Positions 1 through 64,000 of a stretch of 64,000 bases of DNA are shown one piece after another. The first letter of the stretch is position 1. Every line of letters begins with the position of its first letter. The position numbers were made by a program, and so were the translations under genes. The notes beneath the pieces were generated by a model. It was not told where the DNA came from. It was given only the letters and a program-made list of their open reading frames with translations, and ran no database searches. Source of the DNA: Chloroflexota bacterium (GTDB lineage Bacteria > Chloroflexota > Dehalococcoidia > Bin125); the NCBI GenBank assembly GCA_028874365.1, contig JAPPJZ010000009.1, positions 1 to 64,000 of the forward strand. Reading direction: 5' to 3'.

Positions 1-3
1 GGG

Positions 4-80
4 TGGTAGGGCATAGGGGATTCGAACCCCTGATCTCCGCCTTGAGAGGGCGGTGTCCTTGGCCGCTAGACGAATGCCCC
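4..80 (-). tRNA. tRNA-Glu (anticodon CTC)
   Basis: The reverse complement folds as a complete tRNA. The 7-bp acceptor stem is GGGGCAT/ATGCCCT, the T arm has the standard GGTTCGAATCC, and the anticodon loop is C-T-CTC-A-A, reading Glu codon GAG. The discriminator is A and the 3' CCA is encoded (bases 4-6). It lies just downstream of a second tRNA and gltX on the same strand. Confidence 0.95.
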
Positions 81-131
81 ACGTTTTGTCGTTGGTCGGT
101 CCATAGGACCGACGGGGTTGACGACGTAGGT

Positions 132-205
132 TGGCTGGGGATGGAGGATTCGAACCCCCGCTAACTGATCCAGAGTCAGCCGTCCTACCACTAGACCAAT
201 CCCCA
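132..205 (-). tRNA. tRNA-Gln (anticodon CTG)
   Basis: The reverse complement gives a tRNA with acceptor stem TGGGGAT/ATCCCCA, an anticodon stem GCTGA/TCAGT around the loop C-T-CTG-G-A, and the T-arm signature GGTTCGAATCC. Anticodon CTG reads Gln codon CAG. The discriminator is G and CCA is encoded. It sits between tRNA-Glu and gltX on the same strand, so the substrates of GluRS lie next to its gene. Confidence 0.94.
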
Positions 206-226
206 ACGGAGCCTCAGCTTATCACT

Positions 227-1687
227 CTAGTCGTCGGGTCTGGCGAGGCGTTCGGCGGCGGCGTTGAGGCGCTCGACCGTTAACTCCTGCCCGAGTGTTT
301 CCAGCGTTTCAAAGAGCGGTGGCGCAATTCGCTTGCCGGTGGCGGCGACCCTAATGGGTGTGAACACGGCACCCGGCTTCTCGCCCCGCTCGGTGGCGAG
401 GTCGCGGAGGGCGGTCTCGAGCGCCGGCGTGTTCCAATCGGCCTCGTCCACGCTGCGCAGGGCCTTGAGCGAGGCCTCGACCGACTCCAGTGCGGCCCAG
501 GGCTTGTTCTTGTAGGCGCGGCCCATGAGGTCGGCATTGGCGTAGGCGAGCGGGCCCTGGGCGAAGAAGAAGTCGGTGTAGTCGGCGAACTCGGGCATGA
601 GCTTGACGCGCTCCTGGATCGCGGGCGCGATGGGCAGCAGCCTGTCGAGCGACTCATCGTCCACGGAGCGTTCGACTCGCGACTCGAGGTATGGCCGACC
701 GCGGCGCAGGAAGTCGGCGGGTTCGAGGTCGCGGATGTAGCGGGCGTTCATTTCGCGGAGGCGCTCGATGTCGAACATGGCGGAGGCGAGGCCGAGACCG
801 TCGAGGTCGAATGCCCGGGTGATCTCTTCGCAGGACATGATCGTGGTGGTCTCGTCTCGTGACCAACCGAGCAAGGCGAGGAAGTTGAGCAGCGCCTCGG
901 GCAGGAAGCCTTCCTCCGCGTACTGGCGGATGGAGGTGGCGCCGTGGCGCTTGGAGAGTTTGCCTTTGTCCGGCCCGCGGATGATGGGGATGTGGACCCA
1001 GGCCGGTTCATCCCAGCCGAGCGCGGCGTAGGTCTGGACGTGCCTGGGGGCAGAGGAGAGCCACTCTTCGCCGCGGATGACGTGAGTGATCTGCATGTGG
1101 TGGTCGTCGACGACGGAGGCGAGGTGATAGGTCGGGAAACCGTCGCGTTTGAGCAGTACGTGGTCGTCGAGCAGGGCGTTCTGGAATGAGACTTCACCGC
1201 GCAGATAGTCGTTGACGATGGTGTCGCCGTCCAAGGGCATGGCCAGACGGACGACGTGCGGTTGATCGGCGGGTCGGTTCTGTCCTCGGCAGCGGCGGTC
1301 ATACCCGGGGGGCTGCTTGGCCTTCTGCTGGGATTTGCGCAAGGCATCGAGGCGTTCAGCGCTGCATACGCAGCGGTACGCCTTGTCTTCGTCGATGAGT
1401 CGCTGCGCGGCTTCGACGTACAACGGCAATCGCTCGGACTGGCGATAGGGACCGAACGGACCGCCTATGTCGGGGCCTTCATCCCAGTCCATGCCCAGCC
1501 AGGTGAGCGCGTCGAGGATGAGCTGTTCGGCACCGTCGACGGCGCGGGACTGGTCGGTGTCTTCGATGCGGACGATGAATTGACCGCCGAAGCGTCGGGC
1601 GAGCAGCCAGTCGAAGAGGGCGGTGCGGATATTGCCGACGTGCGGCTCGCCGGTTGGCGAGGGTCCGTAGCGAACGCGGACATTCAT
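227..1687 (-). CDS. gltX: Glutamyl-tRNA synthetase
   Basis: Class I aminoacyl-tRNA synthetase charging tRNA-Glu in the cytosol. The protein has 486 residues, normal for the family. The N-terminal Rossmann domain carries the HIGH-type signature as PSPTGEPHVGN (residues 9-19) and the KMSKS-type loop as KLSKR (243-247). A CVC (106-108) and a later Cys at 133 resemble the zinc-site region seen in part of the family. The C-terminal third is the helical anticodon-binding domain. The ATG at 1687 is followed directly by the catalytic N-terminus. Two tRNA genes for Glu and Gln lie downstream on the same strand. Whether it is discriminating or also charges tRNA-Gln (the GatCAB route) cannot be told by eye. 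Confidence 0.97.
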   Translation of the reverse strand: MNVRVRYGPSPTGEPHVGNIRTALFDWLLARRFGGQFIVRIEDTDQSRAVDGAEQLILDALTWLGMDWDEGPDIGGPFGPYRQSERLPLYVEAAQRLIDEDKAYRCVCSAERLDALRKSQQKAKQPPGYDRRCRGQNRPADQPHVVRLAMPLDGDTIVNDYLRGEVSFQNALLDDHVLLKRDGFPTYHLASVVDDHHMQITHVIRGEEWLSSAPRHVQTYAALGWDEPAWVHIPIIRGPDKGKLSKRHGATSIRQYAEEGFLPEALLNFLALLGWSRDETTTIMSCEEITRAFDLDGLGLASAMFDIERLREMNARYIRDLEPADFLRRGRPYLESRVERSVDDESLDRLLPIAPAIQERVKLMPEFADYTDFFFAQGPLAYANADLMGRAYKNKPWAALESVEASLKALRSVDEADWNTPALETALRDLATERGEKPGAVFTPIRVAATGKRIAPPLFETLETLGQELTVERLNAAAERLARPDD

Positions 1688-1720
1688 GGTTGAGACTCCC
1701 GAGTGGACGGTGTTTCGGGG

Positions 1721-1780
1721 AATTTTTCTGCGGCGGCGCAGAATGGGCGGATCCCCTGTGCTTTACAGGAGATTGCGCGC
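1721..1780 (+). repeat. Leader repeat, copy 1 (two hairpins)
   Basis: Starts AATTTTT, then a perfect 7-bp hairpin TTCTGCG/CGCAGAA with tetraloop GCGG, then GGGCGG, then a second hairpin at 1751-1773 with arms ATCCCCTGT and ACAGGAGAT around GCTTT (one mismatch). It aligns with copy 2, 213 bp downstream, with the same internal spacing. Confidence 0.6.
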
Positions 1781-1933
1781 TGCGGGTGGACAGTTTTGGC
1801 TAGTTTCGGTGTGGTTTTGGCGGCCTGGCGACGGTTTTGTGGATGGAGAGGGAGCCGGTCGGCGCGTTCGGAGTGTCGGGGACTTGTCGGCCGGACCGGC
1901 GATGACGGCTGGCCGAGTTTCAGTCTTCGGCGC

Positions 1934-1993
1934 AATTTTTTTTCGACGTGGGTCGGAGGGCGGATTCCCTGTGTTTTGCGGGAGATCGCGTGT
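1934..1993 (+). repeat. Leader repeat, copy 2 (two hairpins)
   Basis: Starts AATTTTTTTT, then hairpin TTCGAC/GTCGGA with tetraloop GTGG, then GGGCGG, then a second hairpin at 1964-1986 with arms ATTCCCTGT and GCGGGAGAT around GTTTT. The stem sequences differ from copy 1, yet pairing is largely kept, using G-T wobbles that hold only if the plus strand is the RNA. A weaker third GGGCGG block follows a T run near 2020-2055. Confidence 0.55.
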
Positions 1994-2070
1994 CCCGGGC
2001 GTTCAGCTTTTTTCAGGTTTTTTCGGGGATTTCCAACGTCGTTCAGGCCGGGCGGACGTCGAAATGCGCT

Positions 2071-2103
2071 CGGTTTTGTTCGGTCTTGTTCGGTTTTGTT
2101 CGG
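2071..2103 (+). repeat. Triple 10-bp direct repeat
   Basis: CGGTTTTGTT, CGGTCTTGTT and CGGTTTTGTT follow one another without gaps and end in CGG. A 10-bp period is close to one helical turn, so this could phase T-tracts (curved DNA) or present three protein sites on one face. Role unknown. Confidence 0.6.
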
Positions 2104-2133
2104 ATCTGAGCAGAACACGGTCGGCGGTGTGCG

Positions 2134-2147
2134 GTACACGCGTGTAC
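2134..2147. promoter_or_regulatory. 14-bp perfect palindrome, possible operator
   Basis: GTACACGCGTGTAC is a perfect inverted repeat in the gene-free stretch upstream of gltX, 30 bp from the triple 10-bp repeat. It has the form of a dimeric regulator site. No regulator is identified. Confidence 0.35.
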
Positions 2148-2263
2148 GCGACGGAGTTGTCCGCTGGGTCATCATCGCCGGTGCCCGGTTCACAGTGCGC
2201 ATATGTTCTAACTGTAGTCGATCTCAGGCCCAGCGGGGACGGCAGGGTGTTGCGCAGGAGACG

Positions 2264-3304
2264 CTAGCGGATGCGCTGAGTGCGGCGGCGGGATTTTGCG
2301 GAGCGTGACCGCCGGTTTGCGCCATCGGCCGAGCCTCGCTGGGCTCTCGGCGAGGGCTGGTCGCCGAGCAGCAACTCGCCTTCGCGCAGGTGGCTGAGCA
2401 AACTGCGGAAGTCGCCCGGAGGGTCGGTCTCGAGAGTGAGGGGTTGATCGGTCGCCGGGTGGCGGATCGTGAGCCGGGCGGCGTGCAGGGCCTGGCGACC
2501 GATCAGCGGGGTCGGCAGGCCGTACATCGTGTCGCCCGCGATCGGATGTCCGATGGCCGACAAGTGGACGCGGATCTGGTGGGTGCGACCAGTGATGAGC
2601 TTGCACTCGAGCAGAGCGGAGTCGGCGAACCGCTCGACGGTCTCGTAGCCGGTCTGCGAGGGACGAGCGCGGTCGAGGATCGCCATACGGCGAGGATCTG
2701 CGGGATCGCGACCGATGGGGGCGTCGATCAGTCCGGCGGGCGGATCGGGCGCACCGACGACCACGGCGAGATATCGCTTGTCCATGGATCGGTCGCGTAG
2801 CTGGTCGCGGAGCGAGCGAAGCGCAGGTGCGTTCTTGGCGATCATCAGCAGGCCGGTGGTGTCGCGGTCGAGCCGGTGGACGAGCCCAGGCCGGAGAGGG
2901 TCGGCGTCGTGATCGTCGTCACTGATCTTCGAGACCTCCGGCCAGCGATGCAGTATGGCTCCGATCAATGTTGGCTGGGTCGCTCCGGGCGCGGGATGGA
3001 CGGTGAGATTGGCCGGCTTGTCGATGACTACGAGGTGGTCGTCCTCGTAGACGACCGCAAGCTCGATCTCGATCGGTGCTTCGACGGGTCCCGAGTCCCG
3101 GGGATAGATGGCGACGAGTTCGCCGAATCGCAGTTTGTAGGCGGGCCGCTCGAGGGAGCCGTCGATGCGGACGAGGCCATCGTCGATGAGCTGTCTGGCC
3201 TGGGTGCGGGATGCGCCGTCGAGTCGTCGCGCGAGGAACTGGTCGAGCCGCTCGCCGTCCTGATCGGCCATCAATTCGAGCGCAGGTGTGGGGTGATCGG
3301 TCAT
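2264..3304 (-). CDS. rluD: RluA/RluD-family 23S rRNA pseudouridine synthase
   Basis: Converts uridines in 23S rRNA to pseudouridine. The 346-residue protein starts with an S4 RNA-binding domain (about residues 17-70) and continues into the PseudoU synthase 2 domain with the catalytic motif HRLDRDT (143-149, catalytic Asp146) and the later GRTHQIRVH block. The ATG at 3304 overlaps the lspA stop (ATGA). This lspA-rluD pairing is common in bacteria and supports the start. An upstream in-frame extension that runs through lspA in another frame is not used. The last ~45 residues are basic and may bind RNA. RluA, C and D specificities cannot be separated by eye. Confidence 0.9.
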   Translation of the reverse strand: MTDHPTPALELMADQDGERLDQFLARRLDGASRTQARQLIDDGLVRIDGSLERPAYKLRFGELVAIYPRDSGPVEAPIEIELAVVYEDDHLVVIDKPANLTVHPAPGATQPTLIGAILHRWPEVSKISDDDHDADPLRPGLVHRLDRDTTGLLMIAKNAPALRSLRDQLRDRSMDKRYLAVVVGAPDPPAGLIDAPIGRDPADPRRMAILDRARPSQTGYETVERFADSALLECKLITGRTHQIRVHLSAIGHPIAGDTMYGLPTPLIGRQALHAARLTIRHPATDQPLTLETDPPGDFRSLLSHLREGELLLGDQPSPRAQRGSADGANRRSRSAKSRRRTQRIR

Positions 3305-3852
3305 GGCGAGCGGGGGTTGCGTTTGAGGAAGTCGCTGAACAGCAAGGCGATCACGATGGCGGCGACGCCGACGTTGATCGCCGCATCGGCGACGTTGAAG
3401 GCGGGGAAGTGGATGAAGTCGATGAAGTCGGTGACATGTCCCTGGTAGATACGGTCGAGCAGGTTGCCTATCGCACCGCCGAGGATCAGCGCGAGGCCGC
3501 TGCGGATCAGCCAGTGGTCCATGGGCGGGAAGAAGTAGTAAATCGCGACCACGCCGATCGCGACGACCGCGGAGACGGCGAGGACGGTGTTCTGGCCGCC
3601 GAAGACGCCGAATGCGCCGCCATCGTTGGCGATGTGGGAGAAGGCGAAGAACTCGGCGAGCCACTCGCGGTCGCCGAGTTCCAGCGTCTCGCGCAGGATG
3701 ACCTTGGTGATCTGGTCGAAGATGACGACCAGTGCCGCCAACAGCATGAAGCGGCGATGCGAGCGTCGGCGGCGGGGAGACTCGTGACGGGGCGGCTCGG
3801 GCACCGGTTCGAGGGTCGGTTCGTCCTGGGCGACGGGGTGCAGATCGGCCAT
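3301..3852 (-). CDS. lspA: Lipoprotein signal peptidase (signal peptidase II)
   Basis: Membrane aspartyl protease that removes signal peptides from diacylglyceryl-modified prolipoproteins. The 183-residue protein has a charged, Pro/Arg-rich cytoplasmic N-terminus of about 35 residues, longer than usual, and four hydrophobic segments. The two catalytic aspartates lie in GGAIGNLLDR (Asp133) and FNVADAA (Asp156). It is coupled to rluD by a 4-nt overlap. Its pathway partner lgt is also in this window (14478-15404), and a lipoprotein substrate is encoded at 60673-62568. Confidence 0.95.
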   Translation of the reverse strand: MADLHPVAQDEPTLEPVPEPPRHESPRRRRSHRRFMLLAALVVIFDQITKVILRETLELGDREWLAEFFAFSHIANDGGAFGVFGGQNTVLAVSAVVAIGVVAIYYFFPPMDHWLIRSGLALILGGAIGNLLDRIYQGHVTDFIDFIHFPAFNVADAAINVGVAAIVIALLFSDFLKRNPRSP

Positions 3853-3899
3853 ACATCGAGATTACACTCGCGGTTCGGGGATTCGGATAATCTGGACGG

Positions 3900-3916
3900 G
3901 TCGTGCGTCGCACGAC
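3900..3916. promoter_or_regulatory. 17-bp inverted repeat upstream of the molybdopterin oxidoreductase
   Basis: GTCGTGCG and CGCACGAC flank a single T, giving a perfect 8-bp-arm inverted repeat between the divergent lspA and molybdopterin-oxidoreductase genes, 23 nt before the GTG start. It could be an operator or a leader hairpin. Confidence 0.35.
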
Positions 3917-3939
3917 GTTGATTCTGGGGGAGCAGGCTT

Positions 3940-4560
3940 GTGAGCGAGATCCTGGCCGGAGTGCCGTTTTCGGAGCTGCAGCGTCGGCGCAAGGAGACGG
4001 GGCATGACCGGCTGCCACCGGGACAACGTCTGATCCGCGAATGGCCGGTGTTGACGTACGGCGGCACGCCAGTGGTCGAGACGAAGGACTGGAATCTGCA
4101 GGTCTGGGGCGAGGTGGAGCGGGAGCGGATTCTGTCGTACGAGCAGTTCGCCGAGATCGGGGTCTCGGAGAAGAAGAACGACATTCATTGCGTGACGCAC
4201 TGGTCGCGGTACGACAACACGTGGGACGGCGTGCTGCTGTCGGACCTGTTCGAGGCGCTGGGCGTGAAGGAATCGGCGACGCACGTGATGTTCCACTGCT
4301 ACGGCGGCTACACGTCGAACGTGCCGATGGCCGATATCCGCGCGGACGATCACGCGATGCTGGCGATCGCGCACGACGGGCGGCCATTGGACGCGATGCA
4401 TGGCGGTCCGGTTCGGGCGGTGATTCCCTCGCTGTATTTCTGGAAGTCCGCGAAGTGGGTGGGCGGCGTGGAGTTCATGAATCGGGACGCGCCGGGGTTC
4501 TGGGAAATGTACGGTTACCACATGCACGGCGATCCGTGGCTCGAGGAGCGCTACGGCTGA
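3940..4560 (+). CDS. Sulfite-oxidase-like molybdopterin-dependent oxidoreductase
   Basis: A 206-residue protein of the oxidoreductase molybdopterin-binding domain family (sulfite oxidase/YedY fold). The motif DIHCVTHWSRYDNTWDGV supplies the conserved Cys (residue 84) that ligates molybdenum in the family, and the PSLYFWKSAKWVGGVEFM stretch near the end is typical of the short single-domain members. No signal peptide is seen, so it is predicted cytosolic, unlike exported YedY. The GTG start at 3940 is preceded by GGGGGAG. The physiological substrate is unknown. No molybdenum cofactor synthesis genes are nearby, although a MoaD/MoeB-like fusion occurs at 17957. Confidence 0.88.
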   Translation: MSEILAGVPFSELQRRRKETGHDRLPPGQRLIREWPVLTYGGTPVVETKDWNLQVWGEVERERILSYEQFAEIGVSEKKNDIHCVTHWSRYDNTWDGVLLSDLFEALGVKESATHVMFHCYGGYTSNVPMADIRADDHAMLAIAHDGRPLDAMHGGPVRAVIPSLYFWKSAKWVGGVEFMNRDAPGFWEMYGYHMHGDPWLEERYG

Positions 4561-4577
4561 GTCCGGCTGGAGTCGTC

Positions 4578-5213
4578 ATGACCGAGGTCAGCGAAACGAC
4601 GGCCGTCTACGGCTGGTCGCCGACGATCCCCGATGAGATCGACGGTCAGTTGCTTGTTCCCCTGCCTGAGGACTTCGAGCTCACTGAGGAGTGGTGGGAA
4701 TGGCTACGCCACGAGAATCGGCACGTACGGATTGAACTCACACCGGAGCGGGAGTTGCGGGTCGCCATGGTCTCCAACGAAGGTTCGTTCGTATCAGCAC
4801 AGCTGCTGTTTCAGATTGAACTGTGGGTTCGCGCCGGCGGGGGAGGGATGGTACTCGAAAGCGCGGCCGCATATGACCTACCAAGCGGCTTCCGCAAGCG
4901 ACCTGATTGTTCGTGGGTTTCACCGAGCCAGATGCCGACGGCGCCCAGGCCATGGAGACAGAAATTCGATATTGTCGGGGACTTCGTCGTTGAGGTACGG
5001 TCGCCGCGTCAATCGATCCTGCAGCAGCAGGAGAAGATGGTGGAATGGATCGAGGGCGGCGTACGGCTCGGGTGGCTGATCGACCCCTTTGAGCGGAAGG
5101 TTTGGATTTATCGGGCGAACGGCGAGGTCGACGAGCTGGACGATCCGACGGAGCTCTCCGGCGAGGATGTTTGTAGCGGGCTTGTAATCGATATGTCGCG
5201 GGTCTGGGATTGA
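4578..5213 (+). CDS. Uma2-family (DUF820) PD-(D/E)XK nuclease-fold protein, copy 1
   Basis: A 211-residue protein of the Uma2/DUF820 family, which has a restriction-endonuclease-like fold but mostly unknown substrates. Recognition rests on the ordered signature: RPDCSWVS (Asp110), FVVEVRSP (Glu139-Val-Arg141), a Gln/Lys-rich helix, then GVRLGWLIDP. The ATG at 4578 has GGAG upstream. A second, diverged member lies at 6958-7518. The family is expanded in cyanobacteria and Chloroflexota and often sits alone. A defence role has not been shown. Confidence 0.85.
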   Translation: MTEVSETTAVYGWSPTIPDEIDGQLLVPLPEDFELTEEWWEWLRHENRHVRIELTPERELRVAMVSNEGSFVSAQLLFQIELWVRAGGGGMVLESAAAYDLPSGFRKRPDCSWVSPSQMPTAPRPWRQKFDIVGDFVVEVRSPRQSILQQQEKMVEWIEGGVRLGWLIDPFERKVWIYRANGEVDELDDPTELSGEDVCSGLVIDMSRVWD

Positions 5214-5241
5214 TCCGGCTGGCTGTTGTAGGATTCTGTTG

Positions 5242-5313
5242 ATGATGACGCACGTGACGGTTGACGTGATGATGCTGGGCCGCATGGCGATGCCCGTGGT
5301 CCTGCCTCGCTAG
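5242..5313 (+). CDS. Possible Met-rich 23-residue leader peptide
   Basis: ATG at 5242 to TAG at 5313 encodes 23 residues with six Met, five Val and two Thr. It sits in the 185-bp gap before the threonine-synthase-like gene and ends 15 nt before a strong hairpin. Clustered Met codons ahead of an aspartate-family amino acid gene resemble an attenuation leader. No good Shine-Dalgarno and no U-tract terminator are visible, so this is tentative. Confidence 0.3.
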   Translation: MMTHVTVDVMMLGRMAMPVVLPR

Positions 5314-5328
5314 CGCCTCCTGGAACAG

Positions 5329-5369
5329 GGGCGGCGAGGGAGGACCGACACGCTCCCGCTCCGCCGCCC
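5329..5369 (+). promoter_or_regulatory. Strong GC hairpin before the threonine synthase gene
   Basis: The arms GGGCGGCG (5329-5336) and CGCCGCCC (5362-5369) pair perfectly. An inner stem GGGAG/CTCCC closes a 10-nt loop. It lies between the Met-rich mini-ORF and the ATG at 5399 with no T run after it, so it is more likely a regulatory or translation-affecting structure than an intrinsic terminator. Confidence 0.45.
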
Positions 5370-5398
5370 GACCCTGCTAGCGAAAGACCCAACCGACC

Positions 5399-6658
5399 AT
5401 GACCTATGCCACCTGCCTCGCCTGTCGTGAGTGTGGCCGCGAGTTTCCGCTCGAACCGCTGCACGTGTGCGACTTCTGCTTTGGCCCGCTGGAAGTCGCC
5501 TACGACCACGACGGCATCCAATCGAAGATCACGCGTGAGCGGATCGAGTGCGGGCCGCGATCGATCTGGCGCTACATCGACCTGCTGCCGGTGGACGTGG
5601 ATTTCATTGTCGATCTAAACGTGGGCTGGACGCCGCTGCTCAAGGCGGATCGGCTGGCCGAGCGGTTGGGGATGCGCGAACTCTGGATCAAGAACGACAC
5701 CTGCAACCCGTCGTGGTCGTTCAAGGACCGCGTGGTGGCGGTGGCGTCATCTCGGGCGCGGCAGCTGGGATTCCAGACGCTGGCGTGCGCCTCGACGGGG
5801 AATCTGGCCAACTCGGTCTCGGCGCATGCGGCGCGGGCGGGCATGGAGGCGATTGTCTTCATCCCGCACGATCTGGAAGCGGGGAAGGTGCTGGGCTCGG
5901 CGGTGTACAACCCGACGATCGTGTCGGTGAACGGGTCGTATGACGACGTGAACCGACTCTGCTCGGAGCTGGCCGACAACAGGCATTGGGCGTTCGTGAA
6001 TATCAATGTGCGTCCCTACTACGCGGAGGGCTCGCGGACGCTGGCCTATGAGGTGGCGGAGCAGCTCGGCTGGCGGGCGCCGCGACAGGTGGTCGCGCCG
6101 ATGGCGTCGGGATCGCTGTTCACGAAGATTCACAAGGGATTCCAGGAGTTCCAGCGGTACGGACTGATTGAGGAGTCGCCGGTGCGGATGATTGGGGCGC
6201 AGGCCGAGGGTTGCTCGCCGATCACGACTGCCTGGCGCAATGAGACGACCAATATCCGGCCGGTCAAGCCGGACACGATCGCCAAGTCGCTGGCGATTGG
6301 GAATCCGGCCGACGGCTATTACGCGCTGAAGACGATGAAGCGCACGGACGGCGGCTCGACGGCGGTGACCGATCCTGAGGTGGTCGAGGGCATCCAGATG
6401 CTGGCTGAGTGCGAGGGCGTGTTCGCGGAGACCGCCGGCGGCGTGACGATTGCCGGGCTGCGACAGGCGATTGAGACCGGCCAGGTTGACCCGGACGAGA
6501 CGACGGTGGCGTTCATCACTGGCGGCGGGTTGAAGACGGCGGACGCCGTGGTCGAGCACGTGACGCAGCCGATTCCGGTCGAAGGTACGCTGCAATCGTT
6601 CGAAGACGCCTTTGCTGAGGAAGTCGGGGCGCCGCAGGCCGTCGGCGTGGGAGGCTAG
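5399..6658 (+). CDS. thrC: Threonine synthase (zinc-ribbon type)
   Basis: PLP enzyme predicted to convert O-phosphohomoserine to threonine. The 419-residue protein has an N-terminal Cys4 ribbon (Cys9, Cys12, Cys24, Cys27) and then a fold-type II PLP core with the Schiff-base lysine in SWSFKDR (Lys109), ASTGNLANS as phosphate/substrate loop, and a glycine-rich ITGGGLK near the C-terminus. No Shine-Dalgarno is seen before the ATG at 5399. A NIL-domain gene follows after 2 nt, probably in the same operon. A related but shorter gene is at 11238, so one of the two may use a different substrate. Confidence 0.85.
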   Translation: MTYATCLACRECGREFPLEPLHVCDFCFGPLEVAYDHDGIQSKITRERIECGPRSIWRYIDLLPVDVDFIVDLNVGWTPLLKADRLAERLGMRELWIKNDTCNPSWSFKDRVVAVASSRARQLGFQTLACASTGNLANSVSAHAARAGMEAIVFIPHDLEAGKVLGSAVYNPTIVSVNGSYDDVNRLCSELADNRHWAFVNINVRPYYAEGSRTLAYEVAEQLGWRAPRQVVAPMASGSLFTKIHKGFQEFQRYGLIEESPVRMIGAQAEGCSPITTAWRNETTNIRPVKPDTIAKSLAIGNPADGYYALKTMKRTDGGSTAVTDPEVVEGIQMLAECEGVFAETAGGVTIAGLRQAIETGQVDPDETTVAFITGGGLKTADAVVEHVTQPIPVEGTLQSFEDAFAEEVGAPQAVGVGG

Positions 6659-6660
6659 AC

Positions 6661-6903
6661 ATGGCGACCCGACGAGTCCGCTTCACATTCGAGGGCGACG
6701 CGGTCAAGGAGCCGGTGATCTATCTCGTCGGGCACGAGTTCGAGGTGGTGACCAACATCCGCATGGCTGATGTCGAGCGTGATTTCGGCTGGGTCGTGCT
6801 GGAGCTGGACGGCGATCACGACGAGATCGAGCGCGCTCTCGCCTGGGTTGAGGCCAAGGGCGTGCGCATCGACCCGGTGGCGGGAGACGTGGTCGAGAGC
6901 TAG
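6661..6903 (+). CDS. Stand-alone NIL-domain protein
   Basis: An 80-residue ACT-like protein. The pattern RRVRFTFEGDAVKEPVIYLVGHEFEVVTNIRMADVE and the later WVVLELDGD match the NIL domain, found at the C-terminus of MetN methionine-importer ATPases and in some ferredoxins, where it is linked to ligand (methionine) sensing. It starts 2 nt after the threonine synthase stop, so the two are very likely co-transcribed. A small-molecule sensor or regulatory subunit for the upstream enzyme is a reasonable inference, unproven. Confidence 0.8.
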   Translation: MATRRVRFTFEGDAVKEPVIYLVGHEFEVVTNIRMADVERDFGWVVLELDGDHDEIERALAWVEAKGVRIDPVAGDVVES

Positions 6904-6957
6904 CCGATAATCTGATTCTGTGGTCGTGCGTGACACGGCGACTGGAGCAAATCGACC

Positions 6958-7518
6958 ATGGCGACCCAGTCCCCAACTGAACTCGTAACCGCAGACGAGC
7001 TCCTGGAACTCTCGAGCAAGGGTTTTCGTGGCGAGCTGATCCGCGGGGTACTCTGCGAAGCCATGCCCCCAGGTGTTGACCACGCGCAGATCGCCGCGGA
7101 GTTCTCAAGAGAACTCGGTAACTTCGTGAAGCCTCGCCGATTGGGGCGCGTGCTCGCAGGCGATCCTGGCGTCAACGTGGAGCGCGACCCCGACACGGTA
7201 CGCGCGCCGGATGTCGCCTTCATATCGGCGAGTCGTCTGCCGCTTGACCAACGCATTCCCGGCTACTCCGATGTGATGCCCGAGTTGGTCGTCGAGGTGA
7301 ATTCAACAAGCGATGGTCGTTGGACGCTCTACGACAAGGCGCAGATGTGGCTGCGCCACGGCGTTCGCCTCGTCTGGCTGGTTTATCCCGAGGAGCGAAC
7401 TGTCGAAGCGCATCACGCCGAGCAGGGTGTCACCGTCTGCGGGGATGAAGACGAACTCGACGGCATGGATGTGTTGCCGGGATTCACCTGCGCGGTGAGC
7501 CCGTTGTTCGAGTCCTAG
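6958..7518 (+). CDS. Uma2-family (DUF820) PD-(D/E)XK nuclease-fold protein, copy 2
   Basis: A 186-residue Uma2-family protein. Family pattern: an N-terminal LTADELLELSSKGFRGELIRG-like opening, RAPDVAFIS (Asp), PELVVEVNSTSD (Glu-Val-Asn, where a Lys or Arg is more usual), KAQMWLRHGVRLVWLVYP and a C-terminal DVLPGF segment. It is the more canonical of the two copies in this window. It is 55 nt from the NIL gene and immediately upstream of the epoxide hydrolase array. Substrate and role are unknown. Confidence 0.85.
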   Translation: MATQSPTELVTADELLELSSKGFRGELIRGVLCEAMPPGVDHAQIAAEFSRELGNFVKPRRLGRVLAGDPGVNVERDPDTVRAPDVAFISASRLPLDQRIPGYSDVMPELVVEVNSTSDGRWTLYDKAQMWLRHGVRLVWLVYPEERTVEAHHAEQGVTVCGDEDELDGMDVLPGFTCAVSPLFES

Positions 7519-7524
7519 TCGGCC

Positions 7525-8683
7525 ATGCCTGACCCGTTCAGGATCGAGATTCCCGACTCGGAGGTTCGGGATCTGAGGCTTCGTCTGGCGCAGACTCGGT
7601 GGCCCTCGGAGGTGACGGGTTCGGGTTGGCAGTACGGTTCGAACCGGGCGTACGTACAGGAGCTATGCGAGTACTGGCGGACTGAGTTCGACTGGCCAGC
7701 GCAGCAGGCGAGGCTGAATCGGATGCCGCAGTTCACGACTCAGATCTCGGCCGACGGGGTCGAGGACTACACCGTTCACTTTGTTCTCGAAGAGGGCGTT
7801 GGGCCTGATCCGCTGCCTCTGGTCTTCACGCACGGGTGGCCTGGATCGTTCTTCGAGGTGTCGAAGATCCTGGGGCCGCTGACCGATCCGGGCGCGCATG
7901 GGGGGGGATCCGGCCGATGCGTTTACGGTTGTTGCACCGTCTCTGCCGGGATACGGGTTCTCGGAGATACCGAGCAGCGGGGGATTCGGGCATATGCGGG
8001 CGGCTCGCATGTGGGTGGCGCTGATGTCGGAGCTTGGCTTCGCGCGTTACGGCGCCCAGGGCGGTGACATCGGCGCGCGGGTCTCGGCGCTGACGGCCTA
8101 TGAGGATCCTGCGCATTGCATCGGCGCGCAGATCAACATGCCCAACAGTCCGGTGCCCGCGGGCCATCCTGAGGAGGATTGGAGCGGCGAGGAACGCGCG
8201 ATCATCGCTCGGATGCGGGAATGGCAATCGAAGGAAGCGGCTTACCAGTGGATCCAGGGGACTCGGCCGCAGACGTTGTCATACGGACTGACGGATTCTC
8301 CGGCGGGATTGGCGGCCTGGATTGTGGAGAAGTGGCGCTCGTGGTCGGACTGCGACGGAGACATCGAGCGGCGATTTACGAAGGACGAGATCCTGAGCAA
8401 CATCTCGATCTACTGGTTCACGCGCACGATGAATTCTGCAACCCGGTACTACTACGAGCGTCGGCAGCATGACCGAGCGAATGCGCTGCCGGCTCCACTT
8501 GAGACGCCGGCGGGATTTTCGGTGTTTCCGAAGGAGATTTTCGGGCCGCCGCGGCAGTGGGTCGAGGCGGAATACAACGTGCAGCAGTGGTCGGTGCATG
8601 ATCGCGGCGGCCACTTTGCGGCGATGGAGGAGCCGGAGTTGCTGGTCGGCGATATCCGCGAGTTCTTCCGACCTCTGCGCTGA
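7525..8683 (+). pseudogene. Epoxide hydrolase 1, frameshifted at a G8 run
   Basis: Alpha/beta-hydrolase with an EHN (epoxide hydrolase N-terminal) domain, closely matching the intact gene at 8753. The first part (from ATG 7525) has HGWPG. The second part carries GGDIGAR (nucleophile Asp), the paired Tyr region and GGHFAAMEEPE (catalytic His). The frame breaks at eight G's (7900-7907), where the homologue implies seven. Dropping one G restores 1158 nt and 385 residues, exactly the length of the neighbour. This may be a sequencing or assembly error, a true recent inactivation, or a slippage-prone tract. The nucleophile motif has Ile where the paralogs have Trp (GGDWG). Confidence 0.85.
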
Positions 8684-8752
8684 GGGCTCGTGCGATACTG
8701 CGCGCGGATTGATTCAGCGACAGACTCGCACTTGGCGAGAGGATGACGACAG

Positions 8753-9910
8753 ATGCCCGAACCATTCAAGATCGATGTGGCCGACACGGAGATTCGCGAC
8801 CTCAAGCGGCGATTGGCGCAGACTCGTTGGCCGTCGGAAGTGACGGACTCCGGCTGGCAATACGGGTCGAACCTGGCCTACATGCAGGAACTGTGTGAGT
8901 ACTGGCGCACCGGCTATGACTGGCGGGTGCAGGAGACGTATCTCAACCGGATCCCCCAGTTTGTGACGCAGGTCTCGGCCGATGGCGTCGAGGACTACAC
9001 GGTTCACTACGTCCACCAGGAGGGCGTCGGACCCGACCCGCTGCCGCTGGTCTTCACGCACGGCTGGCCGGGCACGTTCTACGAGGTGGTCAAGATCCTC
9101 GGTCCGTTGACCGACCCGGCGTCCCATGGCGGCGACCCGGCTGACGCGTTCACCGTGGTCGCGCCGTCGATCCCGGGGTACGGGTTCTCGCAGATTCCGA
9201 CTTCGGGCGGCTTCGGTCAGAAGCGCACGGCGCGGCTCTGGAACGCGCTGATGGCCCAGCTTGGCTACGAGCAGTACGGCGCGCAGGGCGGCGACTGGGG
9301 CGCGATCGTGACGGCGCAGGTCGCCTACCAAGATCCCGACCATTGCATCGGTGCGCAGATCAACATGCCGATCGGCCGTCCGCCGGAGGACAAGCCGCAG
9401 GAAGAGTGGACCGACCAGGAACGAGAGGTCGCGGCGAAGATGGCGCACTGGCAGGCGCAGGAGACCGGCTACCAGGCGATCCAGGGGACCAAGCCGCAGA
9501 CGCTGGCTTACGGCCTGACGGATTCGCCAGCGGGGCTAGCCGCCTGGATCACGGAGAAGTGGCGGTCGTGGTCGGACTGCGACGGCGACATCGAGAAGCG
9601 CTTCACGAAGGATGAGATCCTGACCAACATCTCGATCTACTGGTTCGGCCAGACGATCAACTCGTCGACCCGCTACTACTACGAGATGCGCCAGAACCAG
9701 GCGGAGAACTTCCTGCCGGGCCGGCTCGAGACGCCGACCGGCTTCTCAATCTTCCCCAAGGAGATCATTACGGCGCCGCGTAGCTGGTGCGAGCCCGGCT
9801 ACAACATCACCCAGTGGTCCGAGCACGACAAGGGCGGCCACTTCGCAGCGCTGGAGGAGCCGGACCTGCTGGTGCAGGACATCCGGGACTTCTTCCGTCC
9901 GTTGCGGTAG
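8753..9910 (+). CDS. Epoxide hydrolase 2 (EHN-domain alpha/beta hydrolase)
   Basis: Predicted to open epoxides to diols with water. The 385-residue protein has an EHN domain (about 1-110), the oxyanion motif HGWPG (103-107), nucleophile Asp181 in GGDWGA, a Tyr-rich lid segment around STRYYYE that can donate to the epoxide oxygen, and catalytic His363 in GGHFAALEEPD. It is the second of three tandem homologues and nearly parallels the frameshifted first copy in length and sequence. No signal peptide. The natural substrate is unknown; juvenile-hormone or microsomal-type EHs share this architecture. Confidence 0.92.
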   Translation: MPEPFKIDVADTEIRDLKRRLAQTRWPSEVTDSGWQYGSNLAYMQELCEYWRTGYDWRVQETYLNRIPQFVTQVSADGVEDYTVHYVHQEGVGPDPLPLVFTHGWPGTFYEVVKILGPLTDPASHGGDPADAFTVVAPSIPGYGFSQIPTSGGFGQKRTARLWNALMAQLGYEQYGAQGGDWGAIVTAQVAYQDPDHCIGAQINMPIGRPPEDKPQEEWTDQEREVAAKMAHWQAQETGYQAIQGTKPQTLAYGLTDSPAGLAAWITEKWRSWSDCDGDIEKRFTKDEILTNISIYWFGQTINSSTRYYYEMRQNQAENFLPGRLETPTGFSIFPKEIITAPRSWCEPGYNITQWSEHDKGGHFAALEEPDLLVQDIRDFFRPLR

Positions 9911-9919
9911 GACGGGGAC

Positions 9920-10025
9920 CATCACCCCAGCCCTCTCCCAGAGGGAGAGGGAGCAAGCGGGTAACGCCCTTGGATCGGTCCCCTCTCCCTGAGGGAGAGG
10001 GGACCGGAATGGGGTTAGGGTGATG
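9920..10025. repeat. REP-like palindromic element
   Basis: Between epoxide hydrolases 2 and 3 lie two hairpins built from CCCTCTCCC/GGGAGAGGG arms (9931-9951 and 9980-10002). They are enclosed by outer inverted ends CATCACCCC and GGGTGATG. This is the form of the widespread repetitive extragenic palindromes of GC-rich genomes. It has no coding capacity. Confidence 0.65.
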
Positions 10026-10047
10026 CGGTGAGGGTCAGGCACCGCAC

Positions 10048-11238
10048 ATGGAACCGTTTCGGATCGACGTTCCCGAAGCTGAGATCACAGAGCTTCGTCG
10101 CCGCCTGAGCGACACTCGCTGGTTGTCTGCGGTTCCCGGATCCGGCTGGCTGTACGGTATCGACCTTGCGTTCACGCGGGACCTCGCGACCTATTGGGCC
10201 GATGCGTTCGACTGGCGTGCGATCGAATTGGTGCTCAATGGATTCCCACAGTTCAAGACATCGCTGACCGCCTGGAACGGCGAGTCGCTGGGGATCCACT
10301 TCATCCATCGGCGCAGTCCGCGACCCGACGCGCGGCCGTTGATGATGCAGCACGGCTGGCCGTCGACCGTCTACGACTTCCACAAGATCATTGACGCACT
10401 GGCTGAGCCGGCCGACCCAAACGCGCCGGCGTTCCATGTCGTTGCGCCGTCGCTGCCGGGGTACGGCTGGTCGGACATTCCGACTCAGGCCGGGCTGGGA
10501 CCGGGGGCGATTGCCGACATGTGGGTCGAGCTGATGTCGCGGCTCGGCTATGACGAGTTTCTCTACCACGGGGGCGACTGGGGCGCGGCGATTGGCGGTC
10601 AACTCGCGCTGCGCCATCCCGACGGGACTGCCGGGATTCACATGACGATGGCCGCGCTGCCTCCGGGCGGCTCAGCGGCTGCACCGCAGACCGACGCGGA
10701 ACGCCGGTTCTTCGCCGAGGAGCAGGAGCCGTACATCCGTGATGACGCGGCTCACCGCGGCATCCACGGGACCAAGTTTCAGACGCTCGCGTTTGCGCTT
10801 GAGGACTCGCCGGTCGCATTGATGGCCTGGTTGGTCGATAAGTGGTGGATCCTGGCCGACATCATGCGGGAGGATGAGCGGCCTCGCGGCGGTGACCTGT
10901 ATCGGCGCTTCACGAAGGACGAGTTGTTGGCGACTGTCGCGATTTACTGGTTCACGCGCACGCAGTCGTCGGCGATGCGGATCTACCACGAGGCGATGCG
11001 TCCGCCGGCGGAGATTGAGGCGGAAATCGGCGGTCAGGTGCGGCTGCGCGACGGAGAACGAACCAACGTGCCGACCGGTTTTATCAAGCTCAAGCGGGGC
11101 ACGCCTCTGCCACCACGCTCGTGGTGCGAGCGCGCGTTCAACGTCGTTCGCTGGACCGAGTTCCCCGAGGGCGGTCATTTCCCGGCGATGGAAGTGCCCG
11201 ACCTGCTGCTCGACGACATCCGAGAGTTCTTCGCCTGA
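10048..11238 (+). CDS. Epoxide hydrolase 3 (EHN-domain alpha/beta hydrolase)
   Basis: A 396-residue third member of the tandem array, more diverged. EHN domain at the N-terminus, oxyanion motif HGWPS (102-106), nucleophile Asp177 in HGGDWGA, a lid segment YWFTRTQSSAMRIYHEAM, and catalytic His in EGGHFPAMEVPD near the end. Its stop overlaps the ATG of the next gene (TGATG), indicating coupling with the second threonine-synthase-like gene. A REP-like element separates it from copy 2. Substrate unknown; the divergence suggests a different one from copies 1 and 2. Confidence 0.92.
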   Translation: MEPFRIDVPEAEITELRRRLSDTRWLSAVPGSGWLYGIDLAFTRDLATYWADAFDWRAIELVLNGFPQFKTSLTAWNGESLGIHFIHRRSPRPDARPLMMQHGWPSTVYDFHKIIDALAEPADPNAPAFHVVAPSLPGYGWSDIPTQAGLGPGAIADMWVELMSRLGYDEFLYHGGDWGAAIGGQLALRHPDGTAGIHMTMAALPPGGSAAAPQTDAERRFFAEEQEPYIRDDAAHRGIHGTKFQTLAFALEDSPVALMAWLVDKWWILADIMREDERPRGGDLYRRFTKDELLATVAIYWFTRTQSSAMRIYHEAMRPPAEIEAEIGGQVRLRDGERTNVPTGFIKLKRGTPLPPRSWCERAFNVVRWTEFPEGGHFPAMEVPDLLLDDIREFFA

Positions 11239-12302
11239 TGCCGGTCGTGCGACATCACGTGCGCTGCCTCGACTGCGGAGCTCTGGCGCCAGCCTCGTTG
11301 GACATCTCGTGCGAACGCTGCGGCGGACTGTACGAGATCGACTATCCGCGCCTGCCGGAGGGCGGTATCCGGCTGCCGCTGACGGCATTGCCGCTGGGAC
11401 AGGGAGGCACGCCGACGATCAGCTTCGACTGGCCGGACGCGCTCCGGCTGCGACTGGAGCTGAAGCTGGAGTACCTGTCTCCGACCGGTTCGTTCAAGGA
11501 TCGCGGTGCGGCGATGCTCGTCTCTGCTGCGTGGAGCGGCGGAGCGAGTGCGTTCGTTGAGGACTCGTCAGGCAACGCCGGCGCGGCGCTCGCCGCTTAT
11601 GCCGCCGCGGCCCGAATGTCGGCCGAGATCTTCGTTCCAGCCGACGCGCCGGAGACAAAGCAAGCACAGATTGCGGCCGTGGGTGGCAACATTCACACGG
11701 TCGATGGTGACCGAGAGGCGGTCGCCCGGGCCGCTGAGCAATATGCCCAGGAACGGGGCGTTCCCTACCTCTCGCACAACCAGAGTCCATATTTCAGCGA
11801 GGGTATGAAGTCGGCCGCCGAGGAGATCGCGGAGCATGGGTTGCCGGACGCGATCGTGTTGCCGGTCGGTAACGGTTCATTGCTGATCGGCTTGCACCGA
11901 GGATTTCGGGAACTCGTCCAACTGGGGCGGATCGAGACGATGCCGCGGCTGTACGCGATCCAGGCGATGAATGTCAGTCCGGTGGCGGCCGGCTTCCGCA
12001 ATCACGAGCCGGGCGAACCCCGGCCGACGATCGCGGACGGGATCGCGGTGTCGCAGCCTCCTCGACTGGCCCAGATGTTGGATGCAATTCGAGAGAGCGG
12101 AGGGGCGGCCGGCGTCGTCTCGGAGCTGGAGATCGAGTTGGCGCGGACGACGATCTCGCAGCGCGGGCTGTTCGTGGAGCCGACATCGGCGGTGCCTCTG
12201 GCGGCGCTGCGGCGTCTGCTGGAGCGTGGGATGCTGTCTGAGGATGAGCGTGTGCTGGTGCCGCTGACGGGATCGGGGTTGAAGCAGCCGCCGATACGCT
12301 GA
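11238..12302 (+). CDS. Threonine-synthase-like PLP enzyme, copy 2
   Basis: A 354-residue fold-type II PLP protein with an N-terminal Cys4 ribbon (Cys10, Cys13, Cys25, Cys28). It has Schiff-base Lys87 in PTGSFKDRG, substrate loop SSGNAGAAL and a PLP-phosphate region LPVGNGSLL. The ATG at 11238 shares bases with the epoxide hydrolase stop. It is ~65 residues shorter than the copy at 5399. Threonine synthase is the closest family, but cysteate synthase, 2,3-diaminopropionate-type or other beta-replacement activities belong to the same superfamily and cannot be excluded. Confidence 0.78.
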   Translation: MPVVRHHVRCLDCGALAPASLDISCERCGGLYEIDYPRLPEGGIRLPLTALPLGQGGTPTISFDWPDALRLRLELKLEYLSPTGSFKDRGAAMLVSAAWSGGASAFVEDSSGNAGAALAAYAAAARMSAEIFVPADAPETKQAQIAAVGGNIHTVDGDREAVARAAEQYAQERGVPYLSHNQSPYFSEGMKSAAEEIAEHGLPDAIVLPVGNGSLLIGLHRGFRELVQLGRIETMPRLYAIQAMNVSPVAAGFRNHEPGEPRPTIADGIAVSQPPRLAQMLDAIRESGGAAGVVSELEIELARTTISQRGLFVEPTSAVPLAALRRLLERGMLSEDERVLVPLTGSGLKQPPIR

Positions 12303-12307
12303 GATTC

Positions 12308-14485
12308 ATGCGGCGAGATGCGTGGCCTGACCCTGCCTGGTGGATCTGGCGTCGGCTGACGTCGGTCAAGTGGGCGATTGGGCTGATTCTGGCGGCGGCG
12401 CTGTTCTCGGCGGTTGGTGTGATCATTCCCCAGGTGCCGCCGCAGTTGGCGGACATCCCGGAACAGGTCGAGGAGCACATCGAGGCGCAACGGCCGACGT
12501 GGGGCTGGTTCACCGATGTGCTGGCCGAGTTCCCCTGGTTCTACGAGACCAACGGCGGCGTCTTCAACCTGTACAAGCAGCCCTACTGGTATGCGGTGGT
12601 GGCGCTGGTCGCGCTGGCGATCTCGGTCTGCACGGTCAGCCGCGCGCCACCGATCTGGCGTACCGTTCGGCGGCCACCGAAGCGGGTCAACGCGGCCTAC
12701 TTCGAGCGGGCGCGACACCGGGCGTCGGCCGATCTGTCCGCCGAAGACACGGTTGAAGCCGGGCGGCGGGGTCTGGAGTCGCGGCTGCGGGCGGCGCGCT
12801 ACCGAGTTGAACAGGTCGAGTCCGCGGACGGCGAGGTGATGCTCTTCGCCGACCGGTATGGCTGGGCGCAACTGGCCACGTTTGCCACGCACCTGGCGTT
12901 GTTGCTGCTGCTCGGTGCGACGCTGGTGACCAAGTTCGCGGGTGAGGAGTACCAGTTCTGGGTGGCGGAGGGTGAGTCTCACATCCTGTTCCCACCGGGC
13001 GACGATCGGGCGCAGGTGCAGATCATCGTTGACGATGCGATCGCGCAATTTGCGGACGACGGTCAGGCGCTGGATTTCCGCAGCATCGTTCGCGTGGCTG
13101 AGGCGGGACAGGAGGTCGGCGGGGGCGAGGTAACGGTCAACGGGCCCGTCCACGCGGCCGGCTACCGAGTCCACCAGGCGGCGTACTGGGAACACGGCGC
13201 GGAGTTGCGGGTGTTTGACCATTCGTCGGGGCAGTTGCTGTACGCGGAGACGCATTTCCTCGACGGGCAGATCGTGGGACCGAGAATTCGGGTCGCACGG
13301 GGCGGCTCGGTGGTGTCGGAAGAGGTGATCTCGCTGCAGTTTCAGGTTGTGGACGAACGTGCCGACTCGGAGGAAGACGAGCGGGTCTCGGGCTACAGCC
13401 TGATTCCGCTCGACGGGGTACGGTCGCTGGCGATCGTGCTGATTCCGACGGATGTCGACTTCGAGTTCTGGTACCGCGTGCTCCCGACCCCGCAGGACGC
13501 AGCGGGGTTGACATTGGAGGACCTCGGCGTCGGACAGGAAGCGCCGATGGGGCCGCGACTGGTGATGAGGATTGACGGCGAGGCGGCGTTTGAAGGGGTG
13601 GTGTCGCTGGATCAGTCGGAAGGAGAGGCGCGGCTGACTGCGTTGCCGATTGGCGACGATGAGTTGCTATACGTGGGATTTCGCGACGGTGCAACGGGTG
13701 AGGGGTTCTTCTACTACTCGCCGAGTCGAGAGTCAGATCGTGGGGCGCTGTCGCCGGGCGGTTCGATTGGACTGAGTAATGGGTTGAGCCTGACCTATCT
13801 CGGCGCTGAGCCGGACGCGGGGCTGCAGGGCTCGCTGGAGATCAACGAGACGCAACGGGTCGGGGCAATAGACCTGACCTGGCTGGGCGCGGAATCGGTG
13901 TTCTTTGAGGTTGCGTCGGAGATTCCGGGAGCGTCGGGCGATGCGCTGATCGCGTTGGAGCGGTTCGGACGGGCGCGGACGGCGGAACAGTTCAACGCGC
14001 TCGGCGGAGAGAGCGTGCGGCTGGCGGAAGGCTCGACGAATACGTCGTCGGCGGGCGGACAGGTGGGGCGGCCGGCGCGGATGGTGCTGGGTCTGGGTGG
14101 TGATGTGGGCCGGATCGAGCTTGATGAGGGGCAGGAGATCGTGCACGGCGGGATGCGCTACCAGTTTGCGGGCCCACGCGAGTTCACCGGACTGAATGTG
14201 CGCCGCGACCCGGGCGGGACGGCGTTCTGGGTGGGGATCGGACTCGGAATCGTTGGGATGAGCACGACGTTCTTCATGCCGCGCCGACGGGTCTGGGCAC
14301 GGGTGACGTCGGATCGCATCCAACTGGCGGGACAGGCCGGACACGGAGTTGACCTGACATCTGAATTGGAACGGCTTGCGTCCGGTATGGAGCAGGTCGG
14401 CAAACCGCGGCGCCGCTTCGGAGGTCGCGGGATGTTCGGCGGCGACTACGCTCAAGGTGATGACGGGAGTGGTGACGATGGTTGA
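12308..14485 (+). CDS. resB: ResB-family cytochrome c biogenesis protein
   Basis: Membrane subunit of system II cytochrome c maturation, which with ResC/CcsA delivers haem and attaches it to apocytochromes outside the membrane. The 725-residue protein has two hydrophobic segments near the N-terminus (SVKWAIGLILAAALF and the YAVVALVALAISV segment), one near 195-215 and one near the end (FWVGIGLGIVGMSTTFFMP), with a large extracytoplasmic region between, as in ResB/Ccs1. ResC and ResA are not in the window. Likely clients are the c-type cytochrome at 31319 and possibly the cytochrome b Cys70 haem. It overlaps lgt by 8 nt. Confidence 0.88.
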   Translation: MRRDAWPDPAWWIWRRLTSVKWAIGLILAAALFSAVGVIIPQVPPQLADIPEQVEEHIEAQRPTWGWFTDVLAEFPWFYETNGGVFNLYKQPYWYAVVALVALAISVCTVSRAPPIWRTVRRPPKRVNAAYFERARHRASADLSAEDTVEAGRRGLESRLRAARYRVEQVESADGEVMLFADRYGWAQLATFATHLALLLLLGATLVTKFAGEEYQFWVAEGESHILFPPGDDRAQVQIIVDDAIAQFADDGQALDFRSIVRVAEAGQEVGGGEVTVNGPVHAAGYRVHQAAYWEHGAELRVFDHSSGQLLYAETHFLDGQIVGPRIRVARGGSVVSEEVISLQFQVVDERADSEEDERVSGYSLIPLDGVRSLAIVLIPTDVDFEFWYRVLPTPQDAAGLTLEDLGVGQEAPMGPRLVMRIDGEAAFEGVVSLDQSEGEARLTALPIGDDELLYVGFRDGATGEGFFYYSPSRESDRGALSPGGSIGLSNGLSLTYLGAEPDAGLQGSLEINETQRVGAIDLTWLGAESVFFEVASEIPGASGDALIALERFGRARTAEQFNALGGESVRLAEGSTNTSSAGGQVGRPARMVLGLGGDVGRIELDEGQEIVHGGMRYQFAGPREFTGLNVRRDPGGTAFWVGIGLGIVGMSTTFFMPRRRVWARVTSDRIQLAGQAGHGVDLTSELERLASGMEQVGKPRRRFGGRGMFGGDYAQGDDGSGDDG

Positions 14486-15404
14486 GTTGGTCGGGATCAT
14501 CAATATCAACATCAATCCGGTGTTGGTCGATACGGGTGGATTCGAGCTCACCTGGCACGGCCTGTTCACGGCGGTTGGGATCGCGCTCGGGGTGTGGTTG
14601 GCGGTGCGTCTCGCGCGCCGAGCGCGGATTTCCGAGGACGATGCGATGTCGATCGCCGTCGTTTCGGTGCTCTCGGGGATCGTCGGTGCCCGACTGCTCT
14701 GGGTGCTCGAGCACACTGATCAGATCCACAAGGTTGGCGACATCTTCGCCCTGACCGACGGTGGGATTTCGATTTACGGCGCGATGATCGGCGGTGTGCT
14801 GGGCGGATTCCTGTTTGTGACGTTCTTCAAGCCCAAGTTTCCCAAGTGGGTGGCGCTGGATGTGGCTGCGCCAGGCATGATCCTGGGGCAGGCGGTGGGC
14901 CGATTTGGTGATTTCGTCAACGGAGAGCACTTTGCCAACGCCTCGGATCTGCCGTGGGCCTTTCGCTACACGCACCCACTGACGGATGGGCCCTGGTCCT
15001 CGCCGGGGGTCGACGAGTGGTACCGGGGATCACGGGGATTGGTTGACGAGGCGCCGGTCGCGGTGCACCCGGTCGCAGGCGGCTACGAGCCGATCCTGGA
15101 CTTCATGATCCTCGGCGGGCTGTTCCTGCTTCGTCGGCTGGGCGTGGGCGCGGGCTGGGGGTTTACGTTCTACGTCTTCGCCTACGCGGTGGTGCGGGGC
15201 TCGCTGTCGTTGCTGCGGACGGACGAGGCGGCGCTCGCCGGCGCGCTGAGCGTGCCGCAGCTGCTGGCGATCGTCACCGCCGTCGCCGCGGTGTGGATGG
15301 CGCTGCACCTGCGACGACATCAGCAGGCTCCGGTGCCGACGGGGGTTACGACGGAGCGACACACGCACCGCGGCAGCCGACGCGGAGGTCTCGGTCGTGG
15401 CTGA
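14478..15404 (+). CDS. lgt: Prolipoprotein diacylglyceryl transferase
   Basis: Integral membrane enzyme transferring diacylglyceryl from phosphatidylglycerol to the lipobox Cys of prolipoproteins. The Lgt signature is seen as GQAVGRFGDFVNGEHF, and FELTWHGLF at the N-terminus matches the family's typical RWYGL region in position. About seven hydrophobic segments. I chose the ATG at 14478 because GGGAG lies 8 nt upstream; an in-frame ATG at 14460 lacks this. That gives 308 residues. It overlaps resB upstream and the glutaredoxin-like gene downstream. lspA, the next enzyme of the pathway, is at 3301. Confidence 0.93.
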   Translation: MVELVGIINININPVLVDTGGFELTWHGLFTAVGIALGVWLAVRLARRARISEDDAMSIAVVSVLSGIVGARLLWVLEHTDQIHKVGDIFALTDGGISIYGAMIGGVLGGFLFVTFFKPKFPKWVALDVAAPGMILGQAVGRFGDFVNGEHFANASDLPWAFRYTHPLTDGPWSSPGVDEWYRGSRGLVDEAPVAVHPVAGGYEPILDFMILGGLFLLRRLGVGAGWGFTFYVFAYAVVRGSLSLLRTDEAALAGALSVPQLLAIVTAVAAVWMALHLRRHQQAPVPTGVTTERHTHRGSRRGGLGRG

Positions 15405-15636
15405 TGCGCTTGAGCTGATTCTCTGGGTGAAGCCTGATTGCGACGCTTGCGAGCGCGCGAGGGAACTGATGGCTTCGCTCTCGGCGGCGATGCTGTTTGA
15501 TTGGTCGGAGCAGGAGGGCGAGTTCGGGGATGCGGTGCCGGTCGTGGCGACCGCCGATGGCCGTGTGCTGGCCCAGGCTCCGATTCGGCCGGGCGATCTG
15601 GTCGATGCGATCGTGGCGGCTACGGCTCGAGATTGA
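15397..15636 (+). CDS. Glutaredoxin-like (DUF836-type) thiol protein
   Basis: A 79-residue thioredoxin-fold protein with the redox motif CDAC close to the N-terminus, in WVKPDCDACERA, and the cis-Pro region VPVVATADGR. This matches the small glutaredoxin-like DUF836 family. It starts with GTG inside the end of lgt. Its 3' end overlaps the convergent cysH by 17 bp. Predicted cytosolic thiol-disulfide exchange, possibly serving the neighbouring sulfate reduction enzyme, but no partner is shown by sequence. Confidence 0.75.
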   Translation: MADALELILWVKPDCDACERARELMASLSAAMLFDWSEQEGEFGDAVPVVATADGRVLAQAPIRPGDLVDAIVAATARD

Positions 15637-16375
15637 TCGAGTGCAGGCCACATTCCTTTTGCGTGGCCTCTTCCCACCACCAGCGACCGGCTCGTTCGTG
15701 CTCGCCGGGGTGGGTTGCGCGGGTGCACGGGGCGCAGCCGATCGACTTGAAGCCCTGGTCGTGGAGCGGGTTGTAGGGCACGCCGTAGGCCATGATGTGC
15801 TGCCAGACCTGGGCCGATGTCCAGTTGGCGAGCGGATTGAACTTGACCAGTGGATCGTCCTCTCGACCGAACCCGGGATCGAGTTGGACGACCGGGATCT
15901 CCGCGCGCGTGCCAGGCGACTGGTCCTTGCGTTGGCCGGTGACGTAGGCGTCGACATAGGCCAGCGCGCGGCCGAGCGGCTCGACCTTGCGGATGCCGCA
16001 GCACTGCTGGTGCCCGTCGGTGCGGAAGCTGAACAGGCCCTTCTCGCGGACCAAGGCCTGGACGGCCTCAGCGTTGGGATAGTAGGCCTCGATCGGCACG
16101 CCGTAGTGATCGCGGACCTGTTGGATGAACTCGAGCGTTTCGGGATGCAGTCGACCGGTGTCGAGGGTGAAGACGTTGAACGATCTACCCAGTTTCTCCG
16201 CTTCGCGGGCGGCGAAGTCGACGAGGACCACATCTTCGGCTCCGCTGAACGAGATGGTGATGTTGTCGAAGCGGGCGAGCGCCTCAGCGATGATGTCGGC
16301 TGGGTGCGTATCCGCCAGTCGATGGGCGTCGGCCTCGATCTGTGTCGCGTCGATTGCACTGCGGGCGGTGGACAT
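15620..16375 (-). CDS. cysH: Assimilatory adenylylsulfate (APS) reductase, Fe-S type
   Basis: Reduces activated sulfate to sulfite using thioredoxin-type electrons. The 251-residue protein has the PAPS-reductase P-loop-like SFSGAEDVVL, FTLDTGRLHPET, and the four cluster cysteines of the APS type as CC (125-126) and CAPC (214-217), plus the catalytic Cys242 in KECGLH. The CC...CxxC set points to a [4Fe-4S] APS reductase rather than a PAPS reductase. It is divergent from the Rrf2 regulator, with a candidate operator between. It supplies sulfide for the cysteine synthases downstream. Confidence 0.93.
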   Translation of the reverse strand: MSTARSAIDATQIEADAHRLADTHPADIIAEALARFDNITISFSGAEDVVLVDFAAREAEKLGRSFNVFTLDTGRLHPETLEFIQQVRDHYGVPIEAYYPNAEAVQALVREKGLFSFRTDGHQQCCGIRKVEPLGRALAYVDAYVTGQRKDQSPGTRAEIPVVQLDPGFGREDDPLVKFNPLANWTSAQVWQHIMAYGVPYNPLHDQGFKSIGCAPCTRATHPGEHERAGRWWWEEATQKECGLHSINLEP

Positions 16376-16428
16376 GCGCGGACTCCGGGAGGTGAGAGGG
16401 CAGGGCGAGTCAGTTGCCGAGGCGAAAT

Positions 16429-16446
16429 GTTACTATTTCAGTCAAG
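16429..16446. promoter_or_regulatory. Candidate Rrf2-type operator between cysH and the regulator
   Basis: GTTACTATTTCAGTCAAG lies in an AT-rich island of the cysH/Rrf2 divergent gap. The halves GTTACT and AGTCAAG form an imperfect inverted repeat. The minus strand reads TTGACT, which could double as a -35 element for cysH. No clear -10 was found at the right distance, so the promoter part is weak. Confidence 0.4.
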
Positions 16447-16492
16447 ATTATCCGCATCGTCCGAGATGCGGTACCCCGAAATCGTGTTGCCG

Positions 16493-16954
16493 ATGATGAA
16501 GCTGTCGTCCACGAGCGATTATGGCATTCGCGCCCTGGTCGATCTGGCGCAGCACGATGACGGCGCGCCGATTCCCTCGGCCGAAATCGCCGAGCGCCAG
16601 GGCATCCCGGGCTCGCTGGCCGGTCAGGTACTGGGACGCTTGCGCGCGGCGGGGTTCATCTCCTCGGCCCGGGGGTCGCAGGGGGGGCACCAGCTGGCGC
16701 TTGCGGCCGAGGAGATTCGACTGGATCGCGTCGTTGAGGCGCTCGAGGGTCCACTGACGCTGGCGGCGTGCCTGGAACGCGGGGCGCAGAACGGGCGAGC
16801 CTCGGAGCGCTGTACCGGGGCGGCCGCGCAAGTCCGCCTCTGGGACGACGTGCGTGCCGCCATTTTGAACACTTTGGCCGACCGCACGATCGCCGACCTG
16901 GCAGCGGAATCGGCCCAGCTGGGGGCGCCGAGCGGCGGACGGTACCAGATCTAG
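16493..16954 (+). CDS. Rrf2-family transcriptional regulator (CymR/IscR-like)
   Basis: A 153-residue winged-helix regulator. MMKLSSTSDYGIRALVDLA is the canonical Rrf2 N-terminus, and IAERQGIPGSLAGQVLGRLRAAGFI is the recognition helix region. IscR-type members use three Cys for a Fe-S cluster; here only Cys93 and Cys107 lie in that region, which argues for a CymR-like or redox-sensing type. In-frame ATGs at 16493, 16496 and 16466 are possible; I take 16493 by homology of the N-terminus. It is 26 nt upstream of cysK and divergent from cysH. Control of sulfur assimilation is inferred. Confidence 0.85.
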   Translation: MMKLSSTSDYGIRALVDLAQHDDGAPIPSAEIAERQGIPGSLAGQVLGRLRAAGFISSARGSQGGHQLALAAEEIRLDRVVEALEGPLTLAACLERGAQNGRASERCTGAAAQVRLWDDVRAAILNTLADRTIADLAAESAQLGAPSGGRYQI

Positions 16955-16980
16955 CGCAACCCCTAAGAGACGAATCCACC

Positions 16981-17934
16981 TTGAGCCTGACTCGACCGCA
17001 GTTGGCAAATTCCGTGCTTGAACTGATCGGCGCCACACCGATGGTCCGGCTGGATCGGGTCGTGCCCGACGGCGGAGCCGAGGTAGTGGCGAAGCTGGAG
17101 TCGCTCAATCCGGGCGGTTCGGTCAAGGACCGGATCGCGAAGTCGATGATCGACGACGCAGAGTGCAGCGGCGCGTTGCGGCCGGGTGACGTGATCGTCG
17201 AACCGACATCGGGGAACACCGGCGTGGGGCTGGCATTGGTGGCGGCGGTCAAGGGCTATCGACTGATCCTGACCATGCCTGAGGACATGTCACACGAACG
17301 GCGGCGGCTGTTGGAGCGGTTTGGGGCGGAAGTGGTGCTGACGCCGGCGATCGAGGGGATGACCGGGGCGGTGTATGCGGCGGAGGAACTGGCCTCGGAA
17401 GACGGCTACTTCATGCCACAGCAATTCCAGAATCTGTCCAATCCTGAGATCCACCGGCGGACGACGGCCCTAGAAATCTGGTCGGCGCTGGAAGGCCGCG
17501 AGATGCCCGACGGCGAGCGTCTGCACGCCTTCGTGACCGGCGTGGGCACCGGCGGCACGATCACCGGCGTCGGCGAAGTGCTGCGCGATCGTCAGCCGAG
17601 CCTGGCGGTGACCGCGGTCGAGCCGGAGCGCTCGCCGGTGCTGCAGGGTGGGCGATTCTCGGTCCACGCCATCCAGGGCATCGGCGCGTCGTTCGTGCCC
17701 GGCGTGCTGAACCGTGAGGTCTACGACGAGGTGATTGGCGTTTCGGATCGCGACGCTGAGCAGATGATGCTTCGGTTGACGCGCGAAGAGGGGATCTTGT
17801 GCGGCGTTTCATCGGGTGCGAACGTGTGCGCGGCGAACATCGTCGCCGAACGTCTCGGTCCCGATTGTCGGGTCGTGACCACGATCTGCGACACAGGCGA
17901 GCGGTATCTGTCGATGCCACTCTCCGATAGCTAA
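16981..17934 (+). CDS. cysK: Cysteine synthase A type (O-acetylserine sulfhydrylase)
   Basis: PLP enzyme making cysteine from O-acetylserine and sulfide. The 317-residue protein has Lys49 in GGSVKDR, substrate loop TSGNTGVGLA, GTGGTITGVGEVL for PLP phosphate, and the CysK-type HAIQGIGASFVPGVLN segment. The tail GERYLSMPL is also CysK-like, unlike the aromatic CysM tail of the gene at 19361. I use the TTG at 16981, since homologues need the SVLELIGATPMVRL start and no ATG precedes it. It directly follows the Rrf2 gene. In Bacillus subtilis CysK is a co-regulator of the Rrf2 protein CymR. Confidence 0.88.
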   Translation: MSLTRPQLANSVLELIGATPMVRLDRVVPDGGAEVVAKLESLNPGGSVKDRIAKSMIDDAECSGALRPGDVIVEPTSGNTGVGLALVAAVKGYRLILTMPEDMSHERRRLLERFGAEVVLTPAIEGMTGAVYAAEELASEDGYFMPQQFQNLSNPEIHRRTTALEIWSALEGREMPDGERLHAFVTGVGTGGTITGVGEVLRDRQPSLAVTAVEPERSPVLQGGRFSVHAIQGIGASFVPGVLNREVYDEVIGVSDRDAEQMMLRLTREEGILCGVSSGANVCAANIVAERLGPDCRVVTTICDTGERYLSMPLSDS

Positions 17935-17956
17935 GAGCGAGCTGAGAGGACGAGTC

Positions 17957-19045
17957 ATGAGCGTGAAGGTCTACATTCCGACGCCGTTTCGGAAGATCAC
18001 CGGGAACCGCACCTTTGTCGATGCCGAGGGCATCGACGTCAACGGCGTGTTGCGCGACCTCGATCAGCGCTTCCCGGGCTTCGGCGAGATGGTGTTCGAC
18101 GGCGAGCAGGAACTGCTCGAGCACGTCAATGTTTACGTGAACAATCACGAGATCACATCGTTGAACGGGCCCGAGACTCCGGTCGCGGATGGGGACGAAC
18201 TGGCCGTGATTCCCGCGATCGCGGGAGGGGCCGGGGCGGCGATGACGCCGGAGATGGTCGAGCGCTACTCGCGGCACCTGATCATGGACCAGGTCGGCCC
18301 ATTGGGTCAGCGCAAGTTGATCGACGGCAAGATTCTCGCCGTCGGCGCCGGCGGCCTGGGTTCGCCCGTGCTCGTTTACCTCGCCGCGGCGGGGATCGGC
18401 ACGATCGGGATCGCAGATTTCGACGTAGTTGATCGGTCCAACTTGCAACGCCAGATCATCCACGGCACGTCCGATATCGGGCGGATGAAGGTCGACTCGG
18501 CCAAGAACCGGATTCTCGACATGAATCCGAACATCAACGTGATCACGCACACCTCGCCGCTGACGTCGGACAACGCGATGGAGATCATTCCGGAGTACGA
18601 CGTGATCATCAACGGGGCCGACAACTTCGCCACCCGCTACCTGGTCAACGATGCTGCGTTCCTGGCTGAGAAGATCCTGGTCGATGGCTCGATCTTCCTG
18701 TTCGAAGGGCAGGTCACGACGTTCTTCCCGGGCGAGGGCTGCTACCGCTGCCTCTACCCCTCGCCGCCGCCGCCAGGCATGGTCCCGTCCTGCTCCGAGG
18801 CCGGGGTGCTGGGCGTGCTGCCGGGGACGGTCGGTGCGATCCAGGCAACCGAGGCGATCAAGGTCCTGCTTGAGCAGGGAGAGCCGCTCAAGAACCGTCT
18901 CTTGCTCTACGACGCCCTGGCGATGGACTTCCGCACTGTCAAGATCCGCCGCGACCCAGGCTGCCCGCTCTGTGGCGACGCGCCGACGGTGACCGAGCTG
19001 ATCGACTACGAGGAGTTCTGCGGCTCGCCCTTCCACGAGAACTAG
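17957..19045 (+). CDS. Fusion of a CysO/MoaD-like sulfur carrier with a MoeB/MoeZ-type E1
   Basis: A 362-residue two-domain protein. Residues 1-91 form a beta-grasp sulfur carrier of the MoaD/CysO type ending IPAIAGG (Gly90-Gly91), the terminal motif normally at the very end of such carriers. After a five-residue AGAAM joint, residues 97-362 form a ThiF/MoeB adenylyltransferase: RYSRHLIM, nucleotide loop GAGGLGSP (130-137), DNFATR, zinc pairs Cys262/Cys265 and Cys336/Cys339, and the SCSEAG Cys279 at the position of the MoeB Cys. It has no rhodanese domain; a separate rhodanese is at 20351. Reading frame and ribosome site (GAGAGGA) are clean, so the fusion looks real. The carrier end would have to be freed by proteolysis to be adenylated. 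Confidence 0.92.
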   Translation: MSVKVYIPTPFRKITGNRTFVDAEGIDVNGVLRDLDQRFPGFGEMVFDGEQELLEHVNVYVNNHEITSLNGPETPVADGDELAVIPAIAGGAGAAMTPEMVERYSRHLIMDQVGPLGQRKLIDGKILAVGAGGLGSPVLVYLAAAGIGTIGIADFDVVDRSNLQRQIIHGTSDIGRMKVDSAKNRILDMNPNINVITHTSPLTSDNAMEIIPEYDVIINGADNFATRYLVNDAAFLAEKILVDGSIFLFEGQVTTFFPGEGCYRCLYPSPPPPGMVPSCSEAGVLGVLPGTVGAIQATEAIKVLLEQGEPLKNRLLLYDALAMDFRTVKIRRDPGCPLCGDAPTVTELIDYEEFCGSPFHEN

Positions 19046-19082
19046 TCTGCTCAACCGGCGCACGAGCGAGAGGATCGACCGC

Positions 19083-19361
19083 ATGGCTGTTGAAGTTCGG
19101 GTCCCGTCGATGCTGCAGAAGTTCACCGATGGTGAGAAGAAGGTGCAGCTCGAGTCCGCCAACATCGGCGAATTGCTGACCACGCTGGAGACCTCGTATC
19201 CGGGGATCGGCGACCAACTGATGGAAGACGGCGAACTGCGCCGTTTCGTCAACATCTACCTGAACGACGAGGACATTCGCTTCCTTGACGGCATGGACAC
19301 GTCGCTGTCCGACGGCGATGTGCTCGCGATCTTGCCGGCGCTCGCCGGAGGCTCACGCTGA
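19083..19361 (+). CDS. cysO: CysO-type sulfur carrier protein with Gly-Gly-Ser-Arg end
   Basis: A 92-residue ubiquitin-like carrier closely resembling mycobacterial CysO across FVNIYLNDEDIRFLDG and LSDGDVLAILPALAGG. In the CysO pathway the C-terminal Gly is thiocarboxylated by MoeZ and donates sulfur to CysM. Here Gly89-Gly90 are followed by Ser-Arg before the TGA, so the carrier would need trimming before activation, as known for some archaeal and bacterial ubiquitin-like proteins. The stop overlaps the cysM ATG (TGATG). GAGAGGA precedes the start. Confidence 0.93.
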   Translation: MAVEVRVPSMLQKFTDGEKKVQLESANIGELLTTLETSYPGIGDQLMEDGELRRFVNIYLNDEDIRFLDGMDTSLSDGDVLAILPALAGGSR

Positions 19362-20320
19362 TGGTCACGGCCGCTCCAGTTCGCTACCAGTCCTTGTTGG
19401 ACACGATCGGCGACACGCCGCTGGTTCGCTTGCAGCGGATGTCACCGAATCCCGATGTGGCGATCTGGGTGAAGCTGGAAGGCCAGAATCCGACCGGTTC
19501 GGTCAAGGACCGGATCGCGAGAGCGATGATCAACGCGGCCCACGCCGACGGGTCACTCCAACCCGGCCAGACCATCCTGGAACCGACATCCGGGAACACC
19601 GGCCTGTCGATCGCGTTGATGGGCCGTTTGACCGGTCATCCGGTGCGATGCGTGATGCCGGAATCGGTCTCGGTGGAGCGCCGCGATCTGCTCTCGTTCT
19701 TTGGCGCAGAGGTCGTGTTGTCGCCGGGGGAGACCGGATCCAACGGGGCAGTGCGGATGGCCAAGGAGATGTATGAGGCCGACCCGTCGGTGTTCATGCC
19801 GATGCAGTATGAGAACGCGGCCAATCCGGGCGCACACTACGAGACGACCGGACCGGAGATCTACCGCGACTGTCCCGAGATCACGCACTTCGTTGCCGGT
19901 CTGGGCACGGGCGGCACGCTGACCGGTGTCGGGCGTTACCTCAAGGAACAGAATCCGGAGATCAAGATCGTCGCGGCTGCGCCGCATCCCGGCGATCTAG
20001 TGCAGGGACTGCGCTCGCTTGACGAGGGCTACATCCCGCCGGTTCTGGACGAGTCGGTGCTCGATGCGCGGATCATGGTCGACTCGCGCACTTCGTTCGC
20101 GGTGGTCAAGCGGCTGCTTGAAGAGGAAGGTATTTTCGCCGGCATCTCCTGCGGCGCGGCGATTCGCGCCGCGCAGCGAGCCGCGGAACGGCTCGACAGC
20201 GGCAACATCGTGGTGTTGCTGGCTGACGGTGGTTGGAAGTATCTCTCGACCGGTCTGTGGAATCGCGACTACGAGGACATCGCCGGCGACGAAGAAATCG
20301 AAGGCAAAATCTGGTGGTAA
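19361..20320 (+). CDS. cysM: CysM-type cysteine synthase (CysO-thiocarboxylate / O-phosphoserine)
   Basis: A 319-residue PLP enzyme with Lys49 in TGSVKDR, TSGNTGLSIALMGR and GTGGTLTGVGRYL. Two features mark it as the CysO-dependent CysM rather than CysK: the segment QGLRSLDEGYIPP, equivalent to the O-phosphoserine-selecting Arg region of mycobacterial CysM, and the C-terminal EGKIWW, matching the aromatic tail that plugs that enzyme's active site. It is translationally coupled to cysO. Expected product after sulfur transfer is a CysO-cysteine adduct, which a JAMM protease then cleaves; one is encoded at 22587. Confidence 0.93.
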   Translation: MVTAAPVRYQSLLDTIGDTPLVRLQRMSPNPDVAIWVKLEGQNPTGSVKDRIARAMINAAHADGSLQPGQTILEPTSGNTGLSIALMGRLTGHPVRCVMPESVSVERRDLLSFFGAEVVLSPGETGSNGAVRMAKEMYEADPSVFMPMQYENAANPGAHYETTGPEIYRDCPEITHFVAGLGTGGTLTGVGRYLKEQNPEIKIVAAAPHPGDLVQGLRSLDEGYIPPVLDESVLDARIMVDSRTSFAVVKRLLEEEGIFAGISCGAAIRAAQRAAERLDSGNIVVLLADGGWKYLSTGLWNRDYEDIAGDEEIEGKIWW

Positions 20321-20350
20321 CTGACCACCGTCTGAAGAAAGGACAGTCGC

Positions 20351-21196
20351 ATGGCTGACTACGCACACCCCGAGAAGCTCGTTTCGACCGACTGGGTCGC
20401 CGACAACCTGGACAACGCGAATGTGGTTCTGATCGAGGTCGATGTCGACACCTCGGCCTACGACGAGGGACACCCGCCGGGAGCGGTGGCGTGGAACTGG
20501 ACCTCGCAGTTGCAGGACCAAGTTTCGCGCGATGTCGCGTCCCGGGACGTGATCACCGACCTGCTGCACAACGCCGGCGCCAACGACGACTCGCAGATTG
20601 TGCTGTTCGGCGACAACAACAACTGGTTCGCGGCGTACGCGCTGTGGATGCTCGAGCTCTACGGCGTGACCAACACTGCACTAATGGACGGCGGCCGGGT
20701 CAAGTGGCTGGCCGAGGGTCGCGCGACGACGACTGACGCGCCGGCGGCCGGGTCAGGCAGTATCGCCGTCGCCGAGCGGGACGAGACGCTGCGCGCCCGG
20801 TTGACCGATGTGCTGGCGCACGTCGAGGCCGGCGGACAACTGGTTGATGTCCGTTCTCCGGACGAGTTCAACGGCGTGATCATGGCTCCTCCGGGACTGC
20901 CGGAGACCGCGCAACGCAAGGGTCACGTGCCCGGCGCGTCGAACATCCCCTGGGCGACGGCGGTGGCCGAGGACGGCACGTTCAAGTCGGCGGACGAGCT
21001 CAGCAACATCTACCAGGCGCAGGGCATTACCGGCGACCAGTCGGTGATCGCGTACTGCCGGATCGGCGAGCGCTCGTCGCATAGCTGGTTCGCGCTGCGT
21101 TACCTGCTGGGCATCGACAACACGACGAACTACGACGGCTCCTGGACCGAGTACGGTTCGGTCGTTGGTGTGCCGATCGATAACCCTTCGGCCTAA
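20351..21196 (+). CDS. sseA: Two-domain thiosulfate sulfurtransferase (rhodanese)
   Basis: A 281-residue tandem rhodanese. The first domain (about 1-125) lacks an active Cys (LFGDNNNWFA at that place). The second carries the active-site loop AYCRIGERSSHSW. CRIGERS is the loop of the SseA/CysA thiosulfate sulfurtransferase group. In the mycobacterial pathway the rhodanese is fused to MoeZ. Here the E1 has no rhodanese, so this separate protein could supply persulfide sulfur to the carrier. It sits between cysM and the downstream hypothetical gene, with which it overlaps (TAATG). Confidence 0.9.
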   Translation: MADYAHPEKLVSTDWVADNLDNANVVLIEVDVDTSAYDEGHPPGAVAWNWTSQLQDQVSRDVASRDVITDLLHNAGANDDSQIVLFGDNNNWFAAYALWMLELYGVTNTALMDGGRVKWLAEGRATTTDAPAAGSGSIAVAERDETLRARLTDVLAHVEAGGQLVDVRSPDEFNGVIMAPPGLPETAQRKGHVPGASNIPWATAVAEDGTFKSADELSNIYQAQGITGDQSVIAYCRIGERSSHSWFALRYLLGIDNTTNYDGSWTEYGSVVGVPIDNPSA

Positions 21197-21576
21197 TGTC
21201 GGAGCAGGCCGATCTGGTCTGGAGACGGACCGTCGCCCGGGCAGTGAGTTCGGGCGACGGGTCGGCGCTGCCGATTCACTTCGCTGCATCGGTGCTGCGC
21301 CGCTACGTTGACGGTGGCGCGAAGATCCTGCGCAGCGACACGGTCGGTCGGCTGATGCAGCCGGGCAAAGCGGTGATCGATTTCGGCATCGTCGAGGACG
21401 ACACCGTCATCCACCTGCGATTCGGCGATATCGGCTCGCTGATTCCCGAATCGGAGCGTGTCCACTGGCTGGATCATCTGGTGGCTCCGTCGGCGAGCCG
21501 TCCATATCTGCAGATGACTTTGCAGCCAGGGGCCTGCCACGACGACGGCGATCTGCGCGAGTGGAATCCGCGGTAG
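21196..21576 (+). CDS. Conserved hypothetical protein in the sulfur cluster
   Basis: A 126-residue protein I do not recognise. The ATG overlaps the rhodanese stop, indicating co-translation. The middle has alternating hydrophobic strands (ILRSDTVGRLMQPGKAVIDFGIVEDDTVIHLRF) and the end is short and polar. No cysteine except one near the C-terminus, no membrane segment and no signal peptide. Tight coupling to the rhodanese gene suggests a role with the sulfur block, but no function can be assigned. Confidence 0.65.
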   Translation: MSEQADLVWRRTVARAVSSGDGSALPIHFAASVLRRYVDGGAKILRSDTVGRLMQPGKAVIDFGIVEDDTVIHLRFGDIGSLIPESERVHWLDHLVAPSASRPYLQMTLQPGACHDDGDLREWNPR

Positions 21577-21595
21577 GCTGGCATGGGAGAACGAC

Positions 21596-21973
21596 ATGGT
21601 GACCGCAGCGGTTGGACGCTATAGCGACCTGAGCGACACCTATCTTCAGAGGGCGCACGCCTACCTCAATGACGGCGATCTCACCCAGGCGTCGGAGAAG
21701 GGTTGGGGGGCCGCTGCGGTGCTGGTAAAGGCCTGCGCCGAAGCGCGAGGACTCCACCACGACCGTCATCATCAGCTCTGGCGCGCGGTGAATCGCCTCG
21801 TTGACGAAACCGGCGATCGGGAGCTGCAAATGCTCTTCTCACACGTGGAATCTCTGCACGGCAACTACTACGAAGACTATTGGGATACGACTACCGTGGC
21901 GGCGCACCTGCAGCAGGTGGATGCCTTCGTCGAGAAGCTACGGCCGCTGATTGAGCCTCCAGCGGACGCGTGA
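21596..21973 (+). CDS. PaREP1/HEPN-like small helical protein
   Basis: A 125-residue, largely helical protein. The pattern YLQRAHAYLNDGDLTQASEKGWGAAAVLVKACAEARG followed by HHQLWRAVNRLV resembles the PaREP1/HEPN-like family of small helical proteins, some of which are RNases or nucleotidyltransferase partners. The classical HEPN RxxxxH motif is not clear. No nucleotidyltransferase gene is adjacent. Its stop overlaps the GTG of the MT-A70 methyltransferase gene, so the two are probably co-translated. Confidence 0.65.
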   Translation: MVTAAVGRYSDLSDTYLQRAHAYLNDGDLTQASEKGWGAAAVLVKACAEARGLHHDRHHQLWRAVNRLVDETGDRELQMLFSHVESLHGNYYEDYWDTTTVAAHLQQVDAFVEKLRPLIEPPADA

Positions 21974-22590
21974 TTGGCCGACGGGTGCTGTTTCCGCCAT
22001 TGCCGGACGAGCGCTACGCAATCATCTACGCCGATCCGCCCTGGGACTACAAGGGTCAACTGCAGCACGCTGGAGCGGGCAGCGGCGACTCGGGCGGGGC
22101 GATCCGCCATTACGACACGGTGCAGTTGCAGGACCTGATGGAACTCGACGTTTCGTCGATTGCTGCTGACGATTCCCTGCTCTTCATGTGGGCGACGTCG
22201 CCGCACCTCGATCAGGCGATCGACCTGGGCAAGGCCTGGGGCTTTGCGTGGGCCACCGTGGCGTTCGTCTGGGACAAGCAGCGGGTCAACCCAGGCTTCT
22301 ACACGATGTCGCAGTGCGAACTCTGCCTGGTCTTCAAGCGCGGCCGGATTCCGGCACCGCGGGGCGCGCGCAACGTGCGGCAACTGGTCTCGGAGCGGCG
22401 CGAAGGCCATTCACGCAAACCGGTCGAGGTGCGGCGCAGGATCGAGGAGATGTTTCCGCGCCAACGTAAGATCGAGCTATTCGCGCGAGACGCCGATGTC
22501 CACGGCTGGGACACCTGGGGCGCGGAGATTCCGCATCCGCAGACCGAGCGCACATTCTGGCAAGAACAGCGGGAGGCGGCAGGAACATGA
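21970..22590 (+). CDS. MT-A70-family N6-adenine methyltransferase
   Basis: A 206-residue SAM-dependent methyltransferase. The catalytic motif DPPW is at residues 22-25 (YADPPWDY), followed by LLFMWATSPHL and the family's KPVEVRRRIEEMFP and KIELFARD blocks. MT-A70 enzymes methylate adenine N6 in DNA or RNA. No restriction enzyme or specificity subunit is adjacent, so it appears to be an orphan. It starts with GTG inside the end of the HEPN-like gene and its own end overlaps the JAMM gene (ATGA), placing it within the sulfur transcription unit. Confidence 0.9.
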   Translation: MIGRRVLFPPLPDERYAIIYADPPWDYKGQLQHAGAGSGDSGGAIRHYDTVQLQDLMELDVSSIAADDSLLFMWATSPHLDQAIDLGKAWGFAWATVAFVWDKQRVNPGFYTMSQCELCLVFKRGRIPAPRGARNVRQLVSERREGHSRKPVEVRRRIEEMFPRQRKIELFARDADVHGWDTWGAEIPHPQTERTFWQEQREAAGT

Positions 22591-23093
22591 GCCTGGAGTT
22601 GCCGCAGGTCCTCGTCGACGAAATGGTCGCGCACTCGCGCGAGGATCTGCCGAACGAGTGTTGCGGGGTGATCGGGCGCGGGTCCGACGGCGCGATGACG
22701 CTCTGGCGGGCGACCAACGATCAGGCCTCGCCGTGGCGATTCAATATTCCAGCCCAGCAGCTCCTGCATCTGTACAACCAGATCGAGGATGTCGACGGTG
22801 ACCTGCTGGTCATCTATCACTCGCACGTGGCCTCGGAGGCGCGGCCCTCGCCCACCGATCTGAACATCGCTCGGCTGCATAAGGGCGCGACCGAGTGGCC
22901 CTACTGGGTGTTGGTCTCACTGGCTGACGAGCCGCCTTCGGTGCGAGCCTGGCGGATCGACGACGGCGACGAACCGGATACGGTGAAGGCGGTCGAGATC
23001 GAGTTGGTCATCTCTGGTGGTGACGCCGAGCGGAAACGGTTGGAGATGATCGAGGTCGACGGCAGGCCGAGAGTGCGGGAGTCAACGTTGTGA
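22587..23093 (+). CDS. mec: JAMM/Mov34 metalloprotease (Mec-type)
   Basis: A 168-residue JAB1/MPN+ zinc protease. The full JAMM set is visible: Glu24 in NECCGVIG, and His78-Ser-His80 with Ser88 and Asp91 in IYHSHVASEARPSPTDL, i.e. HxHx7SxxD. In mycobacteria the Mec+ protease removes cysteine from the CysO-cysteine adduct made by CysM. This protein lacks a signal peptide and has the length of bacterial Mec proteins. Because both carriers in this cluster have residues after Gly-Gly, it may also mature them. It overlaps the MT-A70 gene by 4 nt and lies just upstream of folP. Confidence 0.92.
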   Translation: MSLELPQVLVDEMVAHSREDLPNECCGVIGRGSDGAMTLWRATNDQASPWRFNIPAQQLLHLYNQIEDVDGDLLVIYHSHVASEARPSPTDLNIARLHKGATEWPYWVLVSLADEPPSVRAWRIDDGDEPDTVKAVEIELVISGGDAERKRLEMIEVDGRPRVRESTL

Positions 23094-23103
23094 AGGGGCT
23101 GTA

Positions 23104-23907
23104 GTGGAGCTGGACGCGTTTGCGTGGGGTTCGCGGACGCTGATCGTCGGGATTCTCAACGTCACACCTGATTCGTTTGCCGGCGACGGGATCGTCGACG
23201 TTGATGGAGCGGTCGCACTGGCCGAGCAGATGGTGCACGACGGCGCGGACATTATCGACATCGGCGGAGAGTCGACCCGGCCCGGGTTCCAACCGGTGAG
23301 CACCGAGGTTGAGCGAGCGCGTGTGGTTCGAGTCGTTGAGCGTGCGGCGGCGAGTTTGGACGCTACGCCGATCTCGATCGACACGACGAAGCCGGAGGTC
23401 GCTCTCGCGGCGTTCGAGGCGGGGGCGACCATGCTGAACGACACGAACGGTTTGCAGGGCGATCCCGCGCTGGCGGATGTCGCCGCTGCTCGTGACGCCT
23501 GGGTCGTCGCCATGCACAATCAGCGCCGGCGATCGGCTGCGACCGATCCGGTCGCGGCCACACTGGAGGGCTTTCGCGAATCGCTGGACATCGCGACGCG
23601 GCACGGCGTGTCGCAAGAGCGCGTCATCCTCGACCCCGGTTTCGGTTTTGGCTGGGAGCTGGTCGAGAACGCTGAGATTCTCAGACGGCTGTCGGAGCTG
23701 CGGGTGTTGAGACGTCCGATTCTGGTTGGGATGTCTCGCAAGCGGATGACGGGCGAGCAATTCGGCTGGGGTGTTGAGCAACGGCTGGAGGGTTCGGCTG
23801 CGGTCACGGCCCTGGCCGTCGCAAACGGAGCCGACCTCGTCCGCGTTCACGACGTCGCTGAGATGACCCGGGTTGTGCGGATGGCCGACGACATCGTGCG
23901 CCGATGA
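23104..23907 (+). CDS. folP: Dihydropteroate synthase
   Basis: Condenses p-aminobenzoate with dihydropterin pyrophosphate in folate synthesis. The 267-residue TIM-barrel protein shows GILNVTPDSFAGDG (signature 1), IIDIGGESTRPG (signature 2), ISIDTTKPEV, LDPGFGFG and GMSRKRM. The GTG start at 23104 lies 10 nt after the JAMM gene. The stop overlaps folK (ATGA). The NQRRRSA segment after the MHN motif is a little unusual, but all key motifs are present. Confidence 0.95.
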   Translation: MELDAFAWGSRTLIVGILNVTPDSFAGDGIVDVDGAVALAEQMVHDGADIIDIGGESTRPGFQPVSTEVERARVVRVVERAAASLDATPISIDTTKPEVALAAFEAGATMLNDTNGLQGDPALADVAAARDAWVVAMHNQRRRSAATDPVAATLEGFRESLDIATRHGVSQERVILDPGFGFGWELVENAEILRRLSELRVLRRPILVGMSRKRMTGEQFGWGVEQRLEGSAAVTALAVANGADLVRVHDVAEMTRVVRMADDIVRR

Positions 23908-24407
23908 CGAACGTCTTCCTCGGCCTTGGCGGCAACATGGGCGATCGGCGGGAGATGATGCGTTCCGCGGTTGCAGGGATTCGCCGTGTCCTGGACGGTG
24001 TTGCGGTCTCTTCGCTTTACGAGTCTGCAGCCTGGGGCGTGACGGAACAGCCGGCGTTTCTCAACGCGGTCGCACGCGGTCGAACGTCACTTGGGCCGTT
24101 GGAACTCCTGGATGCCGTGCAGGCGATCGAGAATGAGCTGGGCCGTGTGCGCGAACAGCACTGGGGCCCACGTCTGATCGATATCGACATCCTGCTCTAT
24201 GGAAGCGAAGTCATTGACGAGCCACGACTCAAGGTTCCGCATCCCTACCTGAGCCAGCGAGGATTCGTCTTGCGGCCGCTCGCCGATCTGGCGGCCGGGT
24301 TGACGTTGCCGGATGGATCGCTGGTCGGCGAGCTGTTGACCACGGTCGATCAGAATGACTTACGGAGGATCGAGGGTCCCAGGTGGGCCGACGCGCGGCA
24401 GGACTAG
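23904..24407 (+). CDS. folK: HPPK, 6-hydroxymethyl-dihydropterin pyrophosphokinase
   Basis: Transfers pyrophosphate from ATP to 6-hydroxymethyl-dihydropterin, the step before FolP. The 167-residue protein carries VFLGLGGNMGDR, SSLYESAAWGVTEQPAFLNAV and the signature WGPRLIDIDILLYG, then LKVPHPYLSQRGFVLRPLADL. It is coupled to folP by overlap. Its 3' end overlaps the convergent small membrane gene by 4 bp. Confidence 0.96.
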   Translation: MTNVFLGLGGNMGDRREMMRSAVAGIRRVLDGVAVSSLYESAAWGVTEQPAFLNAVARGRTSLGPLELLDAVQAIENELGRVREQHWGPRLIDIDILLYGSEVIDEPRLKVPHPYLSQRGFVLRPLADLAAGLTLPDGSLVGELLTTVDQNDLRRIEGPRWADARQD

Positions 24408-24643
24408 ATGTCGTCGAGCGGCTCGGGGACGAAGTTGAGACCCTCGAGGTCGTCTTCGAGTTCGTAGGTTGTCCAGCCAACCCAGAAGAGCAGGATGGCC
24501 GCGGTCAACGTGATTGCGGCGGCGGGAATGGCGACGGCGGCGTAGCTGCGGCGGCGGACGCCCGCCAGGAACCAGATCGCCTGGAACGCGGCGGCGATCA
24601 TCAGGGTGAGACCAGTCAATCGAGTGCGGTCCATTGGGGCCAT
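24404..24643 (-). CDS. Small two-TM membrane protein
   Basis: A 79-residue hypothetical protein with two hydrophobic segments (about residues 10-27 and 35-58) joined by a basic VRRRS loop, so the loop is predicted inside. A polar acidic tail ELEDDLEGLNFVPEPLDD follows. Convergent with folK and divergent from the next membrane gene. Function unknown. Confidence 0.55.
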   Translation of the reverse strand: MAPMDRTRLTGLTLMIAAAFQAIWFLAGVRRRSYAAVAIPAAAITLTAAILLFWVGWTTYELEDDLEGLNFVPEPLDDI

Positions 24644-24677
24644 GTAGCGAGCATATCGCCGTTGTTAGGCTTGCGTT

Positions 24678-25376
24678 GTGACCACGGAATCGACCGAATC
24701 AACCCACTCGAGTCATCTGGCCGAAGTGGACGACGCGCTCGACGACGTCGAAGAGCGATTGCTGGATCGCCCGGCGGCGGTCGCGGAACCGCTTGCCGCT
24801 CGGACGCTGTATCTGCACCGTCGCGTGGTCACGATCACACCTGAGCGAATCGAGGTACGGCCACCGCGATCGGCTGTGATTGTGCCGTTGCTTGGCGTGG
24901 CTCTGACCGCCGGCCTGCTGGCCCTGATGGGAACTTCGGTCGACTCGTTCCCGTTCTGGCTGATGGGCATCCTCCTGCTTTTCTCGGTGGTGCTGCTGCC
25001 GCTGTCCGGGATCTCGCTGGTGTATGCCCTGATGGGCGCCAACATCGTCGCCGATCGCGGCGGTCAGAACGTTTCGATGAAGCAACGATTCCTGGGACTC
25101 GGGATCGGGACGAACGAACTGATCCCGTTCTGGAAGATTCGCGAGCTGCTGGTGGAGGATGAAGGCCGCGAGATCGCCCGCGCGGGCGGGACGATTCCGG
25201 CTGAGGAGTTCGCGCAGTGGCAACTGGCGCTGGTCAAGAAGAGCGGGACGAGACACGTGCTCGGCTCCGTTTCTACTCCACGCCAGCACGAGGAAGAGGG
25301 ACTGCAGCAGATCTTCGAGGTCGCGGAGGCGTTCTCTGCGCTGACGGACGCGCCGATTCGCGGGCCGATCTGGTAG
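24678..25376 (+). CDS. Hypothetical membrane protein, two TM segments
   Basis: A 232-residue protein starting with GTG. A polar, acidic N-terminus with AEVDDALDDVEERLLD is followed by a short beta-like region and two adjacent hydrophobic segments (about 70-88 and 92-115). A soluble C-terminal domain of ~115 residues includes IPFWKIRELLVEDEGRE. The layout resembles small PH-like bacterial membrane proteins, but I cannot assign a family. It is 9 nt upstream of the CoA-binding protein gene. Confidence 0.6.
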   Translation: MTTESTESTHSSHLAEVDDALDDVEERLLDRPAAVAEPLAARTLYLHRRVVTITPERIEVRPPRSAVIVPLLGVALTAGLLALMGTSVDSFPFWLMGILLLFSVVLLPLSGISLVYALMGANIVADRGGQNVSMKQRFLGLGIGTNELIPFWKIRELLVEDEGREIARAGGTIPAEEFAQWQLALVKKSGTRHVLGSVSTPRQHEEEGLQQIFEVAEAFSALTDAPIRGPIW

Positions 25377-25385
25377 GAGCATGCG

Positions 25386-25862
25386 ATGAGCGACACCGCG
25401 ATGAGATGGCAAGCGCAGATCGACGCCGATGTCAAGGCATCGCTCGCCGATATGGCGACGATCGCCGTGATTGGACTTTCTCCGAACCCGGAGCGAGATT
25501 CTCATCGCGTGAGCGCGTACATGCAGCGCCACGGATATCGGATCATCCCAATCAATCCGGTCGCGGCGGGGACCGAGATTCTGGGGGAGCACGTTTATGC
25601 CTCACTCGAGGATGCGCAGCAGGCGCTGCCGGACCTTGAGGTCGATACGGTCAACGTCTTCCGGCGCTCGGTGGATACCGACCGACCGATCGCCGACGCG
25701 ATCGCTGCGCGCGCGGACGGCGTGCGAACGGTCTGGCTGCAGCTCGGCATCGTCAATCGCGAGGGTCTGGAACAGGCGAGAGCCGCCGGTCTGCGTGCCG
25801 TGGAGGACAGATGCCTGATGGTCGAACATCGGCGTGTGGTACCGACGGATCAGGTGCGTTAA
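25386..25862 (+). CDS. CoA-binding domain protein (YccU-like)
   Basis: A 158-residue single Rossmann-fold protein of the CoA-binding family seen in succinyl-CoA synthetase alpha subunits. Visible features are IAVIGLSPNPERDSHRV near the N-terminus, YRIIPINPVAAGTEILGEHVYASLEDA, VDTVNVFRRS, VWLQLGIVN and the ending CLMVEHRR. Stand-alone YccU-type proteins bind CoA or related nucleotides; the physiological role is unclear. It lies between the membrane gene and purF. Confidence 0.88.
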   Translation: MSDTAMRWQAQIDADVKASLADMATIAVIGLSPNPERDSHRVSAYMQRHGYRIIPINPVAAGTEILGEHVYASLEDAQQALPDLEVDTVNVFRRSVDTDRPIADAIAARADGVRTVWLQLGIVNREGLEQARAAGLRAVEDRCLMVEHRRVVPTDQVR

Positions 25863-25904
25863 CGTGCAACTACACCCCGGAATCGACTAACGCGAGGCCC
25901 GCGC

Positions 25905-27494
25905 GTGCAGCAGCCGATTGCCGACTCCGACCCAGAGCCGCCGCACCCTGACATCTCCCTACGCGCCCTTGACGACCGCCCGCGAGAGGCGTGCGGTGTG
26001 TTCGGGATCTGGGCGCCGGAGGTGGATGTCGCGGTCGAAACGTTCTACGGCATCCATACGCTGCAGCATCGCGGGCAGGAGAGTGCCGGCATCTGCACGA
26101 CCGATGGCCGCAAGCTGTCCGTCAAGACCGGCATGGGTCTGGTCGCGCAGGTATTCGACGAGCAAAGCGCGGCTGAGCTGGAGGGGCTCGCGGCCATCGG
26201 GCACACGCGGTATTCGACGACCGGCGCCAGCCGCTTCCGCAATGCGCAACCCATCCTGCTCGACGATCCGCTGACAGGCGAACAGATGGCGATTGCGCAC
26301 AACGGCAACGTCGTCAACGCGGCCCAGGTCCGGGTGGAGCTTACGGAGAACGGGGCGACCTTCGAAACTTCGACCGATACCGAAGTGCTGGCCAAGTATC
26401 TCCTGCTCTTCGGCGACGACGAGCAGGAGATTGACGAGATCTGGGAAACCCGCTTCAGCGCGCTGATGCGTCATATCGAAGTGGCATATTCGCTGGTCTT
26501 GCTGACCCCCGATCGGCTGATGGCCGCCCGCGACCCATATGGTGTGCGGCCGCTCTGCATCGGAGAGGTCGGCGGCCGCTATGTGGTGGCGTCGGAGACC
26601 TGTGCCCTTGACCAACTCGGCGCGACCCTGCTGCGCGAGGTCAGGCCGGGTGAGCTGATCACGATCGACGATCGCGGCATGCGCTCGTACCAGGCGATCT
26701 TCCCGGCGCAGCCAGCGGGCTGCGTGTTCGAGCACATCTACTTCGCGCGACCTGACTCGATCCTCGATGGTCAGGCTGCATGGCAATCGCGGACGCAACT
26801 GGGCGTCGAGTTGGCGCGCGAGCAACCGGCGGACGGGGACATTGTGATCGGCGTGCCCGATTCGGCGACTGCGCACGCGATCGGTTACTCGTCCGAGTCA
26901 GGGATTCCTTACTCGGAGGGTCTGGTCAAGAACCGTTACGTGGGCCGCACGTTCATCTCCCCTGACCAGCGTCTGCGCGACCTGGGCGCTCACCTGAAGT
27001 ACAACCCGATGCCGTCGGTGCTTGCCGGCCGACGTGTGGTCGTGGTTGACGACACTATCGTCCGCGGCACGACGACACCGCGGATCGTGAAGCTGTTGCG
27101 TGAAGCCGGGGCGGCGGAGATCCATATGCGCATCGCTGCTCCGCCGATCCGCCATCCCTGCCACTTCGGCGTCGACATGGCGACACGGCAGGAACTGATC
27201 GCGGCGCGGCAGTCGGTCGAAGAGATTCGCGAGCATCTGGGGGCCGACTCGCTGGGCTACCTGAGCCAGGAGGGTCTGCACCGCGCCCTGTCGCTGGGCA
27301 AGACGACCTGCCTGGCCTGCTTCAACGGCGACTATCCGGTCTCGGTCCAGACCGACTTCGAGATTGACACGCTGTCTGTTCCTCTGGTCACCGCCGCTCC
27401 TCCGCGTGTGAACGGCAATGGAAGCGGCTCTGCGCCACGCCGTAATGGGCGTTCGGACGAAACGACGGTCGCACTCGCGCCGGAGCGCCGCTGA
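25905..27494 (+). CDS. purF: Amidophosphoribosyltransferase
   Basis: First committed step of purine synthesis, PRPP plus glutamine to phosphoribosylamine. The 529-residue protein has a propeptide of about 29 residues ending before Cys30 in REACGVFGI, the N-terminal nucleophile after processing. A class II glutaminase domain (HTLQHRGQESAG, GHTRYSTTG, AHNGNVVN) is followed by the PRTase domain with VVVVDDTIVRGTT. Cysteines in HPCHFGVD and TTCLACFNGD fit the Fe-S type of enzyme. GTG start. The C-terminal ~45 residues are low-complexity. It is 3 nt from purM. Confidence 0.96.
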   Translation: MQQPIADSDPEPPHPDISLRALDDRPREACGVFGIWAPEVDVAVETFYGIHTLQHRGQESAGICTTDGRKLSVKTGMGLVAQVFDEQSAAELEGLAAIGHTRYSTTGASRFRNAQPILLDDPLTGEQMAIAHNGNVVNAAQVRVELTENGATFETSTDTEVLAKYLLLFGDDEQEIDEIWETRFSALMRHIEVAYSLVLLTPDRLMAARDPYGVRPLCIGEVGGRYVVASETCALDQLGATLLREVRPGELITIDDRGMRSYQAIFPAQPAGCVFEHIYFARPDSILDGQAAWQSRTQLGVELAREQPADGDIVIGVPDSATAHAIGYSSESGIPYSEGLVKNRYVGRTFISPDQRLRDLGAHLKYNPMPSVLAGRRVVVVDDTIVRGTTTPRIVKLLREAGAAEIHMRIAAPPIRHPCHFGVDMATRQELIAARQSVEEIREHLGADSLGYLSQEGLHRALSLGKTTCLACFNGDYPVSVQTDFEIDTLSVPLVTAAPPRVNGNGSGSAPRRNGRSDETTVALAPERR

Positions 27495-27497
27495 GCG

Positions 27498-28583
27498 ATG
27501 TCCCAGACCGAACGAATCGAACAGAGCGCATCCGCTTACGCGGCCGCCGGCGTTGACGTGGATGCCAACGATCGGCTTATCCCTCGATACCGCGATCTGG
27601 CGCACACAGCCACGCGCCCCGAGCAATTGGGCGACGTGGGCGCGTTCAGCGGCCTATTCGAGTTGTCCGGGTACGAGCGACCCGTGCTGGCTGCATCGAC
27701 CGACGGCGTCGGCACCAAGGTCATGCTGGCCAGCCTGGCGGGACGCCTCGAAGGCGTCGGGCACGACCTGGTCAACCACTGTGTCAACGACATCCTGTGT
27801 GTGGGAGCGGCACCGCTGTTCTTCCTCGACTACCTCGCGGCGAACGAATTGTCGGAGGACGACAAGGTTGCCGTTGTTTCGGGTGTCGCGTCCGCCTGCA
27901 GGGAGAGCGGGATCGCGCTGCTCGGCGGCGAAACGGCCGATATGCCTGACCTGTATCCCGCTGGGCACTTCGACCTGGCCGGCACGATCGTCGGCGTAGT
28001 CGAACGGGGTCGGGAGATCACCGGCGCGTCGATTGCGGCTGGCGATGTCGTGCTGGGACTACCGAGCAACGGGCTGCATACCAACGGTTACTCGTTGGCG
28101 CGTCAGGCGTTCGCGCTGCGACCGGAAGACGGCTCCTGGGCAGACCGTCAGACCAGGCTTGACAGATTCGAGCCCGATCTAGACGAGAAACTGGCCGACT
28201 CGCTGCTGCGCCCGCATGTTTCCTACTGGCCGGCGCTGCGCGGGTGTTTGGATCGGATCAAGGGCATTGCGCACATCACTGGTGGCGGAATCGCGGGCAA
28301 TATCGAGCGCGTGCTTCCCGACAATGTCCGTGTCTTGCTCGATTCGTCCTGCTGGGCAGAGCCTCCGGTTTTCGAGTTGATCCGCAATCGGGCCGAACTA
28401 TCCACGGCGGAGATGTATCGAGTCTTCAACATGGGCCTCGGCATGGCTGTGGTGGTATCTGCGGAGGACGCCGACGTCATGGTGGATGAAATCGAGGACG
28501 CATCGAGAATCGGCGAGGTGCTCACGGGTGACTCGTCTGTATCAGGTCGAGTTGCGATAATGCGGGCAGGCAGAGTGGTCTGA
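27498..28583 (+). CDS. purM: Phosphoribosylformylglycinamidine cyclo-ligase (AIR synthetase)
   Basis: Makes aminoimidazole ribonucleotide from FGAM with ATP. The 361-residue protein shows STDGVGTKVMLA, HCVNDILCVGAAPLFFLDY, GGETADMPDLY, LGLPSNGLHTNGYSLAR and HITGGGIAGNIERVLP. It is directly behind purF, a standard purine operon pair. The substrate-providing enzymes purQ and purL are 7 kb further on, separated by the cytochrome genes. Confidence 0.96.
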   Translation: MSQTERIEQSASAYAAAGVDVDANDRLIPRYRDLAHTATRPEQLGDVGAFSGLFELSGYERPVLAASTDGVGTKVMLASLAGRLEGVGHDLVNHCVNDILCVGAAPLFFLDYLAANELSEDDKVAVVSGVASACRESGIALLGGETADMPDLYPAGHFDLAGTIVGVVERGREITGASIAAGDVVLGLPSNGLHTNGYSLARQAFALRPEDGSWADRQTRLDRFEPDLDEKLADSLLRPHVSYWPALRGCLDRIKGIAHITGGGIAGNIERVLPDNVRVLLDSSCWAEPPVFELIRNRAELSTAEMYRVFNMGLGMAVVVSAEDADVMVDEIEDASRIGEVLTGDSSVSGRVAIMRAGRVV

Positions 28584-28631
28584 AGAGACCGACAAGCCTT
28601 GCCCAACAGCAGCCAGAGCGGGGCCGCGATC

Positions 28632-28660
28632 TTGACCAGAATTCCCTGCGGGCTTACATT
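28632..28660 (+). promoter_or_regulatory. Sigma-70-type promoter of the cytochrome bc operon
   Basis: TTGACC (28632-28637), a 17-bp spacer and TACATT (28655-28660) form a near-consensus housekeeping promoter. It lies in the gap after purM and before the small membrane ORF and cytochrome b, in the correct orientation. Transcription would start just ahead of or within a stable hairpin at 28667. Confidence 0.55.
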
Positions 28661-28666
28661 TCTTGA

Positions 28667-28687
28667 GCGCGCCCCGATGGGGCGCGC
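28667..28687 (+). other. Perfect 9-bp hairpin in the bc operon leader
   Basis: GCGCGCCCC, loop GAT, GGGGCGCGC. It falls at or just after the predicted transcription start of the bc operon. No T run follows, so it is not a normal intrinsic terminator; a 5' mRNA stability structure is possible. Confidence 0.5.
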
Positions 28688-28713
28688 GGGATAATCGTGG
28701 GAAGAGGTAGCTG

Positions 28714-28845
28714 GTGGACCTGCTGACAGCCGCCCTCGTGACGATTCCGTTCCGTTCCGAGATCATGGAGCTCCCGCTGGTCGGGTTGACAATGCTCTTC
28801 TGCTTCGGTGCGCTCGTGATTCTCGGACGCTGGTGGGAGCGCTAA
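28714..28845 (+). CDS. Small single-TM protein leading the bc operon
   Basis: A GTG-initiated ORF of 43 codons with a GAGG ribosome site just upstream. The product has a polar start, then one hydrophobic helix (LVGLTMLFCFGALVILG), and ends WWER. It stops 6 nt before the cytochrome b6 ATG and shares its promoter. Size and position resemble the tiny one-helix subunits of b6f-type complexes, but no sequence match to a named subunit is claimed. Confidence 0.55.
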   Translation: MDLLTAALVTIPFRSEIMELPLVGLTMLFCFGALVILGRWWER

Positions 28846-28851
28846 TCGGCC

Positions 28852-29607
28852 ATGGCGAATCTTGAGCGCGCGCCGCGCAAGTCGTTCAACGACCTGATCT
28901 ACGACCTGATCTTCAAGAATTACGTCTGGCAGTCGATCTTCCGGACCGGCTATCCGAATACGCCGCGCAATCAGATGTTGGCTGTGGCCACCAACGTCTT
29001 TCTCCACCTGCACCCGACGCGAATTCACCGCACCCACGTCAAGATCACCCATACCTACTGCCTGGGCGGCCTGTCGTTTTTCATGTTCCTGGGTCTGACC
29101 GTCACCGGCGTGCTCTTGATGTTCTATTACGTGCCATCGATCGAGCGCGCCTATCAGGACATCCAGGAGCTTGAGGCGAACGTGCGCTTCGGCCAGCTCC
29201 TGCGCAACATGCACCGCTGGATGGCGCACGCGATGATCATCCTGGTGCTGTTGCACATGATGCGCGTCTTCTACACGGGCGCGTACAAGCCGCCGCGTGA
29301 GTTCAACTGGGTGGTGGGCGTGGTGCTCTTCATCCTGACCCTGCTGCTCTCCTTCACCGGCTACCTGCTGCCGTGGGACCAGCTGGCATTCTGGGCGATC
29401 ACCGTCGGCACGACGATGGTCGGCTCGGCCCCGGTCCTGGGCGACGAATCGAAGTTCCTCCTGCTTGGTGGTTTCTCCGTAGGCCCGAACGCGCTGATTC
29501 GGTTCTACACACTGCACGTGATTGGATTGCCGTTGGTGATCTCGATCTTCATGGCCGTGCATTTCTGGCGGGTCCGTCGTGACGGCGGCCTCGCACGGCC
29601 GCTGTAG
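28852..29607 (+). CDS. petB: Cytochrome b6-type haem subunit of a bc complex
   Basis: Quinol-oxidising, membrane-embedded subunit. The 251-residue protein covers only the N-terminal half of cytochrome b, as in b6. Haem ligands are seen as His121/His135 and His222/His237. The second pair is 15 apart, the b6 rather than mitochondrial spacing. YCLGGL (Cys70) matches the b6 YCLGGI Cys that binds the extra haem c(i). Four hydrophobic helices are visible, and [10 protein letters not shown] follows the third. The subunit-IV-like gene, Rieske protein and c-type cytochrome follow in order. Confidence 0.94.
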
Positions 29608-29625
29608 CGGGGGAGGACGGACTTA

Positions 29626-30525
29626 ATGGTCAGCCGCGCCGCTGCAGCGATCCGCACCCGTCCGCGCCGTGAGCGGGAACAGGAAGTCCTGGTCTGGCCG
29701 GACCTCGTCTTTATCGAGTTCATCTCTGCGCTGATCTTCTCGATTGCGCTGATGGTGCTGTCGGCGATGGTCAACGCGCCGCTGCTCAACCGCGCCGACC
29801 CGGACACGACGCCGAACCCGTCCAAGGCTCCGTGGTACTTCCTCAACCTGCAGGAACTCCTCCTGCATATGGAACCCGCCTGGGCCGGCGTGATCGTGCC
29901 CACGATTGCTCTCGTCCTGCTGGCCGCGATCCCGTATTGGGACCGCGACACGGAAGGTCAGGGAGTCTGGTTCGGGACCAAGTTCGCGGGTCGGCTGACG
30001 GTCTTCGGGTTTACCGCCGCGACGTTGATCACCAGCCTGCTGATCATCTGGGACGGTTCCCTGCATGTCGTTTGGACCGAGAACATTATCCGCGGCCTGG
30101 GTCTGAACAGCGATTTCTCGTGGCCGGGCGGCCTTGACTGGTTCCGCAACCTGCGCGGCTTCGATACGGGTATTCCCTGGGAGTCGTTAGGGTTTACGAT
30201 CGGCGGATTCACGATGTTTGAGGATTGGCGGGCTATCCCTCTGGGCATTCCGGGGACGACCACCGATCCGTGGCTGCTGAATCTCAATTTCCCGTCCTTC
30301 CTCTCCCAGCAGATCATCCCTGTCGCGACGATGGTCGGCCTGCCGATCGCGTTCGTGCTGTTCTGCAAGATGCTCGGCTGGATCCAGACGCGGCGCGACA
30401 TTGCTCTGCTCATCTTCTCGGCCTTCATCGGCGTCTACCTGACGACGACGATTGTCGGAACTGCGTTCCGCGGTCAGGGACAGGACCTGAAGCCGCCCTG
30501 GGACATCGTGGTGCTGGAGGAGTAA
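29626..30525 (+). CDS. petD: Cytochrome b C-terminal (subunit IV-like) protein
   Basis: A 299-residue companion of the upstream b6-type subunit. The conserved quinol-site region appears as DPDTTPNPSKAPWYFLNLQELL (PDPDT..PWYF), in place of the PEWY of mitochondrial cytochrome b. At least five hydrophobic segments are visible. It is nearly twice the length of chloroplast subunit IV. The extra C-terminal part has two more helices and a ~60-residue extracytoplasmic loop (LNSDFSWPGGLDWFRNLRG...). It would complete the eight-helix cytochrome b fold or more. It sits between petB and the Rieske gene. Confidence 0.9.
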   Translation: MVSRAAAAIRTRPRREREQEVLVWPDLVFIEFISALIFSIALMVLSAMVNAPLLNRADPDTTPNPSKAPWYFLNLQELLLHMEPAWAGVIVPTIALVLLAAIPYWDRDTEGQGVWFGTKFAGRLTVFGFTAATLITSLLIIWDGSLHVVWTENIIRGLGLNSDFSWPGGLDWFRNLRGFDTGIPWESLGFTIGGFTMFEDWRAIPLGIPGTTTDPWLLNLNFPSFLSQQIIPVATMVGLPIAFVLFCKMLGWIQTRRDIALLIFSAFIGVYLTTTIVGTAFRGQGQDLKPPWDIVVLEE

Positions 30526-30528
30526 GCG

Positions 30529-31257
30529 GTGGCGAACGGCAACACACAACAGACGGGCGAAGGCGGACAGCAGCGCCGCGTGCCCGCGCCAGCTGAGCCG
30601 TCCGGCGGTTCGCGGCCGCAGCGCGCTCCGCATCTCCGGGCCGAGTCGCGTGCTGGTGTTGTGCCAGGAGGCGAAGGCGCGCGCGCGATGGTCACCCGAG
30701 CTCAGCGCCGACGCGCTCGTCAGGGTCAGGTCACGCGACGCCAGCTTCTGCGCGTTTCGTTCTGGGGTTTCTTCACGTTCGGACTGACCGGCGGCCTGGG
30801 GGCATTCCTGTCGAACTTCTGGCCGCGAGGCGTGACGGGCTTCGGCGGTCGGATCAGCGTCGCGGCCGGCGCGGTGCCGGATGTCGGCTCCGATCCGGCG
30901 CCAATCCAGATCGGGAAGTTTTACCTGACCCATCTGCGCGCCGGCGACGGCACGCACGCGGGCTTCGGGCTCGAAGGGGACGAGGGGCTGCTGGCGTTGT
31001 GGTGGAAGTGCCCCCATCTCGGCTGCACGATCCCCTGGCGTGCGGGCTTCCCATTTGAGGGCGTGACGGGATGGTTCCGCTGTCCGTGTCACGGCTCGAC
31101 TTACACCAAGGGCGGTATTCGGGTGTTCGGGCCGGCACCGCGCCCGATGGACACGATGGAAATCACCGTCAACAGCGATGGCTCGCTGACGGTCAACACC
31201 GGCAACATCAAAAAGGGCGGTGAGGATAATCCTCAGCGCACCACGTCCTACGGCTAA
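30529..31257 (+). CDS. petC: Rieske iron-sulfur protein
   Basis: [2Fe-2S] subunit passing electrons from quinol to the c-type cytochrome. The 242-residue protein has cluster motifs CPHLGC (Cys161, His163, Cys166) and CPCHGS (Cys185, Cys187, His188). A transmembrane anchor (about 77-95) follows a twin-arginine-like TRRQLLR, consistent with Tat export. The first ~68 residues are a Gly/Pro/Arg-rich cytoplasmic extension with no family match. It starts with GTG 3 nt after the subunit-IV-like gene. Confidence 0.95.
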   Translation: MANGNTQQTGEGGQQRRVPAPAEPSGGSRPQRAPHLRAESRAGVVPGGEGARAMVTRAQRRRARQGQVTRRQLLRVSFWGFFTFGLTGGLGAFLSNFWPRGVTGFGGRISVAAGAVPDVGSDPAPIQIGKFYLTHLRAGDGTHAGFGLEGDEGLLALWWKCPHLGCTIPWRAGFPFEGVTGWFRCPCHGSTYTKGGIRVFGPAPRPMDTMEITVNSDGSLTVNTGNIKKGGEDNPQRTTSYG

Positions 31258-31318
31258 CCAGCTAGCCAGTCGCGTGTCGACCGACCAGGCAAGCGACAAA
31301 CACGGGGAATAGAGGACG

Positions 31319-32320
31319 ATGAGCGGACAGAACACCGAGAAGCAGATTCTCGCCATGGTGATCCTGTTGGTGCTGTCGGTGGCCTCGCTGGGCGCCTACA
31401 CGTGGTTCGACAATGGGCGTCGTACTGAGGCTCGCTCGGAGATCCTGACCAAGGACGCGGAGCGGGCTGCATGGACGTTCGCCAACAACTGCCGTGAGTG
31501 CCACGGCAACGATGGTCGCGGCTTGGAGTCCGACGCATCACTGGTCGGGCCGGCACTCAACACGCCGAACAACACTTACGCCTTCCTGACCGACAACCAG
31601 GGGCAGCTGCAGGATCTGCAGACGGAGTTCCGCTACACAATTACTTGCGGACGCAACGGGACCCCGATGCCACCGTGGAGCATCGATCAGGGCGGCTCGC
31701 TGGACGGCTTCAAGATCGACAATCTGGTCACGCTGATCACGACTAACGCCGGAAACGCCTGGGAGAAGGCGGTAGAACACGCGGTTCACCTGGATGAAGT
31801 AACGATCGACAATCTGCACATCGCGCTCGACGCCGCCGAGGTGACGTTGAAGGCCTCGGGATGGTTCGCGGATGTTCAGGCAGCTGAAGGCGCCGTTGCC
31901 CGAACAGAAGCTGACGATGCTGAGCTGTCGAGCCTGCGTAGTGCCGTCGCGGCAGCGGAGGAGGACGGCGAGGGTCTGCAGGAAGCGCAGGATGCGTTGG
32001 CCGCGTACGAGAAGGATTACACCGCCCTCGTGCTGGCTGTCGTGACAATCCGTACGTCGGACGATTCGGCTGCGATTGCCGACGCACGGTCGGCCTTCAA
32101 CGCGGCTTCCGGCGTACAACAGGAAGTCGCGATTAGCCGGGCCTGGCTCAAGATCGCGAGCGACTATCGAGCGGTCGAGCGAGACCTGGTCAGCGCCGAG
32201 GAGCGGTTCGCCGCGGGCCTGCCGGTTCCGACGCCCGCGACCCAGGTCACCTCCGATACCTGCGGCCAGACCTCAGCCGACCTCGCCGACTGGTTGAGCA
32301 GCCACAGCGGGTCGTCATAA
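31319..32320 (+). CDS. Membrane-anchored c-type cytochrome of the bc complex
   Basis: A 333-residue protein with an N-terminal membrane anchor (about 9-28) and a single haem-binding motif CRECH (58-62). A likely Met ligand is in TPMPPWS (Met117). The remainder (about 165-330) is Glu/Ala-rich with long helical, coiled-coil-like stretches and no second CxxCH. It takes the place of cytochrome f or c1 in this operon, so it is the probable electron acceptor of the Rieske protein. Haem attachment would need the ResB-type system encoded at 12308. Confidence 0.9.
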   Translation: MSGQNTEKQILAMVILLVLSVASLGAYTWFDNGRRTEARSEILTKDAERAAWTFANNCRECHGNDGRGLESDASLVGPALNTPNNTYAFLTDNQGQLQDLQTEFRYTITCGRNGTPMPPWSIDQGGSLDGFKIDNLVTLITTNAGNAWEKAVEHAVHLDEVTIDNLHIALDAAEVTLKASGWFADVQAAEGAVARTEADDAELSSLRSAVAAAEEDGEGLQEAQDALAAYEKDYTALVLAVVTIRTSDDSAAIADARSAFNAASGVQQEVAISRAWLKIASDYRAVERDLVSAEERFAAGLPVPTPATQVTSDTCGQTSADLADWLSSHSGSS

Positions 32321-32447
32321 GCTGAGTCAGATGGTGGCCTTCGCGCGCAGGTTGAATCGATCGTCACTGGTACGCTGACCTGTATTCCAAGTTCGGCGTT
32401 GCAAGCAAATCCTCGCCAATCGAGAGGCGGGGTCAGGAGAGATCAGG

Positions 32448-32570
32448 ATGGCAGCAGCACAGACCGGCAAGCGTTACTTCTGCCCGAGCTGCGGCGCGGA
32501 GTTTATCGTGACGCGCGGCGGCGAGGCAGAGCTCAAGTGCGGCGACACGCCGCTCGAAGAGAAGAAGTAG
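32448..32570 (+). CDS. 40-residue desulforedoxin-like metal-binding protein
   Basis: Small ORF with a GGAGAGATCAGG ribosome site. The product begins GKRYFCPSCGAEF and continues to a LKCGD turn, the layout of desulforedoxin-type domains (CxxC, then a later Cys or CC), but with only three Cys (12, 15, 31). A homodimer or a His/Asp fourth ligand would be needed for metal binding. It is followed after 58 nt by a paralog without the CxxC. Unknown function, possibly electron transfer near the bc complex. Confidence 0.65.
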   Translation: MAAAQTGKRYFCPSCGAEFIVTRGGEAELKCGDTPLEEKK

Positions 32571-32628
32571 CGGCGCCGCTGGCAGTCGGCCAGGTACAGA
32601 CCACTGAGCGAGTGGGGGAATAGAGCAA

Positions 32629-32772
32629 ATGGCAGTTCAACTGGGCAAGCGATACCGGGATGAAGAGTCAGGCATTGAGGTGCTTTGCATCAAGCCGGGC
32701 GACTGCGACCTGAAGGTCGATGAGCGCGAGATGGAACTGATGCAGCCGAAGGTATTGCCGTCGGCCGACTAG
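32629..32772 (+). CDS. 47-residue paralog of the upstream small protein, without CxxC
   Basis: ATG at 32629 to TAG at 32772, with GGGGGAA upstream. The product aligns with its neighbour from LGKRY onward (SGIEVLCIKPGDCDLKV against CGAEFIVTRGGEAELKC), but has Asp-Glu-Glu-Ser where the neighbour has the CxxC. Two Cys remain at other places. It ends with ELMQPKVLPSAD. A degenerate metal site or a partner subunit for a heterodimer is possible. Function unknown. Confidence 0.6.
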   Translation: MAVQLGKRYRDEESGIEVLCIKPGDCDLKVDEREMELMQPKVLPSAD

Positions 32773-32834
32773 ATTTCGCAAGGCAACGGTTCGAGCTGCG
32801 CGCCAGCGCCGGCGCGCCAGAATGACGTGAAGCT

Positions 32835-33302
32835 ATGGCCGGCGTACGAGATCAGCTACGCTCCGACCTTCGCGACGCGATGCGGGCCAAGGATGTGCCG
32901 CGCCGCAATACGATTCGCATGGTCGAGGCGGCGATAAAGAATGTAGAGATCGAGAAGCGCGGCACGGAACTGGCCGAGAGCGACATCCTCGCCATCCTCC
33001 AGCGACAGGTCAAGCAACGCCGAGAGTCGATTGAGCAGTTCACGCAAGGTGGACGAGACGATCTGGCCGAGAAGGAGCGCGTCGAGATCGCCATCATCGA
33101 GGCCTACCTCCCGCAGCAACTTTCGCGGGATGAAGTTGAAGCGCGGGCGCGGTCGGTGATCGAGCAAGTGGGCGCGGCTGGACCCGGCGATCGCGGCAAG
33201 GTGATGGGCATGTTGATGAAGGACCTGCGAGGTCAGGCAGACGGATCGTTGGTCAACTCGGTGGTTGGCGAGCTGCTGGCCGAGGCGGCCGAATCGGAGT
33301 AG
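32835..33302 (+). CDS. yqeY: GatB/YqeY-domain protein
   Basis: A 155-residue helical protein of the YqeY family, related to the tail domain of GatB that contacts tRNA in the amidotransferase. The pattern DLRDAMRAKDVPRRNTIRMVEAAIKNVEIEKR, LQRQVKQRRESIEQF and IEAYLPQQLS is diagnostic. The exact role is unknown in bacteria. It lies upstream of pgpH in the same direction with a 128-bp gap that contains a 7-bp GC hairpin. Confidence 0.93.
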   Translation: MAGVRDQLRSDLRDAMRAKDVPRRNTIRMVEAAIKNVEIEKRGTELAESDILAILQRQVKQRRESIEQFTQGGRDDLAEKERVEIAIIEAYLPQQLSRDEVEARARSVIEQVGAAGPGDRGKVMGMLMKDLRGQADGSLVNSVVGELLAEAAESE

Positions 33303-33430
33303 TCCGAGACCACGACGTGGCTCCGACGCGACCCTAGGTGACGTAACGAGACCTGTACCATTGCAACAGCGGTGGGCGCGGGGCCGTTCTCCGCGCCATA
33401 CGGTCGCGACCATGCTCCAATGATCCTGTA

Positions 33431-35635
33431 ATGAGCCAGCAATCGTATTTCACTCCGTGGCGAGTCGGCGTCTTCGGGGTTGCGCTGGCCATCGGTATCG
33501 TCCTCGCCCTGACTCCGTTCCGACCCGAGCAGGATTTTCCAGCGCTCGGGACCGTCGCCGACCGCGACATCGTCGCGATGGAGGAGACATCGTTCATCAG
33601 CGCGTCGCTCACGGCTGAGGCGCAGGAGGTTGCTCGTTCCGAAGTCGACACCCAGTTCGAGTTCGATCCCGACATTCGTCCGGCCCAGTTGGAGGCTCTA
33701 CGTCTGTACCTCGAAGCGGTAGTGCTCGAGCGGCGGGCACGAAACGCGCCCGTCGCCGTTGATGTTGAATCCTCTGGGCAGTCGACTGAAGACTCGCAGG
33801 GCGAAGCAGAGGCCGAGCCAACGGTCGAGGCGACCGTCATTCCCGGCTCGAAGCTGCCGCAGCGTGATGAGACGTTCCTGCTCGCCGTCTCCGATCCGCT
33901 GTTCGCCAACATCGAGCGTGAGGCGCCAGTGGTGCTCGAGTCGTTGCTGCAAGAGCGGCTCTACGAGGAAGGCCTGGACGAGGCGAGGCTGGGGCTGCAT
34001 GAGCGGATCGACCCGGGCCTCAGCCTGACCGAGACGACACTCATCGCTTCGCTCGTCAGCGTCTATCTGCGGCCGACGATGATCGAATCCGCGGCACTGA
34101 CCGAGTTGGCCCAAGATCGCGCTGCTCGTTCGGTCGCCGGAGTGCCGCGAACTGTGGTCGAAGGCGAGCTCATCGTTCCACGGGGCACGGTGGTCGACGA
34201 CCGTGCCGCGGAGGCGTTGGCTCATCTGACGCCGCGCTCCGCCGGAATCGAAGTCGAGTCGCTCGGCGCGATTGTGATTTTCGGAATCGGCGCTTCCGTC
34301 GTGTTCAGTCTCTACCTGATGGTCTGGCGACCCGTGCAGGCCGCGAGCGATCGACGGCTCATCCTGCTCGCGATGCTGATTCTTTTTTCGGTTGCTGCCG
34401 CCCGAGCGTGGTTCGAGTTCGCTCTGCCAGGCGGAGTCGACGAGTCGCTGGATCTGATGTTGCCCCTAGCGGCCGGGCCGGTGTTGGTGGCGGCGCTGCT
34501 GAGCACGGGTCTCGGCATCACCACGGGGGTCTTGATCTCGTTGTTGGCCGGACTGGCCGCGATCGTGCTGCCCGACTACGGCGTGGTTCCCGGCGGCGCA
34601 CAGGCCCTGAGACCACTGGTGTTCTTCCTCGCCAGTTCGCTCGGAGGCGTGTTTGCCGCTACTCGAGCGCAGGCGCTGGCGCAGTACGGGCTGGCCGGAT
34701 TGGCCGCGGGCGCGGCTGGGTTCCTCGCGGGCGCGGCGATCTGGCTCTTCGATCCTCAGCGAGCCAGCGACCAGCTCGGCTGGCTGGCGCTGGCTGCGCT
34801 GGTCACGGCGGCATTGGTAGCGGTGATCACGATTGGGGCATTTTCGCTGCTGGGCGCGCTGTTCGGCATTACGACGCCGATGCGCCTGCTCGAGTTGGCC
34901 CAGTTACAACGCCCGCTGCTTCGGAGATTGCAGGAAGAGGCGCCGGGTACATTCCATCACTCGCTGCTCGTCGCGACCATGTCCGAACGCGCCGCTGCGC
35001 AGATCGGGGCGGATCCGCTACTTGTCCGTGTCGGCGCGTACTACCACGACATCGGCAAACTCAATCGTCCCACCATGTTCATCGAGAACCAGGAAGGCAC
35101 GAATCCGCATGACGCTCTCGAGCCCAGCGAGAGCGCGCGCCTGATCATTCAGCACGTCACAGCCGGCGAGGACCTCGCTCGTCGCGATCGGCTGCCGCCG
35201 CGGATTCGCGACTTCATCCTGGAACACCACGGCTCGCGCCGAGTCGCATTCTTTTACCGCAAGGCGGCGATGTCCGATCCGCGGGTCGATCCGCGCGATT
35301 ACACCTACCCGGGCCCGCCACCGCAGACGCGGGAGACTGCAATCGTCATGCTGGCCGACAGTTGTGAGGCCGTCGTGAGAGCCAGCGGAGAGCATGAAGC
35401 GGACAGGATCGGCCTGCTGGTTGACGGTGTGTTCGATGAACGGCTGCGCGAGCGCCAGCTCGATCACTGTGACTTGACGTTGAACGAGCTGCGTCAGATC
35501 TCGGCGAGCTTCAAACACACACTCATCGGTGTGCATCATCAGCGCATCGAGTATCCGCCCGCTGCCGAGTCAGAGCTGCGCGCCACCCCGCGCGAGGTGC
35601 CGCGTGGAGAATCGCGGGCCAATCCGGCGCTCTAG
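33431..35635 (+). CDS. pgpH: 7TM-HD phosphohydrolase, PgpH-type c-di-AMP phosphodiesterase
   Basis: A 734-residue protein with the 7TMR-HDED architecture: one N-terminal TM helix (about 12-30), a ~250-residue extracytoplasmic domain, a block of about seven TM helices (280-490) and a cytosolic HD domain (510-700). Metal-binding motifs are FHHSLLVATMSE and YYHDIGKLNRP, then FILEHHG and MLADSCEA. PgpH/YqfF members hydrolyse the second messenger c-di-AMP. This gene often sits near ybeY and era, which are not in this window. The last ~30 residues are polar and variable. Confidence 0.93.
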   Translation: MSQQSYFTPWRVGVFGVALAIGIVLALTPFRPEQDFPALGTVADRDIVAMEETSFISASLTAEAQEVARSEVDTQFEFDPDIRPAQLEALRLYLEAVVLERRARNAPVAVDVESSGQSTEDSQGEAEAEPTVEATVIPGSKLPQRDETFLLAVSDPLFANIEREAPVVLESLLQERLYEEGLDEARLGLHERIDPGLSLTETTLIASLVSVYLRPTMIESAALTELAQDRAARSVAGVPRTVVEGELIVPRGTVVDDRAAEALAHLTPRSAGIEVESLGAIVIFGIGASVVFSLYLMVWRPVQAASDRRLILLAMLILFSVAAARAWFEFALPGGVDESLDLMLPLAAGPVLVAALLSTGLGITTGVLISLLAGLAAIVLPDYGVVPGGAQALRPLVFFLASSLGGVFAATRAQALAQYGLAGLAAGAAGFLAGAAIWLFDPQRASDQLGWLALAALVTAALVAVITIGAFSLLGALFGITTPMRLLELAQLQRPLLRRLQEEAPGTFHHSLLVATMSERAAAQIGADPLLVRVGAYYHDIGKLNRPTMFIENQEGTNPHDALEPSESARLIIQHVTAGEDLARRDRLPPRIRDFILEHHGSRRVAFFYRKAAMSDPRVDPRDYTYPGPPPQTRETAIVMLADSCEAVVRASGEHEADRIGLLVDGVFDERLRERQLDHCDLTLNELRQISASFKHTLIGVHHQRIEYPPAAESELRATPREVPRGESRANPAL

Positions 35636-35693
35636 CTCTGCCTCTGGGTCTGCCGCAACTGGCCGTAACGAGGGTGCGGGATAGCATCGGGAT

Positions 35694-36356
35694 ATGCGAT
35701 TCGCCGTGCTCGTCTTCCCAGGCACCTGGAGCGACTGGGACTGCGTGCATGCGTTGGAAGACGTGGGTCAGACGGCCGAACGCGTCTGGCACAAGGACGG
35801 CTCGCTCGAGGAGTATGACGGCGTCATCCTCCCAGGCGGCTTCTCCTACGGCGACCATCTACGGTGCGGCGCCATCGCGCGTTTCTCGCCGGTCATGTCG
35901 GCACTGGAGCGGTTCTCGGTGACGGGCAAGCCGATCTTCGGGTCCTGCAACGGCTTCCAGATTCTCTGCGAGGCCGGTCTGCTCCCCGGAGTCCTGCAAC
36001 GCAACGCTTCGCTGCAGTTCCGCTGTCAGCCGCAGGAGCTGACCGTCGAGCGTGTGGATACCGGTTTCACCAATGGTTGTCGGAGCGGCCAGATTGTCCA
36101 GCTACCGATCTCTCACGGCGAGGGGCAGTACCTCGCTCCTCCCAGCGTGCTTGACGAGCTTGAGGATGCCGGCCGCGTGGTCTTCCGCTACGCGGGCGAG
36201 AATCCGAATGGTTCCCTACGAGACATTGCCGGAATCATCAATCCGATGGGCAACGTCCTGGGTATGATGCCTCACCCTGAGCGCGCCTCCGATGCATTGC
36301 TCGGCGGGACCGATGGCAACTACATCTGGCAATCGATCATCGAGCGCTGGGGCTGA
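35694..36356 (+). CDS. purQ: FGAM synthase glutaminase subunit
   Basis: Class I glutamine amidotransferase that feeds ammonia to PurL. The 220-residue protein begins MRFAVLVFPGTWSDWD and carries the PGGFSYGDHLRCGAIA loop, the nucleophile Cys in FGSCNGFQILCEAG, and the His-Glu pair in MMPHPERA. It is 1 nt from purL. The third subunit of this complex type, PurS, is not seen in the window. Confidence 0.96.
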   Translation: MRFAVLVFPGTWSDWDCVHALEDVGQTAERVWHKDGSLEEYDGVILPGGFSYGDHLRCGAIARFSPVMSALERFSVTGKPIFGSCNGFQILCEAGLLPGVLQRNASLQFRCQPQELTVERVDTGFTNGCRSGQIVQLPISHGEGQYLAPPSVLDELEDAGRVVFRYAGENPNGSLRDIAGIINPMGNVLGMMPHPERASDALLGGTDGNYIWQSIIERWG

Positions 36357-36357
36357 C

Positions 36358-38607
36358 GTGAGCAGCTATCCCGCACCTTCCGATGCGCCGTCGGCTGAAG
36401 TCGACGCCGATGTGCTGGCGCAAATCGCGCTCAGCCGGGACGAGTACGAGCGCGCGTGCGACATGCTCGGCCGGGCGCCGTCCGACGTCGAACTTGGGAT
36501 GATTGGGGCGCTTTGGAGCGAGCACTGCGGCTATAAGCACTCGCGGCCCCTGTTCCATCACTTCCCAACCGATGACGAGCGCATTCTGACCAAACTGGGC
36601 GACGAGAACGCCGGCGCCATCGACATCGGCGACGGCTGGGTCGCGGTGATGAAGATCGAGTCTCACAATCATCCATCGGCGATTGAGCCGTATGAGGGCG
36701 CTGCGACCGGCGTCGGAGGGATCGTGCGCGACATCTTCGCGATGGGCGCACAACCGATCGCGTTGCTCGACTCCCTGCGCTTTGGGCCGCTGGAAGACCG
36801 GCGCAACCGACGCCTGTGCGTGGGCGTCGTCGCCGGTATTGGCGGATATGGGAATTGCCTCGGTATCCCGACTGTCGGAGGTGAGCTCGTGATCGGCGAC
36901 GCCTATGGCGGCAATCCGCTGGTCAACGCGATGTGTCTGGGAATTGCGCCTCGCGGATCGTTGATATCGGCGACCGCCGGTCCACCGGGGACACAGCTCA
37001 TGATCGTCGGCGCGGACACCGGTCGCGACGGATTGCACGGCGCGACGTTCGCCTCGGTCGAGCTGGACGAATCGTCCGCCGAACGCCGTCCGGCGGTTCA
37101 GGTTGGCAATCCGTTCCTGGAGAAATCGCTGATGGATGCCTGTGTCGGTCTCGTCCGTGAGCATCGCGATTGGCTGGAAGGCCTGCAGGACTGTGGCGCC
37201 GCCGGGATTACCTCATCGACCGTCGAGATGGCCGAACGGGCCAACGCCGGAATCCGGATTCAGACGCAGCGTGTGCCACGCCGCGAGTCGGGCATGACGC
37301 CGTACGAAGTGATGCTTTCGGAGTCGCAGGAGCGGATGATAGCCGCGGTCAAACCCGCCCACGTCTCCGACGTTGAGGACTGGTTCGAGCACTGGGATCT
37401 GCACGCCGAAGTAATCGGAGAAGTGACCGACGACGGGATTGCGCGCGTCTTCGACGGCGAGCTGGAAGTCGCTGCTGCGCCGGTGTCGCTACTCACCGGT
37501 GCGCCGGCCTACACGCCCGATGCCGAGCGCGATGCTGAGGCAGCAGCGCGGTCCGATTGGGATCCTGGTTCACTTCCCGACCTGGACCCAGCGGACGCGA
37601 GCGAGGCACTACTCAAGCTGCTCGCCTCGCCTAACATTGCTTCCAAGCGCTGGGTTTACCGGCAGTATGACCACATGGTCGGCACCAACACTGTGGTAGT
37701 GCCGGGTTCGGACGCTGCAGTGCTGCGCATTCGCGGGATCGAGCAGGGGCTCGCGGTCTGCACCGACGGTCCCGGCCGCGCCGTCGAACTCGATCCGTAT
37801 GCGGGCTCCGCTCGCGCCGTCGCCGAGGCGGCGAGGAACGTCGCATGTACGGGGGCTCGACCGATCGCCGTTACCGATTGCCTTAACTTCGCCAACCCGG
37901 AGCGCGCATCGATCTACTATCAGCTCAGCGAGTCGATTCGAGGCATGGGCGACGCTTGCCGGGCATTCGGCACGCCGGTCGTTTCGGGCAATGCCAGTCT
38001 CTACAACGAGTCGGAGGACGGCCCGGTCACACCGACGCCGGTCGTCGGCATGCTGGGCATCATCTCTGACGTGACCAAGGCCGTGCGGATGGCATTCCAG
38101 GACGAAGGCGACGAGATTTGGCTGCTCGGTGGGAGCCTGGAGCAGGATGTCTCGACGCTCGGCGGCGGGGAGTACCTGGCAGTTCTCCACGGCAAGTCGG
38201 CGGGGCCGATTGCGATCGATCTCGATGCCGAAGCTGCGCTGGTCGACGTACTCGTCGAGCTGGCCGAGTCCGGCCTGCTCAAGTCCGCCCACGACTGCTC
38301 GGACGGCGGTCTCGCCGTCGCGATTGCGGAATCAGCGATTGCCGGAGAGATCGGCGCGCAGGCGGAGGCCGCGGTCAGCGGTCGGCTCGATGCGACGCTA
38401 TTCGGGGAAGCCGGCGCCCGAGCGATTGTCAGTGCGGGCCCGACATCCGGGTCGGACCTGGTGGAGACTGCTGCGAGGCTCGGGGCAGTTGCTGTGAGGT
38501 TGGGGTCCGTAGGTGGCGATCGCCTGAAGATTGGCGAGGTTGACCTGCCGCTTCAAGATGCAGCCGATGCGTGGAACTCAAGCCTGCCGAACCTGCTGGA
38601 CGGCTAG
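36358..38607 (+). CDS. purL: FGAM synthase large subunit (small PurL type)
   Basis: ATP-dependent amidation of FGAR to FGAM. The 749-residue protein is the short PurL form that needs separate PurQ and PurS. Motifs: GALWSEHCGYKHSRPL, KIESHNHPSAIEPYEGAATGVGGIVRDI, DCGAAGITSS, VTDCLNFANPER and AHDCSDGGLAVAIAES. I use the GTG at 36358, 1 nt after the purQ stop. The longer frame that starts inside purQ is not supported by homology. Its end overlaps the convergent CoA transferase stop by 4 bp (CTAG). Confidence 0.96.
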   Translation: MSSYPAPSDAPSAEVDADVLAQIALSRDEYERACDMLGRAPSDVELGMIGALWSEHCGYKHSRPLFHHFPTDDERILTKLGDENAGAIDIGDGWVAVMKIESHNHPSAIEPYEGAATGVGGIVRDIFAMGAQPIALLDSLRFGPLEDRRNRRLCVGVVAGIGGYGNCLGIPTVGGELVIGDAYGGNPLVNAMCLGIAPRGSLISATAGPPGTQLMIVGADTGRDGLHGATFASVELDESSAERRPAVQVGNPFLEKSLMDACVGLVREHRDWLEGLQDCGAAGITSSTVEMAERANAGIRIQTQRVPRRESGMTPYEVMLSESQERMIAAVKPAHVSDVEDWFEHWDLHAEVIGEVTDDGIARVFDGELEVAAAPVSLLTGAPAYTPDAERDAEAAARSDWDPGSLPDLDPADASEALLKLLASPNIASKRWVYRQYDHMVGTNTVVVPGSDAAVLRIRGIEQGLAVCTDGPGRAVELDPYAGSARAVAEAARNVACTGARPIAVTDCLNFANPERASIYYQLSESIRGMGDACRAFGTPVVSGNASLYNESEDGPVTPTPVVGMLGIISDVTKAVRMAFQDEGDEIWLLGGSLEQDVSTLGGGEYLAVLHGKSAGPIAIDLDAEAALVDVLVELAESGLLKSAHDCSDGGLAVAIAESAIAGEIGAQAEAAVSGRLDATLFGEAGARAIVSAGPTSGSDLVETAARLGAVAVRLGSVGGDRLKIGEVDLPLQDAADAWNSSLPNLLDG

Positions 38608-39827
38608 TCTCCGGCGGCTGCCGAGCCCTGGCGTTTGACTGCCGTCACGCCGCTGTCGTGCAGGCGTTCGATGTCGGGCCAGTCGTAACCCAGATTGAGC
38701 AGTTCGAGTTCGGTGTCCTGCCCCAGTTCCGGCGCTGAGGAGCGGACGTGGGTCTTGGTCTCGCTAAAGCTGACCGGGATACCGACCACGCGGTTGTGCT
38801 CGAAGTGAGGATGCGCAGCCTCCTGCAGGTAGCCGTTGAGCCAGAAGTGATTGTCGTTGGCGACCTCCTCGTAGTCGTAGACCGGTCCGCAGGGAATGCG
38901 GGCGGCGATCAGGCGGGAGAGCCAATCGTCTCGAGTGCGCTTGGCAAACGTCTGCTCGAGTTCGCTGCGTAGCCATTCCTCGTTGTCGCGGCGCTGGAAG
39001 GGGTCGGTGGAGCGCTCGTCGTTGAGCAGGTCGGGACGTTCCAGCGCCTCGCAAAGCGGCGCCCAGCTCTTGGGGTCAAGCAGGCCCATGGTGAACCATT
39101 TGCCGTCGCCGGCCTGGTACCAGCTGAATGTTGCCGAGAACGAGCGGCCGGGCTTAAGAATTGGTTGATAGTCGCTGTGCAGGTAGGCCTGCAGGGAGAG
39201 CGCCTGCAGGGTCAGCATCGCACCGAGCTGGGATACGTCGATTTTCTGGCCGACGCCGTGCTGCGCCCGCGCGAAGAGTGCCGTCACGATGCCGTAGGCG
39301 AAGAGCAGCGAGCCAGTCTGGTCTGCGAGACCCCATGGCGCGGTGATCGGCCGCTCCCCGGGTCCGCCGCCGAGCGCGATCATTGCGCCCGACATGCCCT
39401 GGGCGACCACGTCGAAGGAGCCGCGCGTGGCCCACTCGCCCTCGGGCCCGAAACCGGAGTTGGTCGCGTAGATTAGCTGTGGATTGACTTGCTTGAGGTC
39501 GTCGTAGCCGAGGCCGATCGAGTCGAGATAGCCGGGGCGGAAGTTCTCGGTGAGGACGTCGGCATCCTCGATCAGCTTGTGCACGACCTCGATTGCGCCG
39601 TCCGCGCGGAGGTCGAGCGTCATCGAGCGCTTGCCCCGGTTGAGTGCCTCGAAATAGGAGCAGAATCCGTCGGCGCCTACGCCTAGCTGTCGGCCGGGGT
39701 CCCCGTTGCCGGGCATCTCGACCTTGAGGACATCGGCGCCCATGTCGGCGAGCATGGCCGTGGCGTGGGGTCCGTTCTGGTATCGGGTGAAGTCGACGAC
39801 GCGGATTCCTTCGAGGGGGGCGGGCAT
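38604..39827 (-). CDS. Class III CoA transferase (CaiB/BaiF family)
   Basis: Transfers CoA between acyl-CoA donors and free acids by an Asp-linked anhydride. The 407-residue protein begins PLEGIRVVDFTRYQNGPHATAMLADMGADVLKVE, the family opening. It has the region of the catalytic Asp in RGSFDVVAQGMSG, and the DYEEVANDNHFWLNGYL block. I chose the ATG at 39827 because GGAGG is 9 nt upstream; the ATG at 39836 abuts that GGAGG. It is divergent from a class I CoA-transferase pair at 39902. The acid substrate cannot be told from sequence. Confidence 0.92.
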   Translation of the reverse strand: MPAPLEGIRVVDFTRYQNGPHATAMLADMGADVLKVEMPGNGDPGRQLGVGADGFCSYFEALNRGKRSMTLDLRADGAIEVVHKLIEDADVLTENFRPGYLDSIGLGYDDLKQVNPQLIYATNSGFGPEGEWATRGSFDVVAQGMSGAMIALGGGPGERPITAPWGLADQTGSLLFAYGIVTALFARAQHGVGQKIDVSQLGAMLTLQALSLQAYLHSDYQPILKPGRSFSATFSWYQAGDGKWFTMGLLDPKSWAPLCEALERPDLLNDERSTDPFQRRDNEEWLRSELEQTFAKRTRDDWLSRLIAARIPCGPVYDYEEVANDNHFWLNGYLQEAAHPHFEHNRVVGIPVSFSETKTHVRSSAPELGQDTELELLNLGYDWPDIERLHDSGVTAVKRQGSAAAGD

Positions 39828-39901
39828 GATGGGCATCCTCCGGGCGTGAGAGCCAGATGTGAGCAAGATATCTGATGAGACGCTGGCAGTAGGATCGGCG
39901 C

Positions 39902-40594
39902 ATGCAGGCCGAGGTCTTCGACACGCCGGACTCAGCCGTCGCCGACATCCCGGACGGCGCGACGATCCTGGTTGGCGGGTTCGTCTCCGCGGGGACTCCG
40001 TCCAATCTGATTCTGGCGTTGAAGCGCAGCGGACAGACTGGGCTGACCGCGGTCGCGAACAACATTGGGCTCGGCGACCTACTCGACGAACTGTGCGAGG
40101 ATCGCCAACTGGCCAAGGTGATCGCGACATTCGCCATCCGCGCATCGGGTACGCGGTCTTCGCGTTTCGAGGCTCAGTACCGGGCGGGCGAGGCCGAGTT
40201 GGAACTGGTGCCCCAGGGCACGCTGATCGAGCGTCTTCGAGCGGGAGGCGCGGGGCTCGGAGGGGTGCTGACCAGGACGGGTCTGGGGACGATGATGGCC
40301 GAGGGCAAGCAAGTCCTCGAACTTGACGGCGATCGGTGGCTGCTTGAGCGCCCACTGCGCGGCGATGTCGCTCTGCTCAAGGCCTGGCGCGGCGACCGTC
40401 ACGGGAATCTGCAGTATCGACTGGCCGGGCTGAACTTTAATCCCGTCATGGCCACGGCGGCCGACCTGGTGATTGCCGAAGTAGAGCAGATCGTGGAGCC
40501 TGGCGAGATTCCTCCGGGGTCCGTTGGAACACCGGGGATCTACGTTGATCGGCTTGTTGAGTGCGAGCCGGTACCGGTGCGCTGGGACGGCTGA
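39902..40594 (+). CDS. Class I CoA transferase, alpha subunit (SCOT type)
   Basis: A 230-residue subunit A of a 3-oxoacid (succinyl-CoA:acetoacetate-like) CoA transferase. Family features: the IPDGATILVGGFVSAGTPSNLI glycine-rich opening, ANNIGLGDLLDELCED, QGTLIERLRAGGAGLGGVLTRTGLGT, and FNPVMATAADLVIAEVE near the end. The beta subunit gene starts 2 nt after its stop, so they form one complex. Predicted cytosolic. Likely role is activation or recycling of short-chain 3-oxoacids. Exact substrate not determinable. Confidence 0.93.
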   Translation: MQAEVFDTPDSAVADIPDGATILVGGFVSAGTPSNLILALKRSGQTGLTAVANNIGLGDLLDELCEDRQLAKVIATFAIRASGTRSSRFEAQYRAGEAELELVPQGTLIERLRAGGAGLGGVLTRTGLGTMMAEGKQVLELDGDRWLLERPLRGDVALLKAWRGDRHGNLQYRLAGLNFNPVMATAADLVIAEVEQIVEPGEIPPGSVGTPGIYVDRLVECEPVPVRWDG

Positions 40595-40596
40595 CC

Positions 40597-41271
40597 GTGG
40601 CAGATCGAACACCGCCCACGGGCCTGAGCCGTGAACTGATTGCGCTGCGGGCAGCTCAAGAACTTGAGCCGGGATCGGTCGTCAACCTCGGCATCGGACT
40701 GCCGACGCTGGTCGCGGGATTCGTGGATCCGAGCGACGAGATTCTCTTCCAGGCCGAGAACGGCATTCTCGGCTACTCAGGCATCTCAGATTCAGAGTTC
40801 GATTCCGACTTGATCAACGCGGGTGGTCAGCCAGTGGACCTCGTCCCGGGCGCCAGCTTCTTCGATACCGCCGACTCGTTTGCCATGATTCGCGGGGGCC
40901 ATATCGACGCCGCCGTGCTCGGCGGCCTGCAAGTCTCCGCCCAGGGAGACCTCGCCAACTGGTACGTCCCGGCACGCGGAGGCGGCAGCGTTGGCGGGGC
41001 GATGGATCTTGCCGTCGGGGCGCGCAAGCTGATCGTCGCGATGGCGCACGTGACGCGCGAGGGTGAGTCTCGGATCGTCGAGGCCTGCAATTATCCGCTG
41101 ACGGCGGAGCGCTGTGTGGACGTGATTGTCACTGATCTGGCCGTGATCGATGTGACTGAACATGGGCTGATTTTGCGTGAGCGGGCGCCTGGGATATCAG
41201 AGGCTGTCGTCGAGGAGTGGACCGATGCACCGTTGATCATTCCCGATGACGTGCCGGAGATGTCACTCTGA
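40597..41271 (+). CDS. Class I CoA transferase, beta subunit (SCOT type)
   Basis: A 224-residue catalytic subunit B. The nucleophile is Glu54 in FQAENGILGYSG, the class I signature. Other family features are VVNLGIGLPTLVAGF near the start, DAAVLGGLQVSAQGDLANWYVPA and GVGGAMDLAVGARK-like text (here SVGGAMDLAVGARK). The GTG at 40597 is preferred over the earlier in-frame GTG inside the alpha subunit. It is followed 57 nt later by a ferredoxin-type gene on the same strand. Confidence 0.93.
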   Translation: MADRTPPTGLSRELIALRAAQELEPGSVVNLGIGLPTLVAGFVDPSDEILFQAENGILGYSGISDSEFDSDLINAGGQPVDLVPGASFFDTADSFAMIRGGHIDAAVLGGLQVSAQGDLANWYVPARGGGSVGGAMDLAVGARKLIVAMAHVTREGESRIVEACNYPLTAERCVDVIVTDLAVIDVTEHGLILRERAPGISEAVVEEWTDAPLIIPDDVPEMSL

Positions 41272-41328
41272 GCGGATGGCGCTGTGCGCTATCCTGATTC
41301 AGAAGCGCTGCAACACAGGGAGCGGACC

Positions 41329-41874
41329 ATGCGTGGTGTGTTCAAGGTCATGGGTCGGGGCGCCCAGATATTGAAGCGTGGGCCGGTCACGGTTCACTAT
41401 CCATACGAGAAGAAGCAGCTGCCCAAGCGCGCGCGGACCTTTCCCTACCTTATCTGGAACCACCAGCTTGAGGAGCCCAACTGCACCGGATGCGGCAAGT
41501 GCGCCGCGGCCTGCCCGGTCGACTGCATGACGACGACGCTGATGAAGAATCCGGCCAGCGCGGCGGGCAAGAGCAACCACAAGTCGGTGATTGACGACTT
41601 CTACATCGACTTCGGCCGCTGCATGCGCTGCAACATCTGCGTCGAGGTCTGCCCGTTCGACGCGATCGCCATGCTTCCGCTGTGGGAGGGCCACGAGCAG
41701 ACCAAGTACGACCGCCGAGAATTGGTCATGGACCTTGACGACCTGCTCGCCCCCAGCCGCGCCGATGAGCATCTGCCGTTCTGGATTCCCGAGACGATCC
41801 TCGCCAAGACGGAGAAAGAGCGAGTCGGCCGCAAAGAGTTCGCGGCGCAGCTCGTCTCCGGCGAGGACGAGTAG
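41329..41874 (+). CDS. NuoI-like 2[4Fe-4S] ferredoxin
   Basis: A 181-residue protein with two 4Fe-4S motifs, CTGCGKCAAACPVDC (from Cys52) and CMRCNICVEVCPFDA (from Cys98), and a NuoI-style N-terminus GPVTVHYPYEKKQLPKRARTF. This matches the NADH dehydrogenase subunit I family, but no other nuo genes are nearby, so it may be an orphan subunit or a ferredoxin for a dehydrogenase. The ATG at 41329 has GGGAG upstream. It lies behind the CoA transferase pair and convergent with the SDR array. Confidence 0.88.
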   Translation: MRGVFKVMGRGAQILKRGPVTVHYPYEKKQLPKRARTFPYLIWNHQLEEPNCTGCGKCAAACPVDCMTTTLMKNPASAAGKSNHKSVIDDFYIDFGRCMRCNICVEVCPFDAIAMLPLWEGHEQTKYDRRELVMDLDDLLAPSRADEHLPFWIPETILAKTEKERVGRKEFAAQLVSGEDE

Positions 41875-41886
41875 ACCGGGCCTCAC

Positions 41887-42762
41887 CTAAACCAGTTCGC
41901 CTGCCTCGCGTCGCCGGGCCAGATCGGCATAGTCGAGTTGCGCCGGGGCGCCCCGGGAGAGGATTCGATCGACCCGATCCTTGACAATCTCGTCGAAACC
42001 CGGGTGCGGCAAGATGTAGAACGTGTCGTTGACGATGGCGTCCCAGACGAGCGAGGCGACATTGCTCGGATCCATCGCGTCCTTCCAGTTCATGTCGGAT
42101 GCAAACCCTTCGCCTGGGGGCTCGGTAGGACCGCCGAACTGATCGGGTCGATTGCGCTCGGCGTTGATCAGGTTGGTGTTGACCAGGCCTGGACAAAGCA
42201 CACTCGCTGAGACATTCGAGTTGTTCGCGCGCAAATCGAGATAGAGTCCCTCGCTGAGCGACAGGACGCCGTGCTTGGACACGCTGTACGCGCCGGAGCC
42301 GGCGACAATGCCGCCCACCGAGGATGTGTTGACGACGTGCCCGGGCTCACCGTGCTCGACCATATGCGCCAGGAAGGTCTGGATTCCGTAGAGCACGCCG
42401 TAGAAATTGACGCCGAGCACCCAGTCCCAGGTTGAGTTGGGTATCTCCCACAGGTTGCGGGAGCCGCCGTCCTCGCTGCTGGTCACGCCGGCGTTGTTGC
42501 AGAGCACGTGGATGTTGCCGAACCGATCGATCGCCTGGTCGCGAAGCGATTCGACCGATTCGCGTTGCATCGTGTTGACTTCGATGCCGACGACGCTGCG
42601 CTCCTGTTGCTCCAGGCGGGAGACGGCCGCCTGGAGCGCCTCGGTTTCGATGTCGGCGAGGACGACGTTCATGCCCTCGGCGGCGAAGCGTTCGGCGAAG
42701 GCGTAGCCCATTCCGGAGGCTGCGCCGGTGACGACGGCAGTGCTGTTGGTGAAGTCGCGCAT
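41887..42762 (-). CDS. Short-chain dehydrogenase/reductase 1 of a four-gene array
   Basis: A 291-residue classical SDR. TGAASGMG is the cofactor loop, LADIE ends the second strand with an Asp that favours NAD(H), NNAG follows, and the catalytic Tyr-Lys is in YSVSKHG. The protein ends RRREAGELV, a tail shared by all four members of this array (RR-x-x-x-GE). It is 12 nt downstream of SDR2, so the array is probably one transcript. Substrate unknown. It is the most diverged from SDR2/SDR3 in the middle part. Confidence 0.93.
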   Translation of the reverse strand: MRDFTNSTAVVTGAASGMGYAFAERFAAEGMNVVLADIETEALQAAVSRLEQQERSVVGIEVNTMQRESVESLRDQAIDRFGNIHVLCNNAGVTSSEDGGSRNLWEIPNSTWDWVLGVNFYGVLYGIQTFLAHMVEHGEPGHVVNTSSVGGIVAGSGAYSVSKHGVLSLSEGLYLDLRANNSNVSASVLCPGLVNTNLINAERNRPDQFGGPTEPPGEGFASDMNWKDAMDPSNVASLVWDAIVNDTFYILPHPGFDEIVKDRVDRILSRGAPAQLDYADLARRREAGELV

Positions 42763-42774
42763 GACGCACTCCCT

Positions 42775-43671
42775 CTAGATCAGCTCGCCCTGGGCGCGGC
42801 GTTCCATCATTTTCTGGAAGTCGACTTCGACTGGTTGGCTGCCCTCGAGCACGGCTTCGACGCGGCCTCGGACGATGTCGGTCCAGCCGGAATGCGGGAG
42901 GATGTAGAGCTGGTTGTTGACCATCGCCTGCCAGACCAGTTCGGCGACATCCGAGGGATCCATCCCACCACCCAGGAAGACACGGGAAGCCGTGCGCTGC
43001 GCTTCGTTGGCCTCGATTGACTGGCCGAATTCGCTGGGACGGTTGCGTTCGGCCTCATTGATCTGTGTGTTGACGAAGCCAGGACAGAGGACTGAGGCGG
43101 AGGTGTTGGCGTCGGCGGCCCGCAGGTGGTGCCAGAGGCCTTCGGTGAGGGTCAGGACGCCGTGCTTGGAGACGCTGTAGGCCGAGGCGCCGGGAATCAG
43201 TCCGGCGAGCGAGGCGGTGTTGACGATGTGTCCGGTCTCGCCGTGTTCGAGCATGTGCGGAACGAACGCCTGGAGGCCATAGAGCACTCCCCAGAAGTTA
43301 ACGCCCATGACCCAGTCCCAGGTCGAGTCCGGGACCTCCCAGACGGGAACGGCACCGGTGCCGGCTCCGAGACCGCCGTCCCGGCGGGAGGTCACGCCAG
43401 CGTTGTTGCAAAGCACGTGGATGTTGCCGAAGCGGTCGATCGCCTGATCACGCAGGCTCTCGAGCGTCTCGCGGCGCATCGTGTTGACCTCGACGCCGAT
43501 CACGTTTCGTTCCTGCTGCTCGAGCCGAGTGACCGCAGCATTGAGCGCGTCGGTTTCGATGTCGGCGAGGACGACGTTCATGCCTTCGGCGGCGAAGCGC
43601 TCGGCGAAGGCGTAGCCCATTCCTGAGGCGGCGCCGGTAACGACTGCGGTTCCGTTGCTGAAATTGCGCAT
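42775..43671 (-). CDS. Short-chain dehydrogenase/reductase 2 of a four-gene array
   Basis: A 298-residue classical SDR with TGAASGMG, LADIE, NNAG and catalytic YSVSKHG, ending MERRAQGELI. Residues 12-57 are identical to the same stretch of SDR3, while later parts differ more, suggesting recent duplication or gene conversion. It carries a small insert (GGLGAGTGAV) after the NNAGVTS motif compared with SDR1 and SDR3. 12 nt separate it from SDR3 upstream. Predicted NAD-dependent, substrate unknown. Confidence 0.93.
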   Translation of the reverse strand: MRNFSNGTAVVTGAASGMGYAFAERFAAEGMNVVLADIETDALNAAVTRLEQQERNVIGVEVNTMRRETLESLRDQAIDRFGNIHVLCNNAGVTSRRDGGLGAGTGAVPVWEVPDSTWDWVMGVNFWGVLYGLQAFVPHMLEHGETGHIVNTASLAGLIPGASAYSVSKHGVLTLTEGLWHHLRAADANTSASVLCPGFVNTQINEAERNRPSEFGQSIEANEAQRTASRVFLGGGMDPSDVAELVWQAMVNNQLYILPHSGWTDIVRGRVEAVLEGSQPVEVDFQKMMERRAQGELI

Positions 43672-43683
43672 GCTCTTGCCCCT

Positions 43684-44568
43684 CTAGACAACCTCGCCGC
43701 GTGCTCGACGTTGCATCATGTCGTGGAAGTCGATTTCCACAGGCTCGCCGCCGTTCAGGATGGCTTCGACGCGGCCTCGGACGATCTCCCGCCAACCGGC
43801 GTGGGGGAGGATGTAGAGCTGGTCGTCGACCATGGCCCGCCAGACCAGTTCGGCAACATCGGACGGATCCATGCCTTCGCCTAGCAGCGTCTGGAAGAAT
43901 GCCCGTTGCTCTGGCGTGCCCTCGATCGTCTCGCCGAACTCCTCTGGACGGTTTCGTTCGGCGTCGGTGATCTGCGTGTTGACGAAACCGGGGCAGAGTA
44001 CGGATGCGGAGACGTTCGAGTTCGCCGCCCGAAGGTGGTGCCAGAGACCTTCGGTCAGGGTCAGGACGCCGTGCTTGGCGACGCCGTAGGCGGAACCGCT
44101 GGGAACGAGTCCCATGACTGAGGACGTGTTGACGATGTGACCGGTTTCGCCGTGTTCGAGCATGTGCGGCACAAACACCTGCACGCCGTAGAGCACGCCC
44201 CAGAAGTTGACACCCATGACCCAGTCCCAGGTTGAGTCGGGGACTTTCCAGACAGGGAAGGCGCCGATGCCCGCGTCCTGTCGCGAGGTGACACCGGCGT
44301 TGTTGCAGAGCACGTGGATCTTGCCGTAGCGGTCGACCGCCTGGTCTCGGAGGTTTTCGAGCGTCTCGCGGCGCATGGTGTTGACTTCGACGCCGAGGAC
44401 GTTGCGTTCCTGCTGCTCGAGCCGTGTCACTGCGGCATTGAGCGCGTCGGTCTCGATGTCGGCGAGGACGACATTCATGCCCTCGGCGGCGAAGCGCTCG
44501 GCGAAGGCATAGCCCATTCCAGAGGCGGCACCGGTTATCACCGCTGTCTTACCTGCGAACTCTCGCAT
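43684..44568 (-). CDS. Short-chain dehydrogenase/reductase 3 of a four-gene array
   Basis: A 294-residue classical SDR with TGAASGMG, LADIE, NNAG and catalytic Tyr-Lys in YGVAKHG, which differs from the YSVSK of its neighbours but keeps both catalytic residues. It ends MQRRARGEVV. Its N-terminal 57 residues nearly equal those of SDR2. A 63-bp gap with no clear signal separates it from SDR4. Confidence 0.93.
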   Translation of the reverse strand: MREFAGKTAVITGAASGMGYAFAERFAAEGMNVVLADIETDALNAAVTRLEQQERNVLGVEVNTMRRETLENLRDQAVDRYGKIHVLCNNAGVTSRQDAGIGAFPVWKVPDSTWDWVMGVNFWGVLYGVQVFVPHMLEHGETGHIVNTSSVMGLVPSGSAYGVAKHGVLTLTEGLWHHLRAANSNVSASVLCPGFVNTQITDAERNRPEEFGETIEGTPEQRAFFQTLLGEGMDPSDVAELVWRAMVDDQLYILPHAGWREIVRGRVEAILNGGEPVEIDFHDMMQRRARGEVV

Positions 44569-44631
44569 GGGTCGGTCCTCTCCGGATTCTCGAGCTTCAG
44601 CCGATTGTTCGCGCAGTCTAGGTGCGGCTCG

Positions 44632-45528
44632 TTAGACCTCTTCGCCTGCCGCTCGTCGGCGCATCAGCTCTTCCATGTCGACGGTGAGCGGTGCGCCTCT
44701 CGCGAGTACGTGCTCGACGCGGCCGCGGACGACATCGTCCCAGGCGGTATGCGGCAGGATGTAGCAGCGCTGCTCGACGATCGAGTCGAAGACGATGTCG
44801 GCGACCCGGTCGGGGTCCATGCCGCCGCCGAGCATCGCGGAGATGGCGTCTTCCAACTCGGGCGTTCGCTCCGAGACGCCTCCGAGCTCTTCGGGTCGAT
44901 TTCGATCGGCGTGGCCGATGTTGGTGTTGACGAATCCCGGACATAGGACTGACGCGCTCAGGTTGGCACCCATGGCCTCGAACTGCTGGTAGAGACCTTC
45001 GGTCAGGGTCAACACGGCGTGTTTCGACACGCTATAGGCGCTACCGCCCGGCATCAGGCCGGCGAGGGACGCCGTGTTGACGATGTGGCCTTCCTCGCCG
45101 TGTTCGAGCATGTGCGGCACGAAGACCTGTATGCCATAGAGGACGCCCCAGAAGTTGACGCCCATGATCCATTCCCAGGTGGCGTCGGGCACGTCCCAGG
45201 AGCCCCGGATTGTGCCGTCAGTTGAGAATCCGGCGTCATCGCCGCCAGCGACCCCAGCGTTGTTGACCAGGATGTGGACGTTGCCGAACTGCTCGATCGT
45301 GCGCTCACGCAGATGCTCAAGCGCTTCACGGCGCATCGTGTTGACGATTACACCGAGCACATTGCGCTCTTCCTGTTCGAGCCGCGTCACCTGAGCGGTG
45401 AGCGCATCCTCTTCGATGTCGGCGAGGACCACGTTCATGCCCTCGGCGGCGAAGCGTCGGGCAAAGGCCAGACCCATCCCGCTCGCCGCTCCGGTAACCA
45501 CTGCCGTCTTGCCGGCAAACTCGCGCAT
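44632..45528 (-). CDS. Short-chain dehydrogenase/reductase 4 of a four-gene array
   Basis: A 298-residue SDR at the upstream end of the array. Motifs are TGAASGMGLAF, LADIEEDAL, VNNAG, catalytic YSVSKHA and the C-terminal RRRAAGEEV. It is the most diverged member in the N-terminal half. It keeps the middle WIMGVNFWGVLYGIQVFVPHMLEHGE block that is shared by the array. Likely NAD(H)-dependent. The substrate is unknown, but neighbours (CoA transferases, MaoC-like and thioesterase genes) suggest hydroxyacyl or alcohol intermediates. Confidence 0.93.
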   Translation of the reverse strand: MREFAGKTAVVTGAASGMGLAFARRFAAEGMNVVLADIEEDALTAQVTRLEQEERNVLGVIVNTMRREALEHLRERTIEQFGNVHILVNNAGVAGGDDAGFSTDGTIRGSWDVPDATWEWIMGVNFWGVLYGIQVFVPHMLEHGEEGHIVNTASLAGLMPGGSAYSVSKHAVLTLTEGLYQQFEAMGANLSASVLCPGFVNTNIGHADRNRPEELGGVSERTPELEDAISAMLGGGMDPDRVADIVFDSIVEQRCYILPHTAWDDVVRGRVEHVLARGAPLTVDMEELMRRRAAGEEV

Positions 45529-45581
45529 GATCAGCTCCCACTCAGTGTTTTGGAGGGTTCAGTCGGCAGGCAGTCTACGGA

Positions 45582-46370
45582 CTAGAGCGGCTGTTGACCG
45601 AGGAACTCGAACAGCGGCGGGTACTTGTTGATGTCGGCGCCGCCGTTGAGCTGGACGGTCTGTCCGGTCATCAACGATGACGCATCGGAGGCAAGCCAGA
45701 GAGCGAGTTGCGCTACATCTTCGGGTTCGCCGACTCGTCCCAGCGGCGCCTCGGCGGCGAAGGCGTCCTCCAGGCCGGGGACATCGCGCAGGCCTTCAGT
45801 CAGAGGGGTGCGGATCAGTCCCGGTCCGATACTGTTGACGCGGATGTTGTGTCGGCCCAGTTCGAGCGCCGAGACTTTGGTCAGCATCGCGACTCCTGCT
45901 TTGGCCGAGCAATAGGCCGACAGCCCCTCGGTCGCCTGGATGCTGTTGAGAGAGGCGGTGTTGATGATCGAGCCGCCTGAGCCCTGCTCGATCAGATGCT
46001 TCGCCTCGTGCTTGATGCAGAGGAAGACCCCGGTCAGGCAGACATCGATTACGCGCTGAAACTGCGAGAGTGGATAGTCCTGGATCGGCGACCAGCCGCC
46101 GATGCCGGCGTTGTTGAACGCAACATCCAACCTGCCGAAGCGTTGCACGCAAGCCATCACCATGCCGGCGACGTCGTCCTCGTCGGTCACGTCGGCAGTG
46201 ATGGCCATTGCCTGGGAGCCAATCTCGCGAGCGGCCTCGGCCGCGCCGTCGGCGTTGCGATCGGCGATCGCGACCTGGGCGCCCTCCTCGGCGAAACGCT
46301 TCGCTGCGGCCAATCCGATTCCTGATGCCGCTCCCGTGACCAGCGCGGCCTTGCCATCCAAGAGTCCCAT
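45582..46370 (-). CDS. Short-chain dehydrogenase/reductase 5 (FabG-like)
   Basis: A 262-residue SDR with TGAASGIG, ADRNADG (Asp at the cofactor-selecting site), NNAG, Ser in NTASLNSIQ and YCSAK as catalytic motif. The end DASSLMTGQTVQLNGGADI is the usual C-terminal signature of 250-residue SDRs. It pairs with SDR6 (22 nt apart), to which it is clearly homologous along its length. It belongs to a different subgroup from SDR1-4. Confidence 0.93.
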   Translation of the reverse strand: MGLLDGKAALVTGAASGIGLAAAKRFAEEGAQVAIADRNADGAAEAAREIGSQAMAITADVTDEDDVAGMVMACVQRFGRLDVAFNNAGIGGWSPIQDYPLSQFQRVIDVCLTGVFLCIKHEAKHLIEQGSGGSIINTASLNSIQATEGLSAYCSAKAGVAMLTKVSALELGRHNIRVNSIGPGLIRTPLTEGLRDVPGLEDAFAAEAPLGRVGEPEDVAQLALWLASDASSLMTGQTVQLNGGADINKYPPLFEFLGQQPL

Positions 46371-46391
46371 TGATAGCTCCCATCCGTTCGT

Positions 46392-47195
46392 TTAGTCGCT
46401 GCGCGGGCGCCTCAACGATGATTCCAGCATGTTGAAGCCGGGCGGTAGCTCGTTCACGGTGATTCCGCCGTCGACGTAGAAGAGCTGTCCGGACACCCAT
46501 GGACTAGCGTCGCTGCCGAGATAGAGCGCCATCTGGGCGATGTCTCCGGGCTCACCCAGGCGGCCGAGCGGCGTAGCGCCAATCATGGCCTCGTCGAAGC
46601 CTTCAACGTCGCGGGCCCGCTCCGTCATTGGAGTCCTGGTGTGGCCTGGACCGATCGCGTTAACGCGGATGCCGTGTTCTCCGAGTTCCAGGGCCGAGAC
46701 CCTGGTCAACATCGCTACCCCCGCCTTGGCGGAGCAGTACGCGGCCAGACCCTTGGTCGCCTGGGTTGCGTTGATGCTGGCGGTGTTGATCAAGGATCCA
46801 CCCTCGCCCTGTTCGATCATTCGTTTGGACTGGTGTTTCAGGCAGAGGAAGACAGCGGTCAGGCAGACGTCGATGACGTGCTGGAAGTGGCTCAGCTCAT
46901 GATCGTGGATTGGCGCTGCACCGGCGATGCCGGCGTTGTTGAACGCGATGTCAAGGCGTCCGAATCGTTCGACGCAGGCGGCGACCATTCGCTCGACATC
47001 GTTTTCGCTGGTCACGTCGCCGTTGATGGCGATGGCGCTGGAGCCGATCCCGCGGGCCGTTTCATTGACGAGGTCGGCGTTGCGATCGAACATTGCGACG
47101 CGCGCACCCTCCGCCGCGAAGAGCTGGGCCGTTGCCAGACCGATGCCGGAGGCTCCGCCTGTAATCAGTGCAACCTTCCCGTCGAGTGCTCCCAT
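46392..47195 (-). CDS. Short-chain dehydrogenase/reductase 6 (FabG-like)
   Basis: A 267-residue SDR paralogous to SDR5: TGGASGIG, FDRNADLV, NNAGIAG, NTASINATQATKGLAAYCSAK and DASPWVSGQLFYVDGGITV. I use the ATG at 47195 (MGALDGK...), which has GAGGAAGAG upstream and matches the SDR5 start; a GTG at 47207 in frame is less likely. It is divergent from the pair of membrane protein genes, with a ~100-bp gap. Substrate unknown. Confidence 0.92.
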   Translation of the reverse strand: MGALDGKVALITGGASGIGLATAQLFAAEGARVAMFDRNADLVNETARGIGSSAIAINGDVTSENDVERMVAACVERFGRLDIAFNNAGIAGAAPIHDHELSHFQHVIDVCLTAVFLCLKHQSKRMIEQGEGGSLINTASINATQATKGLAAYCSAKAGVAMLTRVSALELGEHGIRVNAIGPGHTRTPMTERARDVEGFDEAMIGATPLGRLGEPGDIAQMALYLGSDASPWVSGQLFYVDGGITVNELPPGFNMLESSLRRPRSD

Positions 47196-47301
47196 ACTCT
47201 TCCTCACCGTGTGTGTTCTGGGTTGCCTGAAACGTAAGGCATAACCGCGTTCAAAGCCCTACGTTCGCATCAAGGAGCACCGGTTCCGATAGGAGATGTC
47301 G

Positions 47302-48081
47302 ATGCCTCATCACGAGCAAATCCTGAGTGACCCAGTCGGAACGTTGCGCAGGATCTGGGATGACACCGGTTGGCGGTTCGTCATTCTGACGTCGCTGCTG
47401 ATCTTCCTGCTGGAGACGATCGGGGAGCTGGCCAACGTTGATCAGGCGTCGATCTGGTGGGGTGCGGAACTCCTCACGGCCGTCGTGGTCGCTCGAGTCC
47501 TGACCATGAGACCGCTACGCGGCAAGCTGTCGGACGTCGAGAACATGACAGTTCTGCTTGGCGTGCTCGGGCTGGTGATGTGCGAGTACATCTTGTCCTA
47601 TTCGTCGGTCTCGGCGAGCTTCGCAGCAGAGCCGATCTTCTGGCCGTTCTCGCTGATGTTGATCCTCACGGTCATCGCCGCGCGGATCCTGGCGCCCTAC
47701 GCGAATCGGCCGCTGTTCATCTGGGTGCTGGTCTTTTCGTTCCTGCAGTTCTGGTTGAATCTGGCGATCTGGCAGGCCGACGTCAGCTACCCGTCGCCAG
47801 CCTGGACCTGGGCAGGCGCGCTGGCGGTGTTTGCCTTCATCGCTCGCTGGATCGCCGGCAAGGGCATCGACGGACCAATCGTCAGCCCGCTTAATGTGGC
47901 GCTGGTGCTGTTCGTGTTCCTCGACTGGTGGATGGAGTTCGGGCTGCATGAGAGCGGCGTCGGCGTGGACTGGCTGGCCGAGGACCTCTACTGGCCGTGG
48001 ATCCTGGTCAACACCGGTCTCGCCACGGTATGTGCCGTGGTAGCCATCGCGGTAGAACGACTCCCGAATCGAAACGCCTGA
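47302..48081 (+). CDS. Multi-pass membrane protein, paralog A
   Basis: A 259-residue hydrophobic protein with about seven membrane segments and no recognised family. Conserved landmarks shared with the next gene: IWDDTGWRFVIL-like start, LLETIGEL, RPLRGKLSDVENMTVLLGVLGLVM, AAEPIFWPFSL, RWIAGKG and SPLNVALVLFVFLDWWMEFG. The second ATG (47302) is chosen, as AGGAG is 6 nt ahead and would touch the ATG at 47296. Function unknown. Absence of charged residues in helices gives no clue to substrate. Confidence 0.75.
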   Translation: MPHHEQILSDPVGTLRRIWDDTGWRFVILTSLLIFLLETIGELANVDQASIWWGAELLTAVVVARVLTMRPLRGKLSDVENMTVLLGVLGLVMCEYILSYSSVSASFAAEPIFWPFSLMLILTVIAARILAPYANRPLFIWVLVFSFLQFWLNLAIWQADVSYPSPAWTWAGALAVFAFIARWIAGKGIDGPIVSPLNVALVLFVFLDWWMEFGLHESGVGVDWLAEDLYWPWILVNTGLATVCAVVAIAVERLPNRNA

Positions 48082-48120
48082 GACCAACATCACCGGGGCA
48101 CTGAACAGGGAGAAGTTGCG

Positions 48121-48891
48121 ATGAGACTTACGGAACGTGCGTTGTCCTGTTGGAACGACACCGGCTCGCGGACGGTAATCATCGCTGCTGTCCTGGTCTT
48201 TCTGCTCGAGACGTTGCTCGAAGTCAGCGGCGCGGGCCCCGAGCTGTCCGCTGGCTGGGCCGCGATGATCATTTCATTGGTGTTCATCTCGCGGGCCCTC
48301 ACGCTGCGACCATTGCGCGGCGACCTGCTTGAGACGGAGAACCTGACGTTGGTGCTCGGCGTAGGCGGTGTGATGGTCGGGGAAATTCTGATCAGTTTCA
48401 CCAGCTTGGGGGAGACATTCGCGGCAGAACCGATCTACTGGCCGTTCTCGCTGCTGTTTTGCGGCACTCTGTTGAGTGCTCGCTTGATCGCGCCCTTTGT
48501 GATCAATCCGCTCGCCGCCTGGTGGCTGATCTTCGCACTGTTCGCGTTCGGGCTACATGTGGGGATGTGGCACAGTCAAGCAAGTGTCCCCGAGCCAGCC
48601 CTCACATGGGGTGCGGCCCTGACGTTCCTGGCCATGCTCAGCCGTTGGATCGTGGGGCGCGGCTTTGGCGGCTCGGTTGCGAGCCCGCTGAACGTCGCAC
48701 TGGTGTTGTACGTCTTTCTGACCTGGTGGCTCGAGTATGGGGCCAATGCTTCTGGTGTCGGAGCGGATCCGTGGGGTACGCAGGAGATCTACTGGCCGTG
48801 GCTTCTCTTCACCGTGGGCATTGCGGCTGGGGCGTGCGTCGCGGCACCGTGGATCACGAGTCGCTTCGCGCCGAGGTCCGGCGACGAGTGA
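48121..48891 (+). CDS. Multi-pass membrane protein, paralog B
   Basis: A 256-residue paralog of the preceding gene, aligned along its full length: CWNDTGSRTVII, LLETLLEV, RPLRGDLLETENLTLVLGVGGVMVGE, AAEPIYWPFSLL, RWIVGRG and SPLNVALVLYVFLTWWLEYG. A tandem duplication that kept the hydrophobic layout and the GxG/SPLN motifs. It ends close to the convergent UroD-like gene. No family recognised. It could form a heterodimer with its neighbour. Confidence 0.75.
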   Translation: MRLTERALSCWNDTGSRTVIIAAVLVFLLETLLEVSGAGPELSAGWAAMIISLVFISRALTLRPLRGDLLETENLTLVLGVGGVMVGEILISFTSLGETFAAEPIYWPFSLLFCGTLLSARLIAPFVINPLAAWWLIFALFAFGLHVGMWHSQASVPEPALTWGAALTFLAMLSRWIVGRGFGGSVASPLNVALVLYVFLTWWLEYGANASGVGADPWGTQEIYWPWLLFTVGIAAGACVAAPWITSRFAPRSGDE

Positions 48892-48921
48892 ACGGGAGGT
48901 CAGTCCGCCGTTGGACGCTCG

Positions 48922-49911
48922 CTAGCTCTCTCGAGCCCCCGCCGCGACTGCCGCGCGATTCTCGTGGGTCGTGTGCGGGGGAATTGAGCAGCCCCCAGTG
49001 ACGAAGACCCTGGTGTTCCCGACGCTCGCCGCCTCCGACGCCTGGGCGTGGACTTCGTCAGCGCCGAGTTCGCCCAGTCCGCTGCGGCTGACGCCGCCCA
49101 TGACCGCCTTGTCGGTTTGGGACCAGACGTCAGCGAGGCTAGCGTTGGTCTCGTCGCGGTCGTCCCAGTTGAAGGCGTGGACCGGGTAGTCAAGGACGTC
49201 GGCCAGCATGTTGTTGCTGAAGCAGACGTGGAGAATGTTGAACTCGGCGTCACGGATCGCGTCGAGCACCTGCAGGTCGTAGGGTCGGCCGAACTCGCGG
49301 TAGAAATCGGCCGTCGAGTTGGAGTAGCTGGCCCACTGTAGCGGGGCGTAGAACACCCCTGATGCGCCGGCCTTCAGATTGGCGCGGCTGTAGTTGATGA
49401 TCGTCTCGGTGATGCGCCCGATCGCGCCGTGCACTGCTGCCGGCGCCTCGGCTGCGGCCTGCTTGAATGCCCGCGGGTGACCAAACATCAGCCCGACCAC
49501 GGACATCGGAGAGAAGACGGTTTGCACCACGTCAACTCCGGCCTTGGTCCGCTCGACCACGAGGCGGGTCGACTCGATGTGCTCGCCGAACACCCCCCGC
49601 TCGGCATGGACCGAGACGACGTCATGGAGTTCTTCGAGTTCGCTCAGCGCCGGACTGATCAGTGTCTGATTCGTCTGCTCGACAGGAGGCCGGTAGACCG
49701 CTCCCCAAGCCTCGGGGAACATCGACCAGCGCGGATTGATCTTGATGAAGTCCCAGTCGTAGGCCTCGTACTGTTCGCAGGTCGCGCCGACCAGCTCGTC
49801 GTTGCTCCATTCGCGCAGGAAGTCGTGGCCCCAGAGGGACGCGGGCGCCCGGTCGACCGGCTCGCCAGATATCGCGGCTCGTACGCGCTCACGCTTGGTC
49901 ATTTCGGTCAT
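48922..49911 (-). CDS. Uroporphyrinogen decarboxylase-like (URO-D family) protein
   Basis: A 329-residue TIM-barrel protein. It opens TKRERVRAAISGEPVDRAPASLWGHDF, the family's N-terminal pattern, and has YDWDFIKINPRW, FSPMSVVGLM, VFYAPLQWAS, HAFNWDDRDET and a C-terminal VFVTGGCSIPPHTTHEN. The last resembles the corrinoid methyltransferase-type branch more than true HemE, whose Arg-rich N-terminal substrate motif is not visible. A haem synthesis role is therefore doubtful. It overlaps the upstream hydrolase-cyclase gene by 4 nt. Confidence 0.8.
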   Translation of the reverse strand: MTEMTKRERVRAAISGEPVDRAPASLWGHDFLREWSNDELVGATCEQYEAYDWDFIKINPRWSMFPEAWGAVYRPPVEQTNQTLISPALSELEELHDVVSVHAERGVFGEHIESTRLVVERTKAGVDVVQTVFSPMSVVGLMFGHPRAFKQAAAEAPAAVHGAIGRITETIINYSRANLKAGASGVFYAPLQWASYSNSTADFYREFGRPYDLQVLDAIRDAEFNILHVCFSNNMLADVLDYPVHAFNWDDRDETNASLADVWSQTDKAVMGGVSRSGLGELGADEVHAQASEAASVGNTRVFVTGGCSIPPHTTHENRAAVAAGARES

Positions 49912-51332
49912 CGGATTGTCCCTTCCAGGGCGCTATCGCCGCCGTCGCCGGATTGCCATTCGACCCTGAACAGCTGGATCGACTCACTGAAGCCGCGGAG
50001 CTGATGGACTCCGCGATCCTCGAAGCGGTATCGCCGTCCCTGCAACAGACCGCGGACGAGGTCGGAGACGAGGATTTCTCCGCCTTGCGCCATTGACATG
50101 ATGCGCGCGGCCTGATTCACCGTGGTGCCGTAGAGGTCGTCGGACTCGGCGATCGGCTCGCCGGCGCTGAGCCCGATCCGAACGTAGACATCGCTGTAGC
50201 GCTCGTGGTTGGCCAGTTGACTCTGAATCTGCACGGCTGCCTCGACGCCTGCCGACGCGGCGCCGAACCAGGCCAGGACCCCGTCGCCCATTGTCTTGAC
50301 CTGAACGCCCTGATGGTCACGAATCGCTGTGTGTGTGAGCTGTTCGATCTCGCGCGTGATGGTGCGTGCCTCGTCGTCGCCGAGTCGATCGACCATCGAT
50401 GTCGAGCCTTCGATGTCGGTGAACAATACGGTCCTCGTCGCCTGGCCGGAGGTCTGTGACTGCTGATCGATACCGATGAACTCCTCCATGGCCTCGGCCA
50501 GCTGATTGATCGTCAGCGCCCCGTTCACAAGCACCGAGGTGTCGTCTCGTCCAACCAGGAGCCGGGCACCGCGGATCCGCCGGGCCCAGTCGCGTCCGAA
50601 CGACGCATTCGCATCTTCGAAGCCCTCGCCCTCGGGAGGGATCGAAATCAGCGTCGGCACATCTACGCTTCGCAGTTCGTCACGCAGGTTCAGGCTGCGC
50701 ATCTCCGGAATCAGCCCGAACAGTCGATTCATCGAGGGGTAGTGATGCATCAGTTCCGAGAGGCTTCGCAGTGTGGCTTCGTCCGCGGTCGGCGCGATGA
50801 TCGTCAACAGTGCGCGTCTCGCCGACTCCTCGTGATACTGCCAGCCCAGCCGAAGGAGGTTGCCGATGGTGCCGTCCATGAGCTCGCTGTATTCATCCTG
50901 CGGCGAAGCGGTCGCTGTGTTTGGCAGAATCTGATTGCCAACCATCGGAATCGGCAAGTGCAGCACCATGTGTGTGAAGCGTTCCGGCTCGTTCAACATC
51001 GCGATCACGGCGGCGGGCGTGCCGATGTAGTAGCCCATCAACGCGACCCGCGGCGCGCCCAGCTCACTGACGACCGCCGCCAAATCCATTGCTTCGTCGT
51101 GAAACGATCCGAAGACGCCGTCCCGCTCGGACAAACCGCAGCCGCGCGGATCGAATCGAATCACACGGAAGGATTGTGACAATCGATCCCAGAGTCCGCC
51201 GGGCTCCCAACCGACGTTGAGCGGGAGCATCGGTCCGGTCGAGACGACCAACGGTTTGCCGACGCCGCGTTCGACCCAGGCGATGGCTACATCGTCGTCG
51301 GTGAGGGTGTATTGGACCGATGGAGCGCTCAT
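49908..51332 (-). CDS. Alpha/beta-hydrolase-fold plus class III adenylate cyclase fusion
   Basis: A 474-residue protein. Residues 1-280 have the alpha/beta-hydrolase fold (VIRFDPRGCGLSERDG, VALMGYYIGTPAAV). At the nucleophile elbow the usual GxSxG reads GYYIG (100-104), so the Ser is replaced by Tyr102 and catalysis is unlikely. Residues 298-460 form a class III cyclase catalytic domain: VLFTDIEGSTSMVDRLGD (metal Asp306), VKTMGDGVLAWF (Asp350), VRIGLSAGEP and YGTTVNQAARIM. A dead hydrolase domain sensing a ligand and controlling cAMP synthesis is a fair inference. No membrane segment. It overlaps the UroD-like gene. Confidence 0.9.
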   Translation of the reverse strand: MSAPSVQYTLTDDDVAIAWVERGVGKPLVVSTGPMLPLNVGWEPGGLWDRLSQSFRVIRFDPRGCGLSERDGVFGSFHDEAMDLAAVVSELGAPRVALMGYYIGTPAAVIAMLNEPERFTHMVLHLPIPMVGNQILPNTATASPQDEYSELMDGTIGNLLRLGWQYHEESARRALLTIIAPTADEATLRSLSELMHHYPSMNRLFGLIPEMRSLNLRDELRSVDVPTLISIPPEGEGFEDANASFGRDWARRIRGARLLVGRDDTSVLVNGALTINQLAEAMEEFIGIDQQSQTSGQATRTVLFTDIEGSTSMVDRLGDDEARTITREIEQLTHTAIRDHQGVQVKTMGDGVLAWFGAASAGVEAAVQIQSQLANHERYSDVYVRIGLSAGEPIAESDDLYGTTVNQAARIMSMAQGGEILVSDLVRGLLQGRRYRFEDRGVHQLRGFSESIQLFRVEWQSGDGGDSALEGTIR

Positions 51333-51353
51333 GTTGCGGTCAATCTTGGCTGA

Positions 51354-52103
51354 TCAGATGCCCTGGGTCATGCCGCCGTCGATGACGAACTCGACGCCAT
51401 TCATGTACTCGGAGTCATCCGAAGCAAGGAACAGAGCGAGCTTCGCAACTTCCACAGCCTCGGCGATCCTTCCGTATGGAATCCTGCGTACGAGTTGTTC
51501 GGTGAGACCTTGCTCGATCGCGGGGAGTTGATGCAGCATGGGTGTCTCAATCAAGCCCGGATGAATCGAGTTGACGCGTACCCCAGAGGGCGCGAACTCG
51601 CTCATGGCAACCTTGGTCATGCCACGCACTGCCCACTTCGACGCGGAATAGGCCAATGAACCGGCCCCGCCGCGCATTCCTGCGATCGACGAGATGTTAA
51701 TGATCGATCCTGAGCCAGCCGCACACATGGCCGGCCCCACATGCTTGAGGCCGAGAAAGACGCCAACTTGATTGATATTGATCACCTCCATGTACATCTC
51801 GACCGACAGACTGCCGATCGGCGCCTGGCGGTAGATTCCGGCGTTGTTGATCAAGGTGTCAATCTTGCCGTAGTCCTCCAGCACGTCCTGGACCACGGCC
51901 GTCCACTCGTCTTCACTGGTTACATCGTGGTGTAGGTAGCGGATGCTGTCGCTGGTCGCCGCGGTCGCCTCACCATCGGAATCGAGCACATCGGTAATCA
52001 CGACCGTCGCGCCCTCGTCGGCGAACAGTTGCGCTTCAGCGGCTCCCTGACCACGTGCGCCGCCAGTTATCAACGCTGTCTTGCCTTCGAGTCTCCCGGC
52101 CAT
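51354..52103 (-). CDS. Short-chain dehydrogenase/reductase 7
   Basis: A 249-residue SDR with TGGARGQGAAEA as cofactor loop, ITDVLDSDG, INNAGIY, SSIAG and the catalytic Tyr-Lys in YSASKWAVRG. The end EYMNGVEFVIDGGMTQG is the 3-alpha/20-beta-hydroxysteroid-dehydrogenase-like ending. I choose the ATG at 52103, with GGAAGGA ahead; a 6-codon longer start exists. It is a close paralog of SDR8, sharing also a 24-bp upstream block. Substrate unknown. Confidence 0.93.
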   Translation of the reverse strand: MAGRLEGKTALITGGARGQGAAEAQLFADEGATVVITDVLDSDGEATAATSDSIRYLHHDVTSEDEWTAVVQDVLEDYGKIDTLINNAGIYRQAPIGSLSVEMYMEVININQVGVFLGLKHVGPAMCAAGSGSIINISSIAGMRGGAGSLAYSASKWAVRGMTKVAMSEFAPSGVRVNSIHPGLIETPMLHQLPAIEQGLTEQLVRRIPYGRIAEAVEVAKLALFLASDDSEYMNGVEFVIDGGMTQGI

Positions 52104-52137
52104 GCAGACACGTCCTTCCACATTTCATCGCTTCGTC

Positions 52138-52161
52138 GGAGCCTTAGGGTATCGCTTCGAT
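52138..52161 (-). repeat. Conserved upstream block of SDR7
   Basis: A 24-bp block matching 20 of 24 positions with 53068-53091. Both lie 35 nt upstream of the chosen ATGs of the paralogous SDR7 and SDR8 genes. It may hold a shared promoter or operator, or be just a remnant of the duplication. The adjacent 52165-52209 has a degenerate REP-like CTCTCCC/GGGGAG hairpin. Confidence 0.5.
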
Positions 52162-52283
52162 CTTCACCTCTCCCTCCTCACGGGGAGATGCCGAAGGGGG
52201 CAGGGATCAACTGGGAGCAAGTGTTCGCGCATGGGGCGCTGCGACGACCGAAGGCTCGTGCTTCGTGTCTTCGATCCTGACAG

Positions 52284-53033
52284 TCAGAAACCCTGGGTCA
52301 TGCCGCCGTCGATGATGAACTCGACACCGTTCATGTACTCGGAGTCGTCCGACGCGAGGAACAAGGCCAGGCGCGCAACCTCCTCCGCCCCCGCAAGCCG
52401 GCCGTACGGCACACGCCGGATCAACGCTTCTGCTTGACCTCCCTCGATCATCGGGTGGTGCTCCAGCATCGGCGTCTCAATCAGTCCAGGATGGACCGAG
52501 TTGACGCGGACGCCGGATGGAGCGAATTCGTTCATCGCCACTTTCGTCATGCCGCGCACCGCCCATTTGCTCGCCGTGTAGGCGACCATGGTCGCCGGAC
52601 CGCGCATGCCCGCCACCGATGAGATGTTGACGATCGAGCCCGAGCCGGCTGCTGCCATCACCGGTCCGACGTGTTTCAGGCCGAGGAAGACACCGACCTG
52701 GTTGACGTCGATCACCTGGCGGTAGTCGGCCAACGAGGTCTCGGCGATCGAGCCGTAGCGGAAAATGCCCGCATTGTTGATCAGCGCGTCAATTCTGCCG
52801 TGGTCCTCGAGCACATCCCGCACCACAGCGATCCATTCGTCCTCGTGAGTCACGTCGTGATGCAGATAGCGAACGCTGTCGTGCGAAGATGCCGTCGTTT
52901 CGCCGTCCGAGTCCAGCACGTCGGTGATTATGACGGTCGCGCCCTCTTCAGCGAACAGAGTCGCCTCGGCCGCGCCCTGACCTCGCGCGCCCCCGGTGAT
53001 CAACGCCGTCTTGCCCTCAAGTCGTCCGGCCAT
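52284..53033 (-). CDS. Short-chain dehydrogenase/reductase 8
   Basis: A 249-residue SDR highly similar to SDR7 along its length: TGGARGQGAAEA, ITDVLDSDG, INNAGIF, SSVAG, catalytic YTASKWAVRG and the EYMNGVEFIIDGGMTQG end. The Thr for Ser change next to the catalytic Tyr (YTASK) is conservative. The ATG at 53033 matches the SDR7 start. The pair represents a recent tandem duplication. It lies downstream of the PaaI-like thioesterase gene on the same strand. Confidence 0.93.
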   Translation of the reverse strand: MAGRLEGKTALITGGARGQGAAEATLFAEEGATVIITDVLDSDGETTASSHDSVRYLHHDVTHEDEWIAVVRDVLEDHGRIDALINNAGIFRYGSIAETSLADYRQVIDVNQVGVFLGLKHVGPVMAAAGSGSIVNISSVAGMRGPATMVAYTASKWAVRGMTKVAMNEFAPSGVRVNSVHPGLIETPMLEHHPMIEGGQAEALIRRVPYGRLAGAEEVARLALFLASDDSEYMNGVEFIIDGGMTQGF

Positions 53034-53067
53034 GCCAACACACGCTTCCAACACTCAACCAGTCGAT

Positions 53068-53091
53068 GGAGCCACAGGGTAAAGCTTCGAT
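53068..53091 (-). repeat. Conserved upstream block of SDR8
   Basis: Second copy of the 24-bp block at 52138-52161, at the same 35-nt distance from the SDR8 start codon. Differences cluster in two dinucleotides, leaving AGGGTA and GCTTCGAT intact. Confidence 0.5.
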
Positions 53092-53116
53092 TCCCCGCTC
53101 TCTCCCCCTGCGGTGG

Positions 53117-53545
53117 TCATTCCGGCGGAAGCATCACGTAGGTGCCGTTGCCGTGACCGATGTGCCGGCCTTGTTCGTCGTAGAGGTCGACCGAGCAGTG
53201 GCTCAACGTACGTCCACGGCGGATTACTTCGGCCCGCGCGCGGATGATGTCGCCGTCGAGCGCGCGCAACCAGCGGAACTCCGACTGCGCGGTGATCACT
53301 CGTTCGCCTTCCGCCTGGATCGTGCCCAGCGCGCCGCCCATCGCCGAATCGGCGACCAACAACCAGACGCCGCCGTGGACGATGCCGTACAGGTTGTGCG
53401 TCTTGGCCGATGCAGTCAGTGTGATCTCGCACCAGCCGTCGCCGGCGTCGGTGAAGCGGTAGCCGAGCTCCTGGAACAGCGCGACCGCCTCCATATCACG
53501 GAGCGGTGGGTAACGCCTGAATATCTCCTCGGAACTCAGTGGCAT
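53117..53545 (-). CDS. PaaI-type hotdog thioesterase
   Basis: A 142-residue single hotdog-domain protein. The helix and strand signature HNLYGIVHGGVWLLVADSAMGGAL is that of PaaI/4HBT thioesterases (HGG-x-x-x-x-x-AD), and the RGRTLSHCSVDLYDEQGRHIGHGNGTY end is typical. It would hydrolyse acyl- or aroyl-CoA thioesters in the cytosol as a tetramer. It is on the same strand as SDR7/8 and the DinB genes. The acyl group cannot be predicted. Confidence 0.9.
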   Translation of the reverse strand: MPLSSEEIFRRYPPLRDMEAVALFQELGYRFTDAGDGWCEITLTASAKTHNLYGIVHGGVWLLVADSAMGGALGTIQAEGERVITAQSEFRWLRALDGDIIRARAEVIRRGRTLSHCSVDLYDEQGRHIGHGNGTYVMLPPE

Positions 53546-53560
53546 GAGCGTGCTTGCGAC

Positions 53561-54037
53561 CTAGTCGCGCCGCATCTCGGCTGCGTGCTCGCTGATGTGT
53601 TCGCTCGGGAACGCGAACACGCCACCGACCGTGGTCTCCTGACCGAGTACCAGGCCGCCGTTGCCCCACTCGTCATCGCCGATGCCATCGGCCAGTTGCT
53701 GCATCTTGGCGCAGCCCTCGTCGAACAACGCGAGCACAGAATCCGGGGTCCCTCCGCGCGAACGGATGCGGACATACCACAGGCTGGCAAAGTTGATCAC
53801 CGCCATCAGCGGTGCGGGCGGATTCATGCCTTTGTTCTTACGCAGCCTGGAGAGCGACTGGCCGCCGGCCCCCACTCCGAAGGCGATGTGCCAGCAAAGC
53901 TGCCCGTTGTTCCAACCGGTGTTGTTGCTCTGGCGATTCCACTCGTCTTCCGAGAGCCCCAGTACGAGCTCGCGATACTCCGTCCGCGCTTGCTCGAGCG
54001 CGGCGCGTGCCTCGTCGGCGTTGGTGATCTCTGACAT
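53561..54037 (-). CDS. DinB-like four-helix protein, copy 1
   Basis: A 158-residue DinB/YfiT-superfamily protein. The helical pattern NADEARAALEQARTEYRELVLGLSEDEWNRQS, GWNNGQLCWHIAF (first metal His) and SEHISEHAAEMRRD (the H-x3-H helix) fits metal-binding DinB proteins, some of which are thiol-dependent transferases (bacillithiol, mycothiol). No catalytic activity can be assigned. A paralog lies 82 nt upstream. The two probably arose by tandem duplication. Confidence 0.82.
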   Translation of the reverse strand: MSEITNADEARAALEQARTEYRELVLGLSEDEWNRQSNNTGWNNGQLCWHIAFGVGAGGQSLSRLRKNKGMNPPAPLMAVINFASLWYVRIRSRGGTPDSVLALFDEGCAKMQQLADGIGDDEWGNGGLVLGQETTVGGVFAFPSEHISEHAAEMRRD

Positions 54038-54119
54038 GGTTGAGTCCTCTTCGTTACCGGCTTCGGGGATCGTGAGCCAAGATCACCACCGACCTCAGCG
54101 CAACCGTCGCGCCGGGGGC

Positions 54120-54596
54120 CTAGTCGCGGCGCATCTCGGCCGCATGATCGCTGACGTGTTGGCGCAGGAATCCGAACGAGTTGCCAACGGTCGTCGGCTC
54201 GCCCAGGAACACGCCGCCGTTGCCCCACTCGTCGTCGGCGATGGTATCGATCAACGCGCGTGTCATCGCCAGCCGCTCGTCGAACAGGGCCAGCGCCGAG
54301 TCAGGCGTCGCGCCGCGCGAGCGGATGCGCACCATCCACATGCTGAGGGCATTGAGGACCGCCATTAGCGGAGCGGGCGGCTTCATGTCCTTGTTCTGGC
54401 GCAGCCGGGACACCCTCAGCGTGCCGCCGCTCGCAGTGAACGCGAGGTGCCAACAGAGCTGGGCATTGGTCCAACCGGCGTTGTCGCTCTTGCGGTCCCA
54501 TTCCTCGCTGGACAGATCGAGCACGAGCTCGCGGTATGCCTCGCGTGCCTGATCCAACTCGGCGTGCGCCGCTTCGGCGTCCGTGATCTTAGCCAT
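54120..54596 (-). CDS. DinB-like four-helix protein, copy 2
   Basis: A 158-residue paralog of the previous gene with identical length and the same landmarks: EEWDRKSDNAGWTNAQLCWHLAF, LRQNKDMKPPAPLMAVLNALSMWMVRIRSRGATPDSALALFDE and QHVSDHAAEMRRD. All metal-ligand His positions are kept. The surface differs more than the core. It is preceded by the haloalkane dehalogenase gene on the same strand. Confidence 0.82.
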   Translation of the reverse strand: MAKITDAEAAHAELDQAREAYRELVLDLSSEEWDRKSDNAGWTNAQLCWHLAFTASGGTLRVSRLRQNKDMKPPAPLMAVLNALSMWMVRIRSRGATPDSALALFDERLAMTRALIDTIADDEWGNGGVFLGEPTTVGNSFGFLRQHVSDHAAEMRRD

Positions 54597-54625
54597 CGTG
54601 TCCTGTCCTAGCTACCTGTTCGTTC

Positions 54626-55516
54626 TCAGATGGCCGCGTACCAGTCGCGGATGGCCGCGCCGATCTCGTGGGGCGAGTCTTCCTGGACGAAGTGGTTACC
54701 GGCGACAGTGACTTCAGTCTGGTTGGGCCAACTGCGGCAGAACTCTCGCTGCGCACCGGTCAGGATCGCACCTGGCTCGGCGTTGACGAACAGTTTGGCG
54801 ATGTGCGCCGAGTCGTCCGAGGCGAGGAAATCGGCATAACTCTGGGCGATTTCGGCGACATCGGCCGGCTCGCCGTCAATCGGAATCTCCCGAGGCCAGG
54901 TGAGGGTCGGTCGGCGTGATTCGCCCTCCTCGCGATAGGGCAGCCGGTACACCTCCATCTCCTCCTCGGTCAGACCGCGCAGCACGCTGCCCGGCAGGAT
55001 CCGTTCGACGAACACGTTCTTCTCCAGCACCATCGACTCACCGGCTTCCGAGCGCATGCCCTGGAAGATCCGCGCTGCGGCTTCAGGCCATTCGTCCCAG
55101 GTCACGGGACGGACAATCGCCTCCATGTAGACCAGGCCCTTGACCCGGTCGCGGTGCCGGTTGGCCCAGTGGAAGCCAAGCGCCGAACCCCAGTCGTGGA
55201 TCACAAACGTCAGGTTGTCGCCCAGGTTCATGCCGTCGATCCAGGCGTCGACCCATGCCGCGTGGTCGACGAACCGGTACGACCCTGATGGAGACGAGCC
55301 GGACACGCCCATGCCGATCAGGTCAGGAGCCAGACAACGGCCCGACTCAAACACGTGCGGCATGATGTTGCGCCACAGATAGGACGATGTCGGGTTGCCG
55401 TGGAGGAAGATAATCGGGTCACCGTCGGGATCTCCCTCGTCGACATAGGCCATCGTGGTCTCGCCGATGGTCAGTCGCTTGCGGGGGAACGTGTCGTCGG
55501 CGGAGATATCGGGCAT
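54626..55516 (-). CDS. dhaA: Haloalkane dehalogenase (HLD-II, DhaA/LinB-like)
   Basis: Hydrolyses carbon-halogen bonds in alkyl halides to alcohol and halide. The 296-residue alpha/beta-hydrolase keeps every key residue of subfamily II: halide Asn41 in [12 protein letters not shown], nucleophile Asp108 and halide Trp109 in [12 protein letters not shown], acid Glu132 in YMEAI, and base His275 in [10 protein letters not shown]. The [16 protein letters not shown] cap segment closely follows DhaA. I use the ATG at 55516 with GGAG 5 nt upstream; the longer frame (to 55648) adds residues without homology. No signal peptide. It is divergent from a VOC-protein gene. Confidence 0.93.
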
Positions 55517-55592
55517 CGTCACTCCAAAAGGTGCATTGATGGTTGGGGAATCGCTCACAGGCGACGAAAGGATAACAGTGGATGCGGTTAGT

Positions 55593-55607
55593 CTTCGCTC
55601 AGCGAAG
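55593..55607. promoter_or_regulatory. 15-bp palindrome between the dehalogenase and VOC genes
   Basis: CTTCGCT-C-AGCGAAG is a perfect inverted repeat with a 1-nt centre in the 121-bp divergent gap. It is 30 nt upstream of the VOC start and 76 nt upstream of the dehalogenase start, a sensible place for an operator controlling either gene. Confidence 0.35.
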
Positions 55608-55637
55608 CAGTACGAGTGTCGTAGGGAAGGGTCCACG

Positions 55638-56060
55638 ATGGCAGTCACAGGAATGGACCACGTCGCAATCCCGGCTGGCGATCCTGAGGCGCTGATGCGG
55701 TTCTATCGCGCTCTAGGATTCAGCATCTTGCACGAGGCCGAGTGGCGCGCGGGCGACTTCCCCGCCTTCGCTGTCGCGTGCGGCGACCAGAAGATCAACG
55801 TCCACGACCCGAAGCTCTGGCAGAATCCCGACTTTGACCTGCGCGGCCCGACCGCCGAGCCCGGCTGCGGTGACTTTTGCTTCGTCTGGGACGGCACGCC
55901 CGAGTCGGCGTCGGCGGCGATCGAAGCGGCCGGCTGCGAAGTGATCGAGGGTCCCGGTTCGCGTATCGGCGGTCGCGCCACTGGCACGGCCGAAGGAATC
56001 AGCGTCTACACCCGCGACCCCGACGGCAACCTGGTGGAACTGATCTCGTACGGAGACTGA
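55638..56060 (+). CDS. VOC-superfamily (glyoxalase/dioxygenase-like) protein
   Basis: A 140-residue vicinal-oxygen-chelate protein with two beta-alpha-beta-beta-beta repeats. [23 protein letters not shown] opens the first, with the metal His in [25 protein letters not shown] and [15 protein letters not shown] (metal Glu) form the second. GGGAAGGG lies ahead of the ATG at 55638. Members include glyoxalases, dioxygenases and resistance proteins. Activity unassigned. It is followed by the nitroreductase gene. Confidence 0.87.
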
Positions 56061-56075
56061 TGGAGGAGTAGCAGC

Positions 56076-56735
56076 ATGGAGTTCTTCGAAGTCATTCAGA
56101 GCGCCCGCGCGATGCGGCGCTACAAGCCTGATCCGATCCCGGAGGACGTGCTGGTCCAGCTCATCGAGGCAGCGCACCTCGGACCGAGCGGCTCGAATCG
56201 TCAGGCCCGGCACTGGGTCGTGGTCCGAGATCCCGAGGTCAAGCAGCAGCTCGCCGACCTCAATCGCGCCGGCGTGTCGAGGTATCTGGAGAACAACCGC
56301 GAGGCCGCCAACCCGCACGTCGATCAGGGCCGCCGCGAGCGTTTCCTCGCCGCTGTCGAACACCAGATGAACCACATGCACGAGGTTCCGGCGATCGTGA
56401 TCGCCTGCGCCGACACGGTGGTCAAGCCGACCGATACGTTCGCCGTCGGCTCGGCCGCGGCAACGGAGGTCTGGGGCGCGGTACAGAACCTGCTGCTTGC
56501 GGCGCGCGCGCTGGAAGTCGGCAGCGTACCGACCACGCTCGCGTTCTTCGGTGGCGGCCGCGAGAAAGCGCAAGAAGTGCTGAATCTACCCGATCACATC
56601 CTGCCCATGGTCCTGATCCCGCTCGGCTGGCCGACCGGCAACTTCGGCCCGATCCGCCGTCGTCCGCTGGACGAGGTCCTGCACTGGGATCGCTACGAGC
56701 ACAAGTCGGATTCGCCGGAGAGGCCAAGGGTATGA
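56076..56735 (+). CDS. Nitroreductase-family flavoprotein
   Basis: A 219-residue FMN-dependent oxidoreductase. The N-terminal RAMRRYKPDPIPEDVLVQLIEAAHLGPSGSNRQARHWVVVRD is the family hallmark (Arg for FMN, PSGSN-Q), with GAVQNLLLAARALEVGSVPTTL and IPLGWPTGN further on. Typically a homodimer reducing nitro, quinone or halogenated aromatics with NAD(P)H. Its end overlaps the MaoC-like gene by 4 nt, suggesting a catabolic operon. Substrate not known. Confidence 0.93.
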   Translation: MEFFEVIQSARAMRRYKPDPIPEDVLVQLIEAAHLGPSGSNRQARHWVVVRDPEVKQQLADLNRAGVSRYLENNREAANPHVDQGRRERFLAAVEHQMNHMHEVPAIVIACADTVVKPTDTFAVGSAAATEVWGAVQNLLLAARALEVGSVPTTLAFFGGGREKAQEVLNLPDHILPMVLIPLGWPTGNFGPIRRRPLDEVLHWDRYEHKSDSPERPRV

Positions 56736-57619
56736 CGACCGAGACCGCGTCCATTGACCTGCGGATGAGCCCGGATGTGGGGCACTACACGATCGCCAGG
56801 TCCTTCGAGGTGACCGCGCGCTCAATCACCGCATTCGCCGGTGGTGTCAACGACTTCAATCCTGTCTACTTCGAGGACGACCGTCCGGGCGGGCTGGTCG
56901 CGCATCCCGGCATGGTCTTTAGCTGGCAATGGAACAGCCGCTTTACACCGGACGTTGAGTATCCGCTGGAGCTCGTCCGACGCGGGGTCCACGCCTGGGT
57001 CGACGTCCAGTTCGAACGACACGCTCGTGAGGGCGACATCATCACCAGCCAGGGCCAGAGCGTCGCGGTCAAGCAGGTCAAGCCCGGTGTGTTGAGCGCA
57101 CAGCGCTTCACGTTTCGTGATAGCCAGGGTGACACCGTCGCCATCATGGATACAGGTGGTATCACCCGCGGGGCCGAGCTGGACGGTGAAGACGCCGAAC
57201 TTGCGGCCGCCCCTCCTCTGCCGCAGTGCTCAACCGACAGCAGCGAGCCGGTATGGTCGACCACATTCCCGATCGACCCGCAAGCGCCGCATGTTTACAC
57301 GGAGTGCGCAGACATTTGGAATCCGATTCACACCGAGCGCAAGGTCGCCCTGGCCGCGGGCCTGCCCGACATCATCCTGCACGGCTCCGCCAACATCTTG
57401 ATCGCGCTACGTGAGGTGATCAACCGCGCTCTTGATGGCGACCCGACCCGGGTCAGCCGCTTCGCCGGTCAGTTCCGGGGGATGGTGATTCCCGGGAGGG
57501 ACGTCACGGTCAACGCTCTCGAGGTCCGCGACGAGGGCGACCGGGAGATCATCTTCTACGAGATGCGCAATCACCGGGGCGAATCGGCGATTACCAACGG
57601 CGTCGTCGTCGCTTCGTAA
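56732..57619 (+). CDS. MaoC-like double-hotdog dehydratase/hydratase
   Basis: A 295-residue protein with two hotdog domains. Residues 20-150 form a FAS1-type N-terminal domain (FAGGVNDFNPVYFEDD). Residues 165-295 have the hydratase 2 motif in ADIWNPIHTERKVALAAGLPDIILHG (Asp-x4-His, with a conserved Gly loop). Such enzymes hydrate enoyl-CoA or related esters reversibly. It is translationally coupled to the nitroreductase (ATGA). CoA transferase, SDR and thioesterase genes nearby make a beta-oxidation-like pathway plausible. Confidence 0.88.
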   Translation: MTTETASIDLRMSPDVGHYTIARSFEVTARSITAFAGGVNDFNPVYFEDDRPGGLVAHPGMVFSWQWNSRFTPDVEYPLELVRRGVHAWVDVQFERHAREGDIITSQGQSVAVKQVKPGVLSAQRFTFRDSQGDTVAIMDTGGITRGAELDGEDAELAAAPPLPQCSTDSSEPVWSTTFPIDPQAPHVYTECADIWNPIHTERKVALAAGLPDIILHGSANILIALREVINRALDGDPTRVSRFAGQFRGMVIPGRDVTVNALEVRDEGDREIIFYEMRNHRGESAITNGVVVAS

Positions 57620-57624
57620 CACCG

Positions 57625-58740
57625 TCACTCAGCGACTGTGTAGCGCTCCAATGCCTCGGGCAGGAACTCGAAGCCCAGACCTGGCGTATTGGGCAGTACC
57701 AGCCGGCCGTCGCGGACGTCGGTCTGGCGATCGATCACGTTGCGGAAGTTGTGTACCTGATCGTCGGGGAAAAACTCGACGTAGGTCGCGTTCGGCGAGG
57801 ACGCCACCAGGTGGCGGTGCAGGTCGTGGAACCAGTGCGGACAGATCGAGACCCCATACGAGGCGGCCGTGCTTGCGATCCGTCGGAACTCGGTGATTCC
57901 ACCAAGGACGGCGGCGTCGGGCTGGAGAATCATCGCCGCGTCCTGGTCCATCAAGTCCTTGAAGCGCCAGCGGCCGACTTCGATCTCGCCGGTCGCCACC
58001 GGTACGCCCGTCCGCTGCGCGAGCTTGGCGTGGAGACCGATGGCGTCGGGTGAGAACGGCTCTTCCATCCAGTAGGGGTTGGACGGCTCATACGCGGCCA
58101 TGTAACGCAGCGCATCCTCGAGGTTTGACCAGGCGTTGTTGGCGTCGAGCATGATGTGGACGTCGGGCCCGACCGCTTCCCGGGCCGCCTGCATTCTCGA
58201 CGCCTCCTCGCGCACCGAGAGGCGACCCACCTTGATCTTCACCGCATCGAAGCCCATCTCGACGTAGCCCAGCAACTCCTGCTGCAGACCTTCGTGTCCC
58301 TTGCCCTCGAGGTAGTAGCCGCCGGAGGCGTAGGCCGGGACCGTGTCCTCGTAGTAGCCGCCGAGCAGTTTGTAGAGAGGCAGACCCGCCGCCTTGGCAT
58401 TGTGATCCCAGAGCGCGATGTCCAGCATCGATAATGCGCGGATCGTCGAGCCCGCGCGTCCGTGCAGCAACGACTCCTGGTACATCTCGGCCCAGAGACC
58501 CTCGACCCGGAACGGGTCCTGGCCGATCAGCAATGGAGCGAACAGGTTGTCGATGGCCGAGGTGACCAACTGCCCGTTGGAGTTGCCCGCATAGCAGAAG
58601 CCGATCCCCGTGTTGCCGTCGTCGCACTCGACTTCGACCACCGGATGGTCTCGGTGGTAGACGGTGCGGTTGGAGAACGAGGTTGGATTGTCGAGCGGAA
58701 TCCGAAGCATGCGCGCGCGAACCGCGGTGATCCTGGTCAT
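57625..58740 (-). CDS. Enolase-superfamily (mandelate racemase group) enzyme
   Basis: A 371-residue enzyme with an N-terminal capping domain and a beta-barrel. Catalytic bases and metal ligands are visible: KIK (Lys168, Lys170), LDANN (Asp199), the MEEP Glu, ATGE (Glu252), LQPD (Asp275) and a His in CPHWFH. A KxK motif with an Asp-His dyad assigns it to the mandelate racemase group, which covers acid-sugar dehydratases and racemases. It abstracts an alpha proton from a carboxylate bound to Mg2+. Substrate not predictable. It is downstream of the ABC transporter permeases on the same strand. Confidence 0.92.
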   Translation of the reverse strand: MTRITAVRARMLRIPLDNPTSFSNRTVYHRDHPVVEVECDDGNTGIGFCYAGNSNGQLVTSAIDNLFAPLLIGQDPFRVEGLWAEMYQESLLHGRAGSTIRALSMLDIALWDHNAKAAGLPLYKLLGGYYEDTVPAYASGGYYLEGKGHEGLQQELLGYVEMGFDAVKIKVGRLSVREEASRMQAAREAVGPDVHIMLDANNAWSNLEDALRYMAAYEPSNPYWMEEPFSPDAIGLHAKLAQRTGVPVATGEIEVGRWRFKDLMDQDAAMILQPDAAVLGGITEFRRIASTAASYGVSICPHWFHDLHRHLVASSPNATYVEFFPDDQVHNFRNVIDRQTDVRDGRLVLPNTPGLGFEFLPEALERYTVAE

Positions 58741-58804
58741 CGAGGTGCTCCTTGAACAAATCGAGGCGGCGCTTCGATGCTATCGCGGCTGGGTGTTCCG
58801 CCGT

Positions 58805-59704
58805 TCAACGAACGTTGCGTAAGCGAGGATCGAGTGTGTCTCGTAACCAGTCGCCCATCAGGTTGCCGGTCAGTGAGACCAACAGGATGGCAATGCCCGG
58901 CATCCAGATTGGCCACCAGGCAATCGTCATGAAGTTGCGTCCTTCGGAAATCATCGCGCCCCAGGACGGGGTCCCGGGCGCGACGCCGATGTTGAGGAAG
59001 CTGAGCGCAGCTTCGATCAGGATCACGGCGGGCACGTCGAGCGTGGCCATGATCACGATCGTGTTCACGATGTTGGGTAGGACGTGGCGGAAGAGGATGC
59101 GCCTGTCGGTGGCGCCGCTGGCCCGTGCGGCGACGACAAACTCTTGCTCGCGCAGCGAGAGCACATCGGCCCGGACCAGTCGGGCGTAGCCGGACCAACT
59201 GAAAATGATGATGATGACGATCACGTTGAGCAAGCTGCGGCCAAAGACCACTGAAATCAGCAGGGCGAACAGCAGCGCCGGGAGCGCCAACTGCATGTCC
59301 ACGAGGCGCATTAGGAGTCGGTCCCACCAGCCGACACGCCAGCCGGCGAGCAGGCCAATCAGGGTCCCGATCAGCGCTGAAGCGGGGATACACGTCACCA
59401 CGACAAGCAGAGATACGCGAGCGCCATACATGACCCGCGAGAGGATGTCGCGGCCCAGGTTGTCGGTGCCAAGCGGATGCGCCCAGCTGCCGCCCTCCTG
59501 AACCACCGGAGGGGTGAGGCGCCGGATCAGGACGATTTCTTCGGGGTCGTATGCCGACAACAGGTCGGCAAAGATTCCGGCGACCAGGAAGACTCCAAGG
59601 ATGATCAGTGCCGGGCTGAGTAACAGCAGCCGCTGCCATGACACACCGATTCGGAAGCTGCGGAGGATGGTCTCGGCGGCAGGCGCAGCCACCTGGGTCG
59701 ACAT
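58805..59704 (-). CDS. dppC: Peptide/nickel-type ABC importer permease (DppC-like)
   Basis: A 299-residue membrane permease with about six TM helices. The N-terminal TM precedes the HPLGTDNLGRDILSRVMYGARVSL signature of the DppC family, and the EAA loop appears as EFVVAARASGATDRRILFRHVLPN. Its ATG overlaps the dppB stop by one base (TAATG). Works with the DppB-like permease and the binding lipoprotein encoded upstream. No ATPase (DppD/DppF) gene lies in the window. Confidence 0.93.
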   Translation of the reverse strand: MSTQVAAPAAETILRSFRIGVSWQRLLLLSPALIILGVFLVAGIFADLLSAYDPEEIVLIRRLTPPVVQEGGSWAHPLGTDNLGRDILSRVMYGARVSLLVVVTCIPASALIGTLIGLLAGWRVGWWDRLLMRLVDMQLALPALLFALLISVVFGRSLLNVIVIIIIFSWSGYARLVRADVLSLREQEFVVAARASGATDRRILFRHVLPNIVNTIVIMATLDVPAVILIEAALSFLNIGVAPGTPSWGAMISEGRNFMTIAWWPIWMPGIAILLVSLTGNLMGDWLRDTLDPRLRNVR

Positions 59705-60642
59705 TACCGAGCCCCCGCCCGAATACGGGGATCAATGATCGGATAGGAGATATCGACCAGGATGTTGGCGACGACGATGCTGGTCGAGATGACGAGGATC
59801 GCGGCAATGAGAACTGGGAAGTCGCCCACGGTGATCGTGTGCAGCATCAGCCGCCCGATGCCGGGCCAGGCGAAGACCTGTTCGACGATGATCGTGCCTG
59901 CGATCAGGTATCCGACTTGAATTCCGAGGATGGTTGCGACCGGTAACAGGGCGTGCCGCAGGGCGTGACGCCAGATGATCGTCGACTCGCGCAGGCCCTT
60001 CGCTCGCGCGGTGCGGACGAAATCGGTGTTCATCACGTCGATCATGCCCGAGCGTGTCAGACGCATCGAGACAGCCGAGGACAACAAGCCTAGGGTGATC
60101 GTGGGCAAGACGATGTGCTCAACCCCGCCGCTGCCGCCGGTCGGCATGAGATCGAGCTGGACGGAGAAGAAAAAGATCAGCATCAAGCCCAACCAGAAGT
60201 TGGGCGTGGCCTGGCCGAGCACGGCCAGCAGCCGTGCCAACCAGTCCGTTGGCGACGCTCGTCTGAGCGCGGCGATGATCCCTAACGGGATGCCCAGGAC
60301 CATCGAGAAGACCAGCGCCGCGGCGCCAAGCTGTAAGGTCTTCGACGCGCGGCTGCCAACCTCACTCAACGCTGGGCGCGCGCTGATGAAGGAATTGCCC
60401 AGGTCCAGCTGCACCGCGTCGATCAGGAAGTTGACGTACTGGATGCCAATCGGCCCGCTGAGACCGAGTTGCTCCTTTAGCAGTTCCTTCTCTTCCGCGG
60501 TGGTTTCATCGGTGGTCAGGTACTCGACCGGGTTGCGCGCCAGTCGCGAGACCAGGAACACGATCGAGACGACCAGGAACACGACGAGGATCCCCTGCAG
60601 GAGGCGCGAAATGAGGATCGCCGAGATGCTCTGCGCACCCAT
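59704..60642 (-). CDS. dppB: Peptide/nickel-type ABC importer permease (DppB-like)
   Basis: A 312-residue permease with about six TM segments. The family opening is ILISRLLQGILVVFLVVSIVFLVSRLA, and a periplasmic segment with EKELLKEQLGLSGPIGIQYVNFL follows. The EAA loop is FVRTARAKGLRESTIIWRHALRHALLP, and EQVFAWPGIGRLM lies near the end. It forms a heterodimer with the DppC-like protein. The substrate-binding lipoprotein gene is directly upstream (30 nt). Confidence 0.93.
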   Translation of the reverse strand: MGAQSISAILISRLLQGILVVFLVVSIVFLVSRLARNPVEYLTTDETTAEEKELLKEQLGLSGPIGIQYVNFLIDAVQLDLGNSFISARPALSEVGSRASKTLQLGAAALVFSMVLGIPLGIIAALRRASPTDWLARLLAVLGQATPNFWLGLMLIFFFSVQLDLMPTGGSGGVEHIVLPTITLGLLSSAVSMRLTRSGMIDVMNTDFVRTARAKGLRESTIIWRHALRHALLPVATILGIQVGYLIAGTIIVEQVFAWPGIGRLMLHTITVGDFPVLIAAILVISTSIVVANILVDISYPIIDPRIRAGAR

Positions 60643-60672
60643 GTCCGGCCTTCCTGCAGGGGGAGGTCGAGC

Positions 60673-62568
60673 TTAGGTCACGAGGGGTCGGATGCCCCAG
60701 AGACCGCCGTAGTCTCGTGAGTTGCCTTTCATATCCCACTCGAGGGTGTCGGACATCAGGCCGGTGCCGACGGTCTCGAAGAGGAAGAGCCACGACGCGT
60801 TGGTGTAGATCAGCTGAGCGAGCTCGTTGAGATACTGCTTTCGCTTCTCCGGGTCGAACTCGGAGCGCTGGGCTTCGACCAGCTCCTGGATGCCGGAGCC
60901 CGGGTACTCGGCGACCGACAGCGTGCCGCCTTCGGCCACTTCAGCGTTGATCACCTGGAACGGGTCCGGCGACTGATTGGTGAAGTAGTAGTGGAGGCCG
61001 GGCACGTCGCGCTGGGCCATGCGAGCGCGGAAGTCGGGCAGCGGGTCGAGCTGGAGGTTGGTGCGAATCCCCACGACATCGAGGTACTGCTGCACCGAGA
61101 GCGCGATCTGGTCGGTCCAGGCGAAGAAGCCGGCCGTGCCGTAAAAGTCAGACTCGAACCCCTCCGGGTATCCGGCGGCGTCCAGGAGCGCGATCGACTT
61201 CTCGGGGTCGTACTCCATCGTCAGCGGACCTGATTGCTCAGGCTGCATGCCGCCGAGCTGCCGAGTTCCGATGCCGTAGGCCCGCTGCTCGCGGCCCGTC
61301 GCCAGCGTCGTGTAGATGGTCTCGACGTCGACGGCGTGGTTCATCGCCTGGCGCACGCGGATGTCGCGGTAGGCGTTTGAACCGTCCTCGAACATCGGCA
61401 CCAGGGTGTTGGGGAAGATGGTGTGCGGGCAGCAGCCCGGGTCGAAGAGCACCTCGAATCCCGGCTCGTCGACGAAGTCCTGGACGAGCTCCCACTCGAG
61501 CGATGGCGCGACGTCGGCCTCGCCTGCCTGGAGGGCGGCCAGACGGGCGACCGGCTCGGGCCGGACCGATTGGACGACTTCCTTCACCCAGGGCCTGTGG
61601 ATCCGAGTCAGGTTTTCGTATCCGATCGGGTAGTTGTCGTTACGAATGCTGCGCACTTCGATGTCCGGCTCGAAGTTGACCATCTGGAAGGGTCCGCTGG
61701 CCAGACCTTCGCGATTGTAGGCCTCATCGCCGATCTCTTCGATCAGGTGTTTTGGCACCAGCGGCAGCGTGGTACCGACACTGCCCGGCGCGGTGACATC
61801 TGTGTTGACGGGAAGCCGCAGGGTCAGATCATCAATGACCTCCGCGTCTCCGTTGACGGCCGAGACGATGTACGCGATGCCCGTTTCGTAGGTCCCGCTG
61901 TCGTTGTACGCCGCGTTGCCGGCAGCGCGGTCGATTGAGAATTTCACGTCATCGGCGGTCAGCGGAGTGCCGTCGTGCCAGGCATGCCCAGGATTGACGT
62001 GCCAGATTAGGGCGGTGAAATCCTCGATCCACTCGAAACTCCCCACGTGGGGCACGATCTCGCGGGTCACGAGGTCGTACTGCAGGAGTCGGTCGAAGTG
62101 GAGCGGACCGTTCCACTTCAGGGTGTAATTGCCCGGCGCCTGGACGTCGAGGCCGCCAACAGCGTTGGGCACGGCGGCGACAACGGTGCGTTCCCAGTCC
62201 GTCTCGCCTTCGCGTGACAGGTCAACGGCTTCCTGCTGCTGTTGCTGTTGCTGCTGCATGGCCTGTTGCTCTTGTTGCTCGGCCTGCTGCGCCTGCGCCA
62301 CCGCTTGCTGCTCTTGCTGCTGTTGTTGCTGCTCAGCGGGTGCGGCTTGCTGTTGCTGCTGTTGTTGCTGTTGCTGAGCTGCCGGTTGGGCCTGCTGCTG
62401 CTGCTGCTGCTGAACCTGCGCGACGGCGTCATCGTCGTCGTCATCGTCGCCGCAGCCGACCAGGGCGAGTCCGGCTGCGCCGACTCCGGCGCGTCCCGAG
62501 GCGCGCAGGAGCGCACGTCTGCTCATCCGTGATCGGCGCATTCGCTGCCAGTAGTTTCGTTCGGTCAT
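60673..62568 (-). CDS. ABC-transporter substrate-binding lipoprotein with polyglutamine linker
   Basis: A 631-residue extracytoplasmic solute-binding protein (SBP family 5). The N-terminus has a twin-arginine SRRALLR, a hydrophobic stretch and a lipobox LVGC (Cys39), so it is a Tat-type lipoprotein needing Lgt and LspA. After GDDDDDDD comes a linker (residues 51-112) with about 42 Gln among Ala, Glu and Pro. The mature domain follows (DGTPLTADDVKFSIDRA, FEPDI, YDPEKSIALLDAAGYP). It should bind peptides or other organic solutes for the DppB/C permeases. The Gln tract probably tethers the domain away from the membrane. Confidence 0.93.
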   Translation of the reverse strand: MTERNYWQRMRRSRMSRRALLRASGRAGVGAAGLALVGCGDDDDDDDAVAQVQQQQQQQAQPAAQQQQQQQQQQAAPAEQQQQQQEQQAVAQAQQAEQQEQQAMQQQQQQQQEAVDLSREGETDWERTVVAAVPNAVGGLDVQAPGNYTLKWNGPLHFDRLLQYDLVTREIVPHVGSFEWIEDFTALIWHVNPGHAWHDGTPLTADDVKFSIDRAAGNAAYNDSGTYETGIAYIVSAVNGDAEVIDDLTLRLPVNTDVTAPGSVGTTLPLVPKHLIEEIGDEAYNREGLASGPFQMVNFEPDIEVRSIRNDNYPIGYENLTRIHRPWVKEVVQSVRPEPVARLAALQAGEADVAPSLEWELVQDFVDEPGFEVLFDPGCCPHTIFPNTLVPMFEDGSNAYRDIRVRQAMNHAVDVETIYTTLATGREQRAYGIGTRQLGGMQPEQSGPLTMEYDPEKSIALLDAAGYPEGFESDFYGTAGFFAWTDQIALSVQQYLDVVGIRTNLQLDPLPDFRARMAQRDVPGLHYYFTNQSPDPFQVINAEVAEGGTLSVAEYPGSGIQELVEAQRSEFDPEKRKQYLNELAQLIYTNASWLFLFETVGTGLMSDTLEWDMKGNSRDYGGLWGIRPLVT

Positions 62569-62744
62569 CGGTCCGTCTCTCTAGCTTGTTGCTGGGTCTG
62601 TCGTGCGGTGGCAGCGGTCGGGACTCGCTCAATCCAACCTTTCCACTCCAACCTGCCTGCGTGGTGGCGGTTCTCGAACACGCGCCACCTGATTCGCATG
62701 CCGCGAATCTCTGGGAGTATGCCAACTACAAAGTGCGATTGCAA

Positions 62745-62788
62745 CGATCAAGGGGTTCCTTCCGGAGACGGAAGGAACCCCTTGATCG
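62745..62788. terminator. Perfect 20-bp stem hairpin, probable terminator
   Basis: The arms 62745-62764 and 62769-62788 are exact reverse complements around a GAGA loop. It lies 26 nt after the stop of the minus-strand D-aminoacylase gene and upstream of the SBP gene, in a ~245-bp gene-free gap. Only a short TT follows on the minus strand, so it is a strong hairpin terminator or processing structure with a weak U-tract. Confidence 0.7.
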
Positions 62789-62813
62789 CCAGGGTACGAG
62801 GTCGAGTAGCGGC

Positions 62814-64000
62814 CTACGCCGTCTGCGGACCGCGCACGAGCTTGCCCGGCAGCGCACCGGTCAGCTCGTCATCCTCGAGCACAACCTCGCCGGCGCAGAT
62901 CGTCGCGACGTAGCCAGTTGGACGCTGCATGAAGCGTTTCGCGTTCTCAGGTAGGTCGTAGACCATCTGCGGCGCGTCAGTGTCGAGCCGCTCGAGGTCG
63001 ATCACGTTGACGTCGGCCCGCTTGCCCTCGACCAGTTCGCCCCGGTCGCGCAATCGGTACAGGTCAGCGTTGGCGCCCGACTGCTTGTGCACGATCGTTT
63101 CCAGTGGCACTCGCTCGCCACGTGTTCGGTCGCGGCCCCAATAGGCCAGATTCCAGGAGACCATGTGCGCGTCCGAGACGGCGGCCACGTGCGCGCCCGC
63201 GTCGGACAGGCCGTTGCGGGTCAGCGGGTGCATCATCAGCTCGCGCTGATAGTCGAAGTTGCCCTGCGAGTAGCCCTCTAGGTAGACCAGCAGCAGGGTT
63301 GAGCCGTCGCCGTTGGTCATCAGGTCGTAGAAGGCCTCGTCGGCAGTCAGACCTTCGCGTTCGGCGTGAGCGGCGACCGAGCGGTCGTATTCGGGCTCGT
63401 ACACCGGCGGGTCACCCAGCACGTACACCGTCGCTGGAGAGCCGAGCACCAGCTCTAACAGCCCGGGCAGCAGGTTGCCCGGCGTTGTGTCGACCAAGAA
63501 GGGGTGGTCCTCGGCGTGATCGGCGTTGTTGCGCACGTCATTCGTCAGATCCCAGTCGCTGGCCAGAATCTGGGCCTTGATCTCGGGATCGCGCATCTTC
63601 TCCAGGCGCTCGGCGAGGGGCAGATGCTCGACGAGGTCGCGGTAGGCGAAGTTGAGGGTGTACGGGTGAATCGAGCCTTCGAGATTCATCAGCAGCGTCG
63701 TGCCTCGGCCGCGGATCTGGGGGAAGATTCGCACGCCGCGCTCAGTCGCCTCTTCGACGCTCTCCAAGCCTTCCTTCCAGCCGGCTCCATTGGTAACTGA
63801 GCCTTCGCCTGACAGATAGGTGATGGTCAGTCCGTGGGTCAGAGCCATGTCCTCGACCCATTCGCGCTCGAACGGACCGACGAGCTGGAAGACGCCGCCA
63901 CCGCCCTGCTCGATGCCCTCGGCCACGGCTTCAAGCTCCGGATACTGGGCCAGCGTGCCGGGAATCAGCTCGCCTTCCTTGGTCCGGTGAGCGAGGAGGC
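62814..64000 (-). CDS. D-aminoacylase-type amidohydrolase, N-terminus beyond window
   Basis: At least 395 residues, open at the window end. The frame continues upstream of the first GTG (63926) as HRTKEGELIPGTLAQYPELEAVAEGIEQGG, a motif of N-acyl-D-amino-acid deacylases, so the true start is outside. Visible motifs are HPFLVDTTPGNLLPG, LSDAGAHVAAVSDA and GELVEGKRADVNVIDLERL near the end. Zinc amidohydrolases of this family deacylate N-acyl-D-amino acids or related amides. The terminator hairpin follows. It may act on the products imported by the neighbouring transporter. Confidence 0.88.
   Translation of the reverse strand, partial: LLAHRTKEGELIPGTLAQYPELEAVAEGIEQGGGGVFQLVGPFEREWVEDMALTHGLTITYLSGEGSVTNGAGWKEGLESVEEATERGVRIFPQIRGRGTTLLMNLEGSIHPYTLNFAYRDLVEHLPLAERLEKMRDPEIKAQILASDWDLTNDVRNNADHAEDHPFLVDTTPGNLLPGLLELVLGSPATVYVLGDPPVYEPEYDRSVAAHAEREGLTADEAFYDLMTNGDGSTLLLVYLEGYSQGNFDYQRELMMHPLTRNGLSDAGAHVAAVSDAHMVSWNLAYWGRDRTRGERVPLETIVHKQSGANADLYRLRDRGELVEGKRADVNVIDLERLDTDAPQMVYDLPENAKRFMQRPTGYVATICAGEVVLEDDELTGALPGKLVRGPQTA

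Follow-up and report, generated by a model that had tools for sequence, protein, structure and literature searches.

In a run of co-oriented genes of a Chloroflexota genome, we identify what is likely, in our judgement, to be a CysO-CysM-Mec+ cysteine pathway in which one JAMM protease matures several sulfur carriers and also frees cysteine, and in which the dipeptide that CysO carries past its Gly-Gly comes, within the genus, from the ribosome-binding site of cysM. The window, i.e. the whole stretch of DNA analysed (64,000 nucleotides), corresponds to contig C51 of a genome of 3.12 Mb that is 96% complete. A preliminary description of the window had proposed these two jobs for the JAMM protein. 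This part has gained support, as extended or fused carriers occur almost only together with JAMM and published precedents fit, whereas the notion of the tail as a distinctive feature has not.

Gene run around cysO and the JAMM gene

From cysK to folK the genes lie in one direction (+ strand) with intergenic gaps of at most 37 nt. The first is cysK, coding for cysteine synthase A (16768-17934, +; TIGR01139, 401 bits, above the cut-off), for which the coordinates are the ORF bounds and the conserved part starts about 78 codons in. It is followed by a fusion of a ThiS/MoaD domain (PF02597, residues 5-91) with a MoeB-type E1 (PF00899, residues 104-337) at 17957-19045 (+), by the sulfur carrier gene cysO (19083-19361, +; an ORF of 92 aa) and by cysM (19361-20320, +), a cysteine synthase gene of the CysO-dependent/O-phosphoserine type. 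Next come a two-domain rhodanese/sulfurtransferase (20351-21196, +; PF00581, E 7e-29, in two stretches), which is the probable donor of sulfur to the carrier adenylate, and a 126-aa protein to which no family was assigned. A PaREP1 protein (21596-21973, +), an MT-A70-like methyltransferase (21970-22590, +), the Mec+-type JAMM metalloprotease (22587-23093, +), folP (23104-23907, +) and folK complete the run. The PaREP1 and MT-A70-like genes, which separate the rhodanese gene from the JAMM gene, had no counterpart at the other neighbourhood loci scanned; the name of the PaREP1 family derives from archaea. Also, a cysH-like APS/PAPS reductase gene on the complementary strand (15620-16375, -; PF01507 E 1e-47, NF002537 above the cut-off) places the run in a context of sulfate assimilation. 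No RNA family matched within window positions 14000-26000. Among named relatives, the closest that was found is a MAG of Chloroflexota (L286), its CysO being 97% identical.

The JAMM-folP-folK order recurs in family f33 (L256, L257), there with JAMM far from cysO. In one of these genomes (G152) the two are about 1 Mb apart and the order is nonetheless kept, because of which the link of JAMM to the folate genes may be as strong as that to cysO.

JAMM, CysM and E1 proteins

The complete JAMM motif that the preliminary description had placed in the same gene run was confirmed. It reads HSHVASEARPSPTD at 22818-22859, with Glu24 at 22656 (E...HSHx7SxxD), and its residues do not vary among 13 aligned homologs. 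The protein matches Prok-JAB (PF14464, E 6e-19), and its predicted model (pLDDT 87) has P. furiosus JAMM1 and D. hafniense DSY2949 as the nearest solved folds, with a TM score to the former of 0.85-0.88 when normalised by target length; both the E...H-S/T-H-x7-S-x2-D pattern and the MPN fold thus place it in the JAMM/MPN+ family. No second Prok-JAB gene was found in the genome. The operon of this JAMM and its 38-41% identity to the JAMMs of actinobacterial CysO operons suggest an enzyme of the Mec+ type that would hydrolyse CysO-Cys, while cutting of carrier precursors after Gly-Gly, in the manner of QbsD or DRJAMM, is a candidate role to which co-occurrence points. It may be noted that shortly past the catalytic Asp (22860-22890) this JAMM and its closest relative have some 5 inserted residues, and that both are longer by some 25 residues at the C-terminus (23010-23090); most of the aligned homologs lack these two features.

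The best PDB match of CysM is M. tuberculosis CysM (3dki/3dwg), at 316 bits, while the next kind scores 250. Its Arg218 aligns with Arg220 and its C-terminal EGKIW with EGQLW, in keeping with membership of the CysM group. The E1 of the fusion is the only one of MoeB type found in the genome; it contains ThiS and ThiF domains only, and no rhodanese domain of the MoeZR type was found in it, the rhodanese being encoded by a separate gene. A second E1-like protein of the genome belongs to a CBASS-like cassette (L022, G000:C63:8000-13000; 2113-3645 and 3652-4686, - strand) that combines a CD-NTase-like gene with a Cap2-like E2-E1 fusion and adjoins the HsdM gene of a type I restriction system. A JAB partner of this cassette was not found in the genome.

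CysO and its dipeptide tail

As had been described earlier, CysO ends two residues past Gly-Gly (...AILPALAGGSR). The Gly-Gly codons GGAGGC, the tail codons TCA CGC and the stop TGA occupy 19347-19361 (+), the stop sharing one base with the ATG of cysM at 19361. The protein has a beta-grasp/ThiS domain (PF02597, E 4e-15), and its best PDB matches are 4n6e_B and 3dwg_C. The latter is M. tuberculosis CysO (E 3e-22), with a chain that ends at the aligned Gly-Gly, so that the window CysO differs from it in the encoded terminus.

This contrast with mycobacterial CysO, drawn in the preliminary description, is true but misleading, since 67 of 80 named CysO homologs, mostly from Actinobacteria, also carry a tail (51 by exactly two residues) and the tail-less M. 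tuberculosis type is the minority form among them. Because of this a terminal Gly-Gly does not define the wider CysO family, and the tail is neither a distinctive feature nor peculiar to the organism of the window. A sequencing accident or artefact is also ruled out by conservation across the genus, as the tail is present in all 11 other genus genomes read, with exactly two residues in 8. Its sequence varies (SR, SS, SA, AA, AS, HR, AR, AH, DG, A and two long ones). On counting the CysO-type carriers of the class (n=76), 16 were found to have no residue past Gly-Gly, 17 one, 22 two and 21 more, so that two is the commonest length in both samples. In five actinobacterial homologs (L293, L297, L309, L324, L333) the tail is exactly 20 residues long; the last residues of several (MA, MV, TR) resemble the usual dipeptide, as though a stretch had been inserted after Gly-Gly, ahead of the old end.

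Tail and the probable ribosome-binding site of cysM

The Gly-Gly codons of cysO contain GGAGG (19347-19351), 9 nt upstream of the cysM ATG, which is likely to be the Shine-Dalgarno sequence of cysM. In 12 genus members these codons are GGAGGC (10 cases) or of GGGGG type (2 cases), and the distance from GGRGG to the cysM start is a constant 9 nt, even in the genome with a one-residue tail; the two long-tailed members have a second GGAGG near the new end of CysO. Other carriers of these genomes have GGAGG at Gly-Gly in only 3 of 49 cases as against 10 of 12 for CysO in the genus. The position of the cysO stop thus seems to be set in the genus by initiation of cysM, and the dipeptide would probably arise as a side effect of the cysM ribosome-binding site and be tolerated, as we propose, because it is trimmed. 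This explanation of the tail in the genus of the window is the part that is new here. The ribosome-binding site was rejected as the origin of dipeptide tails in general, because outside the genus, in Actinobacteria, cysO has a two-residue tail even where cysM begins 76-83 nt away; these tails may be inherited or functional.

Since tail length in the genus follows the cysM ribosome-binding site, the tail need not be a dedicated pro-peptide. That the two-residue length is the commonest in both samples, also where cysM does not overlap, would suit a functional pro-peptide, with CysO inactive until JAMM acts and sulfur transfer gated by proteolysis. Yet the tail sequence is unconserved in the genus, its length there moves with the start of cysM and many genomes with JAMM have a tail-less CysO, and we regard a pro-peptide as improbable compared with a by-product that is trimmed.

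Carriers of the genome and their fusions

Besides one Prok-JAB gene and one MoeB-type E1, ten carriers of the ThiS/MoaD family were found in the window genome. Four stop at Gly-Gly, CysO continues with SR, three others continue with TGEEP, 16 residues and 31 residues, and two are fused, namely ThiS-MoeB (GG-AGAA) and MoaD-MoaE (GG-SDSD). If Gly-Gly must be terminal, 6 of the 10 would be precursors. In the genomes read from the family of the window, no tail was seen on the true ThiS (VGAKQGG). In a sister genus (L159, G151:C5) a MoaD-type carrier (FPPVAGG) is fused after Gly-Gly to a 433-residue protein of no recognised kind.

In the ThiS-MoeB fusion of the window the internal Gly-Gly is followed by AGAA-MTPEMVERYSRH. 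Gly-Gly is kept in all 61 fusions of this type that were read, and the P1' residue is nearly always Ala, Gln or Ser. The fusion might also never be cut, with its ThiS domain acting in cis on the E1 or an internal start at the Met after the linker giving free MoeB. Genus members do have a Met as the last linker residue, immediately ahead of the E1 domain, and the window fusion encodes its internal Gly-Gly as GGAGGG slightly upstream of this ATG; but most fusions of other families lack a Met at the linker end (LTPEQV...), and most genus fusions have no GGAGG at Gly-Gly and yet keep Gly-Gly and track JAMM. An uncut fusion is therefore, in our view, distinctly unlikely, and cleavage after the internal Gly-Gly is preferred.

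Extended carriers and JAMM across genomes

The preliminary description had suggested comparing carrier C-termini with JAMM presence. A dedicated JAMM, defined as a Prok-JAB match with E <=1e-13, is present in 125 of the 197 genomes of the class that were compared; weaker matches, which look RadC-like, were excluded. The expected correlation was found, with carriers extended past Gly-Gly by a tail or fusion in 161 of 211 cases in JAMM-containing genomes against 2 of 24 in JAMM-less genomes (Fisher p 6e-11), a count from which five JAMM-less genomes, incomplete or with a demonstrated gap, were excluded. One of the latter 2 is a Gly-Gly-Gly end. For non-CysO carriers in the family of the window alone, 28 of 52 are extended with JAMM and 2 of 24 without (p 1e-4). 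Such genome-level p values overstate independence, the genomes being related, and are weakened by the sampling of JAMM-containing genomes mostly through CysO-like queries, but the direction of the association is consistent despite both. Also, JAMM lies within 5 kb of cysO in 75 of the 80 named homologs, the other 5 loci being cut by a contig end. JAMM-less genomes of family f20 (G139, G019 and G116, at loci L122, L123 and L119) have a CysO-like carrier ending in Gly-Ala, and that of G086 ends in Ala-Ala-Gly.

Fusions show the same trend: ThiS-MoeB in 70 genomes with JAMM and 2 without, MoaD-MoaE in 50 and 1. When genomes are grouped by family, JAMM is present in every family that has a fusion (p about 0.01 for each fusion type). 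Among the exceptions, G141 misses the whole JAMM-folP-folK block, which its sister carries at 93% identity; the contig of G169 stops 47 nt past the fusion match where its sister G100 continues with cysM and JAMM; and G057 is only 63% complete. JAMM loss with tails or fusions kept was thus rejected for G141 and G169 in favour of assembly gaps, and after this check no case was left of homologous genomes with tails but no JAMM, which would have spoken against the two jobs.

A simpler alternative is that JAMM only frees cysteine from CysO-Cys, the published role of Mec+ (PMC3227635), with the tail harmless or removed by a general carboxypeptidase. It agrees with the retention of JAMM in many genomes where CysO ends exactly at Gly-Gly, because of which JAMM must be kept for another reason too. 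But the fusions have more than 140 residues after Gly-Gly, which is beyond carboxypeptidase trimming, and still track JAMM, and non-CysO carriers with tails of 1-31 residues are present in JAMM-containing genomes and hardly at all in the others. We therefore consider cysteine release as the sole job to be unlikely, and favour maturation of carriers alongside it.

Proposed pathway

In the scheme that we infer from gene content, motifs, neighbourhood and co-occurrence, every cleavage and sulfur-transfer step is put conditionally. The run would encode a CysO-CysM-Mec+ cysteine pathway with carriers made as precursors, CysO-GG-SR and ThiS-MoeB here, and MoaD-MoaE and three tailed carriers elsewhere in the genome. 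The single JAMM would cut after Gly-Gly and expose a terminal glycine, which the MoeB-type E1 would adenylate and to which the rhodanese would give sulfur, forming a thiocarboxylate, as is known for these families. CysM would join the thiocarboxylate to activated serine, the adduct would rearrange to CysO-Cys, and the same JAMM, by analogy with Mec+, would free the cysteine. The dipeptide of the genus would probably result from a dual use of the Gly-Gly codons, which also provide the ribosome-binding site for cysM, the gene that overlaps with cysO. More tentatively, and with somewhat less than an even chance in our estimate, the one JAMM could be a genome-wide maturase of at least six carriers (for cysteine, molybdenum cofactor and others) on which several sulfur-transfer pathways depend, leaving carrier genes free to overlap or fuse downstream.

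Comparison with known systems

QbsE of P. fluorescens, a carrier of a siderophore pathway with an E1 fused to rhodanese, has two residues past Gly-Gly that the JAMM QbsD removes; the window has the same kind of carrier end and a JAMM partner, in a cysteine pathway instead. The M. tuberculosis CysO-CysM-Mec+ system (Rv1335-Rv1336-Rv1334) has the same three protein types and shares the CysM Arg220 equivalent, but in the window CysO carries a dipeptide tail, the rhodanese is a separate gene, and the E1 has a ThiS domain of its own and no rhodanese domain. Operons of ThiS/MoaD, E1, JAB and cysteine synthase were noted by Iyer et al. in 2006, who proposed that JAB could free fused ThiS or MoaD (PMC1779556). 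P. furiosus JAMM1 and the Caldiarchaeum Rpn11 homolog process ubiquitin precursors (PMC6043591); these archaeal JAMMs are among the nearest solved folds and share the chemistry on ubiquitin-like C-termini, but their substrates are protein modifiers and sequence identity is only 15-20%.

JAMM trimming of carriers is already known from D. radiodurans, where DRJAMM (DR0402) cleaves a MoaD-MoaE fusion to a C-terminal Gly (PMC8832034), and with both tail and protease widespread the window locus is, as the comparison of genomes suggests, a well-supported case of this known kind. A MoaD-MoaE fusion is likewise encoded in the window genome, but the single JAMM there belongs to a cysteine operon and would have several carriers to process. 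If the association holds, two reactions of similar chemistry are performed by a Mec+-type JAMM, and a tailed or fused sulfur carrier in a bacterium can be taken to indicate such a protease. M. tuberculosis MoaX is cut between Gly82 and Ser83 by a protease left unnamed in that work (PMC4326299). The MoaD-MoaE of the window genome likewise reads GG|S, and the P1' residues of the fusions are akin to those of Gly82|Ser83. Under the same condition the resident Mec+ becomes the first protease to consider for MoaX cleavage, with DRJAMM as its parallel in Deinococcus.
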